Below, piece by piece: positions 1 through 64,000 of a stretch of 64,000 nucleotides of DNA. The position numbers were made by a program, and so were the translations under genes. Location of the stretch: assembly GCA_014323785.1 (NCBI GenBank), contig JACONJ010000023.1, forward strand, positions 1 through 64,000. Reading direction: 5' to 3'. Position 1 is the first letter of the stretch; every line of letters begins with the position of its first letter. The stretch comes from Paracoccaceae bacterium (GTDB lineage: Bacteria; Pseudomonadota; Alphaproteobacteria; Rhodobacterales; Rhodobacteraceae). Under the pieces are notes generated by a model that had not been told where the DNA came from, did no database searches, and saw only the letters and a program-made list of their open reading frames with translations.

Positions 1-392
1 TTTTGGATTCAAGGCCGAATTGGCCCGTTGGTGGTGCCCTTATGGTATCGGGCGATTCGTCTTGTATAGCACACATCCCGCGCCTTTGCCAAGCCCCTTC
101 GGCGGACAATGTGACCGGCGAGCGATAGTACCACGTCTCTGTCTTATCTGTCTTACATAACCACTCCCCCCGCTTGCAAGTCTTTTTTCATCTCTTCGCA
201 TCTTTGGGGGGGGCGGAGGGGTGCGGGGCGGGGGGCTTGACGCGCCCGCCTGCGGGGGTGTGTTAGTTGATGGCCTTCAGGTCGATCTGGGGCGTACCCG
301 CACCCCCGCGCGGGCCTGTGGTCCCAGCGATGCGGTCAAAGGTGCCAGTGGAACCACAGCGGATATGGTAGCCACAAGCCTAAGGAAAAACA
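1..392. other. Non-coding stretch at window edge
   Basis: No ORF here has protein-like composition. It contains a G-run near 206-213 and pyrimidine-rich tracts. It lies 3' of the minus-strand gene fragment that ends at 393 and may hold that fragment's terminator, but no clear hairpin plus T-run was seen. Confidence 0.4.
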
Positions 393-551
393 TTACCACT
401 TGTTCCTGGAACCTGGTGCACAGTCGCCATTCAGCCAGCGCACAAAGTTTCCCGCATGGAGCAGGTACGTCTGCCTAGTGTTCGGTTCCAGGGGCGCATC
501 CTCAACCTCCATACGATAGATTTCAAGGGCCTCTTCAACCTGCCCGAGGCA
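393..551 (-). pseudogene. C-terminal fragment of a restriction/HNH-associated protein
   Basis: Only about the last 50 residues look like real protein: a segment with YRMEVEDAPLEPNTRQTYLL and then HAGNFVRWLNGD before the stop at 393. This 'TRQTYLxHAxxFVRWLxGD' tail recurs, from memory, at the C-termini of several restriction-linked proteins. Upstream of about 551 the same frame is only antisense to the methylase at 644, so the rest of the gene is missing. The fragment points away from the truncated methylase, and both lack their 5' parts, as if a deletion removed the region between two divergent genes. Family identity is uncertain. Confidence 0.45.
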
Positions 552-643
552 CTCATTGTGCGCATGACTTTGCCATTGCCAGGACGATCCGCAAGGGGGG
601 GAGCGCACCGCCTGCCCATCGCCTTTACGCAAAGCTGGTTTTA

Positions 644-1972
644 ATGCCAGATGGCAAGAAAACTTATATGCGCACAACGGACGAGGATCACCAGAGCTAT
701 GCCCGCGCCGAAGACGCGCTGGCCCGGCGTCCTCAAGCCTATCCGGTTGTGGCAATTCAGCCGGGCTACAACACCAATCAGGCTCTCGGCTACAACTACC
801 GATACTGGCATGAGATGTTCAACGCGCGGCAGCTTCTTTGCCTGTCGATTTTGGCCGAACGTATTCGTGACATCCTAGATCCGGTTTTGCGGGATCTTTT
901 TACTTGCCTGTTTTCCGGGGTTTTGGAATTCAATAGCCTCTTCGCCTCCTACAAGGGCGAAGGCACGGGGGCGGTCCGGCACATGTTTTCCCATCACATT
1001 CTGAAACCGGAACGCACGCCCATTGAGGCGAATGTCTGGGGCACAACCAAAAGTTCGGGTTCATTCATGACCATGTTTGAGGGGCGCATCCGCCGGGCAC
1101 TGGATTATGCCGATAATCCTTTTGAACTGTACCTCGGGAATGCATCAAAAAAGGCGGAAAAAGTTTACGGACTGTCCGAACCTTTGGGTTTTGATCTTGC
1201 CGAAGACTTCAAGTCCTTTAAAGAGGGCAAGCGCGTCTACGTGTCTTGTGGCGATTCCAGCGCAACCGATATCAAGGACAGGTCTGTTGATGCCATCATA
1301 ACTGATCCACCCTTCTTTGATAACGTCCACTACTCGCAGCTCGCGGACTTCTTTCATGTCTGGCAGTGCCACATCCTTAGAGAAGAAGGGACACAGGCCT
1401 CCAAGACAACCCGTTCACCCGATGAAGTGCAGAACGCGGATGCGGATGCCTTCACCGAGCGTCTTCAGGCCGTTTGGGCCGAGTGTCACCGTATCCTGTC
1501 AAATGATGGTGTTCTGGCCTTCACCTATCATCATTCGCGCCCTGAAGGGTGGAGTTCTGTTCTCCATGCTCTCATGAGCGCAAGGTTTTGGATCAGTGCC
1601 GCCCTGCCGATGAAATCTGAAATGTCCGTGGCACTGCCAAAGCATCAGGCCAGGAATCCCATAGATATTGATATCATCCTGGTGTGTCGGAAACGATCCG
1701 CGCTTAAGAAAAACAGCTGGAACGGCGATCTCTGGGGTACAATCCGCCCCAAAGCTGCCCGCCAGGTTACGCGGCTTTGCGAAAGCGGGCGCAAGCTCAG
1801 TCGCAATGATATACGCGCCATTGTCATGGCGCAATTAATTCGCCAACTCTCGTGCACATACACTCTGAAACATGCATTATCCCTTCTGGATGCGCACGGT
1901 GCCAAGACTGAAGAAGCAATTGATGAACTCCACACCTCCAGCAGGGACATGAACGCTGGGGTTCATCCATGA
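644..1972 (+). pseudogene. 5'-truncated DNA methylase (DUF1156-type C-terminal half)
   Basis: The 442-aa ORF carries a class-typical catalytic motif, DAIITDPPFFDNVHYSQLAD (motif IV, DPPF), and an early GYNTNQALGYNYRYWHEMFN segment followed by RQLLCLSIL. Both match the second half of large DUF1156-type adenine/cytosine methylases. Those proteins are usually around 900 aa and carry DUF1156 and the SAM-binding FxGxG motif in the N-terminal half. I see no such motif here, so this is probably a truncated, inactive remnant, although the frame is open to its stop. Its stop overlaps the next gene's start (ATGA at 1969), which shows the two were translationally coupled. No good ribosome-binding site precedes the ATG at 644. 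Confidence 0.6.
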
Positions 1973-2484
1973 GTCTTGTTTCAACTGTTTTCAAGCAGTG
2001 CGTTGCCGCCATTCGGAACCATGCCCTTATCATCCGCGAAGGCCGGCATGACAAGGAATTCCATTTTCAAAACTGGTTCAAATCGCGCCTGGATGAGCTC
2101 GGCGAGCATTACGATGAGCCCGGTCGCAATACCTATCCGGATTTCAGGCTGGTACGTCACACCGAAGGCTACGAGATCAAGGGACTCGCCTATCTTGGGC
2201 GTGATGCGGATTATGACTGCAATAGCCAGTTTCCCTGCGGTGAGCACAACGGGCGGCAGGTCTTCTATGTGTTCGGTCGATACCCCGTGAAACCCGATGG
2301 GAACAGTTATCCTGTTTTCGATCTGGTTATGTGCCACGGTAGTTTTCTCAATGCTGACAACACCTATGCTGGCCGGGAGCACGTCTTCAAAGCCTATCGT
2401 ATGCACGGAGACCCATTGACCCCGGTGAAATTGGTGGAACAGTCCCGCCAGAAGGCCGAAATGACCCGTCAAAATATCTTGTAG
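1969..2484 (+). CDS. Small PD-(D/E)XK nuclease-like protein, restriction partner
   Basis: This 171-aa protein contains a PD-(D/E)XK-like core: YPDFRLVRHTEGYEIKGLAY gives PD, ten intervening residues, then E-I-K. A conserved-looking KEFHFQNWFKSRLDE helix precedes it, as in many type II restriction enzymes. It overlaps the methylase by ATGA, so the two form one operon and probably one restriction-modification system. The protein is short for a restriction enzyme but has a complete core, ends at a normal stop, and is not obviously broken. With a truncated methylase partner its activity would be hazardous to the host, so it may be inactive or may never have needed that methylase. The specific family was not recognised. 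Confidence 0.6.
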   Translation: MSLVSTVFKQCVAAIRNHALIIREGRHDKEFHFQNWFKSRLDELGEHYDEPGRNTYPDFRLVRHTEGYEIKGLAYLGRDADYDCNSQFPCGEHNGRQVFYVFGRYPVKPDGNSYPVFDLVMCHGSFLNADNTYAGREHVFKAYRMHGDPLTPVKLVEQSRQKAEMTRQNIL

Positions 2485-2596
2485 CACCGTGTAAAATATC
2501 CAGCCAGCGATGGCCCGCACAGGTGCACGGCGGGGCAGTTGCCGCGAAGGCGTTGGTTGGGACAAGGGATAACAGGTGCGTTCAGCCCCAGGGACA

Positions 2597-2926
2597 TCAG
2601 TTCAACGGATAGTCCAGGGGATAACACCCGTCCTTGAAATCGCCGAAAAAGTCTGGCAGACCGGGGTGGTCCACTGGCTTTCCGGTCGTGTCAGGCACCA
2701 GGTTCTGTTCCGAGACATAGGCCACGTAATAGGCATGATCGTTCTCGGCCAAAAGGTGATAAAAGGGCTGTGCCCTGGACGGGCGACTGCCCTCGGGGAT
2801 GGCTTCATACCACTCTTCGGTGTGTGAAAACTCGGCATCAATATCAAAGACAACACCACGGAACGGGTGATGCCGATGGCGGACCACCTGGCCCAGATCG
2901 TATTTTGCACGGCGTTCAAGCACCAT
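2597..2926 (-). CDS. hspQ: Heat shock protein HspQ
   Basis: This 109-aa protein matches the HspQ/YccV hemimethylated-DNA-binding fold. Clear blocks are AKYDLGQVVRHRHHPFRGVV, then EEWYEAIPEGSRP, QPFYHLLAEN and YVAYVSEQNL. In enterobacteria HspQ promotes degradation of DnaA and acts as an adaptor for Lon; the alphaproteobacterial role is inferred by homology. I chose the ATG at 2926 because homology begins right after it; the longer frame to 2977 adds unrelated residues. The gene stands alone, flanked by decayed accessory genes. Confidence 0.9.
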   Translation of the reverse strand: MVLERRAKYDLGQVVRHRHHPFRGVVFDIDAEFSHTEEWYEAIPEGSRPSRAQPFYHLLAENDHAYYVAYVSEQNLVPDTTGKPVDHPGLPDFFGDFKDGCYPLDYPLN

Positions 2927-2986
2927 GTTCGGCCCCCTTGCTGTCCCTGCCCCAATGTGGCGGTGCGGGCTGCACATTCACGCGCT

Positions 2987-3516
2987 TTACCGGTGGCATC
3001 CCTGCACCGCCTTCGGGTTGGTGCGGCGTTTCGCCAGATTCCACTCCGGATCCAAGGCTGTGACAAGTCTGGTCTCTAAATCACGGCGGGACGGAGCACT
3101 TCCGACGCATTCCGAAAACCAAAGCGCAAGGTCTGCGCCCGATTTTGTTTTCTCAAGAATACGCGCATTGATGCGACAGTTTGTTTGCTGGTTGTTTGCT
3201 GGCCACCCGCATAACAATTTCGTGGTGCGATGTTGCCGTAGCCATTTGGTCCCCACCTCTTACTCACATCAATGCACTCTCCAACGTAGACCGGCTTATC
3301 GTCGGCTGTAAGAATGTAGAGTCCCGGACGATCAAGGCCCTTTGCCATGCTGAATTTGCAAAATGGACCATGCCCATATCGATGAAGGGAAAGGCGTTTG
3401 GCGTTCTTGTATCGTTCCTGCGGCCTGTACTCTTTCGGGGTGCCATCCGCGTTGGAACACAGGACAATCCGGCCCAGGCCGTAAAACTTCCTATCAAGAA
3501 ATACGCGCGTGCTCAC
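2987..3516 (-). pseudogene. GIY-YIG nuclease gene broken by an 11-bp duplication
   Basis: The first part (from 3516) encodes a GIY-YIG-like core, RPGLYILTADDKPVYVGEC followed by GYGNIAPRNCYAGGQQT. The expected continuation, TNCRINARILEKTKSGADL through to a C-terminal WNLAKR tail, is present in a different frame ending at 2987. The switch falls exactly on a tandem duplication: TTGTTTGCTG at 3181-3190 and again at 3192-3201, period 11. Removing one unit restores a single frame of about 170 aa. Such stand-alone GIY-YIG proteins are usually accessory or mobile; the exact function is unknown. Confidence 0.7.
3180..3201 (+). repeat. 11-bp tandem duplication causing the frameshift
   Basis: Two 11-bp units, 3180-3190 and 3191-3201, are identical except for the first base (T/G). 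They sit in the GIY-YIG gene where the reading frame changes. The unit length is not divisible by three, so a single duplication explains the break. Confidence 0.85.
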
Positions 3517-3729
3517 TGGTTGCCCCCCTTTGCAAGGTCGCGTTGCTTGTAGACGGCAAAACTATCGGGTGTCAACCGGGTCACTGGCCGTCAGGGGAAT
3601 CCGTGGATATACCCGCCAATCACAACGGCGTTTGCAAAGAGTCTTCCGGTGCGCAGCCCCATGTTCAGCACGGCGATTCTGGCATATAGTTCCCGCAAAA
3701 CACCCTAATGTTCAGGGGGGGGGCAGATC

Positions 3730-4305
3730 ATGCGCACTTGGATCATTTTGGGCTTACTGCTTGTTTTGGCGACCTGTGGCCGGACCTATTCCGCGCCGCG
3801 CAACCTTGACAATGCGTGTTCGATCATCAGCGAACGCCCCGCCTATTACCGTGCAATGCGCACGGCCGAGCGCAACTGGGGGGTGCCCGTTCATGTACAG
3901 ATGGCCACGATCCACCAGGAAAGCCGCTTTGTGGGCAATGCCCGAACGCCGTTCCGCTATGTGCTGGGGGTGATCCCGATGGGCCGCCAAAGCTCGGCCC
4001 TTGGCTATAGCCAGGCACTGGACGGCACGTGGAGGGAGTATCAGCGCGACACCGGCAACCGCCGGGCGCGGCGCACCAATATCCGCGATGCAACCGATTT
4101 CATGGGCTGGTATATGACCCTGACGGAAGCGCGAAACGGCATTCCCCTGACGGACGTGCGCAACCAGTATCTGGCCTATCATGAAGGTCATACGGGCTAC
4201 GCCAGGGGCAGCTACAACCGCAAGCCATGGCTGATCCGCGTGGCCGGGCGTGTTGCCGACCGGGCCCAGACCTACCGTGCGCAGCTCGCCGCCTGCCGCC
4301 GCTAG
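3730..4305 (+). CDS. Lytic transglycosylase-like (SLT) lipoprotein
   Basis: The 191-aa protein starts with a lipoprotein signal (MRTWIILGLLLVLATCG, lipobox Cys at residue 16), so it is predicted to be anchored in the periplasm. The core, NWGVPVHVQMATIHQESRF, has the Glu of lytic transglycosylase active sites; later ALGYSQALDGTW, MGWYM and YLAYHEGHTGY fit the SLT fold. It probably cleaves or remodels peptidoglycan. A G-run just before the ATG supplies a purine-rich ribosome-binding site. It is convergent with lolA, with 16 bp between stops. Confidence 0.8.
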   Translation: MRTWIILGLLLVLATCGRTYSAPRNLDNACSIISERPAYYRAMRTAERNWGVPVHVQMATIHQESRFVGNARTPFRYVLGVIPMGRQSSALGYSQALDGTWREYQRDTGNRRARRTNIRDATDFMGWYMTLTEARNGIPLTDVRNQYLAYHEGHTGYARGSYNRKPWLIRVAGRVADRAQTYRAQLAACRR

Positions 4306-4321
4306 GCGATCAGTCAAGCCC

Positions 4322-4930
4322 TTAGTCGAGGCCCCGGGCGGAAATTTCCATGGGGATGTTGAACAACCGCGAACCCAGCGTCCCGCCGGTATCCAGCGCA
4401 CCCAGGATAATGGTGGTGTCCTGCCCCGCCTCATCGGTGATGGTCCATTGCCGCAGCTCCACCGGGGCACCGCTGAACACAAGCGTGATTCGCCCGTCCC
4501 CGGGGCGGTCCGGATCGTGCACAACCACGCGGGTCAGAGTACCGTCGCCATGATGGCCGATGACCATGGCGGACTGGCCCAGATCCACATTGCGCGCCAG
4601 GATCAGATGCAGAGGCGTCCGGCGCAGGGGATATTGCGCGGGCCGCTGGTTGGATCGGCCATCGAAAATCGCCACCTGCCCGCCGCCCGCGATGACCAGG
4701 GCATCATCGGCATCATATTCAAACCGCATGCGCCCCGGGCGCTGCAGGTAAAGCGTACCGGTGGCCATGCTGCCATCGGCGTTGATTTGGGTGAACGCTC
4801 CCTGGGCTGTGCGAAGCCCGTTGAGATACTGCGACACATCCGCCAGCGGAATCACCTGGGCCCAGGCCCCGGGGGCCAGCACAAGAAGCGCAAGACCAGT
4901 CAAACACAGGCGGACAAGGCGCAACATCAT
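4322..4930 (-). CDS. lolA: Outer-membrane lipoprotein carrier protein LolA
   Basis: The 202-aa protein has a signal peptide (MMLRLVRLCLTGLALLVLAP, cleavage near GAWA-Q) and LolA features: LNGLRTAQGAFTQINADGSM, GTLYLQRPGRMRFEYD and a C-terminal RLFNIP. It should escort lipoproteins across the periplasm. I used the ATG at 4930; a second ATG follows directly at 4927, and upstream in-frame residues are not signal-like. It lies downstream of ftsK on the same strand, a pairing common in this order, with about 137 bp between them. Confidence 0.92.
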   Translation of the reverse strand: MMLRLVRLCLTGLALLVLAPGAWAQVIPLADVSQYLNGLRTAQGAFTQINADGSMATGTLYLQRPGRMRFEYDADDALVIAGGGQVAIFDGRSNQRPAQYPLRRTPLHLILARNVDLGQSAMVIGHHGDGTLTRVVVHDPDRPGDGRITLVFSGAPVELRQWTITDEAGQDTTIILGALDTGGTLGSRLFNIPMEISARGLD

Positions 4931-5067
4931 GCCCCTGCAGATACCGGATTCATCAGGAATGCGCTGACGGGTCACTGTGAAACCTCACTGAAAGCCTTGG
5001 CCTGTGCCCTCTGCGGACGGCCACGACAATGACGGCCCGGGGATGACGACGCAAGGGGGCCTGCCGC

Positions 5068-7737
5068 CTAATCCTGTTCGGGCACCAGAATCTCGCGCTT
5101 GCCCACATGGTTGGCGGCCGAGACCAGGCCGTTTTCTTCCATCTGTTCCACCAGACGCGCGGCCTTGTTGTAGCCGATGGCCAGTTTTCGCTGAATGTAT
5201 GAGGTCGAGCACTTGCGATCCTGGATCACGATTTGCACTGCCTGATCATAAAGCGCGTTTTCGCCCTCGGTGGCCCCGCCCAGACCAAGAACCAAATCGA
5301 TATCGCCTTCCCTTTGCGCATCCGGGCCGTCGAGTACGCTGGCGGCATACTCTGGCGGGCCAAAGGATTTCAGGTGGCGCACGATCTCCTCTACCTCCTC
5401 ATCGCTGACAAAGGGGCCATGCACCCGGGTGATCCTGGACCCGCCCGCCATGTAAAGCATGTCGCCCATGCCCAGCAGCTGCTCGGCCCCCATCTCTCCC
5501 AGGATGGTGCGGCTATCGATCTTGGAGGTGACGTGGAAGCTGATCCGCGTGGGGAAATTGGCCTTGATCGTGCCAGTGATCACATCGACCGAGGGACGCT
5601 GCGTGGCCATCACAAGATGAATGCCAGAGGCCCGCGCCATCTGCGCCAGGCGTTGAATGCAGGCCTCAATCTCCTTGCCGGCAACCATCATCAGGTCGGC
5701 CATCTCATCAACGATGACAACGATAAAGGGCATTGTCTCGGGCGCGAACTCCTCGGTCTCAAAGACGGGTGCGCCGGTGTCATCGTCAAACCCCGTCTGC
5801 ACCGTGCGGCTGAACAGTTCACCGCGGTTCAGCGCATCCTTTACCCGGCCGTTATAGCCCTCGATGTTGCGGACGCCCATTTTTGACATTTTGCGGTAGC
5901 GTTCCTCCATCTCGCCCACAACCCATTTCAGTGCCGCCACAGCCTTTTTCGGATCAGTCACAACGGGGGACAGCAGATGCGGGATGCCGTCATAGACGCT
6001 CAACTCCAGCATCTTCGGATCGATCATGATCATGCGGCAGTCTTCCGGGGTCAGTTTGTAAAGCAGGCTAAGGATCATGGTGTTGATCGCCACGGACTTG
6101 CCCGAACCGGTGGTTCCAGCGATCAGCAAATGGGGCATTTTGGCAAGGTTGGCCACGATGGGGTCTCCGCCGATACCCTTTCCCAGGGCCAGGGGCAGGC
6201 GGTCGTTGCCATCGCCAAAATTGCGGGATGAGAGGATCTCGCGCAGCACGACCTTTTCGCGGTGCTGGTTTGGCAGTTCGATCCCGATGACCGACCGCCC
6301 TGGAACGGTCGAGACCCGGGCCGAGAGCGCGGACATGGACCGCGCGATGTCATCGGCAAGGCCAATGACGCGGCTGGCCTTTAGCCCCGGGGCGGGTTCC
6401 AGCTCATACATCGTGACCACAGGGCCGGGGCGGACGCTGACGATTTCCCCCCTTACGCCGTAATCATCGAGCACATTCTCTAGCATCCGGGCATTTTCCT
6501 CTAACGCCTCATCGCTAAGGTGATGGCGTGCGACGGTCGCCGGATTGGCCAGAAGGGCCAGGGGCGGAACCGCATACGCCTGCTCATGGGTGGCCTCCAG
6601 GGGAAGCGAGGGTTGGGCATCCGCCCTTGCCGCGCGGGAGGGGGCGGGCCTTTTCGCCGTATTATGCTGCACAACCTTGCGCGGTTCCGCCGCGGGCGGG
6701 GCAAGGACCGCGGCGCACGACAGTTCGGCCTCATGGGCGATGCGCTGTTCGGAATGCGGGGCGGGGGCCTGGGCACCGGTGAGCTCCGGTGCGGTGACCG
6801 ACTGCGATAAGGCGGGCGGGCGGCGGACGCGATTCCTGATGGCATCGGCGATCCTTTTGCGGATTCGCTCGTCAGAGGGCACGTCCGGATTCTCATGCGC
6901 CAGGGGTGCGCCTTTGGGCAATGTCGGCGCGGGCTCTTGCACCCGGCGCAGCAGGGGAACACGGGTCAAAAGACCGGATCGCGTGGACGCAGGCGCACGC
7001 ACGGCACGGGGGGCGGGTCGTTCCGGCGTATCATCCCTGACATGGCCCTGCCCCGGGTCCGCATGGTTCCCGCGCTGCGCGGCCGCGTGCGCGGATTTGC
7101 CGAAAAGGGCCGCAAGGCGGACCATGCTCGAGGCCAGCCCGACCGCCATGAAGCGCAGACTGCCGCGCAGCTCGGCCATGCTGACGCCAAAGACGAACAG
7201 GCCAAGCGTGACCGCCGTCGCAAAACTGATCGCCGCCAAAAGTTTTAGCCCAAAGGCGTAATCAAGCGGCAGGATGTGCAAAAGTGCGCCAAGGACTGTG
7301 TCGCCAAAGTGCCCGCCCAGCCCGAAACTGTGGGTCCAGGTGGCACCCGGCGGGTGGCTTGCGGCATAGACCGCGGCGATGGCGATGACGACTGGCAGGA
7401 ACATAACCCGCCACAGGGCCCGCTCAGATCCGCGATGGAACAGAAAGCGCAGACCCCAAATCACCGCGCCCGCAGCCAGCACATGGGAACCGTAGCCGAT
7501 GATCCACATCAGGATCGCAGCCACCACAGCCCCAATCTGGTCAGGGTAATTCCGCGGTGCCGCATCAGTGGCAACCACCCAATTCGATTCCCCCGGCGTG
7601 TAAGCGACCAGCATCAGCCCAAGTGCCACGCCCAGGGCGCAAAGCATCAGGCCCAGAAGCTCCTTGCCACGTCGCTCCAGTGCCGCCTGTATCCGGCTGT
7701 CAAGCAGCGGATCCCGTTGCCGTGTTTGATACGCCAT
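5068..7737 (-). CDS. ftsK: DNA translocase FtsK
   Basis: The 889-aa protein has several N-terminal membrane segments (for example [20 protein letters not shown]), a Pro/Ala-rich linker and the C-terminal motor. The Walker A GTTGSGKS lies near residue 545, followed by the Walker B region ([12 protein letters not shown]) and a winged-helix gamma domain ending [20 protein letters not shown]. It anchors at the division septum and pumps chromosome termini. The ATG at 7737 starts the homologous region; the frame runs 46 codons further upstream but overlaps the aminotransferase. Linker composition is typical and no break is seen. Confidence 0.95.
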
Positions 7738-7747
7738 GATCTTTACC

Positions 7748-8929
7748 TCATCGATACAGGCAGTCGCGAAGCCGAAGCAACCCGCGCTGGATGTCCTGGT
7801 GTTCAGCGACCATCGCCACGCGGATCCGGTCCGCGCCCGGCATCTGGTCGCCCGTGCCATGCGCCAGGTAGGCACCGGGCAGCACCCGCACCCCCGTCTC
7901 GCGCCAGAGTTTCAGGGCCGCCGCCTCGCCGTCTTCGACTGGCAGCCACAGGAAGAATCCCGCCGCGGGCGGGATGTAGCCGGGCAGTGCGCCCAGAATC
8001 CTGTCGGCCAGCGCATATTTTGCGGCATAGAATGCGCGGTTGGCCGTTACATGGTCTTCATCACGCCAGGCGGCTTCGGCCACCGCCTGCAGGGGCAGGG
8101 GCAGGGGCGCACCGGCATAGGCCCGCAACTGTTTCATCCGCGCGATGCTGGCCACCCCGCCAGCGGCAAAGCCCGCGCGCAGCCCCGGCAGGTTGGAGCG
8201 CTTGGAAAGCGAGTGAAAGATCATCACCCGGTCCGGATCAGCACCGCATTCCGCCGCAACCTGCATCGCACCGGGGGGCGGCGCATTGCGGTATATCTCA
8301 GAGTAGCATTCATCGGCAAAAATGCGGAAATCATGCCGTTCGGCCAGGGCCAGCAGCTCGGCCCAGTATTCCCTGTCCGCTACGGCCCCCTGCGGGTTGG
8401 CAGGGGAGCAGATATAGACCACAGCGACCCGGTTCAGCACCTTGGGCTGCACGCTGGTGTAATCCGGCAGGTTCCCCGTTGCTTCCGTGGCGGGAACAAA
8501 GACGGGCGTGGCCCCCACAGCCAGCGCAGCAGCGGCATAGGTCTGATAAAACGGATTGGGGATCAGCACGGCAGGCCGCCCACCCGCCTTCGTTTCAGGA
8601 CACAGTGCAAGCATCGCGTTGAACAGCCCCTCACGCGTGCCATTGAGCGGCAGAACCTGCGTCTCTGCCCTGACCCTGGCACCGTAGCGCCGGGCGATCC
8701 AGTCGGCGATGGTCTGCTGCAGCCCCGGTGTGCCGTCATTGGCGGGGTATTGGCCAAAGCCCTGGACGTTGTCGGCCAGCACCCGCGCCACCCAGTCGGG
8801 GAAGGCGTGGCGCGGCTCTCCGATGGCCATAGCAATCGGCCTGGCCCCCGGTTTATGGTGGCCAAGCAAGGCCCGCAGGCGCGAAAACGCATACGGCGGA
8901 AGGGTCGAGAACCGCTTCGGAAATTCCAT
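7748..8929 (-). CDS. PLP aminotransferase, DapC-like
   Basis: This 393-aa fold-type I aminotransferase (class I/II) has the PLP-lysine motif [15 protein letters not shown], the CSPANPQGA substrate/PLP loop and [11 protein letters not shown]. In Rhodobacterales the gene upstream of ftsK is often called succinyldiaminopimelate aminotransferase (dapC), which would place it in lysine/peptidoglycan-precursor synthesis. Substrate cannot be proved from sequence. It precedes ftsK with a 10-bp gap, so the two are probably co-transcribed, with lolA after them. Confidence 0.85.
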
Positions 8930-9066
8930 ACCTGCCCCATGTTCGGGATCATGACGCCCCGATTGACTGTCAGGCTACCGTCAGCAGTCCGTGCGGTCAA
9001 GGCCCGGGGGGTGGCGTTGTGCACAGACCGGGACAGACCGGGGGCGGATTGTGGCCTTTGGGTCAA

Positions 9067-10395
9067 TTAGGCCAAGGCCCGCTCTGCTGCCGCTGAAAGA
9101 CGCAGAAGATGCGCCTCGGCCATTGGCGGACACAGGATCATAAGGCCGGTCGAGGGCGTTCCCGTGGGCAATGTCACCGCGCACAGGCCCATAAGGTTGC
9201 CGACACGGGTATTTCGAAGCGTCAAAAGGTTCTCGGTGATGAAATAATCGTCATCCGTCATCAACTGCCCGGCATTGGCGGGCAGGTTGGCCGCGGTGGG
9301 CAAAAGCACGGCATCATACCCCGCCGTGGCCGCGCTCCAGTCCTGCCGCAGCCAGCGCAGGTGCCGCCATCCGGCAACGAACGCCTGGGCACTGACCTTG
9401 CGCCCCTGGCGAAAGCGGTCACGAATATGGTCAAACATCTTCTCGGGCGCGGCCTCGATCACCTCTCCCCAGGTGCCATAGGCTTCACCGGTGAAAAGCA
9501 TCGTCGTGGTCTCCATCGCCTCCTCTATGGCGGGCACGCGCCCGGTGTCAAACCGCGCACCCGCACGGCCAAGACGCTCCAGTGCCGCGTGAAAGGCCGC
9601 GCCCGGCCCCTCCCGCACATCGCCGGCATAGGGGGCCAGCACCAGAAAGCGGCACCCGTCCAGGCTGGCCCCGGCAAGGTCAGGGGGGTGGGTGCCCTCC
9701 ATCACCGCCAGCAATCGGGCCGCATCCTCCACGGTTCTGGTCAGCGGCCCCACGGTATCAAAGCTTTCGGCCAGCGGCACGACCCCCCGCAAGCTCAGAC
9801 GCCCATGCGTGGTTTTAAGGCCCACCAGATCATTATAGGCCGCGGGCAAGCGCACCGACCCGCCAGTATCCGAACCGATCCCTGCCGCCGCAAGGCCAAA
9901 GGCAACCGAGGCCGCCGCCCCCGATGAGGATCCCCCCGGCACCAGGGCGGGATCGTTCACGTTGGGCGGCGTCGCGGTGTTCGGGTTGAGCCCAAGGCCC
10001 GAAAAGGCAAGCTCTGTCATATGGGTCTTGCCCATGCAGACGAGCCCGGTGCGCGTGGCGCGGGCCAGAACCTCGGCATCCTCTGAGGGCACCCGGCCTT
10101 GCAGCAGAAGCGACCCCGCCTCGGTCGGCAATCCGGCAGTGTCAAACACATCTTTCCAGGACACCGGCACCCCGTCAAGCAGACCGTGCCGAACGCCGGT
10201 CCTGGCGCGGATGGCGGCGGCTTCGGCCTCGGCCCGGGCGCGGGCGGGGGTCAGCATGGTAAAGATGCGGTCGCAGGCGGGATGCGCCCCGGCGGCATCC
10301 AGAACCGCCTCGGCCAGGGTGACGGGGTCAATCCGGCCCGCCCCAATGGCCCGGCCCAGATCAGACGCGCTCAGGCTTTGCCAATTATCCTGCAT
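9067..10395 (-). CDS. Amidase signature family hydrolase
   Basis: The 442-aa protein carries the amidase-signature catalytic triad: the Lys in DGVPVSWKDVFDTAG, then the cis-Ser and nucleophile Ser region PGGSSSGAAASVAFG and GSDTGGSVRLPAA. It hydrolyses an amide bond of unknown substrate; a GatA role is unlikely because no gatC/gatB is nearby. I chose the ATG at 10395, where homology starts (MQDNWQSLSASDL). It is divergent from the FAD hydroxylase, 85 bp away. Confidence 0.85.
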   Translation of the reverse strand: MQDNWQSLSASDLGRAIGAGRIDPVTLAEAVLDAAGAHPACDRIFTMLTPARARAEAEAAAIRARTGVRHGLLDGVPVSWKDVFDTAGLPTEAGSLLLQGRVPSEDAEVLARATRTGLVCMGKTHMTELAFSGLGLNPNTATPPNVNDPALVPGGSSSGAAASVAFGLAAAGIGSDTGGSVRLPAAYNDLVGLKTTHGRLSLRGVVPLAESFDTVGPLTRTVEDAARLLAVMEGTHPPDLAGASLDGCRFLVLAPYAGDVREGPGAAFHAALERLGRAGARFDTGRVPAIEEAMETTTMLFTGEAYGTWGEVIEAAPEKMFDHIRDRFRQGRKVSAQAFVAGWRHLRWLRQDWSAATAGYDAVLLPTAANLPANAGQLMTDDDYFITENLLTLRNTRVGNLMGLCAVTLPTGTPSTGLMILCPPMAEAHLLRLSAAAERALA

Positions 10396-10480
10396 GTCTG
10401 CCCCTGTCCTGGCACCGTGGGGCAGACTATCGGCCAGCAGGTGATTGGACAATCCCCGGCGTGTCTGCATACTCCCCCTT

Positions 10481-11704
10481 ATGGCACGGGATGCGGACAT
10501 TCTAATCGTCGGGGGCGGGTTAAATGGCCCCTGCCTTGCGCTGGCCCTGGCCGAGGGCGGGTTCTCATCCCTCGTGGTTGACCGGCACAGCATCGGGGCG
10601 CGGGCCGCGGACCGGTTTGACGGGCGATCTTACGCCCTGGCACTTGCCTCGATCCGGCTTTTGGCGGCACTCGGGCTGTGGGACGCATTGGAAAAGAAGG
10701 CACAGCCGATCCTGAAGATCATCGCCAGCGATGGCCGTGCGGGCGAAGGCCCCGCGCCCTTTGTTCTGCAGTTTGATCACGCCGAGATTGAGGACGGCCC
10801 GATGGGCCATATGCTGGAGGATCGCTTTTTGCGGCAGGTGCTGCTGGCGGCGATGGCGGCGAACCCTCTTGTCACCCACCGGGCCGGGGCGCGGGTTGTG
10901 GCGCAACAGACCGGGGCGGGTGCTGCGATAACTCTGGCCGATGGAGAGGTGCTGACCGGGCGCCTCCTGATCGGGGCCGACGGGCGGCACAGCGGCACAG
11001 CTGCGCGTGCGGGCGTCACGCGGACGGGGCGGTATTATGGCCAGACGGCACTGGTGTGCGCCATCGGCCACGAGATACCCCATAACGGCATTGCGCATCA
11101 GGTCTTTCTGCCGCCTGGGCCGCTTGCAATCCTGCCTCTGCCGGGCAATCGCAGCGCAATCGTTTGGGGTGAGACGACAGAGGCGGCGGCACGGATCCAC
11201 GCGTTGGACGACAGGGGGTACCTGGCCGCGCTTCGGCCGCGCTTTGGCGCGTTCCTGGGGAAGATTGCACTGGAAGGCGTGCGCTTCACCTATCCCCTGT
11301 CCCTGTCGCTGGCGAACCGCCTGGTGGCCCCCAACCTTGCGCTGGTCGGCGATGCGGCGCACGCGCTGCACCCGATTGCGGGCCAGGGGCTGAACCTGGG
11401 CCTGCGGGATGTGGGCGCACTGGCACAGGTCTTAACCGATGCGAAACGCCGGGGAGAGGACTTCGGCGCACTTGATGTGCTGGAGCGGTATCAGACCTGG
11501 CGACGCTTTGACGCCGCTGCGCTGGCCGTGGCGACCGATGCAGTCAACGCGCTTTTTTCCAACGACAATCCCGCACTGCGCCTGGGCCGCGATTTGGGCA
11601 TGGGAATGGTCAATGCGATCCCGGTGCTGCGACGGCGGTTCATCCGCGAAGCGGCGGGTCTGACCGGCGATCTGCCCCGCCTGCTGCAGGGCCACCCGCT
11701 TTAG
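10481..11704 (+). CDS. UbiH/UbiF/Coq6-family FAD hydroxylase
   Basis: This 407-aa flavoprotein monooxygenase has an N-terminal Rossmann motif (ADILIVGGGLNGPCLALALA), the second FAD motif GDAAHALHPIAGQGLNLGLRD and the DG fingerprint LLIGADGRHS. It fits the family that hydroxylates the ubiquinone ring on the inner face of the membrane. UbiH versus UbiF versus UbiL specificity cannot be assigned here. The ATG at 10481 directly precedes the FAD motif. Confidence 0.85.
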   Translation: MARDADILIVGGGLNGPCLALALAEGGFSSLVVDRHSIGARAADRFDGRSYALALASIRLLAALGLWDALEKKAQPILKIIASDGRAGEGPAPFVLQFDHAEIEDGPMGHMLEDRFLRQVLLAAMAANPLVTHRAGARVVAQQTGAGAAITLADGEVLTGRLLIGADGRHSGTAARAGVTRTGRYYGQTALVCAIGHEIPHNGIAHQVFLPPGPLAILPLPGNRSAIVWGETTEAAARIHALDDRGYLAALRPRFGAFLGKIALEGVRFTYPLSLSLANRLVAPNLALVGDAAHALHPIAGQGLNLGLRDVGALAQVLTDAKRRGEDFGALDVLERYQTWRRFDAAALAVATDAVNALFSNDNPALRLGRDLGMGMVNAIPVLRRRFIREAAGLTGDLPRLLQGHPL

Positions 11705-11766
11705 GTCAGGGCGCATGGGGCAAACCCGCGTTCTGCATCTGCCGGACGTGCGCCCGTAACACCACC

Positions 11767-11802
11767 GTTGCGGCTTGACCTCGAACTCTGAACTGCTAGC
11801 CC
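11767..11802 (+). CRISPR. Solitary CRISPR repeat copy upstream of a secreted-protein gene
   Basis: This matches the array repeat at 35 of 36 positions (last base C instead of T), but no second repeat lies nearby. It retains the promoter-like parts of the repeat: TTGACC at 11775-11780, a 16-nt spacer and TAGCCC at 11797-11802. The ATG of the next gene is 28 nt downstream, so it may serve as that gene's promoter. Confidence 0.85.
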
Positions 11803-11830
11803 GGAGTCGATATTGAAACGGAAGGAAGCC

Positions 11831-12106
11831 ATGAAAACAATCATAACCGCCGCAATCATCGTAATCACCGCAACACCTGCAAGCGCATCATCTTGGGAAG
11901 CAGGATTTGCCAGATGCGTTGTAAGCAAGCTCTACCCACACCAAAAGGGCCTGCACGATTATCAAGTGCTTGCGAATGAAGAACTGAAATTTGCGCGGAC
12001 CATGGTGGGCAAAGCACCCCGCACAATAGAGACCGAGTTGTGGACAGCCTTTGGCTATGACCGCCGGGACATTGTAAAGGGATGCATTGGGCATAATATA
12101 CCCTAG
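11831..12106 (+). CDS. Small secreted protein of unknown function
   Basis: This 91-aa ORF begins MKTIITAAIIVITATPASAS, a clear Sec signal peptide with likely cleavage after ASA. The mature part of about 72 aa has two Cys (CVVSKLYPHQKG and KGCIGHNIP) that could form a disulfide. A strong ribosome-binding site (GGAAGGAAG) ends 3 nt before the ATG. The family is not recognised. It lies inside the CRISPR locus, starting 28 nt after a solitary CRISPR repeat. Confidence 0.65.
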   Translation: MKTIITAAIIVITATPASASSWEAGFARCVVSKLYPHQKGLHDYQVLANEELKFARTMVGKAPRTIETELWTAFGYDRRDIVKGCIGHNIP

Positions 12107-12197
12107 ATAGGCCCCTGTGCGGCCCACCGGCGAGCGGTAGGGCAGCAGGGGGTATATAAAAATAAGGGGTAAGTAGTATAAGGGTAGGCCAAGGCCG

Positions 12198-12352
12198 CTA
12201 GCGGGCCTGCTGGGCCGCAGCCAGCGCATTGCCGAATGCCTGATCGGCTTTGGTGAGGGTGCCACGGGCAAGGGAACGGGTGATGGCGCTGGCGACGGCA
12301 ATTTGCGAGGGCATAGTCGATGCCGCGGATCGTCACGGGCTGCTTTGCGCCG
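12198..12352 (-). pseudogene. Decayed gene remnant abutting a CRISPR repeat
   Basis: Coding-like sequence on the minus strand reads AKQPVTIRGIDYALA in one frame and then IAVASAITRSLARGTLTKAD in another, ending AQQAR and a stop at 12198. A one-base shift near 12301 would join them. The upstream end falls directly at the degenerate CRISPR repeat (12355-12390). No family recognised. Confidence 0.35.
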
Positions 12353-12354
12353 TA

Positions 12355-12390
12355 GTTGCGGCTTGACCTCGAAATCTGACCTGTTAGCCT
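12355..12390 (+). CRISPR. Degenerate CRISPR repeat
   Basis: 36-nt copy with three mismatches to the array consensus (positions 20, 26 and 30). It is followed by a 22-nt spacer-like stretch and another partial repeat, suggesting an eroded array end. Confidence 0.8.
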
Positions 12391-12412
12391 GCAATGCCTG
12401 CACGATTGTCTG

Positions 12413-12435
12413 GTTGCGGCTTGACCTCGAAATCT
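12413..12435 (+). CRISPR. Partial terminal CRISPR repeat
   Basis: Only the first 23 nt match the repeat (one mismatch, the same C-to-A at position 20 seen in the copy at 12355). It then runs into the 3' end of the fragment at 12449. This looks like the decayed trailer end of an older array. Confidence 0.75.
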
Positions 12436-12448
12436 TCCTCTCTCGGCT

Positions 12449-12960
12449 CTAGAAATCGTCCGACCATTCTTCGTCAAGTGCCTCAGGCAACGGCAGGTGG
12501 CCATAAAACGCCTGTCTGTGGATGTGAATATTAATTCTGGCGGCATACATCTTTGGCATCGAGTCTATAGCGAAAGCCTGGCCCGCTGCCGTGACCTCAA
12601 TGCGCTGCTCACCCCATATGCCCAATTTGCCCGACCAGTAGGGGCTGCCCGTGATACGCTGTGCTGCCTCTTGGAAATCAACGCTCTTATCCCGGTCGCG
12701 GGCGAAGACCCAGGACGTGTCGGTGGGGTAATCGATGCGGTTCCTGGGTTGCCGCGGCTGGCCATAGTTCCGTGGCCTGGTTGTTCCCCAGTCGCCATAG
12801 ACCACCCGCTGGTTGGTTGTCTGTTGCACCTGGGCAATCAGTTCGCGGTTGGTAAAGGCCAGCACATCCGTGCCGTCAAATGAAGTAAAATCCGTCGGGA
12901 ACGATGTGCAGGACACGGCCACCGGCACTTCTGTGTGGATTGCAGGGAAGAATCTTTTAA
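12449..12960 (-). pseudogene. Beta-family protein, C-terminal half, truncated at a CRISPR repeat
   Basis: From a GTG at 12928 the frame encodes 159 aa. Coding-like residues (RFFPAIHTEVPVAVSCTSFP) continue upstream to the edge of the first array repeat at 12961, where homology stops. Blocks such as VVYGDWGTTRPRNYG, RNRIDYPTDTSWVFARD, then AAQRITGSPYW and a late ARINIHIHRQA resemble the C-terminal half of phage-type 'beta family' proteins (PF14350), which are normally about 350 aa. Function of that family is not known. The gene appears to have been cut by recombination at a CRISPR repeat. Confidence 0.5.
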
Positions 12961-13525
12961 GTTGCGGCTTGACCTCGAACTCTGAACTGCTAGCCTAACT
13001 GGATATTGACAATAATGTAACAGATGGTTGCGGCTTGACCTCGAACTCTGAACTGCTAGCCTAGCACCCGGCACGAAGGCCGGGGAGATAATGTTGCGGC
13101 TTGACCTCGAACTCTGAACTGCTAGCCTAACTGGATATTGACAATATTGTAACAGATGGTTGCGGCTTGACCTCGAACTCTGAACTGCTAGCCTCATGGT
13201 CGAGTCGCTCAACAAGGCGAGCACGTTGCGGCTTGACCTCGAACTCTGAACTGCTAGCCTTCCGTGGACCCCTCCTCCCGCGAGACCCATAGTTGCGGCT
13301 TGACCTCGAACTCTGAACTGCTAGCCTACGGCCACAACAACCAAAGGAGTGCCAACAGTTGCGGCTTGACCTCGAACTCTGAACTGCTAGCCTGACCATG
13401 CGTGCCAAATACTGGGCTTATCGGTTGCGGCTTGACCTCGAACTCTGAACTGCTAGCCTGTAAATCTATACACTCCGCCTTCAGCATCCGTTGCGGCTTG
13501 ACCTCGAACTCTGAACTGCTAGCCT
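12961..13525 (+). CRISPR. Type II-C CRISPR array, 9 repeats and 8 spacers
   Basis: Nine identical 36-nt repeats start at 12961, 13027, 13093, 13159, 13225, 13292, 13358, 13424 and 13490. Spacers are 30 nt (the fifth is 31). The repeat begins GTTGCGGCTTGACC and ends CTGAACTGCTAGCCT. Inside it, TTGACC (repeat positions 9-14) and TAGCCT (31-36) are 16 nt apart, which fits a promoter in every repeat, as known for type II-C of Neisseria. Pairing with the tracrRNA at 18223 shows crRNAs are read on the plus strand, towards and opposite to the cas genes. Spacers 1 and 3 differ at a single base. Confidence 0.97.
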
Positions 13526-13598
13526 CGATCTTCGGCTAAATCACTGGAAACAGGCGATTTTGTCCGGGGATCGAGGTGCGCAAACGGGCCATAAATCA

Positions 13599-13940
13599 TC
13601 AGAACAGCACCAGTTGGCCCGGATTTTTGCGCGCCGCCTGTCGATTCTGGTCGGAAAAATGCACAATGTCGCGGTATTGCCGGTCGGTAAAGTTCAGGAT
13701 TTGTACATCTCCGGACTCGGGCAGGTTACGCCCGATTCGGTTCACCCGCGTTTGAAATGCTTCCTTGCCATTCACGAAACGCGCGTAGACCGAAAACTGG
13801 CTCCGCTCAAAGCCTTCATCGAGCAAGAAGTGCCGGAATTTGCCCGCGTCCCGCCGCTGTAGTGCCGTGTCGGTCGGAAGGTCGAACATCACCATAATCC
13901 ACATGAGCCTGTAACCCGAAAGCAGTGTGCCGCCCGTCAC
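13599..13940 (-). CDS. cas2: CRISPR-associated endonuclease Cas2
   Basis: This 113-aa protein has the Cas2 ferredoxin-fold start MWIMVMFDLPTDT (with the conserved Asp) and FRHFLLDEGFERSQFSVYARF. Cas2 bridges two Cas1 dimers in the spacer-integration complex. It overlaps the cas1 end by 4 bp (13937-13940) and is the last gene of the cas9-cas1-cas2 operon. The array begins 73 bp beyond its stop. Confidence 0.95.
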   Translation of the reverse strand: MTGGTLLSGYRLMWIMVMFDLPTDTALQRRDAGKFRHFLLDEGFERSQFSVYARFVNGKEAFQTRVNRIGRNLPESGDVQILNFTDRQYRDIVHFSDQNRQAARKNPGQLVLF

Positions 13941-14852
13941 GGGCCAAGCCCCGACAGCGCAAGCGGCGCAGGCGGCTGCGGCAGCTCCAGCCGCAATTTG
14001 CCATTCTCAAAGCTCTGCCCCAGGGAACGGGCAAGTTTCACAAGCGCGACCGATACCGGCGTAACCCCGTCGCCCAGGGGCATATCAAGCGAGATCAGGC
14101 GGGCAAGTGCCTGCTTTGCGCCCGTATCCACACGGGGGCCAGCCTTGGCCACGATCCCGCGCACCGTGCAATCCACAAGGGGGCGGAACGGCTCCATCAG
14201 ATCATCGGACAGCGCGAACGCATTGCCCCGATTGGAATGGTGCAACCCGACCGAAGGGTGCAGCCCTGCCGCCACAACCGCCCGCGACGCAGCCGCCCGC
14301 AGGACTGTGTAGCCGTAATTCAGCAGGGCATTGGCGTCCCCGGCCCTGCTGCTGTCGCGGCGAAACTCCGCCCCCCATCATCAGCGGCCAGTAGTAGCGG
14401 GCGGCCTGGGCCTCCTGATTCGTTGTATCGCCCGAGGTCACCTTGCGCGCCATCATGTCCAAGGGTGCATTCGGCGCACCCGTCATTGCAAGGGCCGCCG
14501 CCTGCATCCCGATCTTGCACAGTACGATGCGTTTCCAGGCCTGTTTGAGCATCGGGGCCTTTGCATTCCATTGCGCCCGTATGCGGCCCCCCTGCGCGTG
14601 GTGGCCCTCTAAGGGCATCAGCACGGATTGCGGGCGGTGCGCAGCGTCACACAGAACAACGGGGACACCGCGTGCGCCCAGTTCGGTCAAAAGCGCGGTA
14701 CTCCAGGTTGTGCCGCGGGCGTGGACGATGATGCCTGCGATCTGATCAAGCGGGGTGCGGCCGATTTCCGTGCCATCCTGCGATACTTTCAGCACACCGC
14801 GTGCGCGGGAGAGGTGGAGGCCATCTGTGGTGATGTCGATGATCTGATCCAT
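13937..14852 (-). pseudogene. cas1: Cas1 integrase with poly-G frameshift
   Basis: The N-terminal half (MDQIIDITTDGLHLSRARG to EAQAARYYWPLMMG) and the C-terminal half (GLHPSVGLHHSNRGNAFAL, then DDLMEPFRPLVDC) are both typical of type II Cas1 but lie in different frames. The junction is a run of six G (plus-strand C at 14371-14376). With five, the reading would continue AEFRRDSSRAGDANALLNYG and give one protein of about 304 aa. The catalytic Glu region lies before the break and the His and Glu after it. As read, adaptation is disabled; a homopolymer sequencing error or phase variation are real alternatives. Confidence 0.85.
14371..14376 (+). other. Poly-C/G tract carrying the cas1 frameshift
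   Basis: Six C on the plus strand (G6 in the coding strand). One base fewer restores the full cas1 frame. The total locus length, 916 nt, equals 305 codons plus one base, as expected for a single insertion. Confidence 0.8.
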
Positions 14853-14897
14853 GGGGTCTTATGCGTCACGCCCCTGCAGTAACGTATCGAATGGGCG

Positions 14898-17800
14898 TCA
14901 TGTCAACCCTGCCCAAACGGGGCGACCAGGATCGCGCACACGGCCCAGTCCATCAACAAAGACGCGGCGGATTCCGCCCTTGATAAGGGAGGTTGCGGAC
15001 ATCTGGAACCACTCGACGGCCTCTTTTCTTCGCCTGCGCGCATCGGCATCCGCTTCATTATGCGGCACGAGTACCGCCCCAACTCCAACGCTGGTCTTCT
15101 GCACGCTGCAAATCCGGGTGTTCCCGTCGCGTTCAATGGCCACCATGTCATTCTTGTGAACCGAGAGCAGCCGTTTAGCCGCCGGATGCGGGCGTTTGGG
15201 GGTTTTGAGGTTGTGAAACTCCCACACTGTCACAACCTGGGGGATAATCTCGCCGTCCGGCATCCGCCAGATTTCAAAGCGATGATTGCTGCCGCCCTGA
15301 TACACTTTCTTCTTGTCCGTGTTTTTATGCTGCACGCACACACGCGACTTTTCCCCGAGTGCCTTGAGTACCCGCACCCGGCGCGTTCCGTAATAAGGAC
15401 CCGGGCGGGAAAACCACTCGGTGACAGCGTGTTCAAACGCTTTCCCTTCCAGCCTGTCCGTCGCGCGGGCAAGTTTTGTGCGCAGAAATTCATCGCGCAA
15501 TGTGTCGCTCTTGCCGCCCTCAATCAGGTGGCTTGGCTCAAGCTTGTTCACGGGGATTCGCGTTGCGACATGGTGTTTGTCCACCCAGTCCATTGCCGTT
15601 GCCTCATGCAATGCGCCGACGGTGCCGTTCAAACTGCCATGATCCGCGCGGTGGGATACGATGATCCGATCAACGCGGTCCCTTATATCCTTGCGGAACC
15701 CGTCCCAGGGCGGGGCAATTTCGCGCGCGACGCGCTCTGCGCTTTGCCCGTCGCCCTCATCCCGTCCGGCGGCCCGTGCGATCCTCTGCACAAGCGCGCG
15801 GTCCGTGGCGGCGATGACTGCCGCGTCAATGGCGTGGTGCCGGTGATCCGTACGGTTTTTGGCCGTGTCCTTATCATGATCCGGCAACAGACTGTTCAGG
15901 CCCCAGTGCCGCCGCAACATCGCGGTCATGCGGCCCGTCACTACCCAGACATGCCCGCCCTCGGTGAACAGCGTATCAAGATAGTCCCGCGCGATGCGTG
16001 ACAGATACTGCGTGTCCACAATTGCGCGGTCAAGGAAATCCCGCTCACCCTCAAAGCGGTCCATTGCATCGGGGGCAAAGCGCCAGTGCTTGTTGTCGGG
16101 CAGGTGGTGCAGATTGGCTTCGATCACGGACCATTGGGCGGTTCCACCCCAGGCTTCCCACGGGGTATGGTTGCGCTTCTCTCTGTTTGCCGCACGCAGG
16201 CATAATGTCCGGTTCGCGAAACTGTCATCAAGCGTGCGCGAATAGGGCAGGATGTGATCCACATCGCAGGAACCGTCAAAGAGCATGCCCGCGCTGATTC
16301 GTTCCCCCGTATAGGGACAAAAACGTTTCATACAGTCGTCTTTGTTCAGATATTCCCAAAGCCGCAGAATCATCCGGTTGGCACCGGTATCCTCCTGGCC
16401 AAGTTCCACCAGTTTCCGGCTGCGTTGCTCCGCGGCCTTGCGATTGTTTTTATTGGTGTTTTCCCACGCGTCCTTTTGCTTCTTTGATTGCTTCAGTTCC
16501 CGCGCCAGTTCCATCACAATCTGATGCGGTTTGCCGTAGACATCGATGATGCGGTTCACCAGCCGCCGAATCTGGTTCAGGCCGATATGCACGGTCGGGT
16601 TGGTGATGCGCCCGTAATACTCGGCGGCCTGGTCTTCGGGGTTATGTTTTGATTCGTCACGCGAACCGGGGATCACATGTTTATCCAGCACCGCGCCGTA
16701 ATAGGGGAGTTTGTCCAGAACCTCACCGGTGCGTGTGTCGCTGTGGTGCCAGCCGCAGGCGGCGACAGCCTTGTCATAGGTCACCACATCGGACTTGAGC
16801 ACGTCGAGAATCCGGCGTGTGGCGGTTTCACCTAGCCGCCCGTAGCCTTCGGGCAGTGGGGCATTGGCCGTTTCCCTGGCCTGATCTTCGGGTAGCGAAA
16901 ACTTGTCCTGCAACCAATTGACCAGGTCGTTAAACTCCGCATCGCTTTGCACCGCGCGGATGCGGGCCACAATGTCAATCTGCGTATCCTCGTCCAGTTT
17001 GGACCAAAGACCAGCCATTCGGTCTGGATGTGCCAGGCTTGCACGCACCGCATCACAGGCAATCGCATCCCGATTCGCGGTCTGCAGCGTAAAACGTTCC
17101 CCCTTCGGCAATTTCAACGCTTTGGCCAAAGCGGGCAGTTTGATCTGCATCGAGGCCAGCGTCTTTGTCGGTTTCTTGGCGTCCAGCAGCGTGATTGTGT
17201 CCCTCTGCGCAAGGGTCAGAGGGCGGGAGGCGTCCCCGTCACGGGTGATGCGCAGGTTGTTGACCGTTTCATACAGCACCCGGTGCTGAAAAAGCGGGTG
17301 GGATTTCGGCAAACGGGGTTCATTTTCGAATTGGCACAGGCCAATCTCGGGCTCTTTCAACGGGCGCTGGTAAAAGATTATCCGAAACAGTGCGTCGCGC
17401 AGCGCGTCGGTCAGCACCCGGGGATGGTGCGGTTCCTGCGCGGCCCACAGTTTTTCGAATTCCTCCTCCAGATGCCGCCGGTCCGGATAGAAATCATAGC
17501 CATCCTCTTCCCTAGCATCCGGCCCGCCGCGGCGGGCAACACTCATGCGGGTGCGCACCGGTTTGGTGCGGCGGTCGTCCTGTCGGGTTCCGTCCTTATT
17601 TTCAGGTTTTCCTTCATACTCTGGTTTTTCCGGCGTCTCGCTGCGCCGCATATTAAGGAATTCGCCATAGGTCCGGGCACCTTTGGCCATCATGTCATGG
17701 TCCAGCCGCGCGGTGGCGTCCTTGATTTTACCGCTTTCGTTATCGCCGCGGTCCGTCTTGCGGTTTGATTTAAAGCCGCGCCGCTGGTTCAGGTGAAAAA

Positions 17801-18155
17801 GCACCCGGCCCAGTTCATGCAGGCTGAGCTCTTCACGCAGCCCGCGCGCCCGCAACGCGTAAGGATCCTTTTCCAGCTTCTTCTTCACCAATTCCGAATC
17901 GCCTGGCATCAGCCCCGCGTCGACAAGCCGCCGCATCAGGACTTCCCGCCGCCGCAGATACCGATCCCGCCGCCGCCGCATGGACCGGGCGATGCGGCGG
18001 TCCACGGCAAGCGAGGATTTCGACTTCGAATCGCGCCCGTCCGGGAAGATTCGCACCCCGCCATCAATGATTCGGGCGATCTCCTCCCCTTCCAGTTCAT
18101 AAAGCCACCAGCCAATCGAATTCGTGCCGATATCAAGGCCCAGGCGTGTTTGCAT
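14898..18155 (-). CDS. cas9: Cas9 nuclease, type II-C
   Basis: The 1085-aa protein is in the compact II-C size class. All catalytic elements are visible: RuvC-I LGLDIGTNSIGW (Asp8), an Arg-rich bridge helix at about 52-80, RuvC-II HQIVMELARELKQ (Glu549), HNH CDVDHILPYSRTLDDSFANR (His634, Asn648) and RuvC-III DHRHHAIDAAV (His774, Asp777). It should cut DNA matched by crRNA:tracrRNA; the PAM cannot be read from sequence. The ATG at 18155 follows a GGGAGG ribosome-binding site and starts right at the RuvC domain. It heads the cas9-cas1-cas2 operon and is divergent from the tracrRNA. Confidence 0.97.
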   Translation of the reverse strand: MQTRLGLDIGTNSIGWWLYELEGEEIARIIDGGVRIFPDGRDSKSKSSLAVDRRIARSMRRRRDRYLRRREVLMRRLVDAGLMPGDSELVKKKLEKDPYALRARGLREELSLHELGRVLFHLNQRRGFKSNRKTDRGDNESGKIKDATARLDHDMMAKGARTYGEFLNMRRSETPEKPEYEGKPENKDGTRQDDRRTKPVRTRMSVARRGGPDAREEDGYDFYPDRRHLEEEFEKLWAAQEPHHPRVLTDALRDALFRIIFYQRPLKEPEIGLCQFENEPRLPKSHPLFQHRVLYETVNNLRITRDGDASRPLTLAQRDTITLLDAKKPTKTLASMQIKLPALAKALKLPKGERFTLQTANRDAIACDAVRASLAHPDRMAGLWSKLDEDTQIDIVARIRAVQSDAEFNDLVNWLQDKFSLPEDQARETANAPLPEGYGRLGETATRRILDVLKSDVVTYDKAVAACGWHHSDTRTGEVLDKLPYYGAVLDKHVIPGSRDESKHNPEDQAAEYYGRITNPTVHIGLNQIRRLVNRIIDVYGKPHQIVMELARELKQSKKQKDAWENTNKNNRKAAEQRSRKLVELGQEDTGANRMILRLWEYLNKDDCMKRFCPYTGERISAGMLFDGSCDVDHILPYSRTLDDSFANRTLCLRAANREKRNHTPWEAWGGTAQWSVIEANLHHLPDNKHWRFAPDAMDRFEGERDFLDRAIVDTQYLSRIARDYLDTLFTEGGHVWVVTGRMTAMLRRHWGLNSLLPDHDKDTAKNRTDHRHHAIDAAVIAATDRALVQRIARAAGRDEGDGQSAERVAREIAPPWDGFRKDIRDRVDRIIVSHRADHGSLNGTVGALHEATAMDWVDKHHVATRIPVNKLEPSHLIEGGKSDTLRDEFLRTKLARATDRLEGKAFEHAVTEWFSRPGPYYGTRRVRVLKALGEKSRVCVQHKNTDKKKVYQGGSNHRFEIWRMPDGEIIPQVVTVWEFHNLKTPKRPHPAAKRLLSVHKNDMVAIERDGNTRICSVQKTSVGVGAVLVPHNEADADARRRRKEAVEWFQMSATSLIKGGIRRVFVDGLGRVRDPGRPVWAGLT

Positions 18156-18196
18156 CTTTTTTGCCTCCCCTGGCTGTTTTTTTAGCTTGCAACAGG

Positions 18197-18227
18197 TGAA
18201 CAGGCCGTGCAAGGTCAATCCTGTTCA
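18197..18227. repeat. Inverted repeat at the tracrRNA 5' end
   Basis: TGAACAGG (18197-18204) and CCTGTTCA (18220-18227) are a perfect 8-bp inverted repeat. The second arm overlaps the start of the anti-repeat. It could be an operator in the cas9/tracrRNA intergenic region or fold in a longer tracrRNA form. Confidence 0.5.
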
Positions 18228-18300
18228 GAGTTCGTGGTCGAGCCGTTAACAAGTAACTCGATTGCACCAAATCGAAGCGCGGCCTGCGGGCCGCGTTTCC
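18223..18300 (+). ncRNA. tracrRNA
   Basis: 18223-18250 (GTTCAGAGTTCG, then TGGTCGAGCCG) is the reverse complement of the CRISPR repeat with two mismatches and one added base, so it is an anti-repeat. It is followed by a small stem, TCGATT (18258-18263) with AATCGA (18270-18275). Next comes a GC-rich terminator hairpin, CGCGGCC (18278-18284) with GGCCGCG (18289-18295), ending in TTT. This anti-repeat, nexus-like stem and terminator order is the expected tracrRNA plan. It lies just upstream of cas9 and points away from it. The 5' end is uncertain. Confidence 0.88.
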
Positions 18301-18337
18301 CGTTCATGGCAAGGGTTCCCGGAATACGCCCTGGCGT

Positions 18338-18508
18338 TCAGTCCAGTTTCCGGGCCTCATCCTCAAGCATGATCGGAATGCCGTTGCGGATGGGAAAGGC
18401 CAGATGCGCGGCTTTAGAGATCAGTTCCCCCTTTTCGGCATCGTAGTGCAGCGGGGCGCGGGTGACGGGGCAGACCAGCCCCTCGAGCATTCGGCGATCA
18501 GCCTTCAT
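18338..18508 (-). CDS. Trm112-family small protein
   Basis: A 56-aa ORF (start ATG 18508) reads [20 protein letters not shown] and then [20 protein letters not shown], the Trm112/YcaR fold (LVCPVTRxPL...PIRxGIPxML). It has only one of the usual zinc cysteines. Its ATG overlaps the stop of the LON-domain gene (ATGA), so they are co-translated. Likely a small accessory or chaperone-like subunit; partner unknown. Confidence 0.88.
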
Positions 18509-19149
18509 TGCAGGATATCCTGGGGCGTGCCCCCGCGCAGGGCAAATTCGATCAGGGTGACAAGCGTTTCGCGCCGCGCGGTCAGCGATGGTGCCTCGAG
18601 CAACGCCTGCTTTTCTTCCGGTTCAAAGGGACACAGCATCGACAGCGCGTTGATCAGCAATTCATCCTCGGCGTCTTTCAGGCTGTCCCAGTCGGTCGAA
18701 AGCGACAGCACCTTAAAATAGCGCGAAAGCAGATCAAGAAAGGCCTTTCGCTGAAACCGCGCATCGTGCTCGGCCGGGCCAAGATCATGCGCGAACCCGT
18801 CCCAGGAGATGTCAGCCTGCGGATAGGGGGTGGAGCCCGACACCTTCTGCGTGATGCGATAGCGTGAAATGCCCGACAGCGTAATCATATAGCGGCCATC
18901 CTCGGTTTCCGAAAATTGCGTCAGCCGCCCGGCGCAGCCGATGGCGTGCAGGGGCGTGTGGCCAGACCCCGGCACAGCGCGCGGCTGAACCATGCCAATC
19001 AGCCGGTGCGATGTTTTCATCGTATCGTCCAGCATCGCCAGATAGCGGGGTTCAAAAATATGCAGGGGCAGCCGGGCCCGGGGCAGCAAAAGCGCGCCCG
19101 GCAGGGGAAAGACCGGAATGGTTCCGGGAAGATCAGCCGCTGACATCAT
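18505..19149 (-). CDS. LON substrate-binding domain protein
   Basis: The 214-aa protein consists of an ATP-dependent protease La N-terminal domain only: [20 protein letters not shown], then [12 protein letters not shown] and [19 protein letters not shown]. It has no ATPase or protease domain, so it is not Lon itself; the role is unknown, possibly substrate binding. It is co-transcribed with the thioredoxin-like gene upstream (27-bp gap) and the Trm112-like gene downstream. Confidence 0.9.
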
Positions 19150-19176
19150 GGGGTGGGCATGTCATGCACTGCCGCG

Positions 19177-20097
19177 CTACGCAAAGATCATCGAGCTCAA
19201 TTTGCGCCGACCGGCCAGAACAATCGGATCCTCGGGCTTCAGCGCGTTGAAGATGGTGAACAATTGCGCCCTTGCGGCCCCGTCGTTCCAGTCCCGGTCG
19301 CGGCGGAACAGCTCCAGCAGCTGCTCAACCGCTTCCCGCGTGTCCCCCGCTGCGTGAAGTGCCAGGGCGTAATCAAAGCGCGCCTGATGGTTGCCGGGTG
19401 CCGCCCTGACCGCAGCCGTCAGGTCGCCCAGGGGCCCCGCATCGGCGGCTTGCCGGGCCAGGGCCAGTTGCGCGCGGGCGGCCTGTACCTCGGGCGCATC
19501 GGCGATGGCGGCGGGGGCTCCGTCCAGAAACCCCTGGGCCTGGTCCAGCTCGCCCCCGGCGATCTGTGCGCGCACCAGCCCGCCATAGGCGGCGGGGTTT
19601 TCGGGTTCTTCCCCCAGGATCGCGGCGAAGGCCTGCATCGCGTCCACAACCGCGCCTTCGGTCAGCATTGCCTCGGCCGCCTCCAGGGCCTCGGCCCCGC
19701 CCGCACCGGACAGCGCGGCAAGGCGGTCGATGAACGCCTTGATGCGGCTTTGCGGCACCGCACCCTGAAACATGTCCACCGGGCGGCCCTGGTGAAAGGC
19801 AACAACCGTCGGGACAGATTGCAGGGGCACGCCCTGCTGCGCCAGCACACCCGCCAGGCGTCGTTCGGCCTCAATATCAACCTTGACCATCCTGACCTTG
19901 CCCCTGGCCGCGCGCACCGCATCCTCCAGCATCGGGCCAAGGGTCTTGCACGGGCCGCACCACGTGGCCCAGAAATCCACAATAACCGGCACCGCGCGGC
20001 TGGCCTCAACCACATCGGCCATGAATGTGGCCTCGGTCGTGTTTTTGATCAGCTCGCCCTGGGCGGCCGCACCACCGCTCTGGCCCAATTCCAACAT
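19177..20097 (-). CDS. Thioredoxin-fold co-chaperone (CnoX/YbbN-like)
   Basis: The 306-aa protein has an N-terminal thioredoxin domain with active site VDFWATWCGPCKTLGPML (CGPC intact) and a C-terminal Ala-rich helical half resembling the TPR repeats of YbbN. Such proteins are redox holdases that protect cytosolic proteins. The ATG at 20097 begins MLELGQ; longer starts add unrelated residues. First gene of a three-gene operon with the LON-domain and Trm112-like genes. Confidence 0.88.
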   Translation of the reverse strand: MLELGQSGGAAAQGELIKNTTEATFMADVVEASRAVPVIVDFWATWCGPCKTLGPMLEDAVRAARGKVRMVKVDIEAERRLAGVLAQQGVPLQSVPTVVAFHQGRPVDMFQGAVPQSRIKAFIDRLAALSGAGGAEALEAAEAMLTEGAVVDAMQAFAAILGEEPENPAAYGGLVRAQIAGGELDQAQGFLDGAPAAIADAPEVQAARAQLALARQAADAGPLGDLTAAVRAAPGNHQARFDYALALHAAGDTREAVEQLLELFRRDRDWNDGAARAQLFTIFNALKPEDPIVLAGRRKLSSMIFA

Positions 20098-20244
20098 TGA
20101 TGGCGTCCCCCTGCTGTTCTGCGTGACACCTTTATATAGGGTCTGGCACCACAAAGGCCAAGGGGGGGGCGGCGGGACCAGGGATTGGGGGTGCGCCTTT
20201 CCCGTTGACAGGCACCGGCCGCGTAAGCCCCCCGTCAGCCGCCG

Positions 20245-20925
20245 TCAGGACACCAGCCGATATCCGCCGCGTTCTGTTACAAGCCGCTGCGGGGCCGAGG
20301 GGTCGGTTTCAATCTTTCGGCGCATGCGATGGATATGCGTCTCCAGCGTGTGGGTGATGATACCGGTGCCATAGCCCCAGACCTTCTGCAAAAGAACATC
20401 GCGGGCCACCACGCCATCCGGTGCGCGACAAAGACAGGTCAGAATGCCGCTTTCCTTATCGGTCAGATGGATCGTTCTGTTATCCCCGGTCTCCAGCGTG
20501 TTCCGCGCGGGCCTGAACCTGTAGGGTCCGAATCGGAACACGGCATTCACGGATTGCACGGGCCCGCGCAGTTGCGCACGGATACGGGCCAGAAGGACCG
20601 CGAATTTGCAGGGTTTGGTGACGTAATCACTGGCCCCGGAATCGATCCCCGGAATCGGGCCAGCCGGGCAGGTCCGGCTGATCAGCATCAGAATCGGGCA
20701 GGTAACACCCTGCCGGCGCATCGTGCGGCACAGCTCCCGCGCATCGGTATCGGGCGGGCCGGCATCCAGGAGCACCAGATCGGGGTGTGCCTGTTCCAAA
20801 CGGGGCCTTGCGGCGGTCCTTGTTTCAAAGACGTTGAATTCCCCGGTTCTGGCCAATAGGTCGGACAGGGCGTGGCGCAGATGTGTATCATCGCCCATCA
20901 GCAGGATGTTGTGCGCACTGGCCAC
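20245..20925 (-). CDS. OmpR/PhoB-family response regulator
   Basis: The 226-aa protein has a receiver domain (acidic pair in LLMGDDTHLR, phosphoacceptor Asp in LVLLDAGPPDTD, Lys in DYVTKPCKFAVLLARI) and a C-terminal winged helix (LTDKESGILTCLCRAPDGVV, then VWGYGTGIITHTLETHIHRM). I prefer the GTG at 20925, preceded by AAGGGA; longer starts are not receiver-like. No sensor kinase is adjacent, so its signal is unknown. Confidence 0.85.
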   Translation of the reverse strand: MASAHNILLMGDDTHLRHALSDLLARTGEFNVFETRTAARPRLEQAHPDLVLLDAGPPDTDARELCRTMRRQGVTCPILMLISRTCPAGPIPGIDSGASDYVTKPCKFAVLLARIRAQLRGPVQSVNAVFRFGPYRFRPARNTLETGDNRTIHLTDKESGILTCLCRAPDGVVARDVLLQKVWGYGTGIITHTLETHIHRMRRKIETDPSAPQRLVTERGGYRLVS

Positions 20926-21159
20926 GTGTGTTCCCTTATGCAGTGGTGTGTCTGTGGGCCCAGGATGCGCCGGGGCCACGCGTTTGGCAAGGGATGCGGG
21001 AACAGGCGGAATTATGCGGAACAAAGCGGAACACGGCGGGATGACGCCCCGCGCCCCTGTTAGAACGGGTCGTGCGGGGACGGGTGCCGTATTTCACATG
21101 TCTGCGGCACTGGTTAAAAGGGGGTGGCCCCCTGTTACCGCTTTTTGATGTGCCTTTGA

Positions 21160-22251
21160 ATGCGCCTGCTGCCGACATTGACCGAACTTGTTGCCCGTGG
21201 GCAGGCGGATTTGCGCATGGGGCTGCCGGTGGTGCTGGCCGATGACCGGGGCGGGGGCGTCCTGGCCATCGCTGCCGAGGTGCTGGGGGACGCGCGGCTG
21301 GCAGAATTGCGGGCGCGGGGCGCGGTGGTGCTGGCCATTACCGCCTGGCGGGCCGCGACGCTGAAGGCGCGGGCCTATGACGGCGATCTGGCGCGGCTGA
21401 CCCTGCCCGGGGGGGCCGATGCCGCCTGGGTGCGGGCCATTGCCGATCCGGCGGATGATCTGCGCGTGCCGATGAAGGGCCCCCTGCACAGTTTGCGCGA
21501 CGGCCCCGCCGGGCTGCACCGGCTGGCCCTGCTGCTGGCGAAGTCCGCCGCACTTTTGCCAGCGGCTGTCGTGGTGCCGGTGGCGGATGCCCGGGCCGAG
21601 GCCACGGCCCTGAACCTGACGCTTCTGTCGGCGGCGGCCGCGGCGGCGGATGTGCAGGCACAGCACCCCCTGGCCCCGGTGGCGGCGGCGCACCTGCCGC
21701 TGCAGGCGTCCGAGGATGCGAAACTGCACATCTTTCGCCCCGAGGATGGCGGGGTTGAGCATTACGCCATTGAAATCGGCCGCCCGCCGCGGCCGGGCCC
21801 GGTTCTGGTGCGGCTGCATTCGGCCTGTTTTACCGGGGATGTTCTGGGCAGCCTGAAATGTGATTGCGGGGCGCAGCTGCACGGGGCCCTGGCCAGGATG
21901 GGCACGGCGGGGGCGGGCATTCTGCTGTACCTGAATCAAGAGGGGCGGGGGATCGGGCTGGCCAACAAGATGCGGGCCTATGCGTTGCAGGACCAGGGCT
22001 TTGATACGGTTGAGGCCAACCACCGGCTGGGGTTTGAGGATGATGAGCGCGACTTTCGCACAGGTGCCGGGCTGCTGCGGCGCATGGGCATCCGTTCGGT
22101 GCAGCTGCTGACGAACAACCCCCGCAAGGTCCGCATGATGCAGGCCGAGGGGGTTGAGGTCGCCGCGCGGGTGCCGCTGATCACGGCGGCCAACCGGCAC
22201 AATGCGCAGTATCTGCAGGTAAAGCGGCGCAAGTCGGGGCATCTTCTGTGA
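21160..22251 (+). CDS. ribA: GTP cyclohydrolase II
   Basis: The 363-aa protein has the RibA core in its second half: LVRLHSACFTGDVLGSLKCD with three zinc-binding Cys (C, then CDC), LYLNQEGRGIGLANKM, RRMGIRSVQLLTNNPRKV. It opens GTP in the first step of riboflavin synthesis. The first 180 or so residues form an Ala/Leu-rich degenerate domain in the place occupied by the DHBP synthase domain in fused RibBA proteins. It is translationally coupled to the L,D-transpeptidase gene (GTGA overlap at 22248). Confidence 0.92.
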   Translation: MRLLPTLTELVARGQADLRMGLPVVLADDRGGGVLAIAAEVLGDARLAELRARGAVVLAITAWRAATLKARAYDGDLARLTLPGGADAAWVRAIADPADDLRVPMKGPLHSLRDGPAGLHRLALLLAKSAALLPAAVVVPVADARAEATALNLTLLSAAAAAADVQAQHPLAPVAAAHLPLQASEDAKLHIFRPEDGGVEHYAIEIGRPPRPGPVLVRLHSACFTGDVLGSLKCDCGAQLHGALARMGTAGAGILLYLNQEGRGIGLANKMRAYALQDQGFDTVEANHRLGFEDDERDFRTGAGLLRRMGIRSVQLLTNNPRKVRMMQAEGVEVAARVPLITAANRHNAQYLQVKRRKSGHLL

Positions 22252-22772
22252 CGCCGTCTGTAACACCGTCTGTGACACGGGCGGATCTGGTGCTGACGCC
22301 CGGGGGGCTGCGGTTTCGCGGGCGGTGCTTTCCCTGCAGCATCGGGCGCGGCGGGGTGCGGGCCCAAAAGCGCGAGGGCGATGGCGCAACCCCCGCCGGG
22401 GTGCACCGGATTGTCGGGTGCCTGTATCGCCCGGACCGCGTGGCGCGGCCCTGCGCCTGGGCGGTGCCCCTGCGCCCAGGAAATCTGTGGTCCGATGATC
22501 CCGGCGCGGCGGAGTACAACCGCATGCTGCGCGCGCCCTGTTCCGGCCGGCACGAACGGCTGTGGCGGGCGGACCCGCTGTATGATCTGATCCTGCTGAC
22601 GGACTGGAACTGGCCCCGCGCGGTCCCCGGGGCGGGGTCGGCGATTTTTCTGCATCAATGGCGGTGGCCGGGTGCGCCAACCGCGGGCTGTGTTGCGCTT
22701 GCGCGGGGCGATCTGCGCTGGATTGTCGCGCGCCTTGGCCGCAGGGCGCGGCTGATCTGTCGGGCTGGTTAA
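22248..22772 (+). CDS. L,D-transpeptidase (YkuD) family protein
   Basis: This 174-aa protein has the YkuD active-site pattern: GSAIFLHQWRWPGAPTAGCV, with the conserved His and the catalytic Cys in TAGCVAL. It may form 3-3 peptidoglycan cross-links or modify peptidoglycan. No signal peptide is seen, which is common in this short YkuD subfamily. It starts at a GTG overlapping the ribA stop. Its stop overlaps that of yggS on the other strand. Confidence 0.82.
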   Translation: MTPSVTPSVTRADLVLTPGGLRFRGRCFPCSIGRGGVRAQKREGDGATPAGVHRIVGCLYRPDRVARPCAWAVPLRPGNLWSDDPGAAEYNRMLRAPCSGRHERLWRADPLYDLILLTDWNWPRAVPGAGSAIFLHQWRWPGAPTAGCVALARGDLRWIVARLGRRARLICRAG

Positions 22773-23425
22773 GGCAGGACGGGGCGTTCCCCGAAGATCG
22801 CCGTTCCCACGCGGATATGGGTGGCACCGAAACTGATCGCTGTTGCGAAATCGGCACTCATCCCCATGCTCAGGTTGGGCAGGCCGTTCCGTTCGGCAAT
22901 TTTGGCCAAAAGGGCGAAATGCAGGCTGGCGTCCTCGTGCGCGGGGGGGATGCACATCAGGCCCGTTAGCGGCAGATCCAGCGCGCGGACCTGGGCGATG
23001 AAGGCGTCGGCCCCGGCGGGCGGAATTCCGGCCTTTTGCGGTTCTTCTCCAGTGTTGACCTGAATCATCAGGTCCGGGCTGTGCCCCCGTTCCTGGGCCA
23101 GTGCGGCCAGGCGGTGGGCCAGTTTGGGCCGGTCCAGCGTATGGATCGCGGTGAAGAGCTCGACGGCCTGGCGGGCCTTATTGCCCTGCAGGGGGCCGAT
23201 CAGGTGCAGGGCGATGGTATCGTATCGGGTGCAGAACGGGGGCCAGCGATTCGCGGCCTCTTGCACGCGGTTTTCGCCAAAGACGCGATGGCCCTGGTCC
23301 AGCACGGCGGCAACGCGGTTCGCCGGCTGCACCTTGGACACCGCGATAAGCGTGACAGCGTCCGGGGGGCGCTGCGCGGCGGCACAGGCCCTGGCGATGG
23401 CAGCGGTGATGTCGGGCAATGCCAT
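22769..23425 (-). CDS. YggS-family PLP homeostasis protein
   Basis: This 218-aa protein contains the PLP-lysine motif VTLIAVSKVQPANRV, GENRVQEAANRW, LHLIGPLQGNKAR and the phosphate-binding end THIRVGTAIFG. YggS/PLPBP proteins buffer pyridoxal phosphate in the cytosol. It converges on the L,D-transpeptidase gene (stops overlap). Confidence 0.92.
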   Translation of the reverse strand: MALPDITAAIARACAAAQRPPDAVTLIAVSKVQPANRVAAVLDQGHRVFGENRVQEAANRWPPFCTRYDTIALHLIGPLQGNKARQAVELFTAIHTLDRPKLAHRLAALAQERGHSPDLMIQVNTGEEPQKAGIPPAGADAFIAQVRALDLPLTGLMCIPPAHEDASLHFALLAKIAERNGLPNLSMGMSADFATAISFGATHIRVGTAIFGERPVLP

Positions 23426-23569
23426 TTCGGCCCCCCATGAACAACCCCCGGTGCTTGCCGCGCCGGGCCGTGATGATTAAGCCTGCACGGGATGATCAGG
23501 CGTATTCAATCGCCGGCAGAGCCGCGGCCAGGCACAGCAGCCGGACGCAGGGGCTGTCCCGGCCAGCAT

Positions 23570-23993
23570 TCATGGCCACGGCAGCACCAGTATTGCTAAT
23601 GCGAAACCCAACAAGACACACAACAGACCCGCCAGGATGATTACCCCCCCGGTCCGGCAATCCATCAACCCGGGTTTTCATCGCGTTCCCCTCGCATAGG
23701 CGCAGGCGGTGTTCCAAGCCGTTCATATCGGACCTGACCCCGGCGATTTCCTTGCCCATGCCCTCCTTTACCCCGGCGATTTCCTTGCCCAATCTGGTTT
23801 CTGCCTTGGCGATCTCGGTCTTTACCCCGGCGATCTCGGCGCGCAGATCCGCCTTGGTGGCCAAGGGGGCGAGGTCCGCCCTGGTGGCGAAATCGGCCTG
23901 GTCCGGGCGCAGGGCCTTGGCCTTGGCCCCTTCCTGGTCAACGCCTGATTCGGCCGCGGGGCGGGTGGCGGTGCGGGTATCAACGGCGGGCAT
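23570..23993 (-). pseudogene. Coiled-coil tail-anchored family protein, copy A (G7 frameshift)
   Basis: It starts MPAVDTRTATRPAAESGVDQ and has the family's DFATRADLAPLATKADL block, GKEIAGV coiled-coil repeats and HRLRLCEGNAMKTRVDG. The C-terminal membrane segment (VIILAGLLCVLLGFALAILV, then LPWP and stop) is in another frame. The shift lies in a G7 tract (plus-strand C at 23644-23650) where six would keep the frame; the shifted frame runs to 23496. The 3' part is almost the same as copy C, while the 5' part resembles copies E and H, so it looks mosaic. Sequencing error is possible. Confidence 0.6.
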
Positions 23994-24035
23994 GGCGGTG
24001 TCGTTCAAGAAAATCCCTGTCGCGGTGCGGGGTGT

Positions 24036-24064
24036 ATCATATCCCGGAGTCCGCTGGTGGGCAA
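24036..24064 (-). promoter_or_regulatory. Family promoter element, copy A
   Basis: TTGCCC and TATGAT 17 bp apart, ending 42 nt before the copy A start codon. One of eleven such elements in 24.0-30.1 kb. Confidence 0.65.
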
Positions 24065-24085
24065 GGGGGCGGGGGCCGTCCGCTA

Positions 24086-24451
24086 TCAAAAGGCACTGCG
24101 GGCGGCAAACCACACCAGCACCAGCAGCACCGCAAAGATTCCGCCCCCGATGCGAATGATCCAGCGGAGGTCGGCCCTTACATCGGTGATTTCCTTGCCC
24201 AATCTGGATTCTACCCCGGCGATTTCCTTGACCAATCTGGTTTCTGCCTCGGCGATCTCGGCGCGCAGGTCGGCCCTGGTGGCAAAATCGGCCTTCATAT
24301 CGGCCCGGACCCCGGCGATCTCGGTGCGCAGATCCTTCCTGGTGGCAAAATCGGCCAGATCGGCCTTTGTGGCCAGGGGGGCGAGGTCCGCCCTGGTGGC
24401 GAAATCGGCCAGATCCTCCTGGGTCTCAATCCGGGTCTGGGCTGCGGTCAT
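24086..24451 (-). CDS. Coiled-coil tail-anchored family protein, copy B
   Basis: 121 aa: MTAAQTRIETQEDLADFATR, repeated ADLAPLATKADLADFATRKD blocks, heptad/11-residue coiled coil with GKEITDV, then a tail RWIIRIGGGIFAVLLVLVWF ending AARSAF. The hydrophobic end is long enough for one membrane span, so the helical part should lie in the cytoplasm. Function is unknown; it faintly resembles DUF1640-type coiled-coil membrane proteins. Confidence 0.75.
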   Translation of the reverse strand: MTAAQTRIETQEDLADFATRADLAPLATKADLADFATRKDLRTEIAGVRADMKADFATRADLRAEIAEAETRLVKEIAGVESRLGKEITDVRADLRWIIRIGGGIFAVLLVLVWFAARSAF

Positions 24452-24503
24452 TGGTGTGTCCTTTCCCTGTGGCGGTGCGGGAAGGGAACCGCCTGTGGGG
24501 GGT

Positions 24504-24532
24504 ATCATATCCCGGAGTCCGCCGAGGGGCAA
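24504..24532 (-). promoter_or_regulatory. Family promoter element, copy B
   Basis: TTGCCC-17 bp-TATGAT, 52 nt before the copy B ATG. Confidence 0.65.
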
Positions 24533-24606
24533 GTGCGCGGGGAAGGGGGCAGTTCGCTAAAAAAGGCAGTGCGAACGGCAACCGCCCGCCGGGCCCCGGC
24601 CAGCAT

Positions 24607-24849
24607 TCATGGCCACGGCAGAACTAGTATTGCTAATGCGAAACCCAACATAACACACAACAGATCCGACAGGATGATTAGCTCCCGGCGCGGCGATCCA
24701 TTAATCCGGTTTTTCATCGCGTTCCCCTCGCATCGGTGCAGGCGGCGTTCCAGGCCGTCCATATCCGCCCGGACCCCGGCGATTTCGGTGCGTAGATCCA
24801 CGTTGGTGGCGAAGTCGGCCAGATCCTCTTGGAGATCAACTGCGGTCAT
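24607..24849 (-). CDS. Coiled-coil tail-anchored family protein, copy C (short)
   Basis: 80 aa, the shortest member: MTAVDLQEDLADFATNVDLR, one coiled-coil stretch GVRADMDGLERRLHRCEGNA, then an intact membrane tail LLCVMLGFALAILVLPWP. Its tail is a different type from the WFAARSAFL tails of copies B, D, F and H and is nearly identical at DNA level to the out-of-frame tail of copy A. Confidence 0.72.
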   Translation of the reverse strand: MTAVDLQEDLADFATNVDLRTEIAGVRADMDGLERRLHRCEGNAMKNRINGSPRRELIILSDLLCVMLGFALAILVLPWP

Positions 24850-24902
24850 TGTTGTGTCCGTTCTCTATCTGTGGCGGGGTGGGGTTCCCGCCTGTGGGGA
24901 TC

Positions 24903-24931
24903 AGCCTGTCCCGGATGCCATCGACGGGCAA
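24903..24931 (-). promoter_or_regulatory. Family promoter element, copy C (weak -10)
   Basis: TTGCCC-17 bp-CAGGCT, 53 nt before the copy C ATG. The -10 position departs from TATAAT more than in copies A, B and D. Confidence 0.5.
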
Positions 24932-24949
24932 GGGGGCGGGGGCCGTCCG

Positions 24950-25414
24950 CTATAAAAAGGCACTGCGGGCGGCAAACCACGCCACCACAAGCAGCACCGC
25001 AAAGATTCCGCCCCCGATGCGAATGATCCAGCGGAGGTCGGCCCTCACATCGGTGATTTCCTTGCCCAATCTGGATTCTACCCCGGCGATTTCCTTTCCC
25101 AATCTGGTTTCTACGCCGGCGATTTCCTTGCCCAGGCCCTCTTTCACCCCGGCGATCTCGGTTTTTACCCCAGCGATCTCGTCCTTCATATCGGACCTGA
25201 CCCCGGCGATTTCCTTGCCCAATTCCGCCTTTGCCTCGGAAATCTCGGTCTTTACCCCGGCGATTTCGGCGCGCAGGTCGGCCTTGGTGGCCAAGGGGGT
25301 CAGGTCCGCCCTGGTGGCGAAATCGGCCTGCTCCGGGTGGCGGGCTTTGGTCTGGATCTTGGCCTTGGCCTGTTCCTGGGGGTGGCTGGCGGTGCGGGTA
25401 TCAACGGCGGGCAT
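24950..25414 (-). CDS. Coiled-coil tail-anchored family protein, copy D
   Basis: 154 aa: MPAVDTRTASHPQEQAKAKI, DFATRADLTPLATKADL, then 11-residue repeats (GKEIAGVETRL, GKEIAGVESRL) and the tail IGGGIFAVLLVVAWFAARSA. Eleven-residue periodicity suggests a right-handed coiled coil. Its last 150 bp are almost identical to those of copy B. Confidence 0.75.
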   Translation of the reverse strand: MPAVDTRTASHPQEQAKAKIQTKARHPEQADFATRADLTPLATKADLRAEIAGVKTEISEAKAELGKEIAGVRSDMKDEIAGVKTEIAGVKEGLGKEIAGVETRLGKEIAGVESRLGKEITDVRADLRWIIRIGGGIFAVLLVVAWFAARSAFL

Positions 25415-25454
25415 GGCGGTATCCTTGGCAAAATCCCTGTCGCGGTGCGGGGGT

Positions 25455-25483
25455 ATCATATCCCGGAGTCCGCCAGTGGGCAA
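25455..25483 (-). promoter_or_regulatory. Family promoter element, copy D
   Basis: TTGCCC-17 bp-TATGAT, 40 nt before the copy D ATG. Confidence 0.65.
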
Positions 25484-25514
25484 GGGGGCGGGGGCCGTCC
25501 GCTATAACCGCCCA

Positions 25515-26219
25515 CTAGAAAAAGGCACCGCGGGCCCAGGCCCCCAGTAGCACCAGCACCACCGCAAAAATTGCGCCTCCGATGCCCTTTATCCAGCGGA
25601 GGTCGGTTTTCATCCCGGCCCGGAATTCGGCAATTTCCTTGCCCAGGCCCTCCTTCACCCCGGCAATTTCCTTGCCCAGGCCCTCCTTCACCCCGGCGAT
25701 CTGGTCCTTCATATCGGACCTGACCCCGGCAATTTCCTTGCCCAGGCCCTCCTTCACCCCGGCGATCTGGTCCTTCATATCGGACCTGACCCCGGCAATT
25801 TCCTTGCCCAGGCCCTCCTTCACCCCGGCGATCTGGTCCTTCATATCGGACCTGACCCCGGCAATTTCCTTGCCCAGGCCCTCCTTTACCCCGGCGATCT
25901 CGGTGCGCAATTCTGCCTTCACCCCAGCGATTTCCTTGACCAATCTGGTTTCTGCCTCGGCGATCTCGGCGCGCAGGTCGGCCTTGGTGGCGAAATCGGC
26001 CTTCATCTCGGCGCGGACCTTGGCGAACTCGTCCTTCATATCGGTCCGGACGCCGGCGATCTCGGCCTTTACCTCGGCCAGATCCTTCTTGGTGGCAAAC
26101 TTGGTGGCAAAATCGGCCATATCCGGGCGCAGGGCCTCGGCCCCTTCCTGGTCAACGCCTGATTCAGCCGGGGGGCGTGTGGCGGTGCGGCTGGCGGTGC
26201 GGGTATCAACGGCGGGCAT
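25515..26219 (-). CDS. Coiled-coil tail-anchored family protein, copy E (longest)
   Basis: 234 aa, the longest member. After MPAVDTRTASRTATRPPAES and DFATKFATKKDL it holds a long coiled coil, including three exact 22-residue units (IAGVRSDMKDQ followed by IAGVKEGLGKE), and ends IKGIGGAIFAVVLVLLGAWA plus RGAFF. The expansion comes from a 66-bp DNA tandem repeat. First gene left of the porin, divergent from it. Confidence 0.75.
   Translation of the reverse strand: MPAVDTRTASRTATRPPAESGVDQEGAEALRPDMADFATKFATKKDLAEVKAEIAGVRTDMKDEFAKVRAEMKADFATKADLRAEIAEAETRLVKEIAGVKAELRTEIAGVKEGLGKEIAGVRSDMKDQIAGVKEGLGKEIAGVRSDMKDQIAGVKEGLGKEIAGVRSDMKDQIAGVKEGLGKEIAGVKEGLGKEIAEFRAGMKTDLRWIKGIGGAIFAVVLVLLGAWARGAFF
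25633..25895 (-). repeat. 66-bp tandem repeat inside copy E
   Basis: The marker GATCTGGTCC recurs at 25698, 25764 and 25830, exactly 66 bp apart, with partial units on both sides. 66 is divisible by three, so unit gain or loss changes coiled-coil length without breaking the frame. Confidence 0.9.
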
Positions 26220-26273
26220 GGCGGTGTCCTTTCTTTACCTGTGGCGGGGAAGGGGTTCTCGCCTGTGGGGATC

Positions 26274-26302
26274 AGCCTATCCCGGAGGCCGCCGGTGGGC
26301 AA
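26274..26302 (-). promoter_or_regulatory. Family promoter element, copy E1
   Basis: TTGCCC-17 bp-TAGGCT, 54 nt before the copy E ATG. Confidence 0.55.
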
Positions 26303-26334
26303 GCGCGGAGGGGGGATCCCCGCCCGTGGGAATC

Positions 26335-26363
26335 AGCCTATCGCGGAATCTCCCGACGGGCAA
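26335..26363 (-). promoter_or_regulatory. Family promoter element, copy E2 (second in tandem)
   Basis: TTGCCC-17 bp-TAGGCT, 61 bp upstream of E1. The tandem pair may mark a lost gene between them or a double promoter. Confidence 0.5.
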
Positions 26364-26635
26364 GCGCGGCAAGGCCCCCGCAACCGCGGCACCCCGCCAT
26401 GAAAAGGCACCGCGGGCCAAAACCTCGCCCGCCACACACCGCACCCCCGCCATCACCCCGCAACCGCAGCCCCCCCCCGCCCCCGCAACTGTGGCCATTT
26501 TGCAACACCTGCGCACAATCTTTCCCCCGCCTGTTCGCAGTGCTTGCACGGGCCGCCCCGGCGCGCCACATTCCCCCCACGCGCAAGGCTGGAAAATCCC
26601 TTCCGGCACACGCAAACAGCAAAGGAAACGAACCA

Positions 26636-28228
26636 ATGAAAAAGGTTCTTTACACCACCACGGCCCTTGTGGCCCTGGCTGGCACCGCCCAGGCCGAGGT
26701 CTCGCTGAGCGGGTCCGCCAAAATGGGCATTGTCGGTGGCGACGACGACGACCGTAACGACGAGGTGCAGTTCTGGCAGGATGTCGATGTAACCTTCGGC
26801 CTGTCAGGGACCACCGATAACGGCCTGACCTTTGGCGCGTCCGTCGATCTGGATGAAAGTATCGAGGATACCTCAAAGTATGACGATGGCGGCACCACCG
26901 TGTTCATCTCGGGCGGGTTCGGCACCCTGACCATGGGCGATACCGACGGTGCCCTAGACTGGGCGATGTTTGAGGCCAACACCGCCGGCAGCCCGGGCTC
27001 CATCGACGATGCCGAGACTGGCCACACGGGCTACCTCGGTTCCTATGGTGACGGGGCGACGAGTGTTGCGCTGCCTGTGATGCCCACCCGCCGTGCGGTT
27101 GTGGTTGAAGTCGATAAGGATGCTGCTGATTACACCGATGATGGCAGGCCGACTATCGCCGTTGATGGTGGGACTGCTAATATCGCTGTCACGCATGCCA
27201 GGAAAAACGACGGACCACAACAGGGTGACACGGGTGACGAGGTGCCAGAGGTGGATCTGGAGGAAGACGGGTCCAATCAAGATGATTACGATAAATGGAT
27301 CATCTACCGCGACTCCACCGTGGCCCACGCCCAGACGACACATGCTGCCATCAATGTCCTTGGAGCCGAACGCAATGGTCGTCCCTTGAATCTGGCCAAG
27401 GATGGCTTTGAGTTCAAGAAAGATGACGTTGTTACGATGTCCGGCTTTGACGATAGTGCATCTGACGAAACCGACGCTGACGGCCAGATCCTGCGGTATC
27501 ACACCAACTTTGGTGACTTCGGCGTTGCCGTGTCGCTGGAACAGGCCGCGGGCGACGATGGCAAAGTGGGCAGCAACGCCAACGGCGGCTCCATGGCCAT
27601 CGGTGCCACCTATGCCATGGCACTGTCCGGCATGGACCTGTCCTTTGGTGCGGGCTATCAATCCACCGATTTCAATGTCACGGGTGATCAGAAGATCTAT
27701 GGCCTGAGCGTCAGGGCCGAGATGGCCAACGGCTTCTCTGCCGCCCTGCAATACAGCGACTGGTCCGGCATTCCCACCGTTCGCGAGTCGACGCTCACTA
27801 CGGAGTGGGTTGTCGAAGGTGATACCAACAATAATGGTGTGCGGGATGCTGGTTATCGCGATGTGGCTGAGATGGATGCAGATGGTAATCCTACAGGTAA
27901 TCGCACCTGCGAAGGTGTAGCTGTAAGTGCGACCAGTCCGTGCTATCTGCCCGAAGAAATCGTCCTGAGTGCCAAGATCAGTGGCGAGCCCGCCGATCTG
28001 GTCACCCGGGACGATTCGCACATCGGCATCGGCCTGGGCTATGATGCTGCCCCGTTTGCGGTTCACGTGAACTGGGGGGAGTATGACTCGGGTGCCTCCG
28101 GTTACGGCCTGGCCGCGGCCTATGACCTGGGCGGTGGTGCCCACGTCAAGCTGGGCTATGGCTCATCCAGCCCTGCTGATGGGGAAGATACCAGCAAGTG
28201 GTCCCTGGGCGTGTCCATGTCCTTCTAA
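26636..28228 (+). CDS. Outer-membrane porin
   Basis: This 530-aa protein has a signal peptide (MKKVLYTTTALVALAGTAQA), the alphaproteobacterial porin opening EVSLSGSAKMGIVG, GGFGTLTMGDTDGALDW, a glycine/aromatic beta-strand pattern and a C-terminal Phe (WSLGVSMSF) used by the BAM machinery. It forms a general diffusion pore. It is longer than the 300-400 aa usual here; Asp-rich segments around residues 150-260 and 385-460 probably are extended external loops. AAAGGAAAC gives a ribosome-binding site. About 270 bp upstream (26364-26635) holds no gene and no confident promoter. It is flanked on both sides by the coiled-coil family. Confidence 0.9.
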   Translation: MKKVLYTTTALVALAGTAQAEVSLSGSAKMGIVGGDDDDRNDEVQFWQDVDVTFGLSGTTDNGLTFGASVDLDESIEDTSKYDDGGTTVFISGGFGTLTMGDTDGALDWAMFEANTAGSPGSIDDAETGHTGYLGSYGDGATSVALPVMPTRRAVVVEVDKDAADYTDDGRPTIAVDGGTANIAVTHARKNDGPQQGDTGDEVPEVDLEEDGSNQDDYDKWIIYRDSTVAHAQTTHAAINVLGAERNGRPLNLAKDGFEFKKDDVVTMSGFDDSASDETDADGQILRYHTNFGDFGVAVSLEQAAGDDGKVGSNANGGSMAIGATYAMALSGMDLSFGAGYQSTDFNVTGDQKIYGLSVRAEMANGFSAALQYSDWSGIPTVRESTLTTEWVVEGDTNNNGVRDAGYRDVAEMDADGNPTGNRTCEGVAVSATSPCYLPEEIVLSAKISGEPADLVTRDDSHIGIGLGYDAAPFAVHVNWGEYDSGASGYGLAAAYDLGGGAHVKLGYGSSSPADGEDTSKWSLGVSMSF

Positions 28229-28236
28229 GGGGCATC

Positions 28237-28272
28237 CCCAAGGGGGGGCCTTCCCCAAGGGCCCCCCTATCC
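28237..28272 (+). terminator. GC-rich hairpin after the porin
   Basis: A GGGGGGGCC arm and a GGGCCCCCC arm can pair around a short loop just after the porin stop. There is no T-run, so termination is only suggested. Confidence 0.35.
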
Positions 28273-28358
28273 CCTTCCGTGCGGGGGCGGGCCCTGGTGC
28301 CTGCCCCTGCACACCCCGTTTCTTTTATGCACATTTTTATCCGGGGCCACCCGCCCCC

Positions 28359-28387
28359 TTGCCCACCGGCGGTGTCCGGGATATGAT
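28359..28387 (+). promoter_or_regulatory. Family promoter element, copy F
   Basis: TTGCCC-17 bp-TATGAT, ending 38 nt before the copy F ATG. Confidence 0.65.
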
Positions 28388-28425
28388 ACCCCCCGCACCA
28401 CCTGCAGCAGGGAAGGGACACCGCA

Positions 28426-28803
28426 ATGCCCGCCGTTGAGCCCCAAGAGGATCTGGCCGACTTCGCCACCAGGGCGGATCTGGCCCCCCTGGCCACCAGG
28501 AAGGACCTGGCCGATTTCGCCACAAAGAAGGATCTGGCCGAGGTAAAGGCCGACCTGCGCACCCAGATCGCCGGGGTCCGGTCCGATATGAAGGCCGATT
28601 TTGCCACCAAGGCCGACCTGCGCGCCGAGATCGCCGAGGCAGAAACCAGATTGGTCAAGGAAATCGCCGGGGTGAAGGAGGGCCTGGGCAAGGAAATCAC
28701 CGATGTGAGGGCCGACCTTCGCTGGATAAAGGGCATCGGCAGTTTCATGGCTGCGATGCTGGCCGCGCTGGTGTGGTTTGCCGCCCGCAGTGCCTTTTTA
28801 TAG
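28426..28803 (+). CDS. Coiled-coil tail-anchored family protein, copy F
   Basis: 125 aa: MPAVEPQEDLADFATRADLA, three ADL(A/R) blocks, a coiled coil with GVRSDMKADFATKADL, then IKGIGSFMAAMLAALVWFAA and a RSAFL end. First family gene right of the porin, same strand as the porin. Its GKEITDVRADLRWIKG region matches copies B and D, which lie on the other side. Confidence 0.75.
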   Translation: MPAVEPQEDLADFATRADLAPLATRKDLADFATKKDLAEVKADLRTQIAGVRSDMKADFATKADLRAEIAEAETRLVKEIAGVKEGLGKEITDVRADLRWIKGIGSFMAAMLAALVWFAARSAFL

Positions 28804-28834
28804 CGGGCGGTTATAGCGGACGGCCCCCGCCCCC

Positions 28835-28863
28835 TTGCCCACTGGCGGACTCCGCGACAGGCT
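28835..28863 (+). promoter_or_regulatory. Family promoter element, copy G (weak -10)
   Basis: TTGCCC-17 bp-CAGGCT, 60 nt before the copy G ATG. The following leader is nearly identical to that of copy I. Confidence 0.5.
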
Positions 28864-28923
28864 GTGATCCCCACAGGCGGGGCCCCTTCCCCGCACCGCC
28901 ACAGATAGAGAACGGACACAGCA

Positions 28924-29334
28924 ATGCCCGCAGTTGATACCCAAGAGGATCTGGCCGACTTCGCCACCAAGGCGGACCTGGCCCCCCTGGCCACCAAGGC
29001 CGACCTGGCCGATTTCGCCACCAAGAAGGATCTGCACACCGAAATCGCCGGCGTCCGGGCCGATATGAAGGCCGATTTCGCCACCAAGGCCGACCTGCGC
29101 GCCGAGATCGCCGAGGTAAAGACCGAAATCGCCGAGGCAAAGGCAGACCTGGGCAAGGAAATCGCCGGGGTCCGGTCCGATATGAAGGACCAGATCGCCG
29201 GGGTAAAAACCGAGATCGCCGGGGTAAAAACCGAGATCGCCGGGGTAAAAACCGACCTCCGCTGGATAAAGGGCATCGGAAGCGCAATTTTTGCGGTGCT
29301 GGTGTGGTTTGCCGCCCGCAGTACCTTTTTCTAG
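28924..29334 (+). CDS. Coiled-coil tail-anchored family protein, copy G
   Basis: 136 aa: MPAVDTQEDLADFATKADLA, repeated DFATKKDLHTEIAGVRADM blocks, three IAGVKTE units in a row, then IKGIGSAIFAVLVWFAARST plus FF. The upstream 85 bp and first 40 bp of coding sequence are almost the same as in copy I, a sign of recent segmental duplication. Confidence 0.75.
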   Translation: MPAVDTQEDLADFATKADLAPLATKADLADFATKKDLHTEIAGVRADMKADFATKADLRAEIAEVKTEIAEAKADLGKEIAGVRSDMKDQIAGVKTEIAGVKTEIAGVKTDLRWIKGIGSAIFAVLVWFAARSTFF

Positions 29335-29346
29335 CGAACCGCCCCC

Positions 29347-29375
29347 TTGCCCACTGGCGGCATCCGTGATATGAT
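29347..29375 (+). promoter_or_regulatory. Family promoter element, copy H1 (no gene of its own)
   Basis: TTGCCC-17 bp-TATGAT. It is followed not by a gene but by a second element 61 bp downstream. Confidence 0.55.
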
Positions 29376-29407
29376 ATCCCCCACAGGCGGGGCCCCTCTC
29401 CGCGCGC

Positions 29408-29436
29408 TTGCCCCTCGGCGGGATCCGGGGTATGAT
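29408..29436 (+). promoter_or_regulatory. Family promoter element, copy H2
   Basis: TTGCCC-17 bp-TATGAT, 40 nt before the copy H ATG. Confidence 0.65.
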
Positions 29437-29476
29437 ACCCCGCACCGCGACAAGGATTTTCCCAAGGACACCGCAC

Positions 29477-29986
29477 ATGCCCGCCGTTGATACCCGCACC
29501 GCCAGCCGCACCACCACACGCCCCCCGGCCGAATCAGGCGTTGACCAAGAAGGGGCCAAGGCCAAAGCCCGCCACCCGGATCAGGACAATTTCGCCACCA
29601 GGGCGGACCTCGCCCCCCTGGCCACCAAGGCCGATCTGGCCGATTTTGCCACAAAGAAGGATCTGCACACCGAGATCGCCGGCGTCCGGGCCGATATGAA
29701 GGACGAGTTCGCCAAGGTCCGCGCCGAGATGAAGGCCGATTTTGCCACCAAGGCCGACCTGCGCGCCGAAATCGCCGAGGTCCGGACCGAGATCGCCGGG
29801 GTAGAAACCAGATTGGGCAAGGAAATCGCCGGGGTCCGGTCCGATATGAAGGACCAGATCGCCGGGGTAAAAACCGAGATCACCGGGGTAAAAACCGACC
29901 TCCGCTGGATAAAGGGCATCGGCAGTTTCATGGCTGCGATGCTGGCCGCGCTGGTGTGGTTTGCCGCCCGCAGTGCCTTTTTATAG
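29477..29986 (+). CDS. Coiled-coil tail-anchored family protein, copy H
   Basis: 169 aa: MPAVDTRTASRTTTRPPAES followed by GVDQEGAKAKARHPDQ, the N-terminus type shared with copies A and E. DFATKKDLHTEIAGV blocks and an 11-residue coiled coil follow, then IKGIGSFMAAMLAALVWFAA and RSAFL. The tail is the same as in copy F. Confidence 0.75.
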   Translation: MPAVDTRTASRTTTRPPAESGVDQEGAKAKARHPDQDNFATRADLAPLATKADLADFATKKDLHTEIAGVRADMKDEFAKVRAEMKADFATKADLRAEIAEVRTEIAGVETRLGKEIAGVRSDMKDQIAGVKTEITGVKTDLRWIKGIGSFMAAMLAALVWFAARSAFL

Positions 29987-30003
29987 CGGGCAGGCTGCCC
30001 CCC

Positions 30004-30032
30004 TTGCCCACCGGCGGACTCCGCGACAGGCT
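30004..30032 (+). promoter_or_regulatory. Family promoter element, copy I (weak -10)
   Basis: TTGCCC-17 bp-CAGGCT, 60 nt before the copy I ATG. Confidence 0.5.
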
Positions 30033-30092
30033 GTGATCCCCACAGGCGGGGCCCCTTCCCCGCACCGCCACAGATAGAGAACGGACACAGCA

Positions 30093-30572
30093 ATGCCCGC
30101 AGTTGATACCCAAGAGGGTCTGGCCGACTTCGCCACCAAGGCGGACCTGGACGATTTGGCCACCAATGCCGATCTGCGCACCGAGATCGCCGAGGTGAAG
30201 GCCGCGATGGCCAGCCTGGAACGCCGCCTGCGCACCGAGAACACCGAGGGCAGGACAGAGCTGCGCACCAGGATCAGCGAAGTCGATATCGGGATGATCA
30301 ACAAAATCGGAGAGATGGAACGCCGCCTGCGCACCGAGAACACCGAGGGCAGGACAGAGCTGCGCACCAGGATCAGCGAAGTCGATATCGGGATGATCAA
30401 CAAGATCGGCGAGGTCCGGGTCGAGATGGCCAGCCTGGAACGCCGCCTGTGCACCGAGATCAGCGAGGGCAGGATCGAGATGGTCGATGTGAAAGTCGAC
30501 GTGGGATTTATAAAACTCATCGGGGGCGGAATCCTTCTGGTAGTGTACATACTTTTTTTGATTTTTGCTTGA
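30093..30572 (+). CDS. Coiled-coil tail-anchored family protein, copy I
   Basis: 159 aa: MPAVDTQEGLADFATKADLD, then a divergent coiled coil made of two near-identical units (RLRTENTEGRTELRTRISEV and DIGMINKIGE), and a third tail type, FIKLIGGGILLVVYILFLIF. The N-terminal 40 bp and leader match copy G, but the rest differs, so it looks like a chimera. Confidence 0.72.
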   Translation: MPAVDTQEGLADFATKADLDDLATNADLRTEIAEVKAAMASLERRLRTENTEGRTELRTRISEVDIGMINKIGEMERRLRTENTEGRTELRTRISEVDIGMINKIGEVRVEMASLERRLCTEISEGRIEMVDVKVDVGFIKLIGGGILLVVYILFLIFA

Positions 30573-30593
30573 ACCCTTCCTGTGAGTGCGCAA

Positions 30594-30700
30594 GAGGACA
30601 CCGCCAGACCCGCACCGCCAGCCGGACCCCGGCCGATGCGGATATGGCCGCGCCGATGATCACGCTGGTGTGGTTTGCCGTTCGCGGTGCCTTTTTCCAG
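30594..30700 (+). pseudogene. Remnant of a tenth coiled-coil family gene
   Basis: It keeps a start-like part (RTASRTPADADM) and a tail (LVWFAVRGAFF), but the coiled coil is deleted and no start codon context remains. The usual TTTTTCTAGCG at the tail end reads TTTTTCCAGCG, so the stop codon is mutated. Confidence 0.6.
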
Positions 30701-30785
30701 CGGGGGGCCTTGCCGTCCCTGTGCGCCTGTGCCATCAAGGGGGCGGCAACATAAGGGCGACACAGCCGGAACAGGGGGCAAAGGG

Positions 30786-31280
30786 ATGAATTCTGTGTGT
30801 GGCGGACGGGCCGGGGCGGTGCTGCTGATGCTGCTGGCCCTGGCGGCGTGCGGCGGGGGAAACCCGTTCCGTAACGAAATGGATCAGGATACGCGCGATG
30901 CGCTGGTGGCGGACGGCACGCTGCCCGATCCGAATGCGCCCTCAATCCTTGATCTGCTGCGGCCGGGCGATGACCCGAATACCGCGGTGGCGGTTAACCT
31001 GTACCTGTGGAATGCCGCGCTGGAGGTGCTGGAATTCATGCCGGTTGAGATGGCAGACCCGTTTTCAGGCGTTATCGTCTTCGGGTATGGCCGGGTGCCG
31101 GGGGAAAATCGCACCTATCGCGCAACGGTGCATGTCAGCGACCCGGCCCTGGACGCGCGCAGCCTGCGCGTGGCGGTGATGGGCCCAGGGGGGCCGGTAA
31201 GCCAGGAGGAGGCCCGCCAGATCGAAGACGCCATCCTGACCCGCGCGCGGCAGTTGCGGGTGCGTGACGCGGCACTTTAG
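30786..31280 (+). CDS. DUF3576 lipoprotein
   Basis: This 164-aa protein has a lipoprotein signal (AVLLMLLALAACGGG, lipobox LAAC) and the DUF3576 body: NLYLWNAALEVLEFMP, DPFSGVIVFGYGRVPGENRT and YRATVHVSDPALDAR. In alphaproteobacteria this gene commonly sits directly before leuS, as here (33-bp gap). Probably an outer-membrane or periplasmic assembly-related lipoprotein; function unknown. Confidence 0.88.
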   Translation: MNSVCGGRAGAVLLMLLALAACGGGNPFRNEMDQDTRDALVADGTLPDPNAPSILDLLRPGDDPNTAVAVNLYLWNAALEVLEFMPVEMADPFSGVIVFGYGRVPGENRTYRATVHVSDPALDARSLRVAVMGPGGPVSQEEARQIEDAILTRARQLRVRDAAL

Positions 31281-31312
31281 CGGGGCCGCCCGCGGGGCAA
31301 AGGATGGTTTGA

Positions 31313-34045
31313 ATGTCGCGCTATAATCCCGCCGGGATGGAACCCCGATGGCAAAGCAAATGGGACGAGGAGGGGGTGTTTTGCGCCGCGCCCGACCCCG
31401 ACAAGCCCAAGTATTACGTGCTGGAGATGTTTCCCTATCCGTCGGGGCGCATCCATATCGGGCATGTGCGCAACTATACGATGGGCGATGTGATTGCGCG
31501 CCATAAACTGGCAACGGGGCATAATGTGCTGCACCCGATGGGGTGGGATGCCTTTGGCCTGCCGGCCGAGAATGCCGCCATGGCTTTGGGCAAGCATCCG
31601 GCGGACTGGACGCGGGATAATATCGCCGCAATGCGGGCGCAGATGCGCCCCCTGGGCCTGTCCATCGACTGGGTGCGGGAATTCGCCACGTGTGACCCGG
31701 AGTATTATGGCCAGCAGCAAGCACTGTTTCTGGATTTTCTTGCCGCGGGGCTGGCCGAGCGCCGCCCTGCCATGGTGAACTGGGATCCGGTGGAACGCAC
31801 AGTGCTGGCCAATGAACAGGTGATTGACGGCAAGGGCTGGCGTTCCGGCGCGGTGGTGGAACGCCGCGAATTGACGCAGTGGTTTTTCAAAATCTCTGAC
31901 ATGGCCGAGGAGTTGCTGACATCCCTGGACGGGCTGGCGCACTGGCCCGCCAAGGTAAAACTGATGCAGGCCAACTGGATCGGCAAATCCCGGGGGCTGC
32001 AGTGCACATGGCCCCTGGTGACGCCCGTTTGCGGCCACGACGGGGTTGAGGTGTATACCACGCGGCCCGATACGCTGATGGGGGCGTCTTTTGTTGCGTT
32101 ATCGCCGTATCATCCCCTGATCAAAGCCTTGGAAGGGGGCAATGCGGCCTTGGCCGAGGGTGGGGCAGAGATGCGCCAGAGTTTCGAACGGGGGGACGAC
32201 CGCGAAAAGGCAATTCTGGCCCAGATGTTTCAGGGCGGCACCAGCGCGGCGGCGGTGGACGCGGGCGAAAAGATCGGGTACGATACCGGGCTGCGCGTGC
32301 GGCACCCCCTGGACCCTGATTGGGAGCTGCCGGTCTGGGTGGCCAATTTCGTTATGATGGATTACGGGACGGGGGCGATTTTCGGCTGCCCGGCGCACGA
32401 CCAGCGGGATTTAGAGTTTGCGCGGAAATACGGGTTGCCGGTGCGTGATACCTTTATGGCATTGAAGGATCCGGCCCCAGTGACCGACCGGGCCTTTGTT
32501 CCGCCAAAGACCGACCGGGTAAAGTGGATCGATCATTTCACGGGGCTCAGGGAGGCGACAGGGGAAGAGGCCATCGACGCCGCAATCCGTTTTATCGAGG
32601 GCAAGGGGTGCGGCCGGGGCGTAACCCGCTATCGCCTGCGGGATTGGGGGATCAGCAGGCAACGCTACTGGGGCTGCCCGATTCCGGTGGTGCATTGCCC
32701 CGCGTGCGGCGTGGTGCCGGAACGGAAAGAAAATCTGCCCATCGAATTGCCCCGGGATGTGGATCTGTCGGCCCCGGGCAACCCCCTGGACCGGCACCCG
32801 ACCTGGCGCAATGTGCGCTGCCCGGCGTGCGGGGGGGAGGCCCTGCGGGAAACCGACACGATGGACACGTTTGTGGATTCATCGTGGTATTTTGCGCGGT
32901 TTACGGCCCCGGGGGCGAAAACCCCGACGGATGCGGCGACCGTGGCCCGCTGGATGAATGTGGACCAGTATATCGGCGGGGTGGAACACGCGATTCTGCA
33001 CCTGCTTTATGCCCGATTCTTTGCCCGTGCGCTGCACAGGTGCGGGCATCTGCCGGAAACGGCGGTGGAACCCTTTGACGCGCTGTTCACGCAGGGGATG
33101 GTAACGCACGCGATTTATAGGAGCTGGGACCGGATACCAGACCACAGCAGGCCCAAGAGCGAAGAAGCCGTGATCATTGTTCCCCGTTATCACTACCCGG
33201 AGGAGGTTGTGCTCCATCAACAGGGTGACAAGGTGGTTGCATTGCTGAGATCCGAGATGAAGGAAGATAAATTTGATCCTGAAAACGCCAAAGATCGCGA
33301 TGACTGGTTACGAGCTTATGAACGCCGGGAAATCGAGATTATCCCCTCGGCCAAGATGTCAAAATCGAAGAAGAACGTTGTGGACCCGGTGGCGATTATT
33401 GACCGGTATGGGGCGGATACCGTGCGCTGGTTCGTGCTGTCGGACAGCCCGCCGGAACGCGATGTGGAATGGACCGCGGCGGGGGCCGAGGCCGCGTTCC
33501 GGCACCTGTCCCGCGTCTGGGCACTGTCCGAGCGTATCGCCGGGATGGATCCGTCCGCGCCGGGGGCGGGGGATGAAGGTGTGCTGCGCGCGCTGCACAG
33601 GACGATTCGCGATGTCACGGCGGACATTGCGCGTTTCGGCTTTAATTCAGCCATCGCCAGGCTGTATGCCTTTACCGGCATTCTGGCGAAATCCACGGCA
33701 GGCCATGCCGTGCAGCGGCAGGCGATGATGGGGCTGGCGCAACTGATGGCCCCCATGGTTCCGCACCTCGCCGAGGGGATATGGGAACGCCATGGCAGTG
33801 AAGGGCTGGTTGTTACCGCACCCTGGCCCCGGGCAGAGGCGCGCTATCTGGCCGAGGATACGGTAACTTTGCCGATTCAGATCAACGGCAGGCGCAAATC
33901 CGACATTGTGGTGGCGAAAGACCTGGCCAGGGACAAGGTTGAACAACTGGTGCTGGCGGATGCGGCCGTGGCCAGGGCCCTGCAGGGCGGGACGCCGAAG
34001 AAGCTGATTCTTGTGCCGAACCGAATTGTCAATGTTGTTCTTTAG
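31313..34045 (+). CDS. leuS: Leucyl-tRNA synthetase
   Basis: The 910-aa class I synthetase has [20 protein letters not shown] (HIGH), an editing domain, zinc-site Cys pairs ([15 protein letters not shown]) and [12 protein letters not shown] (KMSKS at residues 681-685). It charges tRNA-Leu. It is about 40 aa longer than I expect because of a charged insertion before KMSKS (around residues 605-675, with [19 protein letters not shown] and then [13 protein letters not shown]). It is translated first in an operon with lptE (14-bp overlap) and holA. Confidence 0.96.
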
Positions 34046-34547
34046 CCGCCGCGCAGTGCTTGGCCTTTCGGGTGTTTTGGCCCTGGGGGCGTGCGGGTTT
34101 CGCCCGGTGCACGCCCCGGACGGGGCGGGAGCGGTGCTGCGCGGGCAGGTGCGGGTGCAGGCACCGGAAAATCGCGCCGAATTTCATCTGGTGTCCCGGC
34201 TGGAGGAGCGCCTGGGCCGCGCCGGGGAAGGTACGCGGGAGGGTACCGGGGCGGCACGCTACGCACTGGCCTTTGACGTCAGCATTGAACGGCGCGGAAC
34301 CGCCGTGACCAGTTCAAATGCCATTACGCGAATCAGACTGGTGGGAGAGGCGCAATTCCGCATAACGCGGGCGGGCCACACCGCGCCGGTTCACGCTGGC
34401 CGGGTGCGCAGTTTCACCGCCTATTCCACAACGGGGGTCGCCATTGCACACACGGCCCCGAGACGGCATGCCGAAGAACGGCTGATGGTGGTGCTGGCCG
34501 ACCAGATCGTTGCAAACCTGCTGTCCAGTGCCGGGCACTGGCCGTGA
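34032..34547 (+). CDS. lptE: LPS-assembly lipoprotein LptE
   Basis: The 171-aa protein has a twin-Arg-like lipoprotein signal ([19 protein letters not shown]) and the short LptE domain ([20 protein letters not shown], then [12 protein letters not shown]). It plugs LptD in the outer membrane and helps place LPS. The ATG at 34032 overlaps the end of leuS. Its stop overlaps the holA GTG (GTGA). Confidence 0.85.
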
Positions 34548-35584
34548 AACTGACCCCGCGACAGGTCCAGGCCTTTATTGCCCGGCCTGACCCGAAGGTA
34601 TCCGGCCTGCTGCTGTATGGTGCCAATGCGATGCGCGTGGCATGCAGGCGGCAAGAGGTGCTGGACACCCTTTTGGGCCCCGGGGCCGGGGATGAGCTGC
34701 GCCTGACCCGCCTGTCCGCCGGGGCGGTGCGGGGCGATGCAGCCGCGCTGGCGGATGCGGTCAGGGCGCGGGGCTTTTTTGCCGGCCCCCGGGCGGTGGT
34801 GGTAGAGGAGGCGGGCGATGCCCTGGCCCCGGTGATTCGGGCGGGGCTCGGGGCATGGCAGCCGGGCGATGCGCGGATCATCGTGACGGCCGGGCGATTG
34901 GGGCCCTCTTCAGCTTTGCGCAAATTGTTTGAAGGGCATAAAACCGCCTGTGCCGCCGCGATTTATGATGACCCGCCTGCGCACCGCGAGGTAGAGGCGC
35001 ATTTGCAAAAGGCGGGGGTGGGGCGGATTGACCCTGCCGCACTGGCGGATGTGATGGCCCTGGCACAGTCGCTGGCCCCGGGCGAGATGCGGCAGATGGC
35101 GCGGAAACTGGCACTGTATAAGCACGGCGATGACAGCCCCCTGACCCCTGCGGATGTTGCCGCCTGCGCCCCCGCAACGGTGGAGGCCGCGCTTGACGAT
35201 ATTCTGCACGTGGTGGCCGAGGCCCGCACCGGAAAGATCGGCCCCCTGATCACACGGCTGGGCGGGCAGGGGGTGCAGCCCGTGGGCCTGTGCATCGCGG
35301 CACTTCGGCATTTCCGGACGCTGCATATGGCGGCGGGCCACCCAAAGGGGCCGTTGGCCGGGCTCGCCGCCGCGCGCCCGCCGATATTCGGCCCCCGCCG
35401 CGACCGCATGACCCGCCAGGCACAAAACTGGGGTGTGACACGGCTTGAGGGCGCCATCCGCCTGCTGGTGGATACGGATTTGACGCTGCGCTCAACGCAG
35501 AAGGCCCCGCAGATGGCGTTAATGGAACGCGCACTGATCCGCCTGGCCATGATGATGCGGCGCACAGGGCGGGGCAGGGTATAG
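34544..35584 (+). CDS. holA: DNA polymerase III delta subunit HolA
   Basis: The 346-aa protein matches HolA: GLLLYGANAMRVACRRQEVL (degenerate nucleotide loop), FFAGPRAVVVEEAGD, LAPGEMRQMARKLALYKHGD and a C-terminal collar domain ending QMALMERALIRLAMM. It opens the beta clamp within the clamp loader. It starts at a GTG overlapping lptE; the order leuS-lptE-holA is standard in this group. Confidence 0.9.
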   Translation: MKLTPRQVQAFIARPDPKVSGLLLYGANAMRVACRRQEVLDTLLGPGAGDELRLTRLSAGAVRGDAAALADAVRARGFFAGPRAVVVEEAGDALAPVIRAGLGAWQPGDARIIVTAGRLGPSSALRKLFEGHKTACAAAIYDDPPAHREVEAHLQKAGVGRIDPAALADVMALAQSLAPGEMRQMARKLALYKHGDDSPLTPADVAACAPATVEAALDDILHVVAEARTGKIGPLITRLGGQGVQPVGLCIAALRHFRTLHMAAGHPKGPLAGLAAARPPIFGPRRDRMTRQAQNWGVTRLEGAIRLLVDTDLTLRSTQKAPQMALMERALIRLAMMMRRTGRGRV

Positions 35585-35630
35585 GGGACGGGCCGCACCG
35601 GGGCAGGCGGTGGTGTTTTGCTGCGGGGCA

Positions 35631-35689
35631 GTGAAGGGTCTGTGAAGGCCCTGTGAAGGCCCTTCACGGCGGCTTCACAGCCCCCTCAC
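35631..35689. repeat. Phased GTGAAG inverted array
   Basis: GTGAAGG occurs at 35631, 35642 and 35653 (exactly 11 bp apart). The inverted form CTTCAC/CCTCAC occurs at 35662, 35673 and 35684 (again 11 bp apart). The whole is a dyad centred on 35660, including the perfect palindrome GTGAAGGCCCTTCAC. Half-sites on one face of the helix suggest cooperative binding of a regulator. It lies between holA and the hicB-like gene. Confidence 0.7.
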
Positions 35690-35867
35690 GGTTCAAGGAT
35701 GTTCCCCACCCCCTTTTCGTCATTTGCGGGGGATTGACGGCCCAGGTCAGCCCGAAAGGAACACTGGCACTTGAATCCTGTGTGCGCAAAAGACGCTTGC
35801 GGGATCACTGGAAAACGATTAATTCCATGTCTGGAAATGACTGGAACGATTCGATGGGGAAATTGAC

Positions 35868-36161
35868 ATGCCAAATGTCGTCAAGGTGCAGGCACATGTT
35901 GTCTGGTGCGCAACGCGCGGTGCCGATCCATCGCGCTGGATCGGGTCTTGCGAGGGCCTGGGGATCGTCACCGAGGCCGATTCGCTGGACGCCTTGCACA
36001 TCCTGATGCTGGATCTTGTTGAAGACGGTGAATTTGACGAATTCCTGCGTCGGAACGGGTGGTCTTCATCATCAGAGGATTCAGAGGGCGCACCTGCGTT
36101 CAATATCCCGTGGAACATGATTGCCGAGGGGCAGGATGATCCCGTCCGACGCGTTGCGTAA
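35868..36161 (+). CDS. HicB/DUF1902-like antitoxin candidate
   Basis: The 97-aa protein has HicB-type features: VVKVQAHVVWCATRGADPSR, then IGSCEGLGIVTEADSLDALH, resembling the DUF1902 fold (xGLVTEADTLEAL). It would act as antitoxin to an adjacent HicA-like toxin, whose remnant overlaps its 3' end. No clear DNA-binding C-terminus is seen. Confidence 0.55.
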   Translation: MPNVVKVQAHVVWCATRGADPSRWIGSCEGLGIVTEADSLDALHILMLDLVEDGEFDEFLRRNGWSSSSEDSEGAPAFNIPWNMIAEGQDDPVRRVA

Positions 36162-36270
36162 CGCCATTCGCGCGAAAGGGTATTCGTTCAAACGGCAGAC
36201 AGACCGCATTGGGCCGCGTTCCACGACATCAGGGTGGCACTGGTTCAACGTTCCGCACACAGGTGTTTGA
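36136..36270 (+). pseudogene. HicA-like toxin fragment
   Basis: A 44-aa ORF overlaps the hicB-like gene. The first 25 residues (MIPSDALRNAIRAKGYSFKR) look like the start of a HicA-type toxin, but after about 36210 the sequence is the antisense of an enoyl-CoA hydratase remnant. The toxin's catalytic His region is therefore absent. Confidence 0.45.
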
Positions 36271-36395
36271 CTCGGCGGATATGCGCCGGGGCGGCGGTCA
36301 GGGCATCGTGCGCCAGGGCCCTAGCCCCGGCGCACAGGTCATCGGGCGGCACGATTCGGTCGATCAGGCCAAAGGCCCCGCCCGCCAGCGTCCGC
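36245..36395 (-). pseudogene. Enoyl-CoA hydratase C-terminal fragment
   Basis: On the minus strand the frame reads TLAGGAFGLIDRIVPPDDLC and then ARALAHDALTAAPAHIRRVK, ending before a stop at 36245. This is the usual end of a crotonase-family enzyme. The rest of the gene is missing. It meets the hicA fragment tail to tail, marking a rearrangement junction. Confidence 0.6.
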
Positions 36396-36519
36396 GTTCA
36401 GGGCTGCGACGATCATGCCATTATAACAGAGGCACCACCCGCTTCCCGGAGTCCAGTCGCCCCAAGCCAGAAGAATTCTCTTTCGTTTAGGAACGATGTT
36501 TCGGTGTCCGACGACACGC

Positions 36520-36885
36520 TTATGAAGGTTTTCCAAGGGCCTCATGAAATTTGATCGACTCGCCGCAGCCGCAAGCATCACTGACATTGGGGTTCCTGAA
36601 CTTGAAACCAGCCTCTAGCAAAGAGACCTCATAGTCAATCTCGGTCCCGAACAGGAACATCTGTGCCATGGGTGCGATCATAACCCGCGCACCATCCGTC
36701 TCGACCACCTCGTCATGGGGGTTAATCCTGGTGACGTACTCCATGGTGTATTCCATACCCGCACAGCCGCCCTTTTTCACGCCGATGCGCAAACCTTGGG
36801 TGTTCCCCTTGGCCATCAGCCGGGCGATCTGCCTGGCTGCGGCGGGAGTGATGGTTACGGCCTGTGTTTTGGGAATGCCGAACAT
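36520..36885 (-). CDS. A-type Fe-S carrier (SufA/ErpA-like)
   Basis: The 121-aa HesB/IscA-family protein has the three Fe-S cysteines: GVKKGGCAGMEYTMEY and DACGCGESIKFHE. A-type carriers pass [Fe-S] clusters to target enzymes. It lies downstream of a SufT-like gene on the same strand, 307 bp away. Confidence 0.9.
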   Translation of the reverse strand: MFGIPKTQAVTITPAAARQIARLMAKGNTQGLRIGVKKGGCAGMEYTMEYVTRINPHDEVVETDGARVMIAPMAQMFLFGTEIDYEVSLLEAGFKFRNPNVSDACGCGESIKFHEALGKPS

Positions 36886-37192
36886 CTCTGCGTCCTCTGG
36901 CTGCGCTGCTTCAACTTAGGCGAAACGACCCGTGCCATCAAGGGGGATGGCGGTACCAGCCCTGATACCCCATATCCCGCGATTGTGCCCGGTGGCGACC
37001 CGGTGCGACACATATGGCGGGGTTACGTTGTGCTTTGTGATAGCTGACGGGCCATTGCCCGCTGTGCGATGCAATCCCCGCAATGGGTGCGTCCACTGGC
37101 GTTTCCATTGTTGCAAGTCCACAATGTAAACAGAGGTGCGGATGTCCCGGGCTGTTCGCCTGCCCCGCCGGAACACACACCGAATCGGCTTA
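36886..37192. other. Intergenic region between sufA- and sufT-like genes
   Basis: No gene with protein-like composition on either strand. It may hold the promoter of the sufA-like gene; no confident -35/-10 was found. Confidence 0.4.
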
Positions 37193-37555
37193 TTACATAA
37201 AGCCAAGTTCAAGCCGCGCTTCGTCGGACATCATGTCCATGCCCCAGGGCGGATCCCATGTCAGTGCGACATCTACCTGTTTGACCCCGTTGATCGGCTC
37301 AACCGCGCTGGCCACCCATCCTGGCATTTCACCGGCCACGGGGCAGCCCGGTGCGGTCAACGTCATGGTGATCTCCACCTCGCTGTCGGCATTGATGCTG
37401 ATCGTGTATACTAGGCCGAGATCATAGATATTGACCGGAATTTCAGGGTCATAGACGCTGCGGCAGGCCGCGACCACACTGTCGTAAAGCGGGTGGTCTG
37501 TGCTGGACGGTTTAATCAGGGGGGGGCCTTCCAGATGCTCTTGAACTTGGGTCAT
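37193..37555 (-). CDS. SufT-like Fe-S assembly protein (MIP18/DUF59)
   Basis: This 120-aa protein has the DUF59 pattern: VYDPEIPVNIYDLGLVYTIS, TMTLTAPGCPVAGEMPGWV (conserved Cys) and VDVALTWDPPWGMDMMSDEA. It assists Fe-S cluster maturation. In many alphaproteobacteria it sits at the end of the suf operon; here only the A-type carrier is near. Confidence 0.9.
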   Translation of the reverse strand: MTQVQEHLEGPPLIKPSSTDHPLYDSVVAACRSVYDPEIPVNIYDLGLVYTISINADSEVEITMTLTAPGCPVAGEMPGWVASAVEPINGVKQVDVALTWDPPWGMDMMSDEARLELGFM

Positions 37556-37712
37556 GTGCGCCGCTTCCGGTGAATTCCTAGCCGGATATATAAGGTATGA
37601 CTGCCAGGGCGTAAAGGGGTGGATCGGGATACGTCATTCCGATATACGCATTGAGAATACCCTGAATTGCTGTCAGACTATCGGCAACGAATTCCATCCG
37701 GAGGTGTCCGCC

Positions 37713-38084
37713 ATGTCATATGTTCAAGGGTTCCTTCTTGCCGTGCCTGAATCCAACAAAGAAGCGTATCGCAAAATGGCCACCGATACCTGGCCAGTGT
37801 TTGAAAAACTCGGCTGCCTGGAAGCCCATGAAAACTGGGGTGATGTCGTGGAGCCGGGACAGGTTACATCCTTTCCCCAAGCCGTGAAATTGGAAGATGG
37901 GGAGGCTGTCGTCTTTTCCTGGATGATCTGGCCGGACAAGGCAACCCATGATGCGGCGTGGGAGCAGATTATGACGGAGCCCAAATTAAAGGCCGAGATG
38001 GGCACAAGCATGCCCTTTGACGGGATGCGGATGATGTGGGGCGGCTTTGTGCCGCTTTTCAACGCCCGGGCCGCCACCACATAA
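37713..38084 (+). CDS. DUF1428 protein
   Basis: The 123-aa protein matches DUF1428 (YbaA-like dimeric alpha/beta barrel): MSYVQGFLLAVPESNKEAYR, EAHENWGDVVEPGQVTSFPQ, then MPFDGMRMMWGGFVPL. Function unknown; the fold is shared with ABM-type monooxygenases. The ATG at 37713 follows GGAGGTG and begins the homologous region. Confidence 0.88.
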   Translation: MSYVQGFLLAVPESNKEAYRKMATDTWPVFEKLGCLEAHENWGDVVEPGQVTSFPQAVKLEDGEAVVFSWMIWPDKATHDAAWEQIMTEPKLKAEMGTSMPFDGMRMMWGGFVPLFNARAATT

Positions 38085-38329
38085 TCCGGCCTTGCCACTG
38101 CTTGCGGCCTGCGTCACGGATGCATCCGCGGCGATGATCCCGAGCCTGCCATCGGGCGGGTGTTGATTTTACCCGCCCGCGTGATTTTGATCTTTGGGGT
38201 CAGCTTCCCGGGCTTATCAGACCATGTGGCCGGGTTTGACCAATTTGATGACCACGTTTTCACTGGCCTGCCCCTTGAAGGGAAGCGGGCCATTTTGCAT
38301 TTTCCTGCCATTGCCCCTATGCGGGGCGC

Positions 38330-39460
38330 ATGACGGGCAGGATATCATTCACGATCCACGGTACCTCTGGCAAGGCACGGACCGGTGTAATCTCTACCCG
38401 CCGCGGGGAAATCCGCATACCGGCCTTCATGCCCGTGGGTACAGCTGCGACGGTCAAGGCGATGCTGCCCGAAAGCGTGGCGGCCACGGGCGCAGATGTG
38501 CTTCTGGGTAATGCCTACCATTTGATGTTACGCCCGACGGCAGAGCGTATCGCCGCTCTCGGCGGGCTGCACCAGTTTATGAACTGGTCAAAGCCGATCC
38601 TGACCGATAGTGGCGGCTTCCAGGTGATGAGCCTGGCAGAACTGCGCAAGATCACCGAAGAAGGCGTGACCTTCAAATCCCATATCGACGGGTCGCGCCA
38701 TATGCTGAGCCCCGAGCGTAGCATGGAGATCCAGAAGCTACTCGGCTCTGACATCGTGATGTGTTTCGATGAATGCCCCGCTCTGCCCGCTGACCGTGAC
38801 CGGATCGCCGATAGCATGCGCCTGTCAATGCGATGGGCCGCGCGGTCCAGGGCAGCCTTTGGCGACAGGCCCGGCCACGCGCTGTTCGGAATCCAGCACG
38901 GCGGGTTGGAAAAGGAATTGCGGGCCGAAAGTGCCGCGGCCCTGTGCAAGATTGGCTTTGATGGCTATGCGGTGGGTGGCCTGGCCGTAGGCGAGGGGCA
39001 AGAGGCAATGTTCGCTTGCCTGGATTACGCACCCGACATGCTACCGGAAGACAAACCGCGCTACCTGATGGGGGTGGGCAAACCCGATGATATCGTGGGC
39101 GCAGTGAAGCGCGGGATCGACATGATGGATTGCGTCCTTCCCTCCCGCTCGGGGCGGACGGGGCAGGCTTTTACGCGCCGGGGGGACGTGAACATCAAAA
39201 ACGCCCGCCACGCCGATGATCCCCGGCCTTTGGATGAGACATGTACCTGTCCTGCCTGTTCGTGTTACAGTCGGGCCTATCTGCATCATATGTTCCGTGC
39301 GGGCGAGATCATCTCCTCAATGCTGCTGACTTGGCATAACCTGCATTACTATCAACACCTGATGGCCGAGATGCGAGAGGCGATCACCGCGGATCGCTTC
39401 GCCAAGTGGGAGGCGGGTTTTAACGCCGAGCGCGCTCAAGAAGACGTCCTGCCCTTATGA
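38330..39460 (+). CDS. tgt: tRNA-guanine transglycosylase
   Basis: The 376-aa protein has Tgt motifs: [32 protein letters not shown] (nucleophile loop), [25 protein letters not shown] and the zinc site [16 protein letters not shown]. It inserts preQ1 at the wobble position of GUN tRNAs. Complete, with no sign of transfer. Confidence 0.96.
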
Positions 39461-39673
39461 CCGCCGGTTGGGATTTGCATCGACGTGCATGGTAACAGTC
39501 ATCCGGCGACGGTGATCACCGTGATAGTATTTTGGGCCTGGCGGGTTTTGTCCTGCGGCCTGGATCAGGGGGCACTGTGGGCCTGGGGCCTGCTGGCGAT
39601 TTGCTTGTGATGACCGGTCCCGCAGGGATCCGGAAAAGGGGCGTGAAGGATCGTACCCAAAGGGGGGAGGGTA

Positions 39674-39702
39674 CTTGAATTCCCTGTCCAACACCCCCAT
39701 GT
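39674..39702 (+). promoter_or_regulatory. Sigma-32-like promoter of lon
   Basis: CTTGAAT (39674-39680) and CCCCATGT (39695-39702) are separated by 15 nt (counting from CTTGAA), a close match to the heat-shock consensus CTTGAAA-N11-16-CCCCATNT. It lies about 85 nt before the lon ATG, and lon is a classic RpoH target. The remaining gap after tgt (39461-39673) shows nothing else. Confidence 0.75.
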
Positions 39703-39786
39703 TGACAAGTCATGCTCCGGAAAAGCCCAGGGGACCGCTGCCAGGTCAGAATTCCCCGGCCCCTTTCCAAGATACAGGAAGGCAAG

Positions 39787-42189
39787 ATGCCAGACAGTCA
39801 AACAACATACCCCGTTTTGCCTTTGCGCGACATTGTGGTGTTTCCGCATATGATGGTGCCGCTGTTTGTAGGTCGTGAAAAATCCGTTCGCGCACTGGAA
39901 GAGGTGATGAAGGACGACAAGCAGATATTGCTCTCGGCACAGATTGACCCGAGCGTCGATGACCCAACCGCCGACGGGATTTATCGGGTTGGCGTTCTTG
40001 CCAATGTGCTGCAGCTCTTGAAACTGCCCGATGGGACCGTAAAGATCCTGGTCGAGGGACGCAGCCGGGTCAAAATCACCGAATTCGTTGAAAACCCCGA
40101 GTTCTTCGAAGCCTGCGTCAACCCGCTAAAAGAAAACCCCGGCGATAAGGCCGTGATCTCTGCCCTGCTGCGCCCGGTCGGCGAAGGGTTCCAACGCTAC
40201 GCGAAGATCAAGAAGAACATCCCGGAAGAAGCACTGAGCTCAGTCGCGGAGACGCAGGATTCCGCCCGTCTGGCCGACCTGGTCTCGGGCCATCTGAGCA
40301 TTGAGGTGCGTCAGAAGCAAGAACTTTTGGAAGCCCTGGACATATCCGAACGCCTGGAGAAGGTCTTTGGCCTGATGCAGGCCGAGATGTCCGTCATGCA
40401 GGTCGAGAAAAAAATCAAGACCCGCGTGAAATCGCAGATGGAGCGGACGCAGCGCGAATACTACCTTAACGAGCAGATGAAGGCGATTCAGCGCGAGCTG
40501 GGCGATGGCCAGGACAGTGCGAATGAGGTGGCCGAGCTGCAAGAGCGCGTGCAGAACACGAAACTCTCCAAAGAGGCGCGCGAGAAAGCCGAAGGCGAGA
40601 TCAAGAAACTGAAATCAATGCCACCTATGTCCGCCGAGGCGACCGTGGTGCGCAACTATCTGGACTGGATTCTGTCGATCCCCTGGGGGGTGAAATCCCG
40701 CGTGAAAAAGGATCTGGGCCAGGCTGAAAAAATCCTGGATGATGACCATTACGGGCTAGAGAAGGTCAAAGAGCGGATTGTTGAATACCTTGCCGTTCAA
40801 CAAAGGTCAAAAAAGCTGAAAGGTCCGATCCTTTGCCTTGTCGGCCCGCCAGGTGTGGGGAAGACCTCGCTTGGCAAATCGGTCGCCAGGGCCACAGGGC
40901 GCGAGTTCATTCGCATCAGCCTTGGCGGTGTGCGCGATGAGTCTGAAATCCGTGGCCATCGGCGAACCTATATCGGTTCCATGCCCGGCAAAATCATTAA
41001 GGCAATGAAAAAGGCAAAAACCACGAACCCGCTGATCCTTCTCGATGAGATCGACAAGATGGGCCGGGATTTCCGTGGTGATCCGGCATCGGCCATGCTT
41101 GAAGTGCTGGACCCGGAACAGAACGGCTCGTTTGTTGATCACTATCTGGAGGTCGAATACGACCTCTCAAACGTGATGTTTCTGACCACGGCGAACTCTT
41201 ACAGCATGCCAGGTCCGCTTCTGGACCGGATGGAGGTTATCCCGCTGGCGGGCTACACCGAGGACGAAAAGCGCGAGATCGCCAGGCAGCATCTGATCGA
41301 TAAGCAAATCGGGAATCACGGGCTCAAAGCCTTTGAATTCGAGTTGACCGAAGAGGCCCTGACCAACGTCATCCGCTACTACACGCGCGAAGCGGGGGTT
41401 CGGAACCTGGAACGGGAGATTGCAAAACTGGCGCGAAAAGCAGTGACCAGCATCATCAGGAAACAGGCGAAAACCGTCACCGTCACGCCGGAGCAGCTAG
41501 AGGACATGCTGGGTGTCCGCCGCTTCAAGTTCGGGCTGGCAGAGGAGGACGATCAGATCGGTGTTGTCACGGGGCTGGCCTGGACCTCGGTTGGCGGGGA
41601 TCTCCTGTTGATCGAGGCACTGCGTTTGCCGGGCAAAGGCCGGATGAAGACCACCGGCAAACTTGGTGATGTCATGAAGGAATCCATTGATGCGGCCTCT
41701 AGTTTCGTGCGGTCCATCGCGCCCCGGATCGGTGTGAAGCCACCGCGGTTTGACAAATGGGATATTCACGTCCACGTGCCCGAAGGCGCAACCCCCAAGG
41801 ATGGCCCTTCTGCGGGTATTGCGATGGTCACGTCGATCGTCTCGGTGCTGACGCAGATTCCGGTGCGCAGGGACATCGCCATGACCGGTGAGGTGACCTT
41901 GCGCGGCAATATCCTGCCCATTGGCGGGCTGAAGGAGAAGCTGCTGGCAGCCCTGCGCGGCGGGATCAAGACCGTGTTGATCCCGCAAGACAATGCAAAG
42001 GATTTGCCCGAAATTCCCGATAACGTGAAGGACGGGCTGGATATCGTTCCGGTGGCGCACGTGTCCGAGGTGTTGAAGCACGCACTGGTGGTTGACCCCG
42101 AACCGGTGGAATGGGATGAAGCGGTTGAAGACGCCGCCGCACAGGCCACACTGGACACCCCTGATGCGGGGACAACCACCACACACTAA
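39787..42189 (+). CDS. lon: ATP-dependent protease Lon
   Basis: The 800-aa protein has the N-terminal substrate domain (LPLRDIVVFPHMMVPLFVGR), Walker A GPPGVGKTSLGK near residue 352 and the Ser-Lys dyad: Ser675 in PKDGPSAGIAMV and Lys716 in IGGLKEKLLAAL. It degrades misfolded and regulatory proteins in the cytosol. The ATG at 39787 begins MPDSQTTYPVLPLRD. HspQ, encoded at 2597, belongs to a family reported to deliver substrates to Lon in other bacteria. Confidence 0.97.
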   Translation: MPDSQTTYPVLPLRDIVVFPHMMVPLFVGREKSVRALEEVMKDDKQILLSAQIDPSVDDPTADGIYRVGVLANVLQLLKLPDGTVKILVEGRSRVKITEFVENPEFFEACVNPLKENPGDKAVISALLRPVGEGFQRYAKIKKNIPEEALSSVAETQDSARLADLVSGHLSIEVRQKQELLEALDISERLEKVFGLMQAEMSVMQVEKKIKTRVKSQMERTQREYYLNEQMKAIQRELGDGQDSANEVAELQERVQNTKLSKEAREKAEGEIKKLKSMPPMSAEATVVRNYLDWILSIPWGVKSRVKKDLGQAEKILDDDHYGLEKVKERIVEYLAVQQRSKKLKGPILCLVGPPGVGKTSLGKSVARATGREFIRISLGGVRDESEIRGHRRTYIGSMPGKIIKAMKKAKTTNPLILLDEIDKMGRDFRGDPASAMLEVLDPEQNGSFVDHYLEVEYDLSNVMFLTTANSYSMPGPLLDRMEVIPLAGYTEDEKREIARQHLIDKQIGNHGLKAFEFELTEEALTNVIRYYTREAGVRNLEREIAKLARKAVTSIIRKQAKTVTVTPEQLEDMLGVRRFKFGLAEEDDQIGVVTGLAWTSVGGDLLLIEALRLPGKGRMKTTGKLGDVMKESIDAASSFVRSIAPRIGVKPPRFDKWDIHVHVPEGATPKDGPSAGIAMVTSIVSVLTQIPVRRDIAMTGEVTLRGNILPIGGLKEKLLAALRGGIKTVLIPQDNAKDLPEIPDNVKDGLDIVPVAHVSEVLKHALVVDPEPVEWDEAVEDAAAQATLDTPDAGTTTTH

Positions 42190-42446
42190 GGCAGACGCCC
42201 CGAAAGCCAATTAAACCGAAAACCGGTCGCCGCATCGCCAGGCAGTGGGCGGGAAATGGTTGCCTTTTTTGGTATGGCGTTATGTCTGGGAGTCTGCAAG
42301 CGCAGCAGCCTGCGGTTCAACACCTGGCATAATCAAGCGGGGCAGGGGGTTCAGAGCGGAAAAGTTCTGCCAGAGCACTCTGCATCCCCGCATGAACACG
42401 GGGGGGCTTGCGAACCCTGATGCGGCAAGCTAAACACCGCCCCCAC

Positions 42447-42521
42447 GGGTGATTAGCTCAGTGGTAGAGCGCTTCGTTCACATCGAAGATGTCGGGAGTT
42501 CAAATCTCTCATCACCCACCA
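42447..42521 (+). tRNA. tRNA-Val (CAC)
   Basis: 75 nt including CCA. Acceptor GGGTGAT pairs with ATCACCC. The anticodon stem CTTCG/CGAAG encloses loop TTCACAT (anticodon CAC). The T-arm has TTCAAAT. Confidence 0.95.
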
Positions 42522-42800
42522 CGTTTCCTTGGGTGGGTGGGTGCCCTACGCCGTCTGTTTCGTGTCCCTGGCTGGACAGGCTCTGCCGCGTATCCGATGA
42601 TCCAGCCTTGGGGCGTGTTTGGGGGCATGCCGCCTTTCGGGGAAGGCTGTGGGTGCTTTGGCAGTGTTCCCCTTTACGCAGACATGGCGTACGGTGGACT
42701 GGATTGTGCCGCACAGGGTAGTGGCCAACGTGGCGCGGGTTGCCATGATAGTGCTCTGTGTTTGAACTGGCTTTGGCGTTTTTGCAGTGCGAGTTGGGGC

Positions 42801-43376
42801 ATGGACATCGCGGGCGATCTTTTCATCCTGCGGCATGGCGAAACCCGCTGGAATGCCGAGGGCCGGTTGCAAGGCCACCTTGACAGCCCTTTGACTGATC
42901 GGGGTGTTGCGCAGGCCCGGGCGCAGCGGGCGATCCTCGCCCCCGTTTTGCCCGGGGGCAGCGTCGCACGGGTCAGCCCATCCCCACGCGCCATGCAGAC
43001 CGCCGAAATCGCGCTTGCGGGCCTGGATGTTCCGGCGGCAAAGGACGCCCGGTTGCTGGAGGTCGATCTGGGCACCTGGCAAGGGCACACCCTGGACGAG
43101 ATCGCCGCGGCCAATCCGCATGTTGCAGAAAATCAGGATCCGCATCTATGGAAATTCACCGCCCCTGGGGGCGAAAGCCTGGAGCATATGACCGCCCGTT
43201 GCCGCGCCGTTTTGGAAGACATTACCGGCCCAACCGTTCTGGTCACCCACGGCGTCACCTCACGGCTGTTACGCTGCCTGGCCCTGGGCATGTCACCAAC
43301 TGGTCTTGCCGCACTGCCGGGCGGGCAGGGGGTGGTGCATCGACTCTCTGCCGGTGTGGCGCAGATTCTGCCGTAG
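42801..43376 (+). CDS. Histidine phosphatase family protein
   Basis: The 191-aa protein has the RHG motif FILRHGETRWNAEGRLQGHL, SPSPRAMQTAEIAL, the acid EVDLGTWQGHTL and the second His in VLVTHGVTSRLLRCL. It is a phosphoglycerate-mutase-like phosphatase; substrate unknown. It lies between two tRNA-Val genes. Confidence 0.9.
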   Translation: MDIAGDLFILRHGETRWNAEGRLQGHLDSPLTDRGVAQARAQRAILAPVLPGGSVARVSPSPRAMQTAEIALAGLDVPAAKDARLLEVDLGTWQGHTLDEIAAANPHVAENQDPHLWKFTAPGGESLEHMTARCRAVLEDITGPTVLVTHGVTSRLLRCLALGMSPTGLAALPGGQGVVHRLSAGVAQILP

Positions 43377-43559
43377 CGGCCCGAACGCTGAGGGTCCGGG
43401 ATACATTGCACATTGGGCAGCTCTGCTCTCCCCCGCACGCCCGACGTACCGGACGGGTTGTGGATGGTCGCTGCCGGGGTCATGACCGCGATTGTGCGCC
43501 CTGTCCTGATCCAGGGCTTGCCCGGTGCCGCTGCATTGGATAGAGTGCGCCACTGGCTT

Positions 43560-43635
<76 letters not shown>

Positions 43636-43731
43636 TGACATTCGCTTTTGGTTTTGATGGTTCGCCTTGTGTATTGCAACGAGGGGGATTGTTTCTGTCA
43701 ATTTCGCTCCCGTGGTCGTGATTGTGCAGAT

Positions 43732-44229
43732 TCAATGAGCTTCTTTTTGGGGCGGGGTTATTTTGAGGGCCTTTGTCAGCGGATCACCGCAGCTGATCGC
43801 TTCTGTAATTTCGCTTTGTCCACGGAAACTAATCTTTTTCTTTTTTATATCCTTCCTCAGATAAGAATTACCTATACTGCCCACAAAAACCAGTTGAAAC
43901 TTTGGTATGATGTTGGGCGGCAGAATCTTGCAGGCAACTTTGGCACCCGCCTGAAGTTGGGCCAGGGTTTGCCCGCTTTTCTTGTTCCTGCCACCTGACA
44001 ATTCCATCGGCACCACCCATTCTGGCACGTCATCCGCACCATCGGCGATAAACAGGTAATCACAGCGCGTTTCGCTTTCGCCGAGTAGTGCGCCGGGTTT
44101 GTCAAAGTCGATAATTACATGAGGGGCGGGGGCACCATCAAGATTCACGCTACATTTTCCTTTGTTGCAGCTGTGGACAAAGCATTTGGGATTCAGTTTT
44201 TCCCTGATGGCTTCTGTAAGGCTGGTCAT
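43732..44229 (-). CDS. Putative nuclease-like partner of an AAA ATPase
   Basis: This 165-aa protein starts MTSLTEAIREKLNPKCFVHS. A segment RCDYLFIADG followed by WVVPMELSGG and LAQLQAGA resembles a PD-(D/E)XK-like core in which the usual ELK is ELS/ELT. A cysteine cluster (CFVHSCNKGKC) lies near the N-terminus. Its ATG overlaps the stop of the ATPase gene (ATGA), so the two are coupled. I infer an effector of a two-gene defence module; no exact family is recognised. It ends 97 bp from tRNA-Val. Confidence 0.5.
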   Translation of the reverse strand: MTSLTEAIREKLNPKCFVHSCNKGKCSVNLDGAPAPHVIIDFDKPGALLGESETRCDYLFIADGADDVPEWVVPMELSGGRNKKSGQTLAQLQAGAKVACKILPPNIIPKFQLVFVGSIGNSYLRKDIKKKKISFRGQSEITEAISCGDPLTKALKITPPQKEAH

Positions 44230-45701
44230 GGCGTTCCATTGATAATATCGGCCCACCGGTTGTGCAGGTCTTGTGCGACCGAATCAAAGTCCGAGGCATA
44301 GCCGCCCTGGTCTGCATCCCAGGGCATTTCATGGATGCGGGTGCCAGTGCTGGCATCCTGCGGGGATTCAAAAAGCCAGACCCCCACATCATCTGGCGAA
44401 AGCATAGCATCATCGGGTGAAACCGCGGCGGATTCACCCGCATCTCCGGCGGCAACAAGATTTGCAATTTCTTCCAGCACCCATTCGCTATGGGTGGTCA
44501 GAAGAACGCGAACCCCATGCCGGACCCAGCCCGCGATTTCACGGGCGAATGCCACCTGCATGGCGGGATGCAGATGTGCCTCGGGCTCCTCAAGGATCAG
44601 CAAATCCCCCGGCCGGACATAATGGCGCAGATACAGCGCGACCGGCGCGAGTTCAGAAACCATGGAGGACACATTCACAAGTGGCAGCGACCGGGGCTTA
44701 TCCCAGCCCTCAGGTGTATAGGTGAACCGGGGGTAACTGACATCTGTTCTTTCGACGGTGATTTTTCCATTCAAAATGTTGCTTTCCAAGCGGGTGGCCA
44801 TGTCTTTTCCGGGGCCTCTCCTCTCACGAGCCCCGTAACCCATCCCGCCAGAGGAATCGGCAAGATCAACCAGATTTTTCAAAAAGTCAGTCAATACCCC
44901 GGACAGGGCGGGCAGGGATGATCCTCCGCCAATGCCCGCACGGGATGCGTTTTGTATCAGGGTACTGACCACCACCTGATGGGCATGCATCACGCCGCCC
45001 CGATCCGCAGGCAGATAAAAGCTATCTGGCGTATACAAAAAGCGACGCAAAAGCGACATAACTGAGGGGGCAATCCTGTTCCCAGCTTCGGTGTCAATGC
45101 TGAGCACAGCACCCTCAAGGCTGTTCATAGCATCCTCAAGTTCTTTTCGAACCCCCTCTTTGAGGTGGGGGGGCGTTGGAAAAGACAAGTGCCAAGTTTC
45201 TGCGGCCTTCGCGTCAATCGATATCTTGCCCGCCTGGGTAATTTTGACGTCCTGGCTGCGCAGCAGAGGGCGGGTGGCATCCCCGTAATCAATGCTTATA
45301 CGGGCCAGTGGTTCGACTCCTTCCCGCACAAGATGGCCGGGCTTGGACATCCCGAAACAGCTTAGAAGGCCGTCCTTTAATTCCTCTTGTGTGCCCCTAA
45401 AGGCAGATTCAAAAATCTTCTGGTCACTATCCGTCAGCTGCACCATCTGATCATGCTGAAGGCTTTCCAGCCAGGCGTTCGGGTTTTCGGGAAAGGGTCT
45501 GTTATGGCGTTCGGATTGACGCCTTAACGCAAAACGGAATCCCAGAGATGAAAGGCCATTTAATTGCTTTTCCATCGCATAGATCAATGTGGCCAGCCAG
45601 GATTTGCCGGTATTGCTTGGGCCGGTAAAGACGGTCAGCGGGCGCAGATCCACCGCGCCCTCCGCGATAGGGCCGAAATTCTTTATCTTGAATTTTGCCA
45701 T
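44226..45701 (-). CDS. AAA_15/OLD-like ATPase, defence candidate
   Basis: The 491-aa ABC-type AAA protein has Walker A TVFTGPSNTGKSWLATLIYA at its start, a coiled middle, Walker B LLILEEPEAHLHPAMQVAFA and a final LLTTHSEWVLEEIANLV. It belongs with OLD-like/AAA_15 ATPases that sense invasion in systems such as Septu, Gabija-like or PARIS; which, if any, is unknown. No TOPRIM nuclease domain follows, so cutting, if any, must come from the coupled second gene. The pair lies directly after a tRNA gene, a common island site. Confidence 0.75.
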   Translation of the reverse strand: MAKFKIKNFGPIAEGAVDLRPLTVFTGPSNTGKSWLATLIYAMEKQLNGLSSLGFRFALRRQSERHNRPFPENPNAWLESLQHDQMVQLTDSDQKIFESAFRGTQEELKDGLLSCFGMSKPGHLVREGVEPLARISIDYGDATRPLLRSQDVKITQAGKISIDAKAAETWHLSFPTPPHLKEGVRKELEDAMNSLEGAVLSIDTEAGNRIAPSVMSLLRRFLYTPDSFYLPADRGGVMHAHQVVVSTLIQNASRAGIGGGSSLPALSGVLTDFLKNLVDLADSSGGMGYGARERRGPGKDMATRLESNILNGKITVERTDVSYPRFTYTPEGWDKPRSLPLVNVSSMVSELAPVALYLRHYVRPGDLLILEEPEAHLHPAMQVAFAREIAGWVRHGVRVLLTTHSEWVLEEIANLVAAGDAGESAAVSPDDAMLSPDDVGVWLFESPQDASTGTRIHEMPWDADQGGYASDFDSVAQDLHNRWADIINGTP

Positions 45702-45864
45702 TCCGGCCCCTTTGCTCCGCGGGGGGCTGACGTTGAACTGAATGATGCTTTGATGAAACGGTCGCTCAGGCGTGTCAAGTATGCCGTGCAGCGCGGCGGT
45801 CAGGCGGCGATCCAGCTCAGGTGAACACCCAAAACAAGTGCCGTCAGCGTCTGCATCGCACGCG

Positions 45865-46749
45865 CTAAAGTTTCATCCCGTGCATCTGCCGGAACCGCTG
45901 GATCAGGCTGGAGGTATCCCACCGCCCGCCGCCCAGCTGCTGGACCTCGGCATAGAATTGGTCAACCAGCGCGGTGACTGGCAGGCTAAGGCCCATGGAC
46001 TTTGCCTGTGCCAGCGCGATTCCCAGATCCTTGCGCATCCAATCCACGGCAAATCCGTGGTTGAACTTATTATCCACCATGGTGCCCGCACGGTTTGCCA
46101 ATTGCCAGGATCCACCCGCACCCTGGCTGATCAGATCGGCCACTTTCTTTGGGTCAAGCCCCGCCTTTATGGCGAAGAACAGCCCCTCTGACACGCTTTG
46201 AATCGCGCCGGCGATGCAAACCTGGTTGATCATCTTTACCATCTGGCCCGCGCCGACCGGCCCGAAATGCATGATCACTTTGGCATAAGCCCCGATCACG
46301 GATCGGGCGGCATCAAAATGCGCCTGTTCCCCTCCGCACATGATCGCCAATTGTCCGGATTCGGCCCCCGCCTGTCCGCCAGAGACCGGCGCATCAACCC
46401 AACCGATCCCGGCCCTGGCTGCCTCTGCCCCCAACTCCCCGGTGATCAGGGCCGAGATGGTGGTGTGATCGACAAACACCGCGCCCCTGGCCATGCTGGC
46501 AAGCGCACCGTCCGGTCCCGTGGCCACCGCGCACAGGTCATCATCATTGCCGACGCATGCCATAACAAACGCCGCCCCTTCGGCGGCGTCCCTCGGGGTT
46601 GCCCCAACGCTGCCGCCATGGTCCGCCACCCAGGCCTCGGCCCTGGACCGGGTGCGGTTATAGACCGTCACTTCATGCCCTGCGGCGCACAGATGCCCGG
46701 CCATCGGGTAGCCCATCACGCCCAATCCCAGGAACGCCAGTTTCGCCAT
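45865..46749 (-). CDS. 3-hydroxyisobutyrate dehydrogenase-like reductase
   Basis: This 294-aa beta-hydroxyacid dehydrogenase has an NAD-binding start FLGLGVMGYPMAGHLCAAGH, the signature VDAPVSGGQAGAESGQLAIM and catalytic Lys in GQMVKMINQVC. Substrate could be 3-hydroxyisobutyrate, tartronate semialdehyde or a related acid. The ATG at 46749 lies 41 bp after pxpA on the same strand, so it may belong to that operon. Confidence 0.88.
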   Translation of the reverse strand: MAKLAFLGLGVMGYPMAGHLCAAGHEVTVYNRTRSRAEAWVADHGGSVGATPRDAAEGAAFVMACVGNDDDLCAVATGPDGALASMARGAVFVDHTTISALITGELGAEAARAGIGWVDAPVSGGQAGAESGQLAIMCGGEQAHFDAARSVIGAYAKVIMHFGPVGAGQMVKMINQVCIAGAIQSVSEGLFFAIKAGLDPKKVADLISQGAGGSWQLANRAGTMVDNKFNHGFAVDWMRKDLGIALAQAKSMGLSLPVTALVDQFYAEVQQLGGGRWDTSSLIQRFRQMHGMKL

Positions 46750-46790
46750 GCTTGCCTCCTCTCGAATCCGTAGTTTTCCCTTCAAGAGAC

Positions 46791-47606
46791 CTAGCAGCCG
46801 TCCCCTGAGCAGACCAGCCCCCGGCGACGTGCTGCGCCGCGCCGCCCGTCAAAGGGGCAAAGCGTGATCCCCTCTGCCTCCAGTGCCGCACGGACGGCAC
46901 GGGCGATATCAACCGCTTCGGGCGTGTCACCGTGCAGGCAGATGGTGTCGATCATCGCTGGCACCGGCACCCCGTCCCCGGGGATGATCGTACCTGCCTT
47001 GACCATCCGGATGATCCGCGCCCCGGCAACCTTTGGATCATGGATCACCGCGCCGGGCACCGAGCGATCAAGCAGCGTCGCATCGGGGTTATAGGCGCGA
47101 TCCGCGAATATCTCTCCGGCCCAGGCGCAGCCAAGGGTGCGCACGGCCTCTTCCTGTGCGGTGGTGGCCAAAACAGTGATGATCAGGTCAGGATCAACCG
47201 AGAGTGCCCCAGCGTAGCACGCCCGTGCCATGGCGGCATCCCGGGCGCACATATTGGCCAGTGCACCATGCAGCTTCAGGTGCCGCACCCGCCCGCCTGC
47301 TGCCCGCGCCATGGCCTGTGCCGCGCCCAGTTGATAGCGGATCAGATTGGCCAGGCTCTCATGGTTCAAATGCATCTGGCGGCGACCAAACCCTTGCAGA
47401 TCGGCAAAGCCGGGATGTGCACCGATACCGACACCGCGCTCAGCCGCCATCGCCATCGTCCTGGCCATGACATCGGGATCACCCGCATGGGCACCACAAG
47501 CGATGTTGGCCGAGGTCACCAAGGCCAGCAATTCCGCATCGCGGCCCATGACCCAAGGGCCGAAACTTTCGCCCATATCCGCGTTCAAGTCAACAGAACG
47601 GCTCAT
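46791..47606 (-). CDS. pxpA: 5-oxoprolinase subunit A
   Basis: This 271-aa LamB/YcsF protein starts VDLNADMGESFGPWVMG and has NIACGAHAGDPDVMARTM, GAHPGFADLQGFGRR and ICLHGDTPEAV. With PxpB and PxpC it opens 5-oxoproline with ATP. Overlaps pxpC by 4 bp (47603-47606). Confidence 0.92.
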   Translation of the reverse strand: MSRSVDLNADMGESFGPWVMGRDAELLALVTSANIACGAHAGDPDVMARTMAMAAERGVGIGAHPGFADLQGFGRRQMHLNHESLANLIRYQLGAAQAMARAAGGRVRHLKLHGALANMCARDAAMARACYAGALSVDPDLIITVLATTAQEEAVRTLGCAWAGEIFADRAYNPDATLLDRSVPGAVIHDPKVAGARIIRMVKAGTIIPGDGVPVPAMIDTICLHGDTPEAVDIARAVRAALEAEGITLCPFDGRRGAARRRGLVCSGDGC

Positions 47607-48616
47607 ATCTCATCCTCCTGTCCAGTGACGGCCCCATCAACCAGGCGATACCTGAGCAGATCGGCAATCGTTTCCGGGGATCGAATTAATGGCTTGATGC
47701 GGCGCGGCAAAGCGGCCTGCGCCTTATCCGCCGCCTCTTGCGCGGTGCAGGCCTCTTTCCACGACAAGAAGCTGAAGGTCAGTTTCGCCTTCGCCGGTGT
47801 TTGCACAGCTTTCGGCAGGTCAGCGGGCAGAACCGACGCGATCCGGGGATAGCCCCCGGTGGTCTGGCACTCGGCCAACAGGATCACTGGTACCCCGTCG
47901 CCGGTGATTTGCACATCTCCTGGTGCGATCCCCTCGGACACGATGGAAAGACCCTCTGATAAACCAAAGCCCTCTCTCTCTCCCATCAGCCGCAATGCCA
48001 TACGGTTTGAGCGTGGGTCAGGGCGAAACGTGCCCGCTTTGAACCGGGCGCGGAGCTCCGCCGGAAAAAGCGCGGTCTGAATCGAAGGCATCAGCCGCAG
48101 AATTCCACCCGAAAAGCGGTCCGCCACCGCCAAACCCAGACCGATTCTGCCACCAGTGTCGGTCCCGATCGGCAGCACATCACCCGGTGCCAGTGCCGCC
48201 CCCAAACCAGCTGTCAGATGGGTCGCACGCCCGCCCAGAACCAGGGGTACCTCAATGCCACCTCCGAAATGCAGATAACCGACGCGCCCCGCAAGCGGGC
48301 GACCGATGGTCAACCGCACCCCTGGCAGCAGCAGGTGGCTGGCTTGCCAGGCCAGCGTTCTGTCCCCAGCGTGAACCTCCATTGGCGCACCGGTCAGGGC
48401 AATGCGCACGGGTTCTGTCACTTCGCACTGAATGCCCGCACCGATCATTTCTACTGCAGCTAATTGCGGGCTTTGGCCAAGCAGAACCGCCCCTTCGTGA
48501 ATTGCCAGCCGGTCCAGTGCCCCGCCACGCGACAAGCCCTGGGCCAGATGGCCGGTGCGGCCCAAATCCTGGACCGTGGCCCCTGGCCCGGCGCGATGCA
48601 CCACCAAATGCCTCAC
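47603..48616 (-). CDS. pxpC: 5-oxoprolinase subunit C
   Basis: This 337-aa protein has the carboxyltransferase-like AHS2 domain: GPGATVQDLGRTGHLAQGLS, RGGALDRLAIHEGAVLLGQS and LLAECQTTGGYPRIASVLPA. It is the middle gene of pxpB-pxpC-pxpA, with 4-bp overlaps at both ends. Confidence 0.92.
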   Translation of the reverse strand: MRHLVVHRAGPGATVQDLGRTGHLAQGLSRGGALDRLAIHEGAVLLGQSPQLAAVEMIGAGIQCEVTEPVRIALTGAPMEVHAGDRTLAWQASHLLLPGVRLTIGRPLAGRVGYLHFGGGIEVPLVLGGRATHLTAGLGAALAPGDVLPIGTDTGGRIGLGLAVADRFSGGILRLMPSIQTALFPAELRARFKAGTFRPDPRSNRMALRLMGEREGFGLSEGLSIVSEGIAPGDVQITGDGVPVILLAECQTTGGYPRIASVLPADLPKAVQTPAKAKLTFSFLSWKEACTAQEAADKAQAALPRRIKPLIRSPETIADLLRYRLVDGAVTGQEDEI

Positions 48617-49383
48617 CCGACCTGCTCCGCCTCGGCACCGCCATCACTGCCATCCGGGTCGGCCAGAAGGCGTTCGATATGATCCCGATCTGTGGGCACG
48701 AAACTTATTTCATCGCCAGGGCGCAGAGGGAACGCCACAGTCGCCCCTGGTCGAAAGGACCGAAACGCCGTTTGCCCCACATGCCGCCACCCGGTTGGCG
48801 AAGGACGCGAGAACAACACGAATTGCCGGACGGCCTGGACCAGAGCACCCTGGGGTACCCGGGGCGTCAGGCTTGTCTGGCGTGGAATGTCCCACCGGGG
48901 CGGCAGCACGCCCAGATAGGGCTGGCCGGGGGCAAAGCCGATGGTCAGCACACGGACGCGGACCTGCGACCACTCGGTTATCGCCGTCGCCGTATCCACG
49001 CCTGCCGCCTGTGCCGCACTGTCCAGACCGGGGGCCAGGGATCCGCCGAAAACAGTGGGGATGCGCCAATGTCGCCGCCCGTCTGGCAAGGGCGCATCAT
49101 ACCAGTCACGGGATTGCAAAAGCGCACGCAGGCGATCCGATACATCCGCGCTGGATTGCGCCCCGGCGACCAGCCGCACCACGACAGAGACGAGGGTGGG
49201 GGCAGTCTCGGCAACCTCTGCCCAGTTTAGGCACTCCAACTCGGCCCGAAACGCCAGGGCCGCGCGATTTGGTGCCTCGGTGAACCGGTTGGCAAAACTC
49301 ACCAGAAGTGCGTCCAACCCCATGGGTCGAACAAAAGGAAAGGACGGCGCACGCCCATCGAGTGACAAAGAGGCCAGGATCAT
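48613..49383 (-). CDS. pxpB: 5-oxoprolinase subunit B
   Basis: This 256-aa AHS1-domain protein has VLTIGFAPGQPYLGVLPPRW and PRVPQGALVQAVRQ, and ends FRPGATVAFPLRPGDEISFV. First gene of the operon. The 270 bp upstream (49384-49654) hold no other gene. Confidence 0.9.
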   Translation of the reverse strand: MILASLSLDGRAPSFPFVRPMGLDALLVSFANRFTEAPNRAALAFRAELECLNWAEVAETAPTLVSVVVRLVAGAQSSADVSDRLRALLQSRDWYDAPLPDGRRHWRIPTVFGGSLAPGLDSAAQAAGVDTATAITEWSQVRVRVLTIGFAPGQPYLGVLPPRWDIPRQTSLTPRVPQGALVQAVRQFVLFSRPSPTGWRHVGQTAFRSFRPGATVAFPLRPGDEISFVPTDRDHIERLLADPDGSDGGAEAEQVG

Positions 49384-49654
49384 GCTCCGCTACACCGTCG
49401 GCACGACGATACAGTGGCACAGAGGCAACGGCAATTCGCAAGGAACCGCACCGACGGCACAGGGCCAGGGATTTGCATCCCTGGGTAAAATTTACCACCT
49501 CATCCGCGATTACGGCGGACAGGTTTATTACGAATCGATGCCCAAGGCACCCTGCCCATCGGCAAATCCGCCAGTCGGACAAGCCATGCACCAGCGGTCA
49601 AAGCCAGTGCTGGCCGAATTTGCATTCTTTGCACAGAAAGGCACTTATACCCCC

Positions 49655-49804
49655 CTAACCGCGCGGCGGCAGCTGGTCGCCCCAGTTGCCATCAAACGCC
49701 ACCACAAAAAGGCGACCGAACAGCACCAGAAACCAAACCCCGATCAGGCTCATAACGCCGCCAAAGATGATTTCGTATAAATAGCCCAGAATAAATTCTA
49801 TCAT
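49655..49804 (-). CDS. Small membrane protein
   Basis: A 49-aa ORF: MIEFILGYLYEIIFGGVMSL then IGVWFLVLFGRLFVVAF. One or two hydrophobic spans. GGGAGAAG lies 5 nt before the ATG. It follows the gene at 49821 on the same strand by 16 bp, suggesting co-transcription. Function unknown. Confidence 0.55.
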   Translation of the reverse strand: MIEFILGYLYEIIFGGVMSLIGVWFLVLFGRLFVVAFDGNWGDQLPPRG

Positions 49805-49820
49805 GTTCTTCTCCCTTGGG

Positions 49821-50087
49821 TTATGATCGCTCCGGCGGCTCAACGCATCCAAACAGGACGTTCGTTTTCATGCGCGGTGGGGTTTCATGGTCAAACTGCC
49901 ACAGCGTGATTCTGGCCCCGATGTTCCATTCACGGGTGATGTTCTCACCGTTATTGCCTTTGCGAAAGATCCACATGTCACCGATTTGTACCTTCAACGG
50001 GTTAGATAGATCGTCCGCACCAATGCCAGTTCCGATGATAATGTCGTCTTCTTTGTCTCTAAGGAAGGGGATGGATGTATAAGTCAT
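49821..50087 (-). CDS. Hypothetical small protein
   Basis: 88 aa: MTYTSIPFLRDKEDDIIIGT, GDMWIFRKGNNGENITREWN. Composition looks like a small soluble beta-rich protein. AGGAAG precedes the ATG. No family recognised. The 270 bp upstream (50088-50357) show no gene. Confidence 0.5.
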   Translation of the reverse strand: MTYTSIPFLRDKEDDIIIGTGIGADDLSNPLKVQIGDMWIFRKGNNGENITREWNIGARITLWQFDHETPPRMKTNVLFGCVEPPERS

Positions 50088-50357
50088 GATAATTCTTCCT
50101 GTATCTGGCCAAGAGCTTTAGCCTCCGATTCGGCATCATGTGTCAAGCGGTCTTAGCAGGGTTGCCTTTAAAGTCGATTATCTTGCCGTACCCGCCCTCA
50201 CTATTCTGTTTGAGCCGCGCCCTAACCCCGGTATCTGTCGCCGGCCTTCGTATGGGGTTATGGATGTTGCCGTGATAGCCGCACCCAGGTGCCGGATGAC
50301 ATCAATGACCCGGCCGGGCGGGGAGTCATGCCCGCGGCATAATAATGGCAGCCCGCT

Positions 50358-50831
50358 CTAACCCTCTCGTAGCAGCCGCGCCTTCTGTTTCTGCCAATCG
50401 CGCCTGGCCTCTGCCGCGCGTTTGTCCTGCATTTTCTTGCCCTTTGCGATGCCAATCTTCAGTTTCACCAATCCGCGATGATTGAAATACATCACCAAAG
50501 GTACCAGCGTCATGCCCCGACGTTGTGTGGCGTTCCACAATTTTGACAACTCCCTGCGGCGGCACAGCAGCTTTCGCCGCCGCCGGTCCTCGTGCTGGAA
50601 GGCTTTGGCCTGCAGATAGGGCGCGATATAGCTGTTCACCAGCCACAACTCCCCATCTTCCACCGCAGCATAGCTTTCTGCGATGTTGGAACTGCCTTTG
50701 CGCAGGGATTTCACCTCGGAACCTTCCAGAACAATCCCGACCTCCAGATCATCCTCAACGGCATAATCGTAGCGTGCACGCCGGTTCTCGGCGATCATCT
50801 TATAATTGGGGGTGTCAGATTTCCCGGTCAT
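50358..50831 (-). CDS. smpB: SsrA-binding protein SmpB
   Basis: The 157-aa protein has SmpB blocks: [58 protein letters not shown] and the basic tail KAEARR-type helix. It delivers tmRNA to stalled ribosomes. The ATG at 50831 is preferred; an in-frame codon 12 nt upstream is also possible. Confidence 0.95.
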
Positions 50832-51030
50832 GGGGGCGAGCATAGGGTCTTAATCCCTGCCTTGCCAGGCTTGTGGGTATCGATGTTGAGAATCCATGGT
50901 TTGATCTGAAGAAACAGGGTGCCGTCGGGATTCCCGCACTGCTGCCAGGTAAAGTCCATGGCTCTCGCCAGTTCGCTGCGCTGGGGCCACCTAAGGCAGG
51001 TGGCCCTTCGCATTCCATCAGGCCGTGGGC

Positions 51031-52026
51031 TTACGTGTCGCCGTGGATCATATCCGAGGGAATGTCGGCACCAGCGTTTTCCGTGAACCATCGGGCGGCA
51101 CCCGGGTGCCACATCATCACACTGTTCTTGTCCCAGTTTTCCGGTAGGGTGGACCGCGCCGCGCGATGGATATTCACCATCCGCTCATTGTCGGACATCA
51201 CCGTGTCAACCACCGCATAGACAAAGCTGGCAGGCAGCGCACAATTGGCGATGGCGAAGTTCCACATTGAAACCGACCTTGCGTCATCTTCCAGCGTGGT
51301 ATAGGTATCGGCGGCGATGTCGAACTGGCTGACCGGGAACACCTCCATGATTTTGGCCTGCTCTTCCTCGGTGAACTCAATGATGTTCACGTCCGTCTGC
51401 ACTTCCAACTGACTGACCGCGGGTACTGGCACACCGGCGGCGAAGGCGATCACGTCCAGAAGGCCGTCTTGCAACTGACTGCCCAAGTCTGACCAGCCAC
51501 CATTGCGGCGTTCAAACTCGACGCCGAGCGTTTCCATCATGCGCGGGAAATAGGTGTCCGAGGTGGACCCCGCAGGGCCGAAGCCGATGCGCGCACCTGC
51601 CGGGATTTCATCAATTGAAGTGATGCCCGAAGAGCTGAGTGCGGTAACCGAGAACGGTGTTTGATACATCGGGAACATCGCGCAGGCATTGGTCATCTGC
51701 AGTCCTGGCGCAATCGGGTTGGTGCCTTGCAGGCTTTCCGCCGCCGGGCCCATGGTTGTCATGCCGAACTGCGCTTGACCAGTATGTACCAGTGCCATGT
51801 TTTGCATCGGGCCACCGGTGACTTCGCCGCCGCCCGCCAGGCCCAGCTCTTCCGCAACCAGGTTCGCCCAGCCTGAACCATAGGCAAAATACGTGCCGCC
51901 TTGCGATGCGGTACCCACAGTGAAGCTTTCCGGCCAACCATCACGATCCTGATGGCCCTCGGCAAAGGCGAAGGATGTTATCAGTGCCGTCGTCATGGCA
52001 AGTGCGGTCAGTTTGACAAATGTCAT
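51031..52026 (-). CDS. TAXI-family TRAP solute-binding protein
   Basis: The 331-aa protein has a signal peptide (ALAMTTALITSFAFAEG) and TAXI motifs: FTVGTASQGGTYFAYGSGWA, GPMQNMALVHTGQAQFGMTT, RIGFGPAGSTSDTYF. It would bind a substrate in the periplasm for a TRAP permease, but no permease gene is next to it in the window. Confidence 0.88.
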   Translation of the reverse strand: MTFVKLTALAMTTALITSFAFAEGHQDRDGWPESFTVGTASQGGTYFAYGSGWANLVAEELGLAGGGEVTGGPMQNMALVHTGQAQFGMTTMGPAAESLQGTNPIAPGLQMTNACAMFPMYQTPFSVTALSSSGITSIDEIPAGARIGFGPAGSTSDTYFPRMMETLGVEFERRNGGWSDLGSQLQDGLLDVIAFAAGVPVPAVSQLEVQTDVNIIEFTEEEQAKIMEVFPVSQFDIAADTYTTLEDDARSVSMWNFAIANCALPASFVYAVVDTVMSDNERMVNIHRAARSTLPENWDKNSVMMWHPGAARWFTENAGADIPSDMIHGDT

Positions 52027-52134
52027 TGGGGTCTCTCCTTCCCATTTCTGGACACCCTGCGCCTTGTGCGCAAAGTCCTGTTATCCGGGCCATAGATGTA
52101 GCACGGCCCCTGAAAAATGCAAGCAGATCGCGGG

Positions 52135-52869
52135 TCAGGCCACGGCCAGGGCCTTGATGATCGGGCCGAAATCAGCTGCTGTAAGGGATGCGCCCCCTAC
52201 GAGTGCCCCATCAACATTCGGGACAGCGAAAATCCCGGCGGCATTTGACGGTTTGACGGATCCCCCATAGAGCAGGCGGATACCCTCTGCTGTCTCTGTA
52301 CCGAAACTGTTGGCCAACCATGTGCGAATCTCTTGATGCGCGGCGGCGATCTCCGCTGCGGTTGGAACCAGCCCGGTGCCGATGGCCCAGACCGGTTCAT
52401 AGGCGATAACCAGCCGTTCGGCGGGGGCACTATCGGGCAGAGATCTGGCCAGTTGGCCACGCAGCACATCGAGCGTCCCGCCTGTCTTGTATTGCGCCTC
52501 TGTCTCTCCGATGCAAACGATGGCGATGAGGTTTTCAGACCAGGCGGCTTCGGTTTTAGCACGAACAAGTGCATCAGTCTCACCGTGATCTGTGCGTCGT
52601 TCGGAATGCCCAAGGATGACGTAACTTGCGCCCGCATCGTGCAGCATGGCAGCGGATAAATCGCCCGTATGTGCGCCCTTCGCGCTTGGGTGGCAATCCT
52701 GCGCCCCGACCATGATACCCTCGACAGCCTGAACCATCCGCGTAATCAGCGTGGCGGGCGGGCAAAGCAGAATGTCTACGTCGGGGGGGGCAGGCAGCAC
52801 CGATGCCTCGGCCAGATCGCCCGAAAGCCCGTGCATCTTCCAGTTTCCGGCCACCAATTTGCGGGGCAT
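52135..52869 (-). CDS. tpiA: Triosephosphate isomerase
   Basis: The 244-aa protein has the full active site: AGNWKMHG (Asn, Lys), ASYVILGHSERR (His) and VIAYEPVWAIGTG (Glu), plus the phosphate loop RLLYGGSVKPSNA. It interconverts DHAP and G3P in glycolysis. Confidence 0.96.
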   Translation of the reverse strand: MPRKLVAGNWKMHGLSGDLAEASVLPAPPDVDILLCPPATLITRMVQAVEGIMVGAQDCHPSAKGAHTGDLSAAMLHDAGASYVILGHSERRTDHGETDALVRAKTEAAWSENLIAIVCIGETEAQYKTGGTLDVLRGQLARSLPDSAPAERLVIAYEPVWAIGTGLVPTAAEIAAAHQEIRTWLANSFGTETAEGIRLLYGGSVKPSNAAGIFAVPNVDGALVGGASLTAADFGPIIKALAVA

Positions 52870-53584
52870 CGCGCCACTCCCTTATGGATGACCCGCCCAG
52901 TGTATCAGGGCCACAGGGCGCGGGAAAGGGGTTAGGGGGTGCCACATGTCAGACTGCGTGAGGGGTGGAGAGTTGGGAACGATATAGGGGAATTGTGCAG
53001 GATCAGAGTGTGTGAAATCCAGTGGGGCAACGGGGGCAGTTGGGGGGGCGGGGGGAATGGCTTGAAACGGGCATATTGCAAGGGGCGGGTAATGACTGTG
53101 CAAGTGCAGGGTTTACGGGGTGGTTAAAAAGCAGAGGAATCGGTACGGCATGTTGAGGGTGCATGCCTGATTTGGTGCATTCGGGCCCAAGGTGGGGCGC
53201 GTAATCCAGGCGGGATCAGGTAGTCTTTACCGGAGCGGACCAACCAGGATGAACACCTCAATGAACACCGTGTGCATTATGCCTCTGTGAATAAACGGGC
53301 AGGTCACAAGCCGCCGCAGAACATGCGGCGCGAATGTGCCGGTAGCGCATATCCAATCAATCGGGTTGTTGAATTGCATGCAGCCCCGGATTGTCCCCCA
53401 ACGCCAGCCGAGCCCACCACCATAGGCGACAGGATATTGAATGAAGCGGCGTCCGGCGGCACGTGCCCGGTTGACGGGGCTTCCCACCCTGGGTAAGCGA
53501 GGTTCGGGTGCCTGGCCAAAATCAAGGTACGAAAATTCGACAGGCTGGCAAAGGTCCAACCAGAACCAGATGAGGCAACAGCCC
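52870..53584. other. 700-bp gap between tpiA and trpS
   Basis: No ORF here has convincing composition or a good start on either strand. It includes G-rich stretches near 53030-53060. It must hold the divergent promoters of tpiA and trpS, but none is clear by eye. Confidence 0.4.
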
Positions 53585-54616
53585 ATGGGCGATCCGGGTT
53601 TTAAACAGCGCGCATTCTCGGGGATTCAACCCTCGGGCGGTTTGACGCTTGGCAATTACCTGGGCGCGATCAGACGATTTGTAAAGATGCAGAATGCCGG
53701 TATTTATGAGACGGTCTACTGCATGGTCGACTTGCACGCGATCACCGCCAGACTGGTGCCTCCGCGGGAGCTCATCCACAACACCCGCGAGCTCTGCGCA
53801 GGTTTCCTGGCCTCGGGCGTCGATCCGGAGAAGTCTATTGTGATCAACCAGTCGCAAGTGCCCGAGCACGCACAACTGGCCTGGATTTTCAACTGTGTCG
53901 CGCGCATGGGCTGGATGGGCCGGATGACCCAGTGGAAGGACAAGTCAGGCAAAAATGCCGAAGGATCCTCGCTTGGTCTTTTCGCTTATCCCGCATTGAT
54001 GGCGGCGGATATTTTAATCTACCACGCCACCCATGTACCCGTGGGTGAAGATCAGAAACAGCATCTGGAATTAACGCGCGATATTGCAACAAAGTTCAAT
54101 CATGATTACGGCGTGGCGTTCTTTCCAATCCCCGGGCCGGTGATCGAAGGCATCGCCACGCGCGTGATGAGCCTGCAGGACGGCACCAGGAAGATGTCGA
54201 AATCCGACCCATCTGACAAAAGCCGCATCAACATGACCGATGATGCCGATGCCATCGCCGGAAAAATCCGCAAGGCCAAGACCGACCCGGACCCATTGCC
54301 GGACAATTTGGACGGACTGGCCGACCGGCCCGAGGCCCGCAATCTGGTGAATATCTATGCTGCGCTGGCCGAAACCTCGCCGCAGGCGGTGCTGGATGCG
54401 CATGCGGGCGCACTGTTCGGACGTTTCAAGGGTGCGCTGTCGGAATTAGCGGTAGCGACCCTGACCCCGATATCGAACGAGATATCCCGCCTGATGGCCG
54501 ACCCTGCCGAGATTGACCGCATCCTGGGCCGCGGGGCAGACCGCGCACGGGAGATCACCGCCCCGATCCTGGAACAGACATACGATATTGTGGGGATGGT
54601 AAGGCAACACCTTTGA
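53585..54616 (+). CDS. trpS: Tryptophanyl-tRNA synthetase
   Basis: The 343-aa class I synthetase has [20 protein letters not shown] (HIGH variant), [28 protein letters not shown] and [18 protein letters not shown]. It charges tRNA-Trp. I chose the ATG at 53585, with GAGG 8-11 nt upstream; an ATG at 53570 is the alternative. Confidence 0.95.
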
Positions 54617-54842
54617 CCGCCCAGGCGAATTGCCTATACGTATCTGCTGTTGATGAAGGTGAAGCCATCTGTCAGTTTATGATAATCAAGAACAAAGTGT
54701 CGTATTAATCGTGAATTGATATGCATGATCCTTGACGTTTGTGAGGAGAAGATACGCCAAACTCCTTGATAAACCTCGTGCGAAATTCAAATACAAAGCG
54801 CACAGAGGGCCGCATTCCACGACTCTTTCTGTCCGTCTGATC

Positions 54843-55613
54843 TTAACCGAGCAGCCCGCGCCGGACCAAACTGGCACCTGCCACGCTCAGGACGACAAGC
54901 GTCACCTTGCGAAAGACATCCGGGTTCAACCGGTCGCTTAGCCAGAACCCGGCCCGCATGCCGATAAAGCCGGGGATCAGAAGTGCAGCCGAGAACAGGG
55001 CAGTAACCGGATTCAGGACGCCGGAATGGAGATGCCCGGCCAGCAGGCTGACTGACCCCAGGCCATAGACCACGCCCTGCACCAGCATCTGCCGGGTCTT
55101 TGGTGTTTCCAGCGCGATCAGGTAAAGCACCGTGGGTGGCCCCCAGGTGCCAGTCAACCCGCCAAGAGCACCGGCGAACAGGCCGACACACCATTCCGCC
55201 ACCGGGCGCCATGCGGGGGGGATATGAAACCGCACACCGAACAGCTGAAGCAACGACAGCACCATGACCGGCACCCCCAGGACCAGATACATGGTCCGGG
55301 TCGGAATGCCGGTAACAAACTGCGCCACGATCAGGATCATCACGCAGACGATGCCGATATAGCGGCGGTATTCGACGATGACCGCCCAAGCCGCGCGGCC
55401 ACCGAAGCGGAGAACCTGAAGCAGATTGCTCATCACCACTGGCAGAATCAGCCCGGCGATGGCCAATTGCGGCTCCAAGAACAGCGACAGGCCGGACACC
55501 ATCACCAGGGGCATGGCGAATCCGACGGCACCTTTGATGAAACCGGCGGCAAAGGTCACACCCAATGCCGCGGAAAATGCCCAAAGTGGCATAAGTTGCA
55601 GCGTCTCGTCCAT
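54843..55613 (-). CDS. TauE/SafE-family membrane transporter
   Basis: The 256-aa protein has about eight hydrophobic helices and the TSUP signatures AAGFIKGAVGFAMPLVMV and GALGGLTGTWGPPTVLYLIA. It probably exports a sulfur-containing or organic anion; substrate unknown. ATG at 55613 follows AGAAGGGG. It is divergent from mcd, 162 bp away. Confidence 0.88.
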   Translation of the reverse strand: MDETLQLMPLWAFSAALGVTFAAGFIKGAVGFAMPLVMVSGLSLFLEPQLAIAGLILPVVMSNLLQVLRFGGRAAWAVIVEYRRYIGIVCVMILIVAQFVTGIPTRTMYLVLGVPVMVLSLLQLFGVRFHIPPAWRPVAEWCVGLFAGALGGLTGTWGPPTVLYLIALETPKTRQMLVQGVVYGLGSVSLLAGHLHSGVLNPVTALFSAALLIPGFIGMRAGFWLSDRLNPDVFRKVTLVVLSVAGASLVRRGLLG

Positions 55614-55775
55614 GGCCAAAGCCCCTTCTGCCCCCGTATAGTGTCACCGCACCGCAAGACAAGCGGGACATTTATCGGTCATGCGCCCCCTTTAATCTAT
55701 TGTGCTCTTCTTGCGCTTTGCCTGCGGAAATTCTATCCCTCCGGCGAAAATCATGATGACAGGGGGGAAGCGTTC

Positions 55776-57470
55776 ATGCCCCGTAACGGACAACCGATGC
55801 CCGATGATCCGGCCCAAAGTACCCCTTTGCCCGACCTGTTAAGCCTGACCGCGCAGGCGGTTACCCCGGCGGGGGCCATACTGGACACGGCCATCGACCG
55901 GGTGCGCAGGGTAGTATCGGTCAAGGGGCGCGTATCCGGTGCGGCACTGGAGCGGAACCAGACAGCAGCGCACGGTCTGGCCTGGCTGGCGACTTATGTA
56001 GAGGCACTTCGCCAGATGCAGGGCTGGGCCGAGCGTTTGCAAGCGGATGGCCGTTTTGGCGAGGTGGAGGCACTGATCCATCAGATCGCCTTTGGTGAGT
56101 ATCTCTGGCAAATCTATGGCGGTATTCCGATGAGCCAGGGAGAGATCCTGCGACTGCAGGATTTGGGCCTGGACCAGGATGATCAGCGCGGGCTGATGCT
56201 GCCCGCGGTGATGACGCTGTGCCAGATGGGCAACACCCAGGGTGCGCGTCTGCGCCTGGTCACCCTGATGCAAGAGCAGGCGGCCAATATCACGGTCGGG
56301 GCCTCGGGCCTTGATGATGCGTTAGAGATGATCCGCGCACAGTTCCGACGCTATGCGGTGGAAAAGGTCGAACCCTTCGCCCATGACTGGCACCTGAAGG
56401 ATGCGCTGATCCCGATGGAGGTGATCAAGGAACTGGCCGAGATGGGTGTCTTTGGCCTGACGATCCCCGAAGACTATGGTGGCTTTGGCCTGTCTAAAGC
56501 GTCAATGTGCGTTGTATCGGAAGAACTCAGCCGCGGCTATATCGGTGTGGGATCCCTTGGAACCCGATCCGAGATCGCTGCCGAGTTGATCCTGGCGGGC
56601 GGCACCGCCGCGCAGAAGGAAAAATGGCTACCGCAATTGGCCAGCGGCGCGATGCTGCCGGCCGCTGTCTTCACCGAGCCCGACACTGGTTCAGACCTTG
56701 GCGCACTGCGCACCCGCGCGGTCAAGGATGAAAATGGCGATTACAGTATCACAGGCAGCAAGACCTGGATCACCCACGCCGCACGCGCCCATGTGATGAC
56801 ACTTCTTGCGCGGACTGATCCGGCAACGACAGATTACAGGGGCCTTAGCATGTTCCTGGCCGGGAAAGAACCAGGCACGGACGCACAGCCCTTTCCCGTC
56901 AACGGCATAACCGGCGGTGAGATTGAAGTACTCGGATATCGCGGGATGAAAGAATACGAGCTTGGCTTTGACAACTTTCTTGTGAAGGGCGAGAATCTGC
57001 TTGGCAGGGAAGAGGGCCAGGGCTTCAGGCAACTGATGGAAACCTTCGAATCGGCCCGTATCCAGACGGCCGCGCGGGCCATCGGCGTGGCACAATCGGC
57101 ACTTGATGTATCAATGCAATATGCCCGGGATCGCACGCAGTTCGGCAAACAGCTGATCGCCTTTCCGCGTGTCGCGTCGAAGCTGGCCATGATGGCGGCA
57201 GAGATCATGGTGGCCCGGCAGTTGACCTATTTTTCCGCCCGGGAAAAGGACAAGGGGCACCGTTGTGATCTGGAGGCGGGAATGGCCAAGCTCCTTGGGG
57301 CCCGCGTGGCCTGGGCGGCGGCGGATAACGGATTACAAATCCACGGCGGGAACGGCTTTGCGCTGGAATACAGGATCAGCCGGATTCTCTGCGATGCGCG
57401 TATCCTGAATATCTTTGAAGGGGCCGCCGAGATTCAGGCACAGGTAATCGCGCGGCGCATTCTGGGTTGA
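55776..57470 (+). CDS. mcd: (2S)-methylsuccinyl-CoA dehydrogenase
   Basis: The 564-aa acyl-CoA dehydrogenase has the classic core (VFGLTIPEDYGGFGLSKASM, FTEPDTGSDLGALRTRAVKD, QIHGGNGFALEYRISRIL) plus an N-terminal extension of about 170 aa (LDTAIDRVRRVVSVKGRVSG). That extension is typical of Mcd of the ethylmalonyl-CoA pathway, which oxidises (2S)-methylsuccinyl-CoA to mesaconyl-CoA. It implies C2/acetyl-CoA assimilation without isocitrate lyase, but other pathway genes are not in the window. Confidence 0.85.
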   Translation: MPRNGQPMPDDPAQSTPLPDLLSLTAQAVTPAGAILDTAIDRVRRVVSVKGRVSGAALERNQTAAHGLAWLATYVEALRQMQGWAERLQADGRFGEVEALIHQIAFGEYLWQIYGGIPMSQGEILRLQDLGLDQDDQRGLMLPAVMTLCQMGNTQGARLRLVTLMQEQAANITVGASGLDDALEMIRAQFRRYAVEKVEPFAHDWHLKDALIPMEVIKELAEMGVFGLTIPEDYGGFGLSKASMCVVSEELSRGYIGVGSLGTRSEIAAELILAGGTAAQKEKWLPQLASGAMLPAAVFTEPDTGSDLGALRTRAVKDENGDYSITGSKTWITHAARAHVMTLLARTDPATTDYRGLSMFLAGKEPGTDAQPFPVNGITGGEIEVLGYRGMKEYELGFDNFLVKGENLLGREEGQGFRQLMETFESARIQTAARAIGVAQSALDVSMQYARDRTQFGKQLIAFPRVASKLAMMAAEIMVARQLTYFSAREKDKGHRCDLEAGMAKLLGARVAWAAADNGLQIHGGNGFALEYRISRILCDARILNIFEGAAEIQAQVIARRILG

Positions 57471-57531
57471 ATGCCCCCAAGATCGCCCGGGACAGGGTCG
57501 ATGAGTCCCCGTGTGCTGCGCCTCTGCTGGT

Positions 57532-58272
57532 CTATCGCTGCGTTGTATCCGGGGGGCGGCGGTTGATCCGGTTCACCAGGTGCTGCCGGGCGGGTGGAAT
57601 GGGCCTGTTACCCAAGGCCCGCGCCATGTGATGGGCCAGAAAATACCCGGTCAGGCGAAACCCCTCGGCCAGATTTTCGGCCGAGGCAGGGCCGCCCGTG
57701 ACCAGACATTGCGGAAGCGGCAAAAGGCGGCTTGCCCATGTCCCTGCCCCTTCGGCACTGACGGCACGGCCGGTTTTGGGGGAGACGTGGGTTAACCCGT
57801 GGCGTGCACCGGTCACCGCGCAGGCGGTCAGATCAAGCGCAAAGCCCATCTCGTCAAGCAGCGACAATTCCCACTCAAGGTAGGCCCGCGCCCAGTGCGT
57901 CGCGCCCAACCCGTCAAGCAGCGCGACAGAGCGCGCGTAAAGCACCGGATGCGGCACATGCTCGGGCAATGTGAAGGACAGAAGCGCACACACCGCCGCC
58001 AGCCCGGCCAGCGTGACTGGATTCGCCATGGCCCCTGCCGCGCGGCACCGAATCGGCTCGACAGTGAAGCTCCCGATATGTTCGGACAGCCGCGCCCGCC
58101 AACGGACATCAAGCTGCGCCCCGGGCTGCAATATCGGGGCCATCTTGCGAGAGGCCCCGCCGCGCACCACCCCGGCACAGCGTCCATGCCCGGCGGTGAA
58201 GACCTCAATGATCGCCGCGGTTTCGCCATGTGGGCGCACTGCAAGCAACACACCTTCACTTCGCCAGTCCAT
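57532..58272 (-). CDS. recO: DNA repair protein RecO
   Basis: The 246-aa protein starts [20 protein letters not shown] with an OB-fold, then [19 protein letters not shown] and the alpha-helical [12 protein letters not shown] region. RecO helps load RecA at gaps with RecF/RecR. Converges on mcd with 61 bp between stops. Confidence 0.9.
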
Positions 58273-58515
58273 GACGCTGGTTTATGGCCTATAGCCCCTG
58301 ACTTGTCCATTGCCGAACTGGTGTTGCGGGGCGAAATAAGCGGCGAATCGTGTGCGGAATCGAGGCCGCTTGGGCGTCGATAATCCGGGCCTCGGGGGGC
58401 AATGCAACCTGCCCCCAGGCACCTGCTGCACCCCGGGCGGACAATGATGGTCTGGTGCAGGGGAATGTGGCTGAAGGGGCCATGGCTTGGGATTCAAGTG
58501 ATCAGGTGCGGGTGA

Positions 58516-61500
58516 TCACAGGTTGGTGGTAGAGTCGGGTTCGAATATGAACATATCCGCGGTAATGGCAAAGGCCGCGACACCCGTAAGCGTGATGCTG
58601 TTGCCAGAACCCAGATCAATCACGGCATCCGTGGCACCGCTTGCCGCGGCTTGCACTGCCGCGAAATCCGCGAACGCGCCCTGATCAAGGACGATCTTGT
58701 CCCCGGTCACGTTGAAGTCCGTGATGGTGTCCTGACCAGAACCGGGATCCAGGAAGCGGAAGTGATCCGCACCATGACCACCTGTCAGGCTGTCGTTCCC
58801 GGCGCCACCGTCCAGCGTATCGTTCCCGGCACCCGCACCGCCATCAAGACGGTTGGCACCAGCATTCCCGGTCAGGGAGTCGTTATGGCGTGAACCACGG
58901 AGGTGCTCAATATTGCGCAGCTCATCGCCCGCGGCGTGGCCACCGGTGTTTGAGGCCCCCACGACAAGGCTGACATTCACGCCAGCGTCCGAAAACAAAT
59001 AAGCGGCTTCGTCCTCACCCGCACCGCCATCCAGCGTGTCGGCACCCGCACCACCAGAGAGCCGGTTGGCACCAGCATCCCCGATCAGGGTGTCGTTATG
59101 GCTTGATCCACGGATGCGCTCAATATTGCGCAGCACATCGCCCTGGGCGTCGCCACCGCTGGCCGTGCCAGCCACAAGGTTCACATAAACGCCTGCGTCC
59201 GAAAACCAATAATCGGCCTCGTCCTCACCCACACCGCCATCCAGCGTGTCGGCACCGGCATCGCCGGTCAGCCAGTCGTGACCGGCACCACCTGTAAGGC
59301 TGTCAGCACCGGCATCGCCGCGCAGCCAGTCGTGACCGGCACCACCTGTCAGGGTGTCGTTACCGGCAAGACCATAGAGAGCATTGTTGCCGTCATCTCC
59401 GGTCAGGGTATCGTTATGGTTTGAGCCGGCCAGGTTCTCAATATCGCGCAGCACATCGCCCGCGGCGTGGCCACCACTGGCCGTGCCAGCCGCAAGGTTC
59501 ACATGAACGCCTGCGTCCGAATCCAAATATTCGGCCCGGTCCGCGCCGTCACCACCCTCCAGCGTGTCGGCACCACCCTTGCCAGTCAGCGTGTCATTAC
59601 CAGCACCACCGGTCAGGGAGTCGGGACCGTCAGTGCCTATGATGATCTGGCCTTCCGTGCCAGTTTCGGTCTGGCCGATAATCCCGTTCTCGTTATCTTC
59701 ATCCGAGCCGCCGCCAGTGCCGGGCGGGGGCGGGCCGGTATCCTCGCCCTCGTCATCTTCATCCGAGTTGACGAGCACGATAAAGGAATGGTCGGATTGC
59801 TCGGTGGTCCACGCTGCCCTGGCAGCCGCATCATCAGCATACCCATGGCCTGTCTGGATGAACGTGATGCTATTGCCATCACCTGGCAAAGCAAGGCGCA
59901 GGGTGTTGGCGTCAACAACCTCTACAGCAGCAATAACCGCCGCGGCATCCGCGAACGCGCCCGCGTCAAGGATGAGTTTGTCCCTGGCCGTGTCAAAATC
60001 CGTGATGGTATCCACACCAGACCCGGACTCTACGAAGCGGAAGTGATCAGCACCATCACCACCTGTCAGGCTGTCGTTCCCGGCACCACCCTCCAGCGTG
60101 TCGGCACCCGCACCGCCATCAAGATGGTTGGCGCCAGAATCACCGGTCAGCGTGTCGTTGTGGGCCGAGCCGATCAGGTTCTCGATTCTGCGCAGCATAT
60201 CGCCCTCGGCGTCGCCACCGCTCTGGGCCACGGTGTCGTCGGCACCAAGGTTCACATTCACGCCTTCACCCGAACCCGCATAACTGGCCGTGTCGATCCC
60301 GGCACCGCCATCCAGCGCGTCAGCACCCGCACCACCCTCCAGCGAGTCGGCACCACCCTTGCCAGTCAGCGTGTCGTCACCCGCACCACCGGTCAGCGTG
60401 TCGGTACCACCCTTGCCGTTCAGCGAGTCGTCACCGGCACCGCCATCAAGATGGTTGGCACCAGAATTACCGGTCAGCGTGTCGCCGTGGTCCGAGCCGA
60501 TCAGGTTCTCGATGTTGGTCAGCGTATCGCCCTCGGCGTCGCCACCGGTCTGGGCCACGGTGTCGTCGGCACCAAGGTCCACCATCACGCCCGCACCCGA
60601 ACCCGCATAACTGGCCGTGTCGGCACCCGCACCGCCATCCAGCGTGTCAGCACCCGCACCACCGGTCAGGGTGTCGTCACCGTCACCGCCGGTCAACGAG
60701 TCATTACCGGCACCACCATCAAGATGGTTGGCCATAGCATCACCGGTCAGGGTGTCGGCATGAGCCGAGCCGAGCAGGTTCTCGATGCCTTTCAGCGTAT
60801 CGCCTTGGGCGTCGCCACCGCTCTGGGCCACGGTGTCGTCGGCACTAAGGTCCACCATCACGCCCGCACCCGAACCCGCGTAACTGGCCGTGTCGGTTCC
60901 GGCACCGCCATCCAGGGTGTCAGCACCAGCACCACCGTGCAGGGAATCGGCACCGTCACCACCGGTTAGCTCGTCGTCACCGGCACCACCGGTCAGCATG
61001 TCGTCACCCGCACCGCCATCAAGACGGTTGGCATTACCATCACCGGTCAGGGTGTCGTTGTGGTCCGAGCCGACCAGGTTCTCGATGTGGCGCAGAACAT
61101 CGCCCTCGGCGTCACCACCGGAGACGGTGGCTGTGCTGGCACCAGCCAGGGCCACACTCACGCCGTCGCCCGAACCCGCATAACTGGCCGTGTCGTCATC
61201 GGCACCGCCATCCAGCGTGTCGGCACCGTCACCACCGTGCAGCACGTCACCACCGTCGCCACCGAACATCTCGTCGTTCCCGGCATCACCGGACATGCGG
61301 TCATTCCCGGCACCACCATACAGCACGTCATCACCTTCACCACCGTCCAGCGTGTCATCATCGGCACCACCGAACAGCTCGTCGTTCCCGTCACCGCCCG
61401 TCAGCGCGTCGTTTCCGGCACCACCTTCCAGCACGTCACCACCGTCACCACCGAACAGCGTGTCGTCACCTTCACCACCTTCCAGCAGGTTGGCCGCGTC

Positions 61501-63945
61501 ATCACCGGTCAGGGTGTCGCCGTGGTCCGAGCCGACCAGGTTCTCGATGTTGGTCAGCGTATCGCCTTCGGCGTCACCACCGGAGGCTGTGCTATCGGCA
61601 AGGTTCACATTCACGCCATCGTCCGAACCCGCATAACTGGCCGTGTCGTCATCGGCACCGCCATCCAGCGTGTCGGCACCGGCACCGCCGTTCAGCACGT
61701 CGTTCCCGTCATCGCCGTGCAGCATGTCGCCACCGTCGCCACCGAACAGCACGTCGTTCCCGTCATCGCCGTGCAGCATGTCGCCACCGTCGCCACCATC
61801 CAGCATGTCATCACCTTCACCACCGTTCAGCGTGTCATCATCAGCACCACCGAACAGATCGTCGATCCCGTCACCGCCGGTCAGCGAGTCGTTCCCGGCA
61901 TCACCTTCCAGCACGTCACCACCGTCACCACCGAACAGCGTGTCGTCACCTTCACCACCTTCCAGCAGGTTGGCCGCGTCATCACCGGTCAGGGTGTCGG
62001 CATGGGCCGAGCCGAGCAGGTTTTCGACGTTGCGCAGCACATCGCCCTCGGCGTGGCCACCAGTATTCGAACTGCCATTAGCGGTCACATTCACGCCCGC
62101 ACCCGAACCCGCATAACTGGCCGTGTCGTCGTCACCGGCACCGCCATCCAAGGTGTCAGCACCAGCACCACCGTGCAGGGAATCGGCACCGTCACCACCG
62201 GTTAGCTCGTCGTCACCGGCACCACCGGTCAGCATGTCGTCACCCGCACCGCCATCAAGACGGTTGGCATTACCATCACCGGTCAGGGTGTCGTTGTGGT
62301 CCGATCCGCGCAGGTTCTCGATGTTGGTCAGCGTATCGCCTTCGGCGTGGCCACCGGTGTTCGATCTGCCATTAACGGTCACATCCACGCCTTTATCCGA
62401 ACCCGCATAACTGGCCGTGTCGGTTCCGTCACCACCCTCCAGCGAGTCAGCACCACCCTTGCCAGTCAGCGTGTCATTACCAGCACCGCCATCAAGACGG
62501 TTGGCCTCATCATCACCGGTCAGCGTGTCGGCGTGGGCCGAGCCGAGCAGGTTCTCGATGCCGGTCAGTGTATCGCCCGCGGCGTCGCCACCAGTGTTCG
62601 AACTGCCATTAACGGTCACATTCACGCCCGCACCCGAACCCGCATAACTGGCCGTGTCGGTTCCGTCACCACCGTCCAGCATGTCAGCACCCGCACCACC
62701 GGTCAGCGTGTCGGTTCCGTCACCACCGTCCAGCATGTCAGCACCCGCACCGCCGTTCAGGGTGTCGTTCCCGGCACCACCTTTCAGCGAGTCGTCACCG
62801 GCACCGCCATCAAGACGGTTGGCACCAGCATCACCGGTCAGCGTGTCGGCGTGGTCCGAGCCGATCAGGTTCTCGATGTTGGTCAGCGTATCGCCCTCGG
62901 CGTCGCCACCGGAGACGGTGGCTGCGCCAGCACCAGCCAAGGCCACACTCACGCCTGCGTCCGAACCCGCATAACTGGCCGTGTCGGTCCCGCCACCGCC
63001 ATCCAGCGTGTCAGCACCCGCACCGCCATCCAGCGTGTCGGCATCGCCCTTGCCGTCCAGCGTGTCATCACCAGCACCACCGCTCAGGGTGTCGGAACCT
63101 TCAGTGCCTATGATGTTCTGGCCTTTCGTGCCAGTTTCGGTCTGGCCGATAATCTCGTTCTCGTTATCTTCATCCGAGCCGCCGCCAGTGCCGGGCGGGG
63201 GCGGGCCGGTATCCTCGCCCTCGTTATCTTCATCCGAGCCGCCGCCACTGCCGGGCGGGGGCTGGCCGGTATCCTCGCTCTCGTCATCTTCATCCGAGCC
63301 GCCGCCAGTGCCGGACGAGGGCTGTCCGGTATCCTCGCCCTCGTCATCTTCATCCGAGCCGCCGCCATTGCCGGGCGGGGGCTGGCCAGTATCCTCGCCC
63401 TCGTCACCTTCATCCGAGCCGCCGCCAGTGCCGGACGGGGGCTGGCCGGTATCCTTGCTACCACCACCAGAAGAACCTGCAATGATGGCGACGACGGCCA
63501 GGCCACCAAGGGCCACAGCAACGGGGATGACGTCGTCAGCGGAGTCTTCCTCCTCCTCCTCCTGGGTGGACATATGCGCGGTCGGGTCCGCCCCCGTGGC
63601 CGCATCAAGTGCTGCGACATCCTTGGATGAAAGGCCGAACAGCTCCGCAATCTGTGCCCGCGTGCGGGGTTCCCACCCGATTATCGCGCCATCGGTGCCC
63701 AATTCGGCAAGGAACAACGCCCCCTGCGGGTCAACCAGCACCAGTTCCCGGCCCTCTTCGGCGTAGAAATCCGAAATGATGACGCGGCCCCCGCTGTGCA
63801 GGACGACGATCAGGTCGGCCCCGTCGCGGACACTGCGCGCGATGGCCTCCGCGGCCAGGGGCAGCAGAACGCCCTGCGCCCCTTCGGGGACAGCAATGGC
63901 CGATGCCGAGGGCTCGGCGGTGAATATCGGTTGATTTATAGACAC
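58516..63945 (-). CDS. Giant RTX calcium-binding surface protein
   Basis: The 1809-aa protein has, in order: a BapA-prefix-like N-terminal domain (about 1-120), an acidic patch (EEEEEEDSADD), a hydrophobic span VIPVAVALGGLAVVAIIAGS near 140-160, five 20-residue Pro/Gly/Asp linker units (to about 265), and then a very long run of RTX nonapeptides (GGAGNDTLxGG). The RTX run is interrupted by ASYAGSxxGVxVxL and GDTLTNIENLxGSxHxDTL spacers and by one more linker. The C-terminus (SITLTGVAAFAITADMFIF) fits RTX proteins sent out by type I secretion. RTX loops bind calcium outside the cell. It is probably an adhesin or biofilm matrix protein. No type I secretion genes are in the window. Confidence 0.88.
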   Translation of the reverse strand: MSINQPIFTAEPSASAIAVPEGAQGVLLPLAAEAIARSVRDGADLIVVLHSGGRVIISDFYAEEGRELVLVDPQGALFLAELGTDGAIIGWEPRTRAQIAELFGLSSKDVAALDAATGADPTAHMSTQEEEEEDSADDVIPVAVALGGLAVVAIIAGSSGGGSKDTGQPPSGTGGGSDEGDEGEDTGQPPPGNGGGSDEDDEGEDTGQPSSGTGGGSDEDDESEDTGQPPPGSGGGSDEDNEGEDTGPPPPGTGGGSDEDNENEIIGQTETGTKGQNIIGTEGSDTLSGGAGDDTLDGKGDADTLDGGAGADTLDGGGGTDTASYAGSDAGVSVALAGAGAATVSGGDAEGDTLTNIENLIGSDHADTLTGDAGANRLDGGAGDDSLKGGAGNDTLNGGAGADMLDGGDGTDTLTGGAGADMLDGGDGTDTASYAGSGAGVNVTVNGSSNTGGDAAGDTLTGIENLLGSAHADTLTGDDEANRLDGGAGNDTLTGKGGADSLEGGDGTDTASYAGSDKGVDVTVNGRSNTGGHAEGDTLTNIENLRGSDHNDTLTGDGNANRLDGGAGDDMLTGGAGDDELTGGDGADSLHGGAGADTLDGGAGDDDTASYAGSGAGVNVTANGSSNTGGHAEGDVLRNVENLLGSAHADTLTGDDAANLLEGGEGDDTLFGGDGGDVLEGDAGNDSLTGGDGIDDLFGGADDDTLNGGEGDDMLDGGDGGDMLHGDDGNDVLFGGDGGDMLHGDDGNDVLNGGAGADTLDGGADDDTASYAGSDDGVNVNLADSTASGGDAEGDTLTNIENLVGSDHGDTLTGDDAANLLEGGEGDDTLFGGDGGDVLEGGAGNDALTGGDGNDELFGGADDDTLDGGEGDDVLYGGAGNDRMSGDAGNDEMFGGDGGDVLHGGDGADTLDGGADDDTASYAGSGDGVSVALAGASTATVSGGDAEGDVLRHIENLVGSDHNDTLTGDGNANRLDGGAGDDMLTGGAGDDELTGGDGADSLHGGAGADTLDGGAGTDTASYAGSGAGVMVDLSADDTVAQSGGDAQGDTLKGIENLLGSAHADTLTGDAMANHLDGGAGNDSLTGGDGDDTLTGGAGADTLDGGAGADTASYAGSGAGVMVDLGADDTVAQTGGDAEGDTLTNIENLIGSDHGDTLTGNSGANHLDGGAGDDSLNGKGGTDTLTGGAGDDTLTGKGGADSLEGGAGADALDGGAGIDTASYAGSGEGVNVNLGADDTVAQSGGDAEGDMLRRIENLIGSAHNDTLTGDSGANHLDGGAGADTLEGGAGNDSLTGGDGADHFRFVESGSGVDTITDFDTARDKLILDAGAFADAAAVIAAVEVVDANTLRLALPGDGNSITFIQTGHGYADDAAARAAWTTEQSDHSFIVLVNSDEDDEGEDTGPPPPGTGGGSDEDNENGIIGQTETGTEGQIIIGTDGPDSLTGGAGNDTLTGKGGADTLEGGDGADRAEYLDSDAGVHVNLAAGTASGGHAAGDVLRDIENLAGSNHNDTLTGDDGNNALYGLAGNDTLTGGAGHDWLRGDAGADSLTGGAGHDWLTGDAGADTLDGGVGEDEADYWFSDAGVYVNLVAGTASGGDAQGDVLRNIERIRGSSHNDTLIGDAGANRLSGGAGADTLDGGAGEDEAAYLFSDAGVNVSLVVGASNTGGHAAGDELRNIEHLRGSRHNDSLTGNAGANRLDGGAGAGNDTLDGGAGNDSLTGGHGADHFRFLDPGSGQDTITDFNVTGDKIVLDQGAFADFAAVQAAASGATDAVIDLGSGNSITLTGVAAFAITADMFIFEPDSTTNL
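63160..63465 (-). repeat. 60-bp tandem repeat in the RTX protein linker
   Basis: A 60-bp unit encoding a DTGQPPPGxGGGSDEDxEGE module occurs about five times. A similar single copy lies within the RTX region near 59690-59765. In-frame, so copy number can vary safely. Confidence 0.8.
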
Positions 63946-64000
63946 GATCCGTTTCTATGTTTGCGCGGCGCAGCCTGCAAAACTGCGGCGCGGGGTGGCT

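Follow-up and report, generated by a model that had tools for sequence, protein, structure and literature searches.

The proteins described below resemble most closely those of the CCDC90/DUF1640 family. DUF1640 proteins carry, at the start of the stalk, a beta-layer with the consensus [aliphatic]-A-T-K-[polar]-[DE] (eLife, PMC4786415), a motif that is a feature of trimeric coiled coils (PMC4786415), and the yeast DUF1640 proteins Put6 and Put7 sit in the membrane facing the matrix and together form a hetero-oligomer (PMC7519068). A prokaryotic CCDC90/DUF1640 family has already been described (Adlakha, Structure 2019, as cited in PMC7519068), and a paper on Liberibacter locates DUF1640 genes in prophages (PMC5291501). 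Prokaryotic relatives of MCUR1, a scaffold protein of mitochondria, are widespread, and in the literature on them we found no bacterial function.

The kind of protein reported here is already known; the novelty lies in its being headless, multi-copy and equipped with private promoter-like elements. It was found in a window of 64,000 nucleotides (the whole stretch of DNA that was analyzed; contig JACONJ010000023.1 of assembly GCA_014323785.1) from a marine-type Paracoccaceae bacterium. We consider it probable that the copies constitute a single headless CCDC90/DUF1640-like tandem family specific to this lineage, which was split by a single inversion and likely provides inner-membrane scaffolds.

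Organization of the Array

The interval between yggS (22769–23425, minus strand), which belongs to the conserved backbone and forms the left edge, and an lptE-like lipoprotein gene (DUF3576; listed as an open reading frame at 30675–31280, plus strand, with the lipoprotein start further in), which forms the right edge, contains a porin and nine paralogous units; leuS (31313–34045, plus strand) serves as the right backbone marker. Units A to E lie on the minus strand and units F to I on the plus strand, all pointing away from the porin (26636–28228, plus strand; PF13609, 124 bits), for which a single homolog was found in the genome. The preliminary description had listed five minus-strand genes to the left of the porin and four plus-strand genes with a remnant to its right, and this layout is borne out, the remnant being a unit tail identified by repeat comparison at 30644–30707 (plus strand), adjoining lptE. 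Inspection of the sequence also located a short remnant, derived from a unit's 3' end, between unit E and the porin (approximately 26400–26425, minus strand). An Rfam scan of 19–35 kb returned no RNA.

In most units, FATxADL blocks, which are beta-layers spaced mostly nine residues apart, are followed by a coiled coil of hendecads and, at the C-terminus, a single hydrophobic span; the span is found in eight of the nine, and eight have a frame open to the tail. On the left, unit A (23496–23993, minus strand) has a long N-terminus, two nonad beta-layers and hendecads, followed by a frameshift before the membrane span, and its A/C-type tail is legible in a different frame to about 23571. Unit B (24086–24451, minus strand) has a short N-terminus, four beta-layers and tail type 1; unit C (24607–24849, minus strand) is a short form of 80 aa with one beta-layer and an A/C-type tail with a membrane span; unit D (24950–25414, minus strand) has a long N-terminus, two beta-layers, a long hendecad stalk and tail type 1; and unit E (25515–26219, minus strand; 234 aa) has the longest stalk, with 66-nt (22-residue) tandem repeats at a 99% match. 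On the right, units F (28426–28803), G (28924–29334) and H (29477–29986), all on the plus strand, each have four beta-layers, with a short N-terminus in F and G and a long one in H, and F and H share tail type 2; in the divergent stalk of unit I (30093–30572, plus strand), 99 nt (three hendecads) are duplicated in tandem. Seven of the nine units are well formed, A and C being the exceptions. The earlier statement that all copies combine an MPAVDT-type tag, the blocks, a coiled coil and a membrane span describes most of them and fails for A, owing to its frameshift, for B and C, which do not have the MPAVDT spelling, and further for C, which has no hendecad run.

Elsewhere in the window, a CRISPR-like array (12961–13525) repeats a 36-nt unit, GTTGCGGCTTGACCTCGAACTCTGAACTGCTAGCCT, about nine times, with spacers of about 30 nt, two of them nearly identical, and at positions 59000–62850 there is a long series of the 27-nt repeats that typify RTX (GGxGxD) calcium-binding proteins; a further open reading frame of RTX type lies on contig C51 of the window genome (G000).

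Relationship to the CCDC90/DUF1640 Family

The CCDC90-like profile PF07798 (DUF1640) is among the best Pfam matches of the array copies. When the copies are scanned singly, only H exceeds the cut-off of 33.5 bits, with 34.0 bits, a margin of half a bit in one copy, and part of a coiled coil's score reflects its composition. Below the cut-off lie E (30.3), G (26.3), D (23.1), I (21.8), F (16.1) and B (14.9), and F and G added in one frame reach 35.5 bits. The matches mostly begin at profile positions 75–92 (about 41 for F and I), headed relatives match from position 1, and the N-terminal head (profile positions 1 to about 50) is absent from the array copies. A decayed head within the MPAVDT...AESGVDQEGAKA N-terminus was considered and rejected: the resemblance is visible by eye and is not clearly better than that of shuffled sequences, of which 69–98 in 1,000 matched the head profile as well for A, E and H, and 13 in 1,000 for D. 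As the head is missing and the search for its remnant was negative, we call the array proteins, judging by their sequences, headless CCDC90/DUF1640-like rather than full members of the family.

The stalk opens with the ATKxD beta-layer, of which each copy has one to four blocks, in most copies with nonad spacing. A match to PDB 5APZ, the alpha/beta coiled coil of a Tcar0761 construct, was obtained with E=8e-4, and the best PHROGs profile for the array proteins is phrog_9415. Hendecads are reflected in the best hydrophobic period of A, D, E and I (3.61–3.66), and the 33- and 66-nt tandem repeats of E and the 99-nt repeat of I are their DNA form. AlphaFold, run without an alignment on the H monomer, predicted a helix at residues 51–167.

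The array proteins have no signal peptide and mostly a single C-terminal span, which suggests that they are tail-anchored, with the rod in the cytoplasm. Most units code for a disordered, polar N-terminus, one to four beta-layers, a hendecad coiled coil of varying length and the membrane span. The products would most likely enter the inner membrane by the C-terminus and project into the cytoplasm as parallel trimers, comparable to the matrix-facing DUF1640 relatives.

Exchange among the Units

The units are linked by direct and inverted repeats of 90–240 nt with 60–100% identity. Three tail types occur in more than one copy (B/D, F/H and A/C), and each is seen with both a long and a short N-terminus, which agrees with the earlier proposal of at least three tail types shuffled with different N-termini. 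The similarity reported across the porin is real (98/100 nt for B–F and for E–H); F, described earlier as matching B and D, has its best single match in B, the match to D being weaker (84/100). Exact inverted matches between the arms measure 50–65 nt, the longest being 65 nt. The mean best-100-nt identity is 82.75 within arms and 84.35 between arms, a difference reached by 86 of 126 relabelings of the arms, and in sequence terms the left and right arms are a single pool. The repeats, the divergence of the copies and the comparison of the arms thus support the earlier view of a family evolving by duplication and recombination. Unequal crossing-over and conversion among units, also across the porin, may have changed the stalk lengths and swapped the tails.

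Probable Inversion of the Porin

The backbone trx-OmpR-ribA-ldt-yggS-porin-lptE-leuS is conserved across the Rhodobacteraceae, with the ancestral-type order yggS(−) porin(−) lptE(+) leuS(+) in the relatives. In 60 relatives a porin lies between yggS and lptE/leuS, oriented divergently from leuS in all but one (59 of 60); the porin of the window is codirectional with leuS, so it is inverted relative to the others. The sole relative with a codirectional porin, at locus L117, depends on a hit that is both weak and partial (39% over 74 residues, E=6e-7). The spacer between yggS and lptE measures 7,250 nt in the window versus a median of 1,466 nt in the relatives, and no ATK-type motif was found in the spacer of the genus mates. 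That the inversion stems from an error of assembly was judged unlikely, because the longest exact inverted match between the arms is only 65 nt, a length that assemblers normally resolve.

From the comparison with the relatives, among which no strain with the array in an un-inverted layout turned up, and from a single assembly of the window, we infer that the porin was inverted. The family would have grown as one codirectional array, most simply between the porin(−) and lptE(+)/leuS, and a single inversion, with one end in the gap between yggS and the porin and the other inside the array (between A and F), would then have flipped the porin together with half of the array. A codirectional array between porin(−) and lptE(+) and one inversion would produce exactly the observed order and strands.

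DNA-inversion cassettes, such as the shufflon or the hsdS inversion, have inverted paralogous segments flanking a gene, with the ends swapped. The array might likewise be a RecA-dependent diversifier, in which the outward-facing paralogs act as inverted repeats and recombination between left and right flips the porin and swaps N-termini and tails, giving a mixed population. We regard this as conceivable but rather unlikely. The exact inverted matches between the arms and the 98/100-nt blocks speak for it, as do the three tail types, each with both types of N-terminus, and the inverted porin itself; however, a one-off inversion accounts for the same data, a single assembled state is seen, and the porin would take its promoter region along, so that an on/off switch is not evident. 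No invertase gene lies beside the array, and no site-specific recombinase was found near it, the neighbors being yggS, ldt, ribA, lptE and leuS. A generator that needs no such enzyme, in which RecA-mediated porin flips between the arrays reassort N-termini, stalk lengths and tails, giving trimeric membrane rods in a mixed population, seems a little less likely still.

Distribution of the Family

A search of 385 alphaproteobacterial genomes with a profile of the headless form yielded 11 matches in the window genome and no more than two in each of the rest, and the array is unique among the approximately 385 genomes sampled. None of six genus mates has an array copy, and a search with copy H in GTDB contigs and viral contigs confirmed no relatives. 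Besides APSE phages and Arsenophonus phage-plasmids, headed relatives were found in the window genome (contig C9) and in one from the same family (G217). The C9 copy (L054:7155-7478) is a headed DUF1640-like gene flanked by genes for a ResIII-type protein and a type III methyltransferase, with Dcm and Vsr alongside, and a copy on contig C40 (L053:7683-8117) is headless, has heptad VKTDLAG repeats and adjoins EcoRI-type methylase, SocA-like and HipA-like genes. Both dispersed copies thus sit in restriction-modification clusters, neither of them beside a porin, and no porin was found beside the phage relatives.

These locations raise the possibility, close to the anti-invader role suggested earlier, that the array is an accessory of defense or of mobile elements, with phage- or plasmid-derived membrane-anchored coiled coils that hinder invading DNA or rival phages. 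Besides the two restriction-modification loci, the best PHROGs profile and the headed P47 relatives in APSE phages and Arsenophonus phage-plasmids point in this direction; it is a serious alternative, though a rather less likely one, since the dispersed loci number just two, the array itself lies among housekeeping genes, and PADLOC gives the array copies weak matches to coiled coils, the best being to coiled-coil parts of ZorA, LeoA and JetC, with no convincing match to a full-length PADLOC model.

The same genome contains another family of coiled-coil proteins with a tail anchor (MSTPDTHSIARQLAVLEERMNT...KRDKDNQRFLVTLFGLLVAI), unrelated to the first, with five tandem copies on contig C51 (1-3219; L160/L166) and dispersed copies on C33, C11, C7, C15, C58, C37 and C39; it was found neither in the six genus mates nor in 24 other relatives. 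Two amplified families of tail-anchored coiled coils, both absent from the genus mates, suggest a general pressure for such rods. The window genome measures 2.55 Mb, compared with 3.3–4.4 Mb in the six genus mates, despite its at least two expanded coiled-coil families.

Promoter-Like Elements and Coding Potential

A promoter-like element of its own, with the pattern TTGCCC-N17-TATGAT or its AGGCT variant, precedes every unit, as does a short leader with a ribosome-binding site, which in most units ends in GGACAC just ahead of the start codon ATG. Both a pattern scan and a sigma-70 scan recovered the elements of A (24036–24064), B (24504–24532) and D (25455–25483) on the minus strand and, on the plus strand, those of F (28359–28387; TTGCCC-N17-TATGAT) and of H, which has two (29347–29375 and 29408–29436). 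AGGCT variants were recovered by the pattern scan for E (26274–26302, minus strand), G (28835–28863, plus strand) and I (30004–30032, plus strand), and by inspection of the sequence for C (24903–24931, minus strand) and as a second element upstream of E (26335–26363, minus strand). A scan of the whole genome (2.55 Mb, at most three mismatches) placed the element at nine sites, all within the array, and the reversed pattern, used as a control in the same scan, at none; a plain sigma-70 scan of the region returned seven sites versus 1.9 expected, six of the seven being the promoter-like elements of the array. Neither these elements nor the inverted orientation of the porin featured in the preliminary description.

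Differences between the copies are concentrated at third codon positions, and dN/dS lies between 0.31 and 0.72 among A, B and D–H, reaching 0.86 in pairs with I or C, where constraint is weaker. The third-position excess and the dN/dS values support the units being translated genes under moderate constraint. It is improbable, though suggested by the frameshift in A, the short C, the two tail remnants and the repeat-driven variation in length, that the array is a non-coding or decaying repeat expansion, a selfish or neutral series of tandem duplications without protein function: beyond the constraint on codons, with dN/dS down to 0.31, eight of the nine units are open to the tail, and promoter-like element and ribosome-binding site are conserved at each unit.

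Role of the Array and Its Association with the Porin

A functional link of the family with the porin, as proposed earlier, did not hold up: a survey of gene neighbors finds the porin at the same place in 60 relatives and in genus mates without the array, and family genes are scattered without a porin, in the dispersed restriction-modification copies and the phage relatives, which is the outcome that the preliminary description had named as refuting its reading. A porin-associated envelope system, with the array serving to regulate the porin, to assemble it or to sense stress in the envelope, is very improbable despite the units on both sides of the porin gene, since genus mates keep the porin without the array, family members occur elsewhere without a porin, the proteins have no signal peptide, and the split is accounted for by an inversion. 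With a cytoplasmic rod and no signal peptide, contact with an outer-membrane porin would be unlikely. The association with the porin is most likely an accident of position; the units would face outward because the porin and half of one array were turned round. The case serves as a warning that symmetrical gene layouts can arise from one inversion.

The likeliest role of the tandem family would be that of a trimeric inner-membrane scaffold that faces the cytoplasm and owes its diversity to duplication and the swapping of tails. Such scaffolds may be homo- or hetero-oligomeric, with paralogs mixing in one trimer and the length of the stalk setting the reach. By amplifying a headless form of these MCUR1 relatives, with private promoter-like elements and exchange between copies, the genome offers a natural experiment on where in the fold selection acts.

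Comparison with Known Systems

DNA-inversion cassettes resemble the array in their inverted paralogous segments around a gene and their swapped ends; in contrast to them, the array has no recombinase gene and no identified short conserved site, and one state is observed. Tcar0761 of Thermosinus (PDB 5APZ) shares the nonad-spaced [aliphatic]ATK[polar][DE] blocks and belongs to a coiled-coil family related to DUF3782 endonucleases, whereas the proteins of the window appear to be tail-anchored. The phage protein P47 (phrog_9415-like; APSE phages and Arsenophonus phage-plasmids) is encoded, like the array proteins, by a stand-alone gene and has a hendecad stalk (ADVRKDLSAEI repeats compared with AGVKEGLGKEI) and a C-terminal anchor, but it retains the head and is a single gene amid phage genes. 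The prokaryotic and mitochondrial CCDC90/MCUR1 proteins (PF07798) have the ATKxD beta-layer, the coiled-coil stalk and the single C-terminal anchor in common with the array, which differs from them in its missing head domain, its up to four beta-layers, its nine tandem units and its private promoter-like elements.
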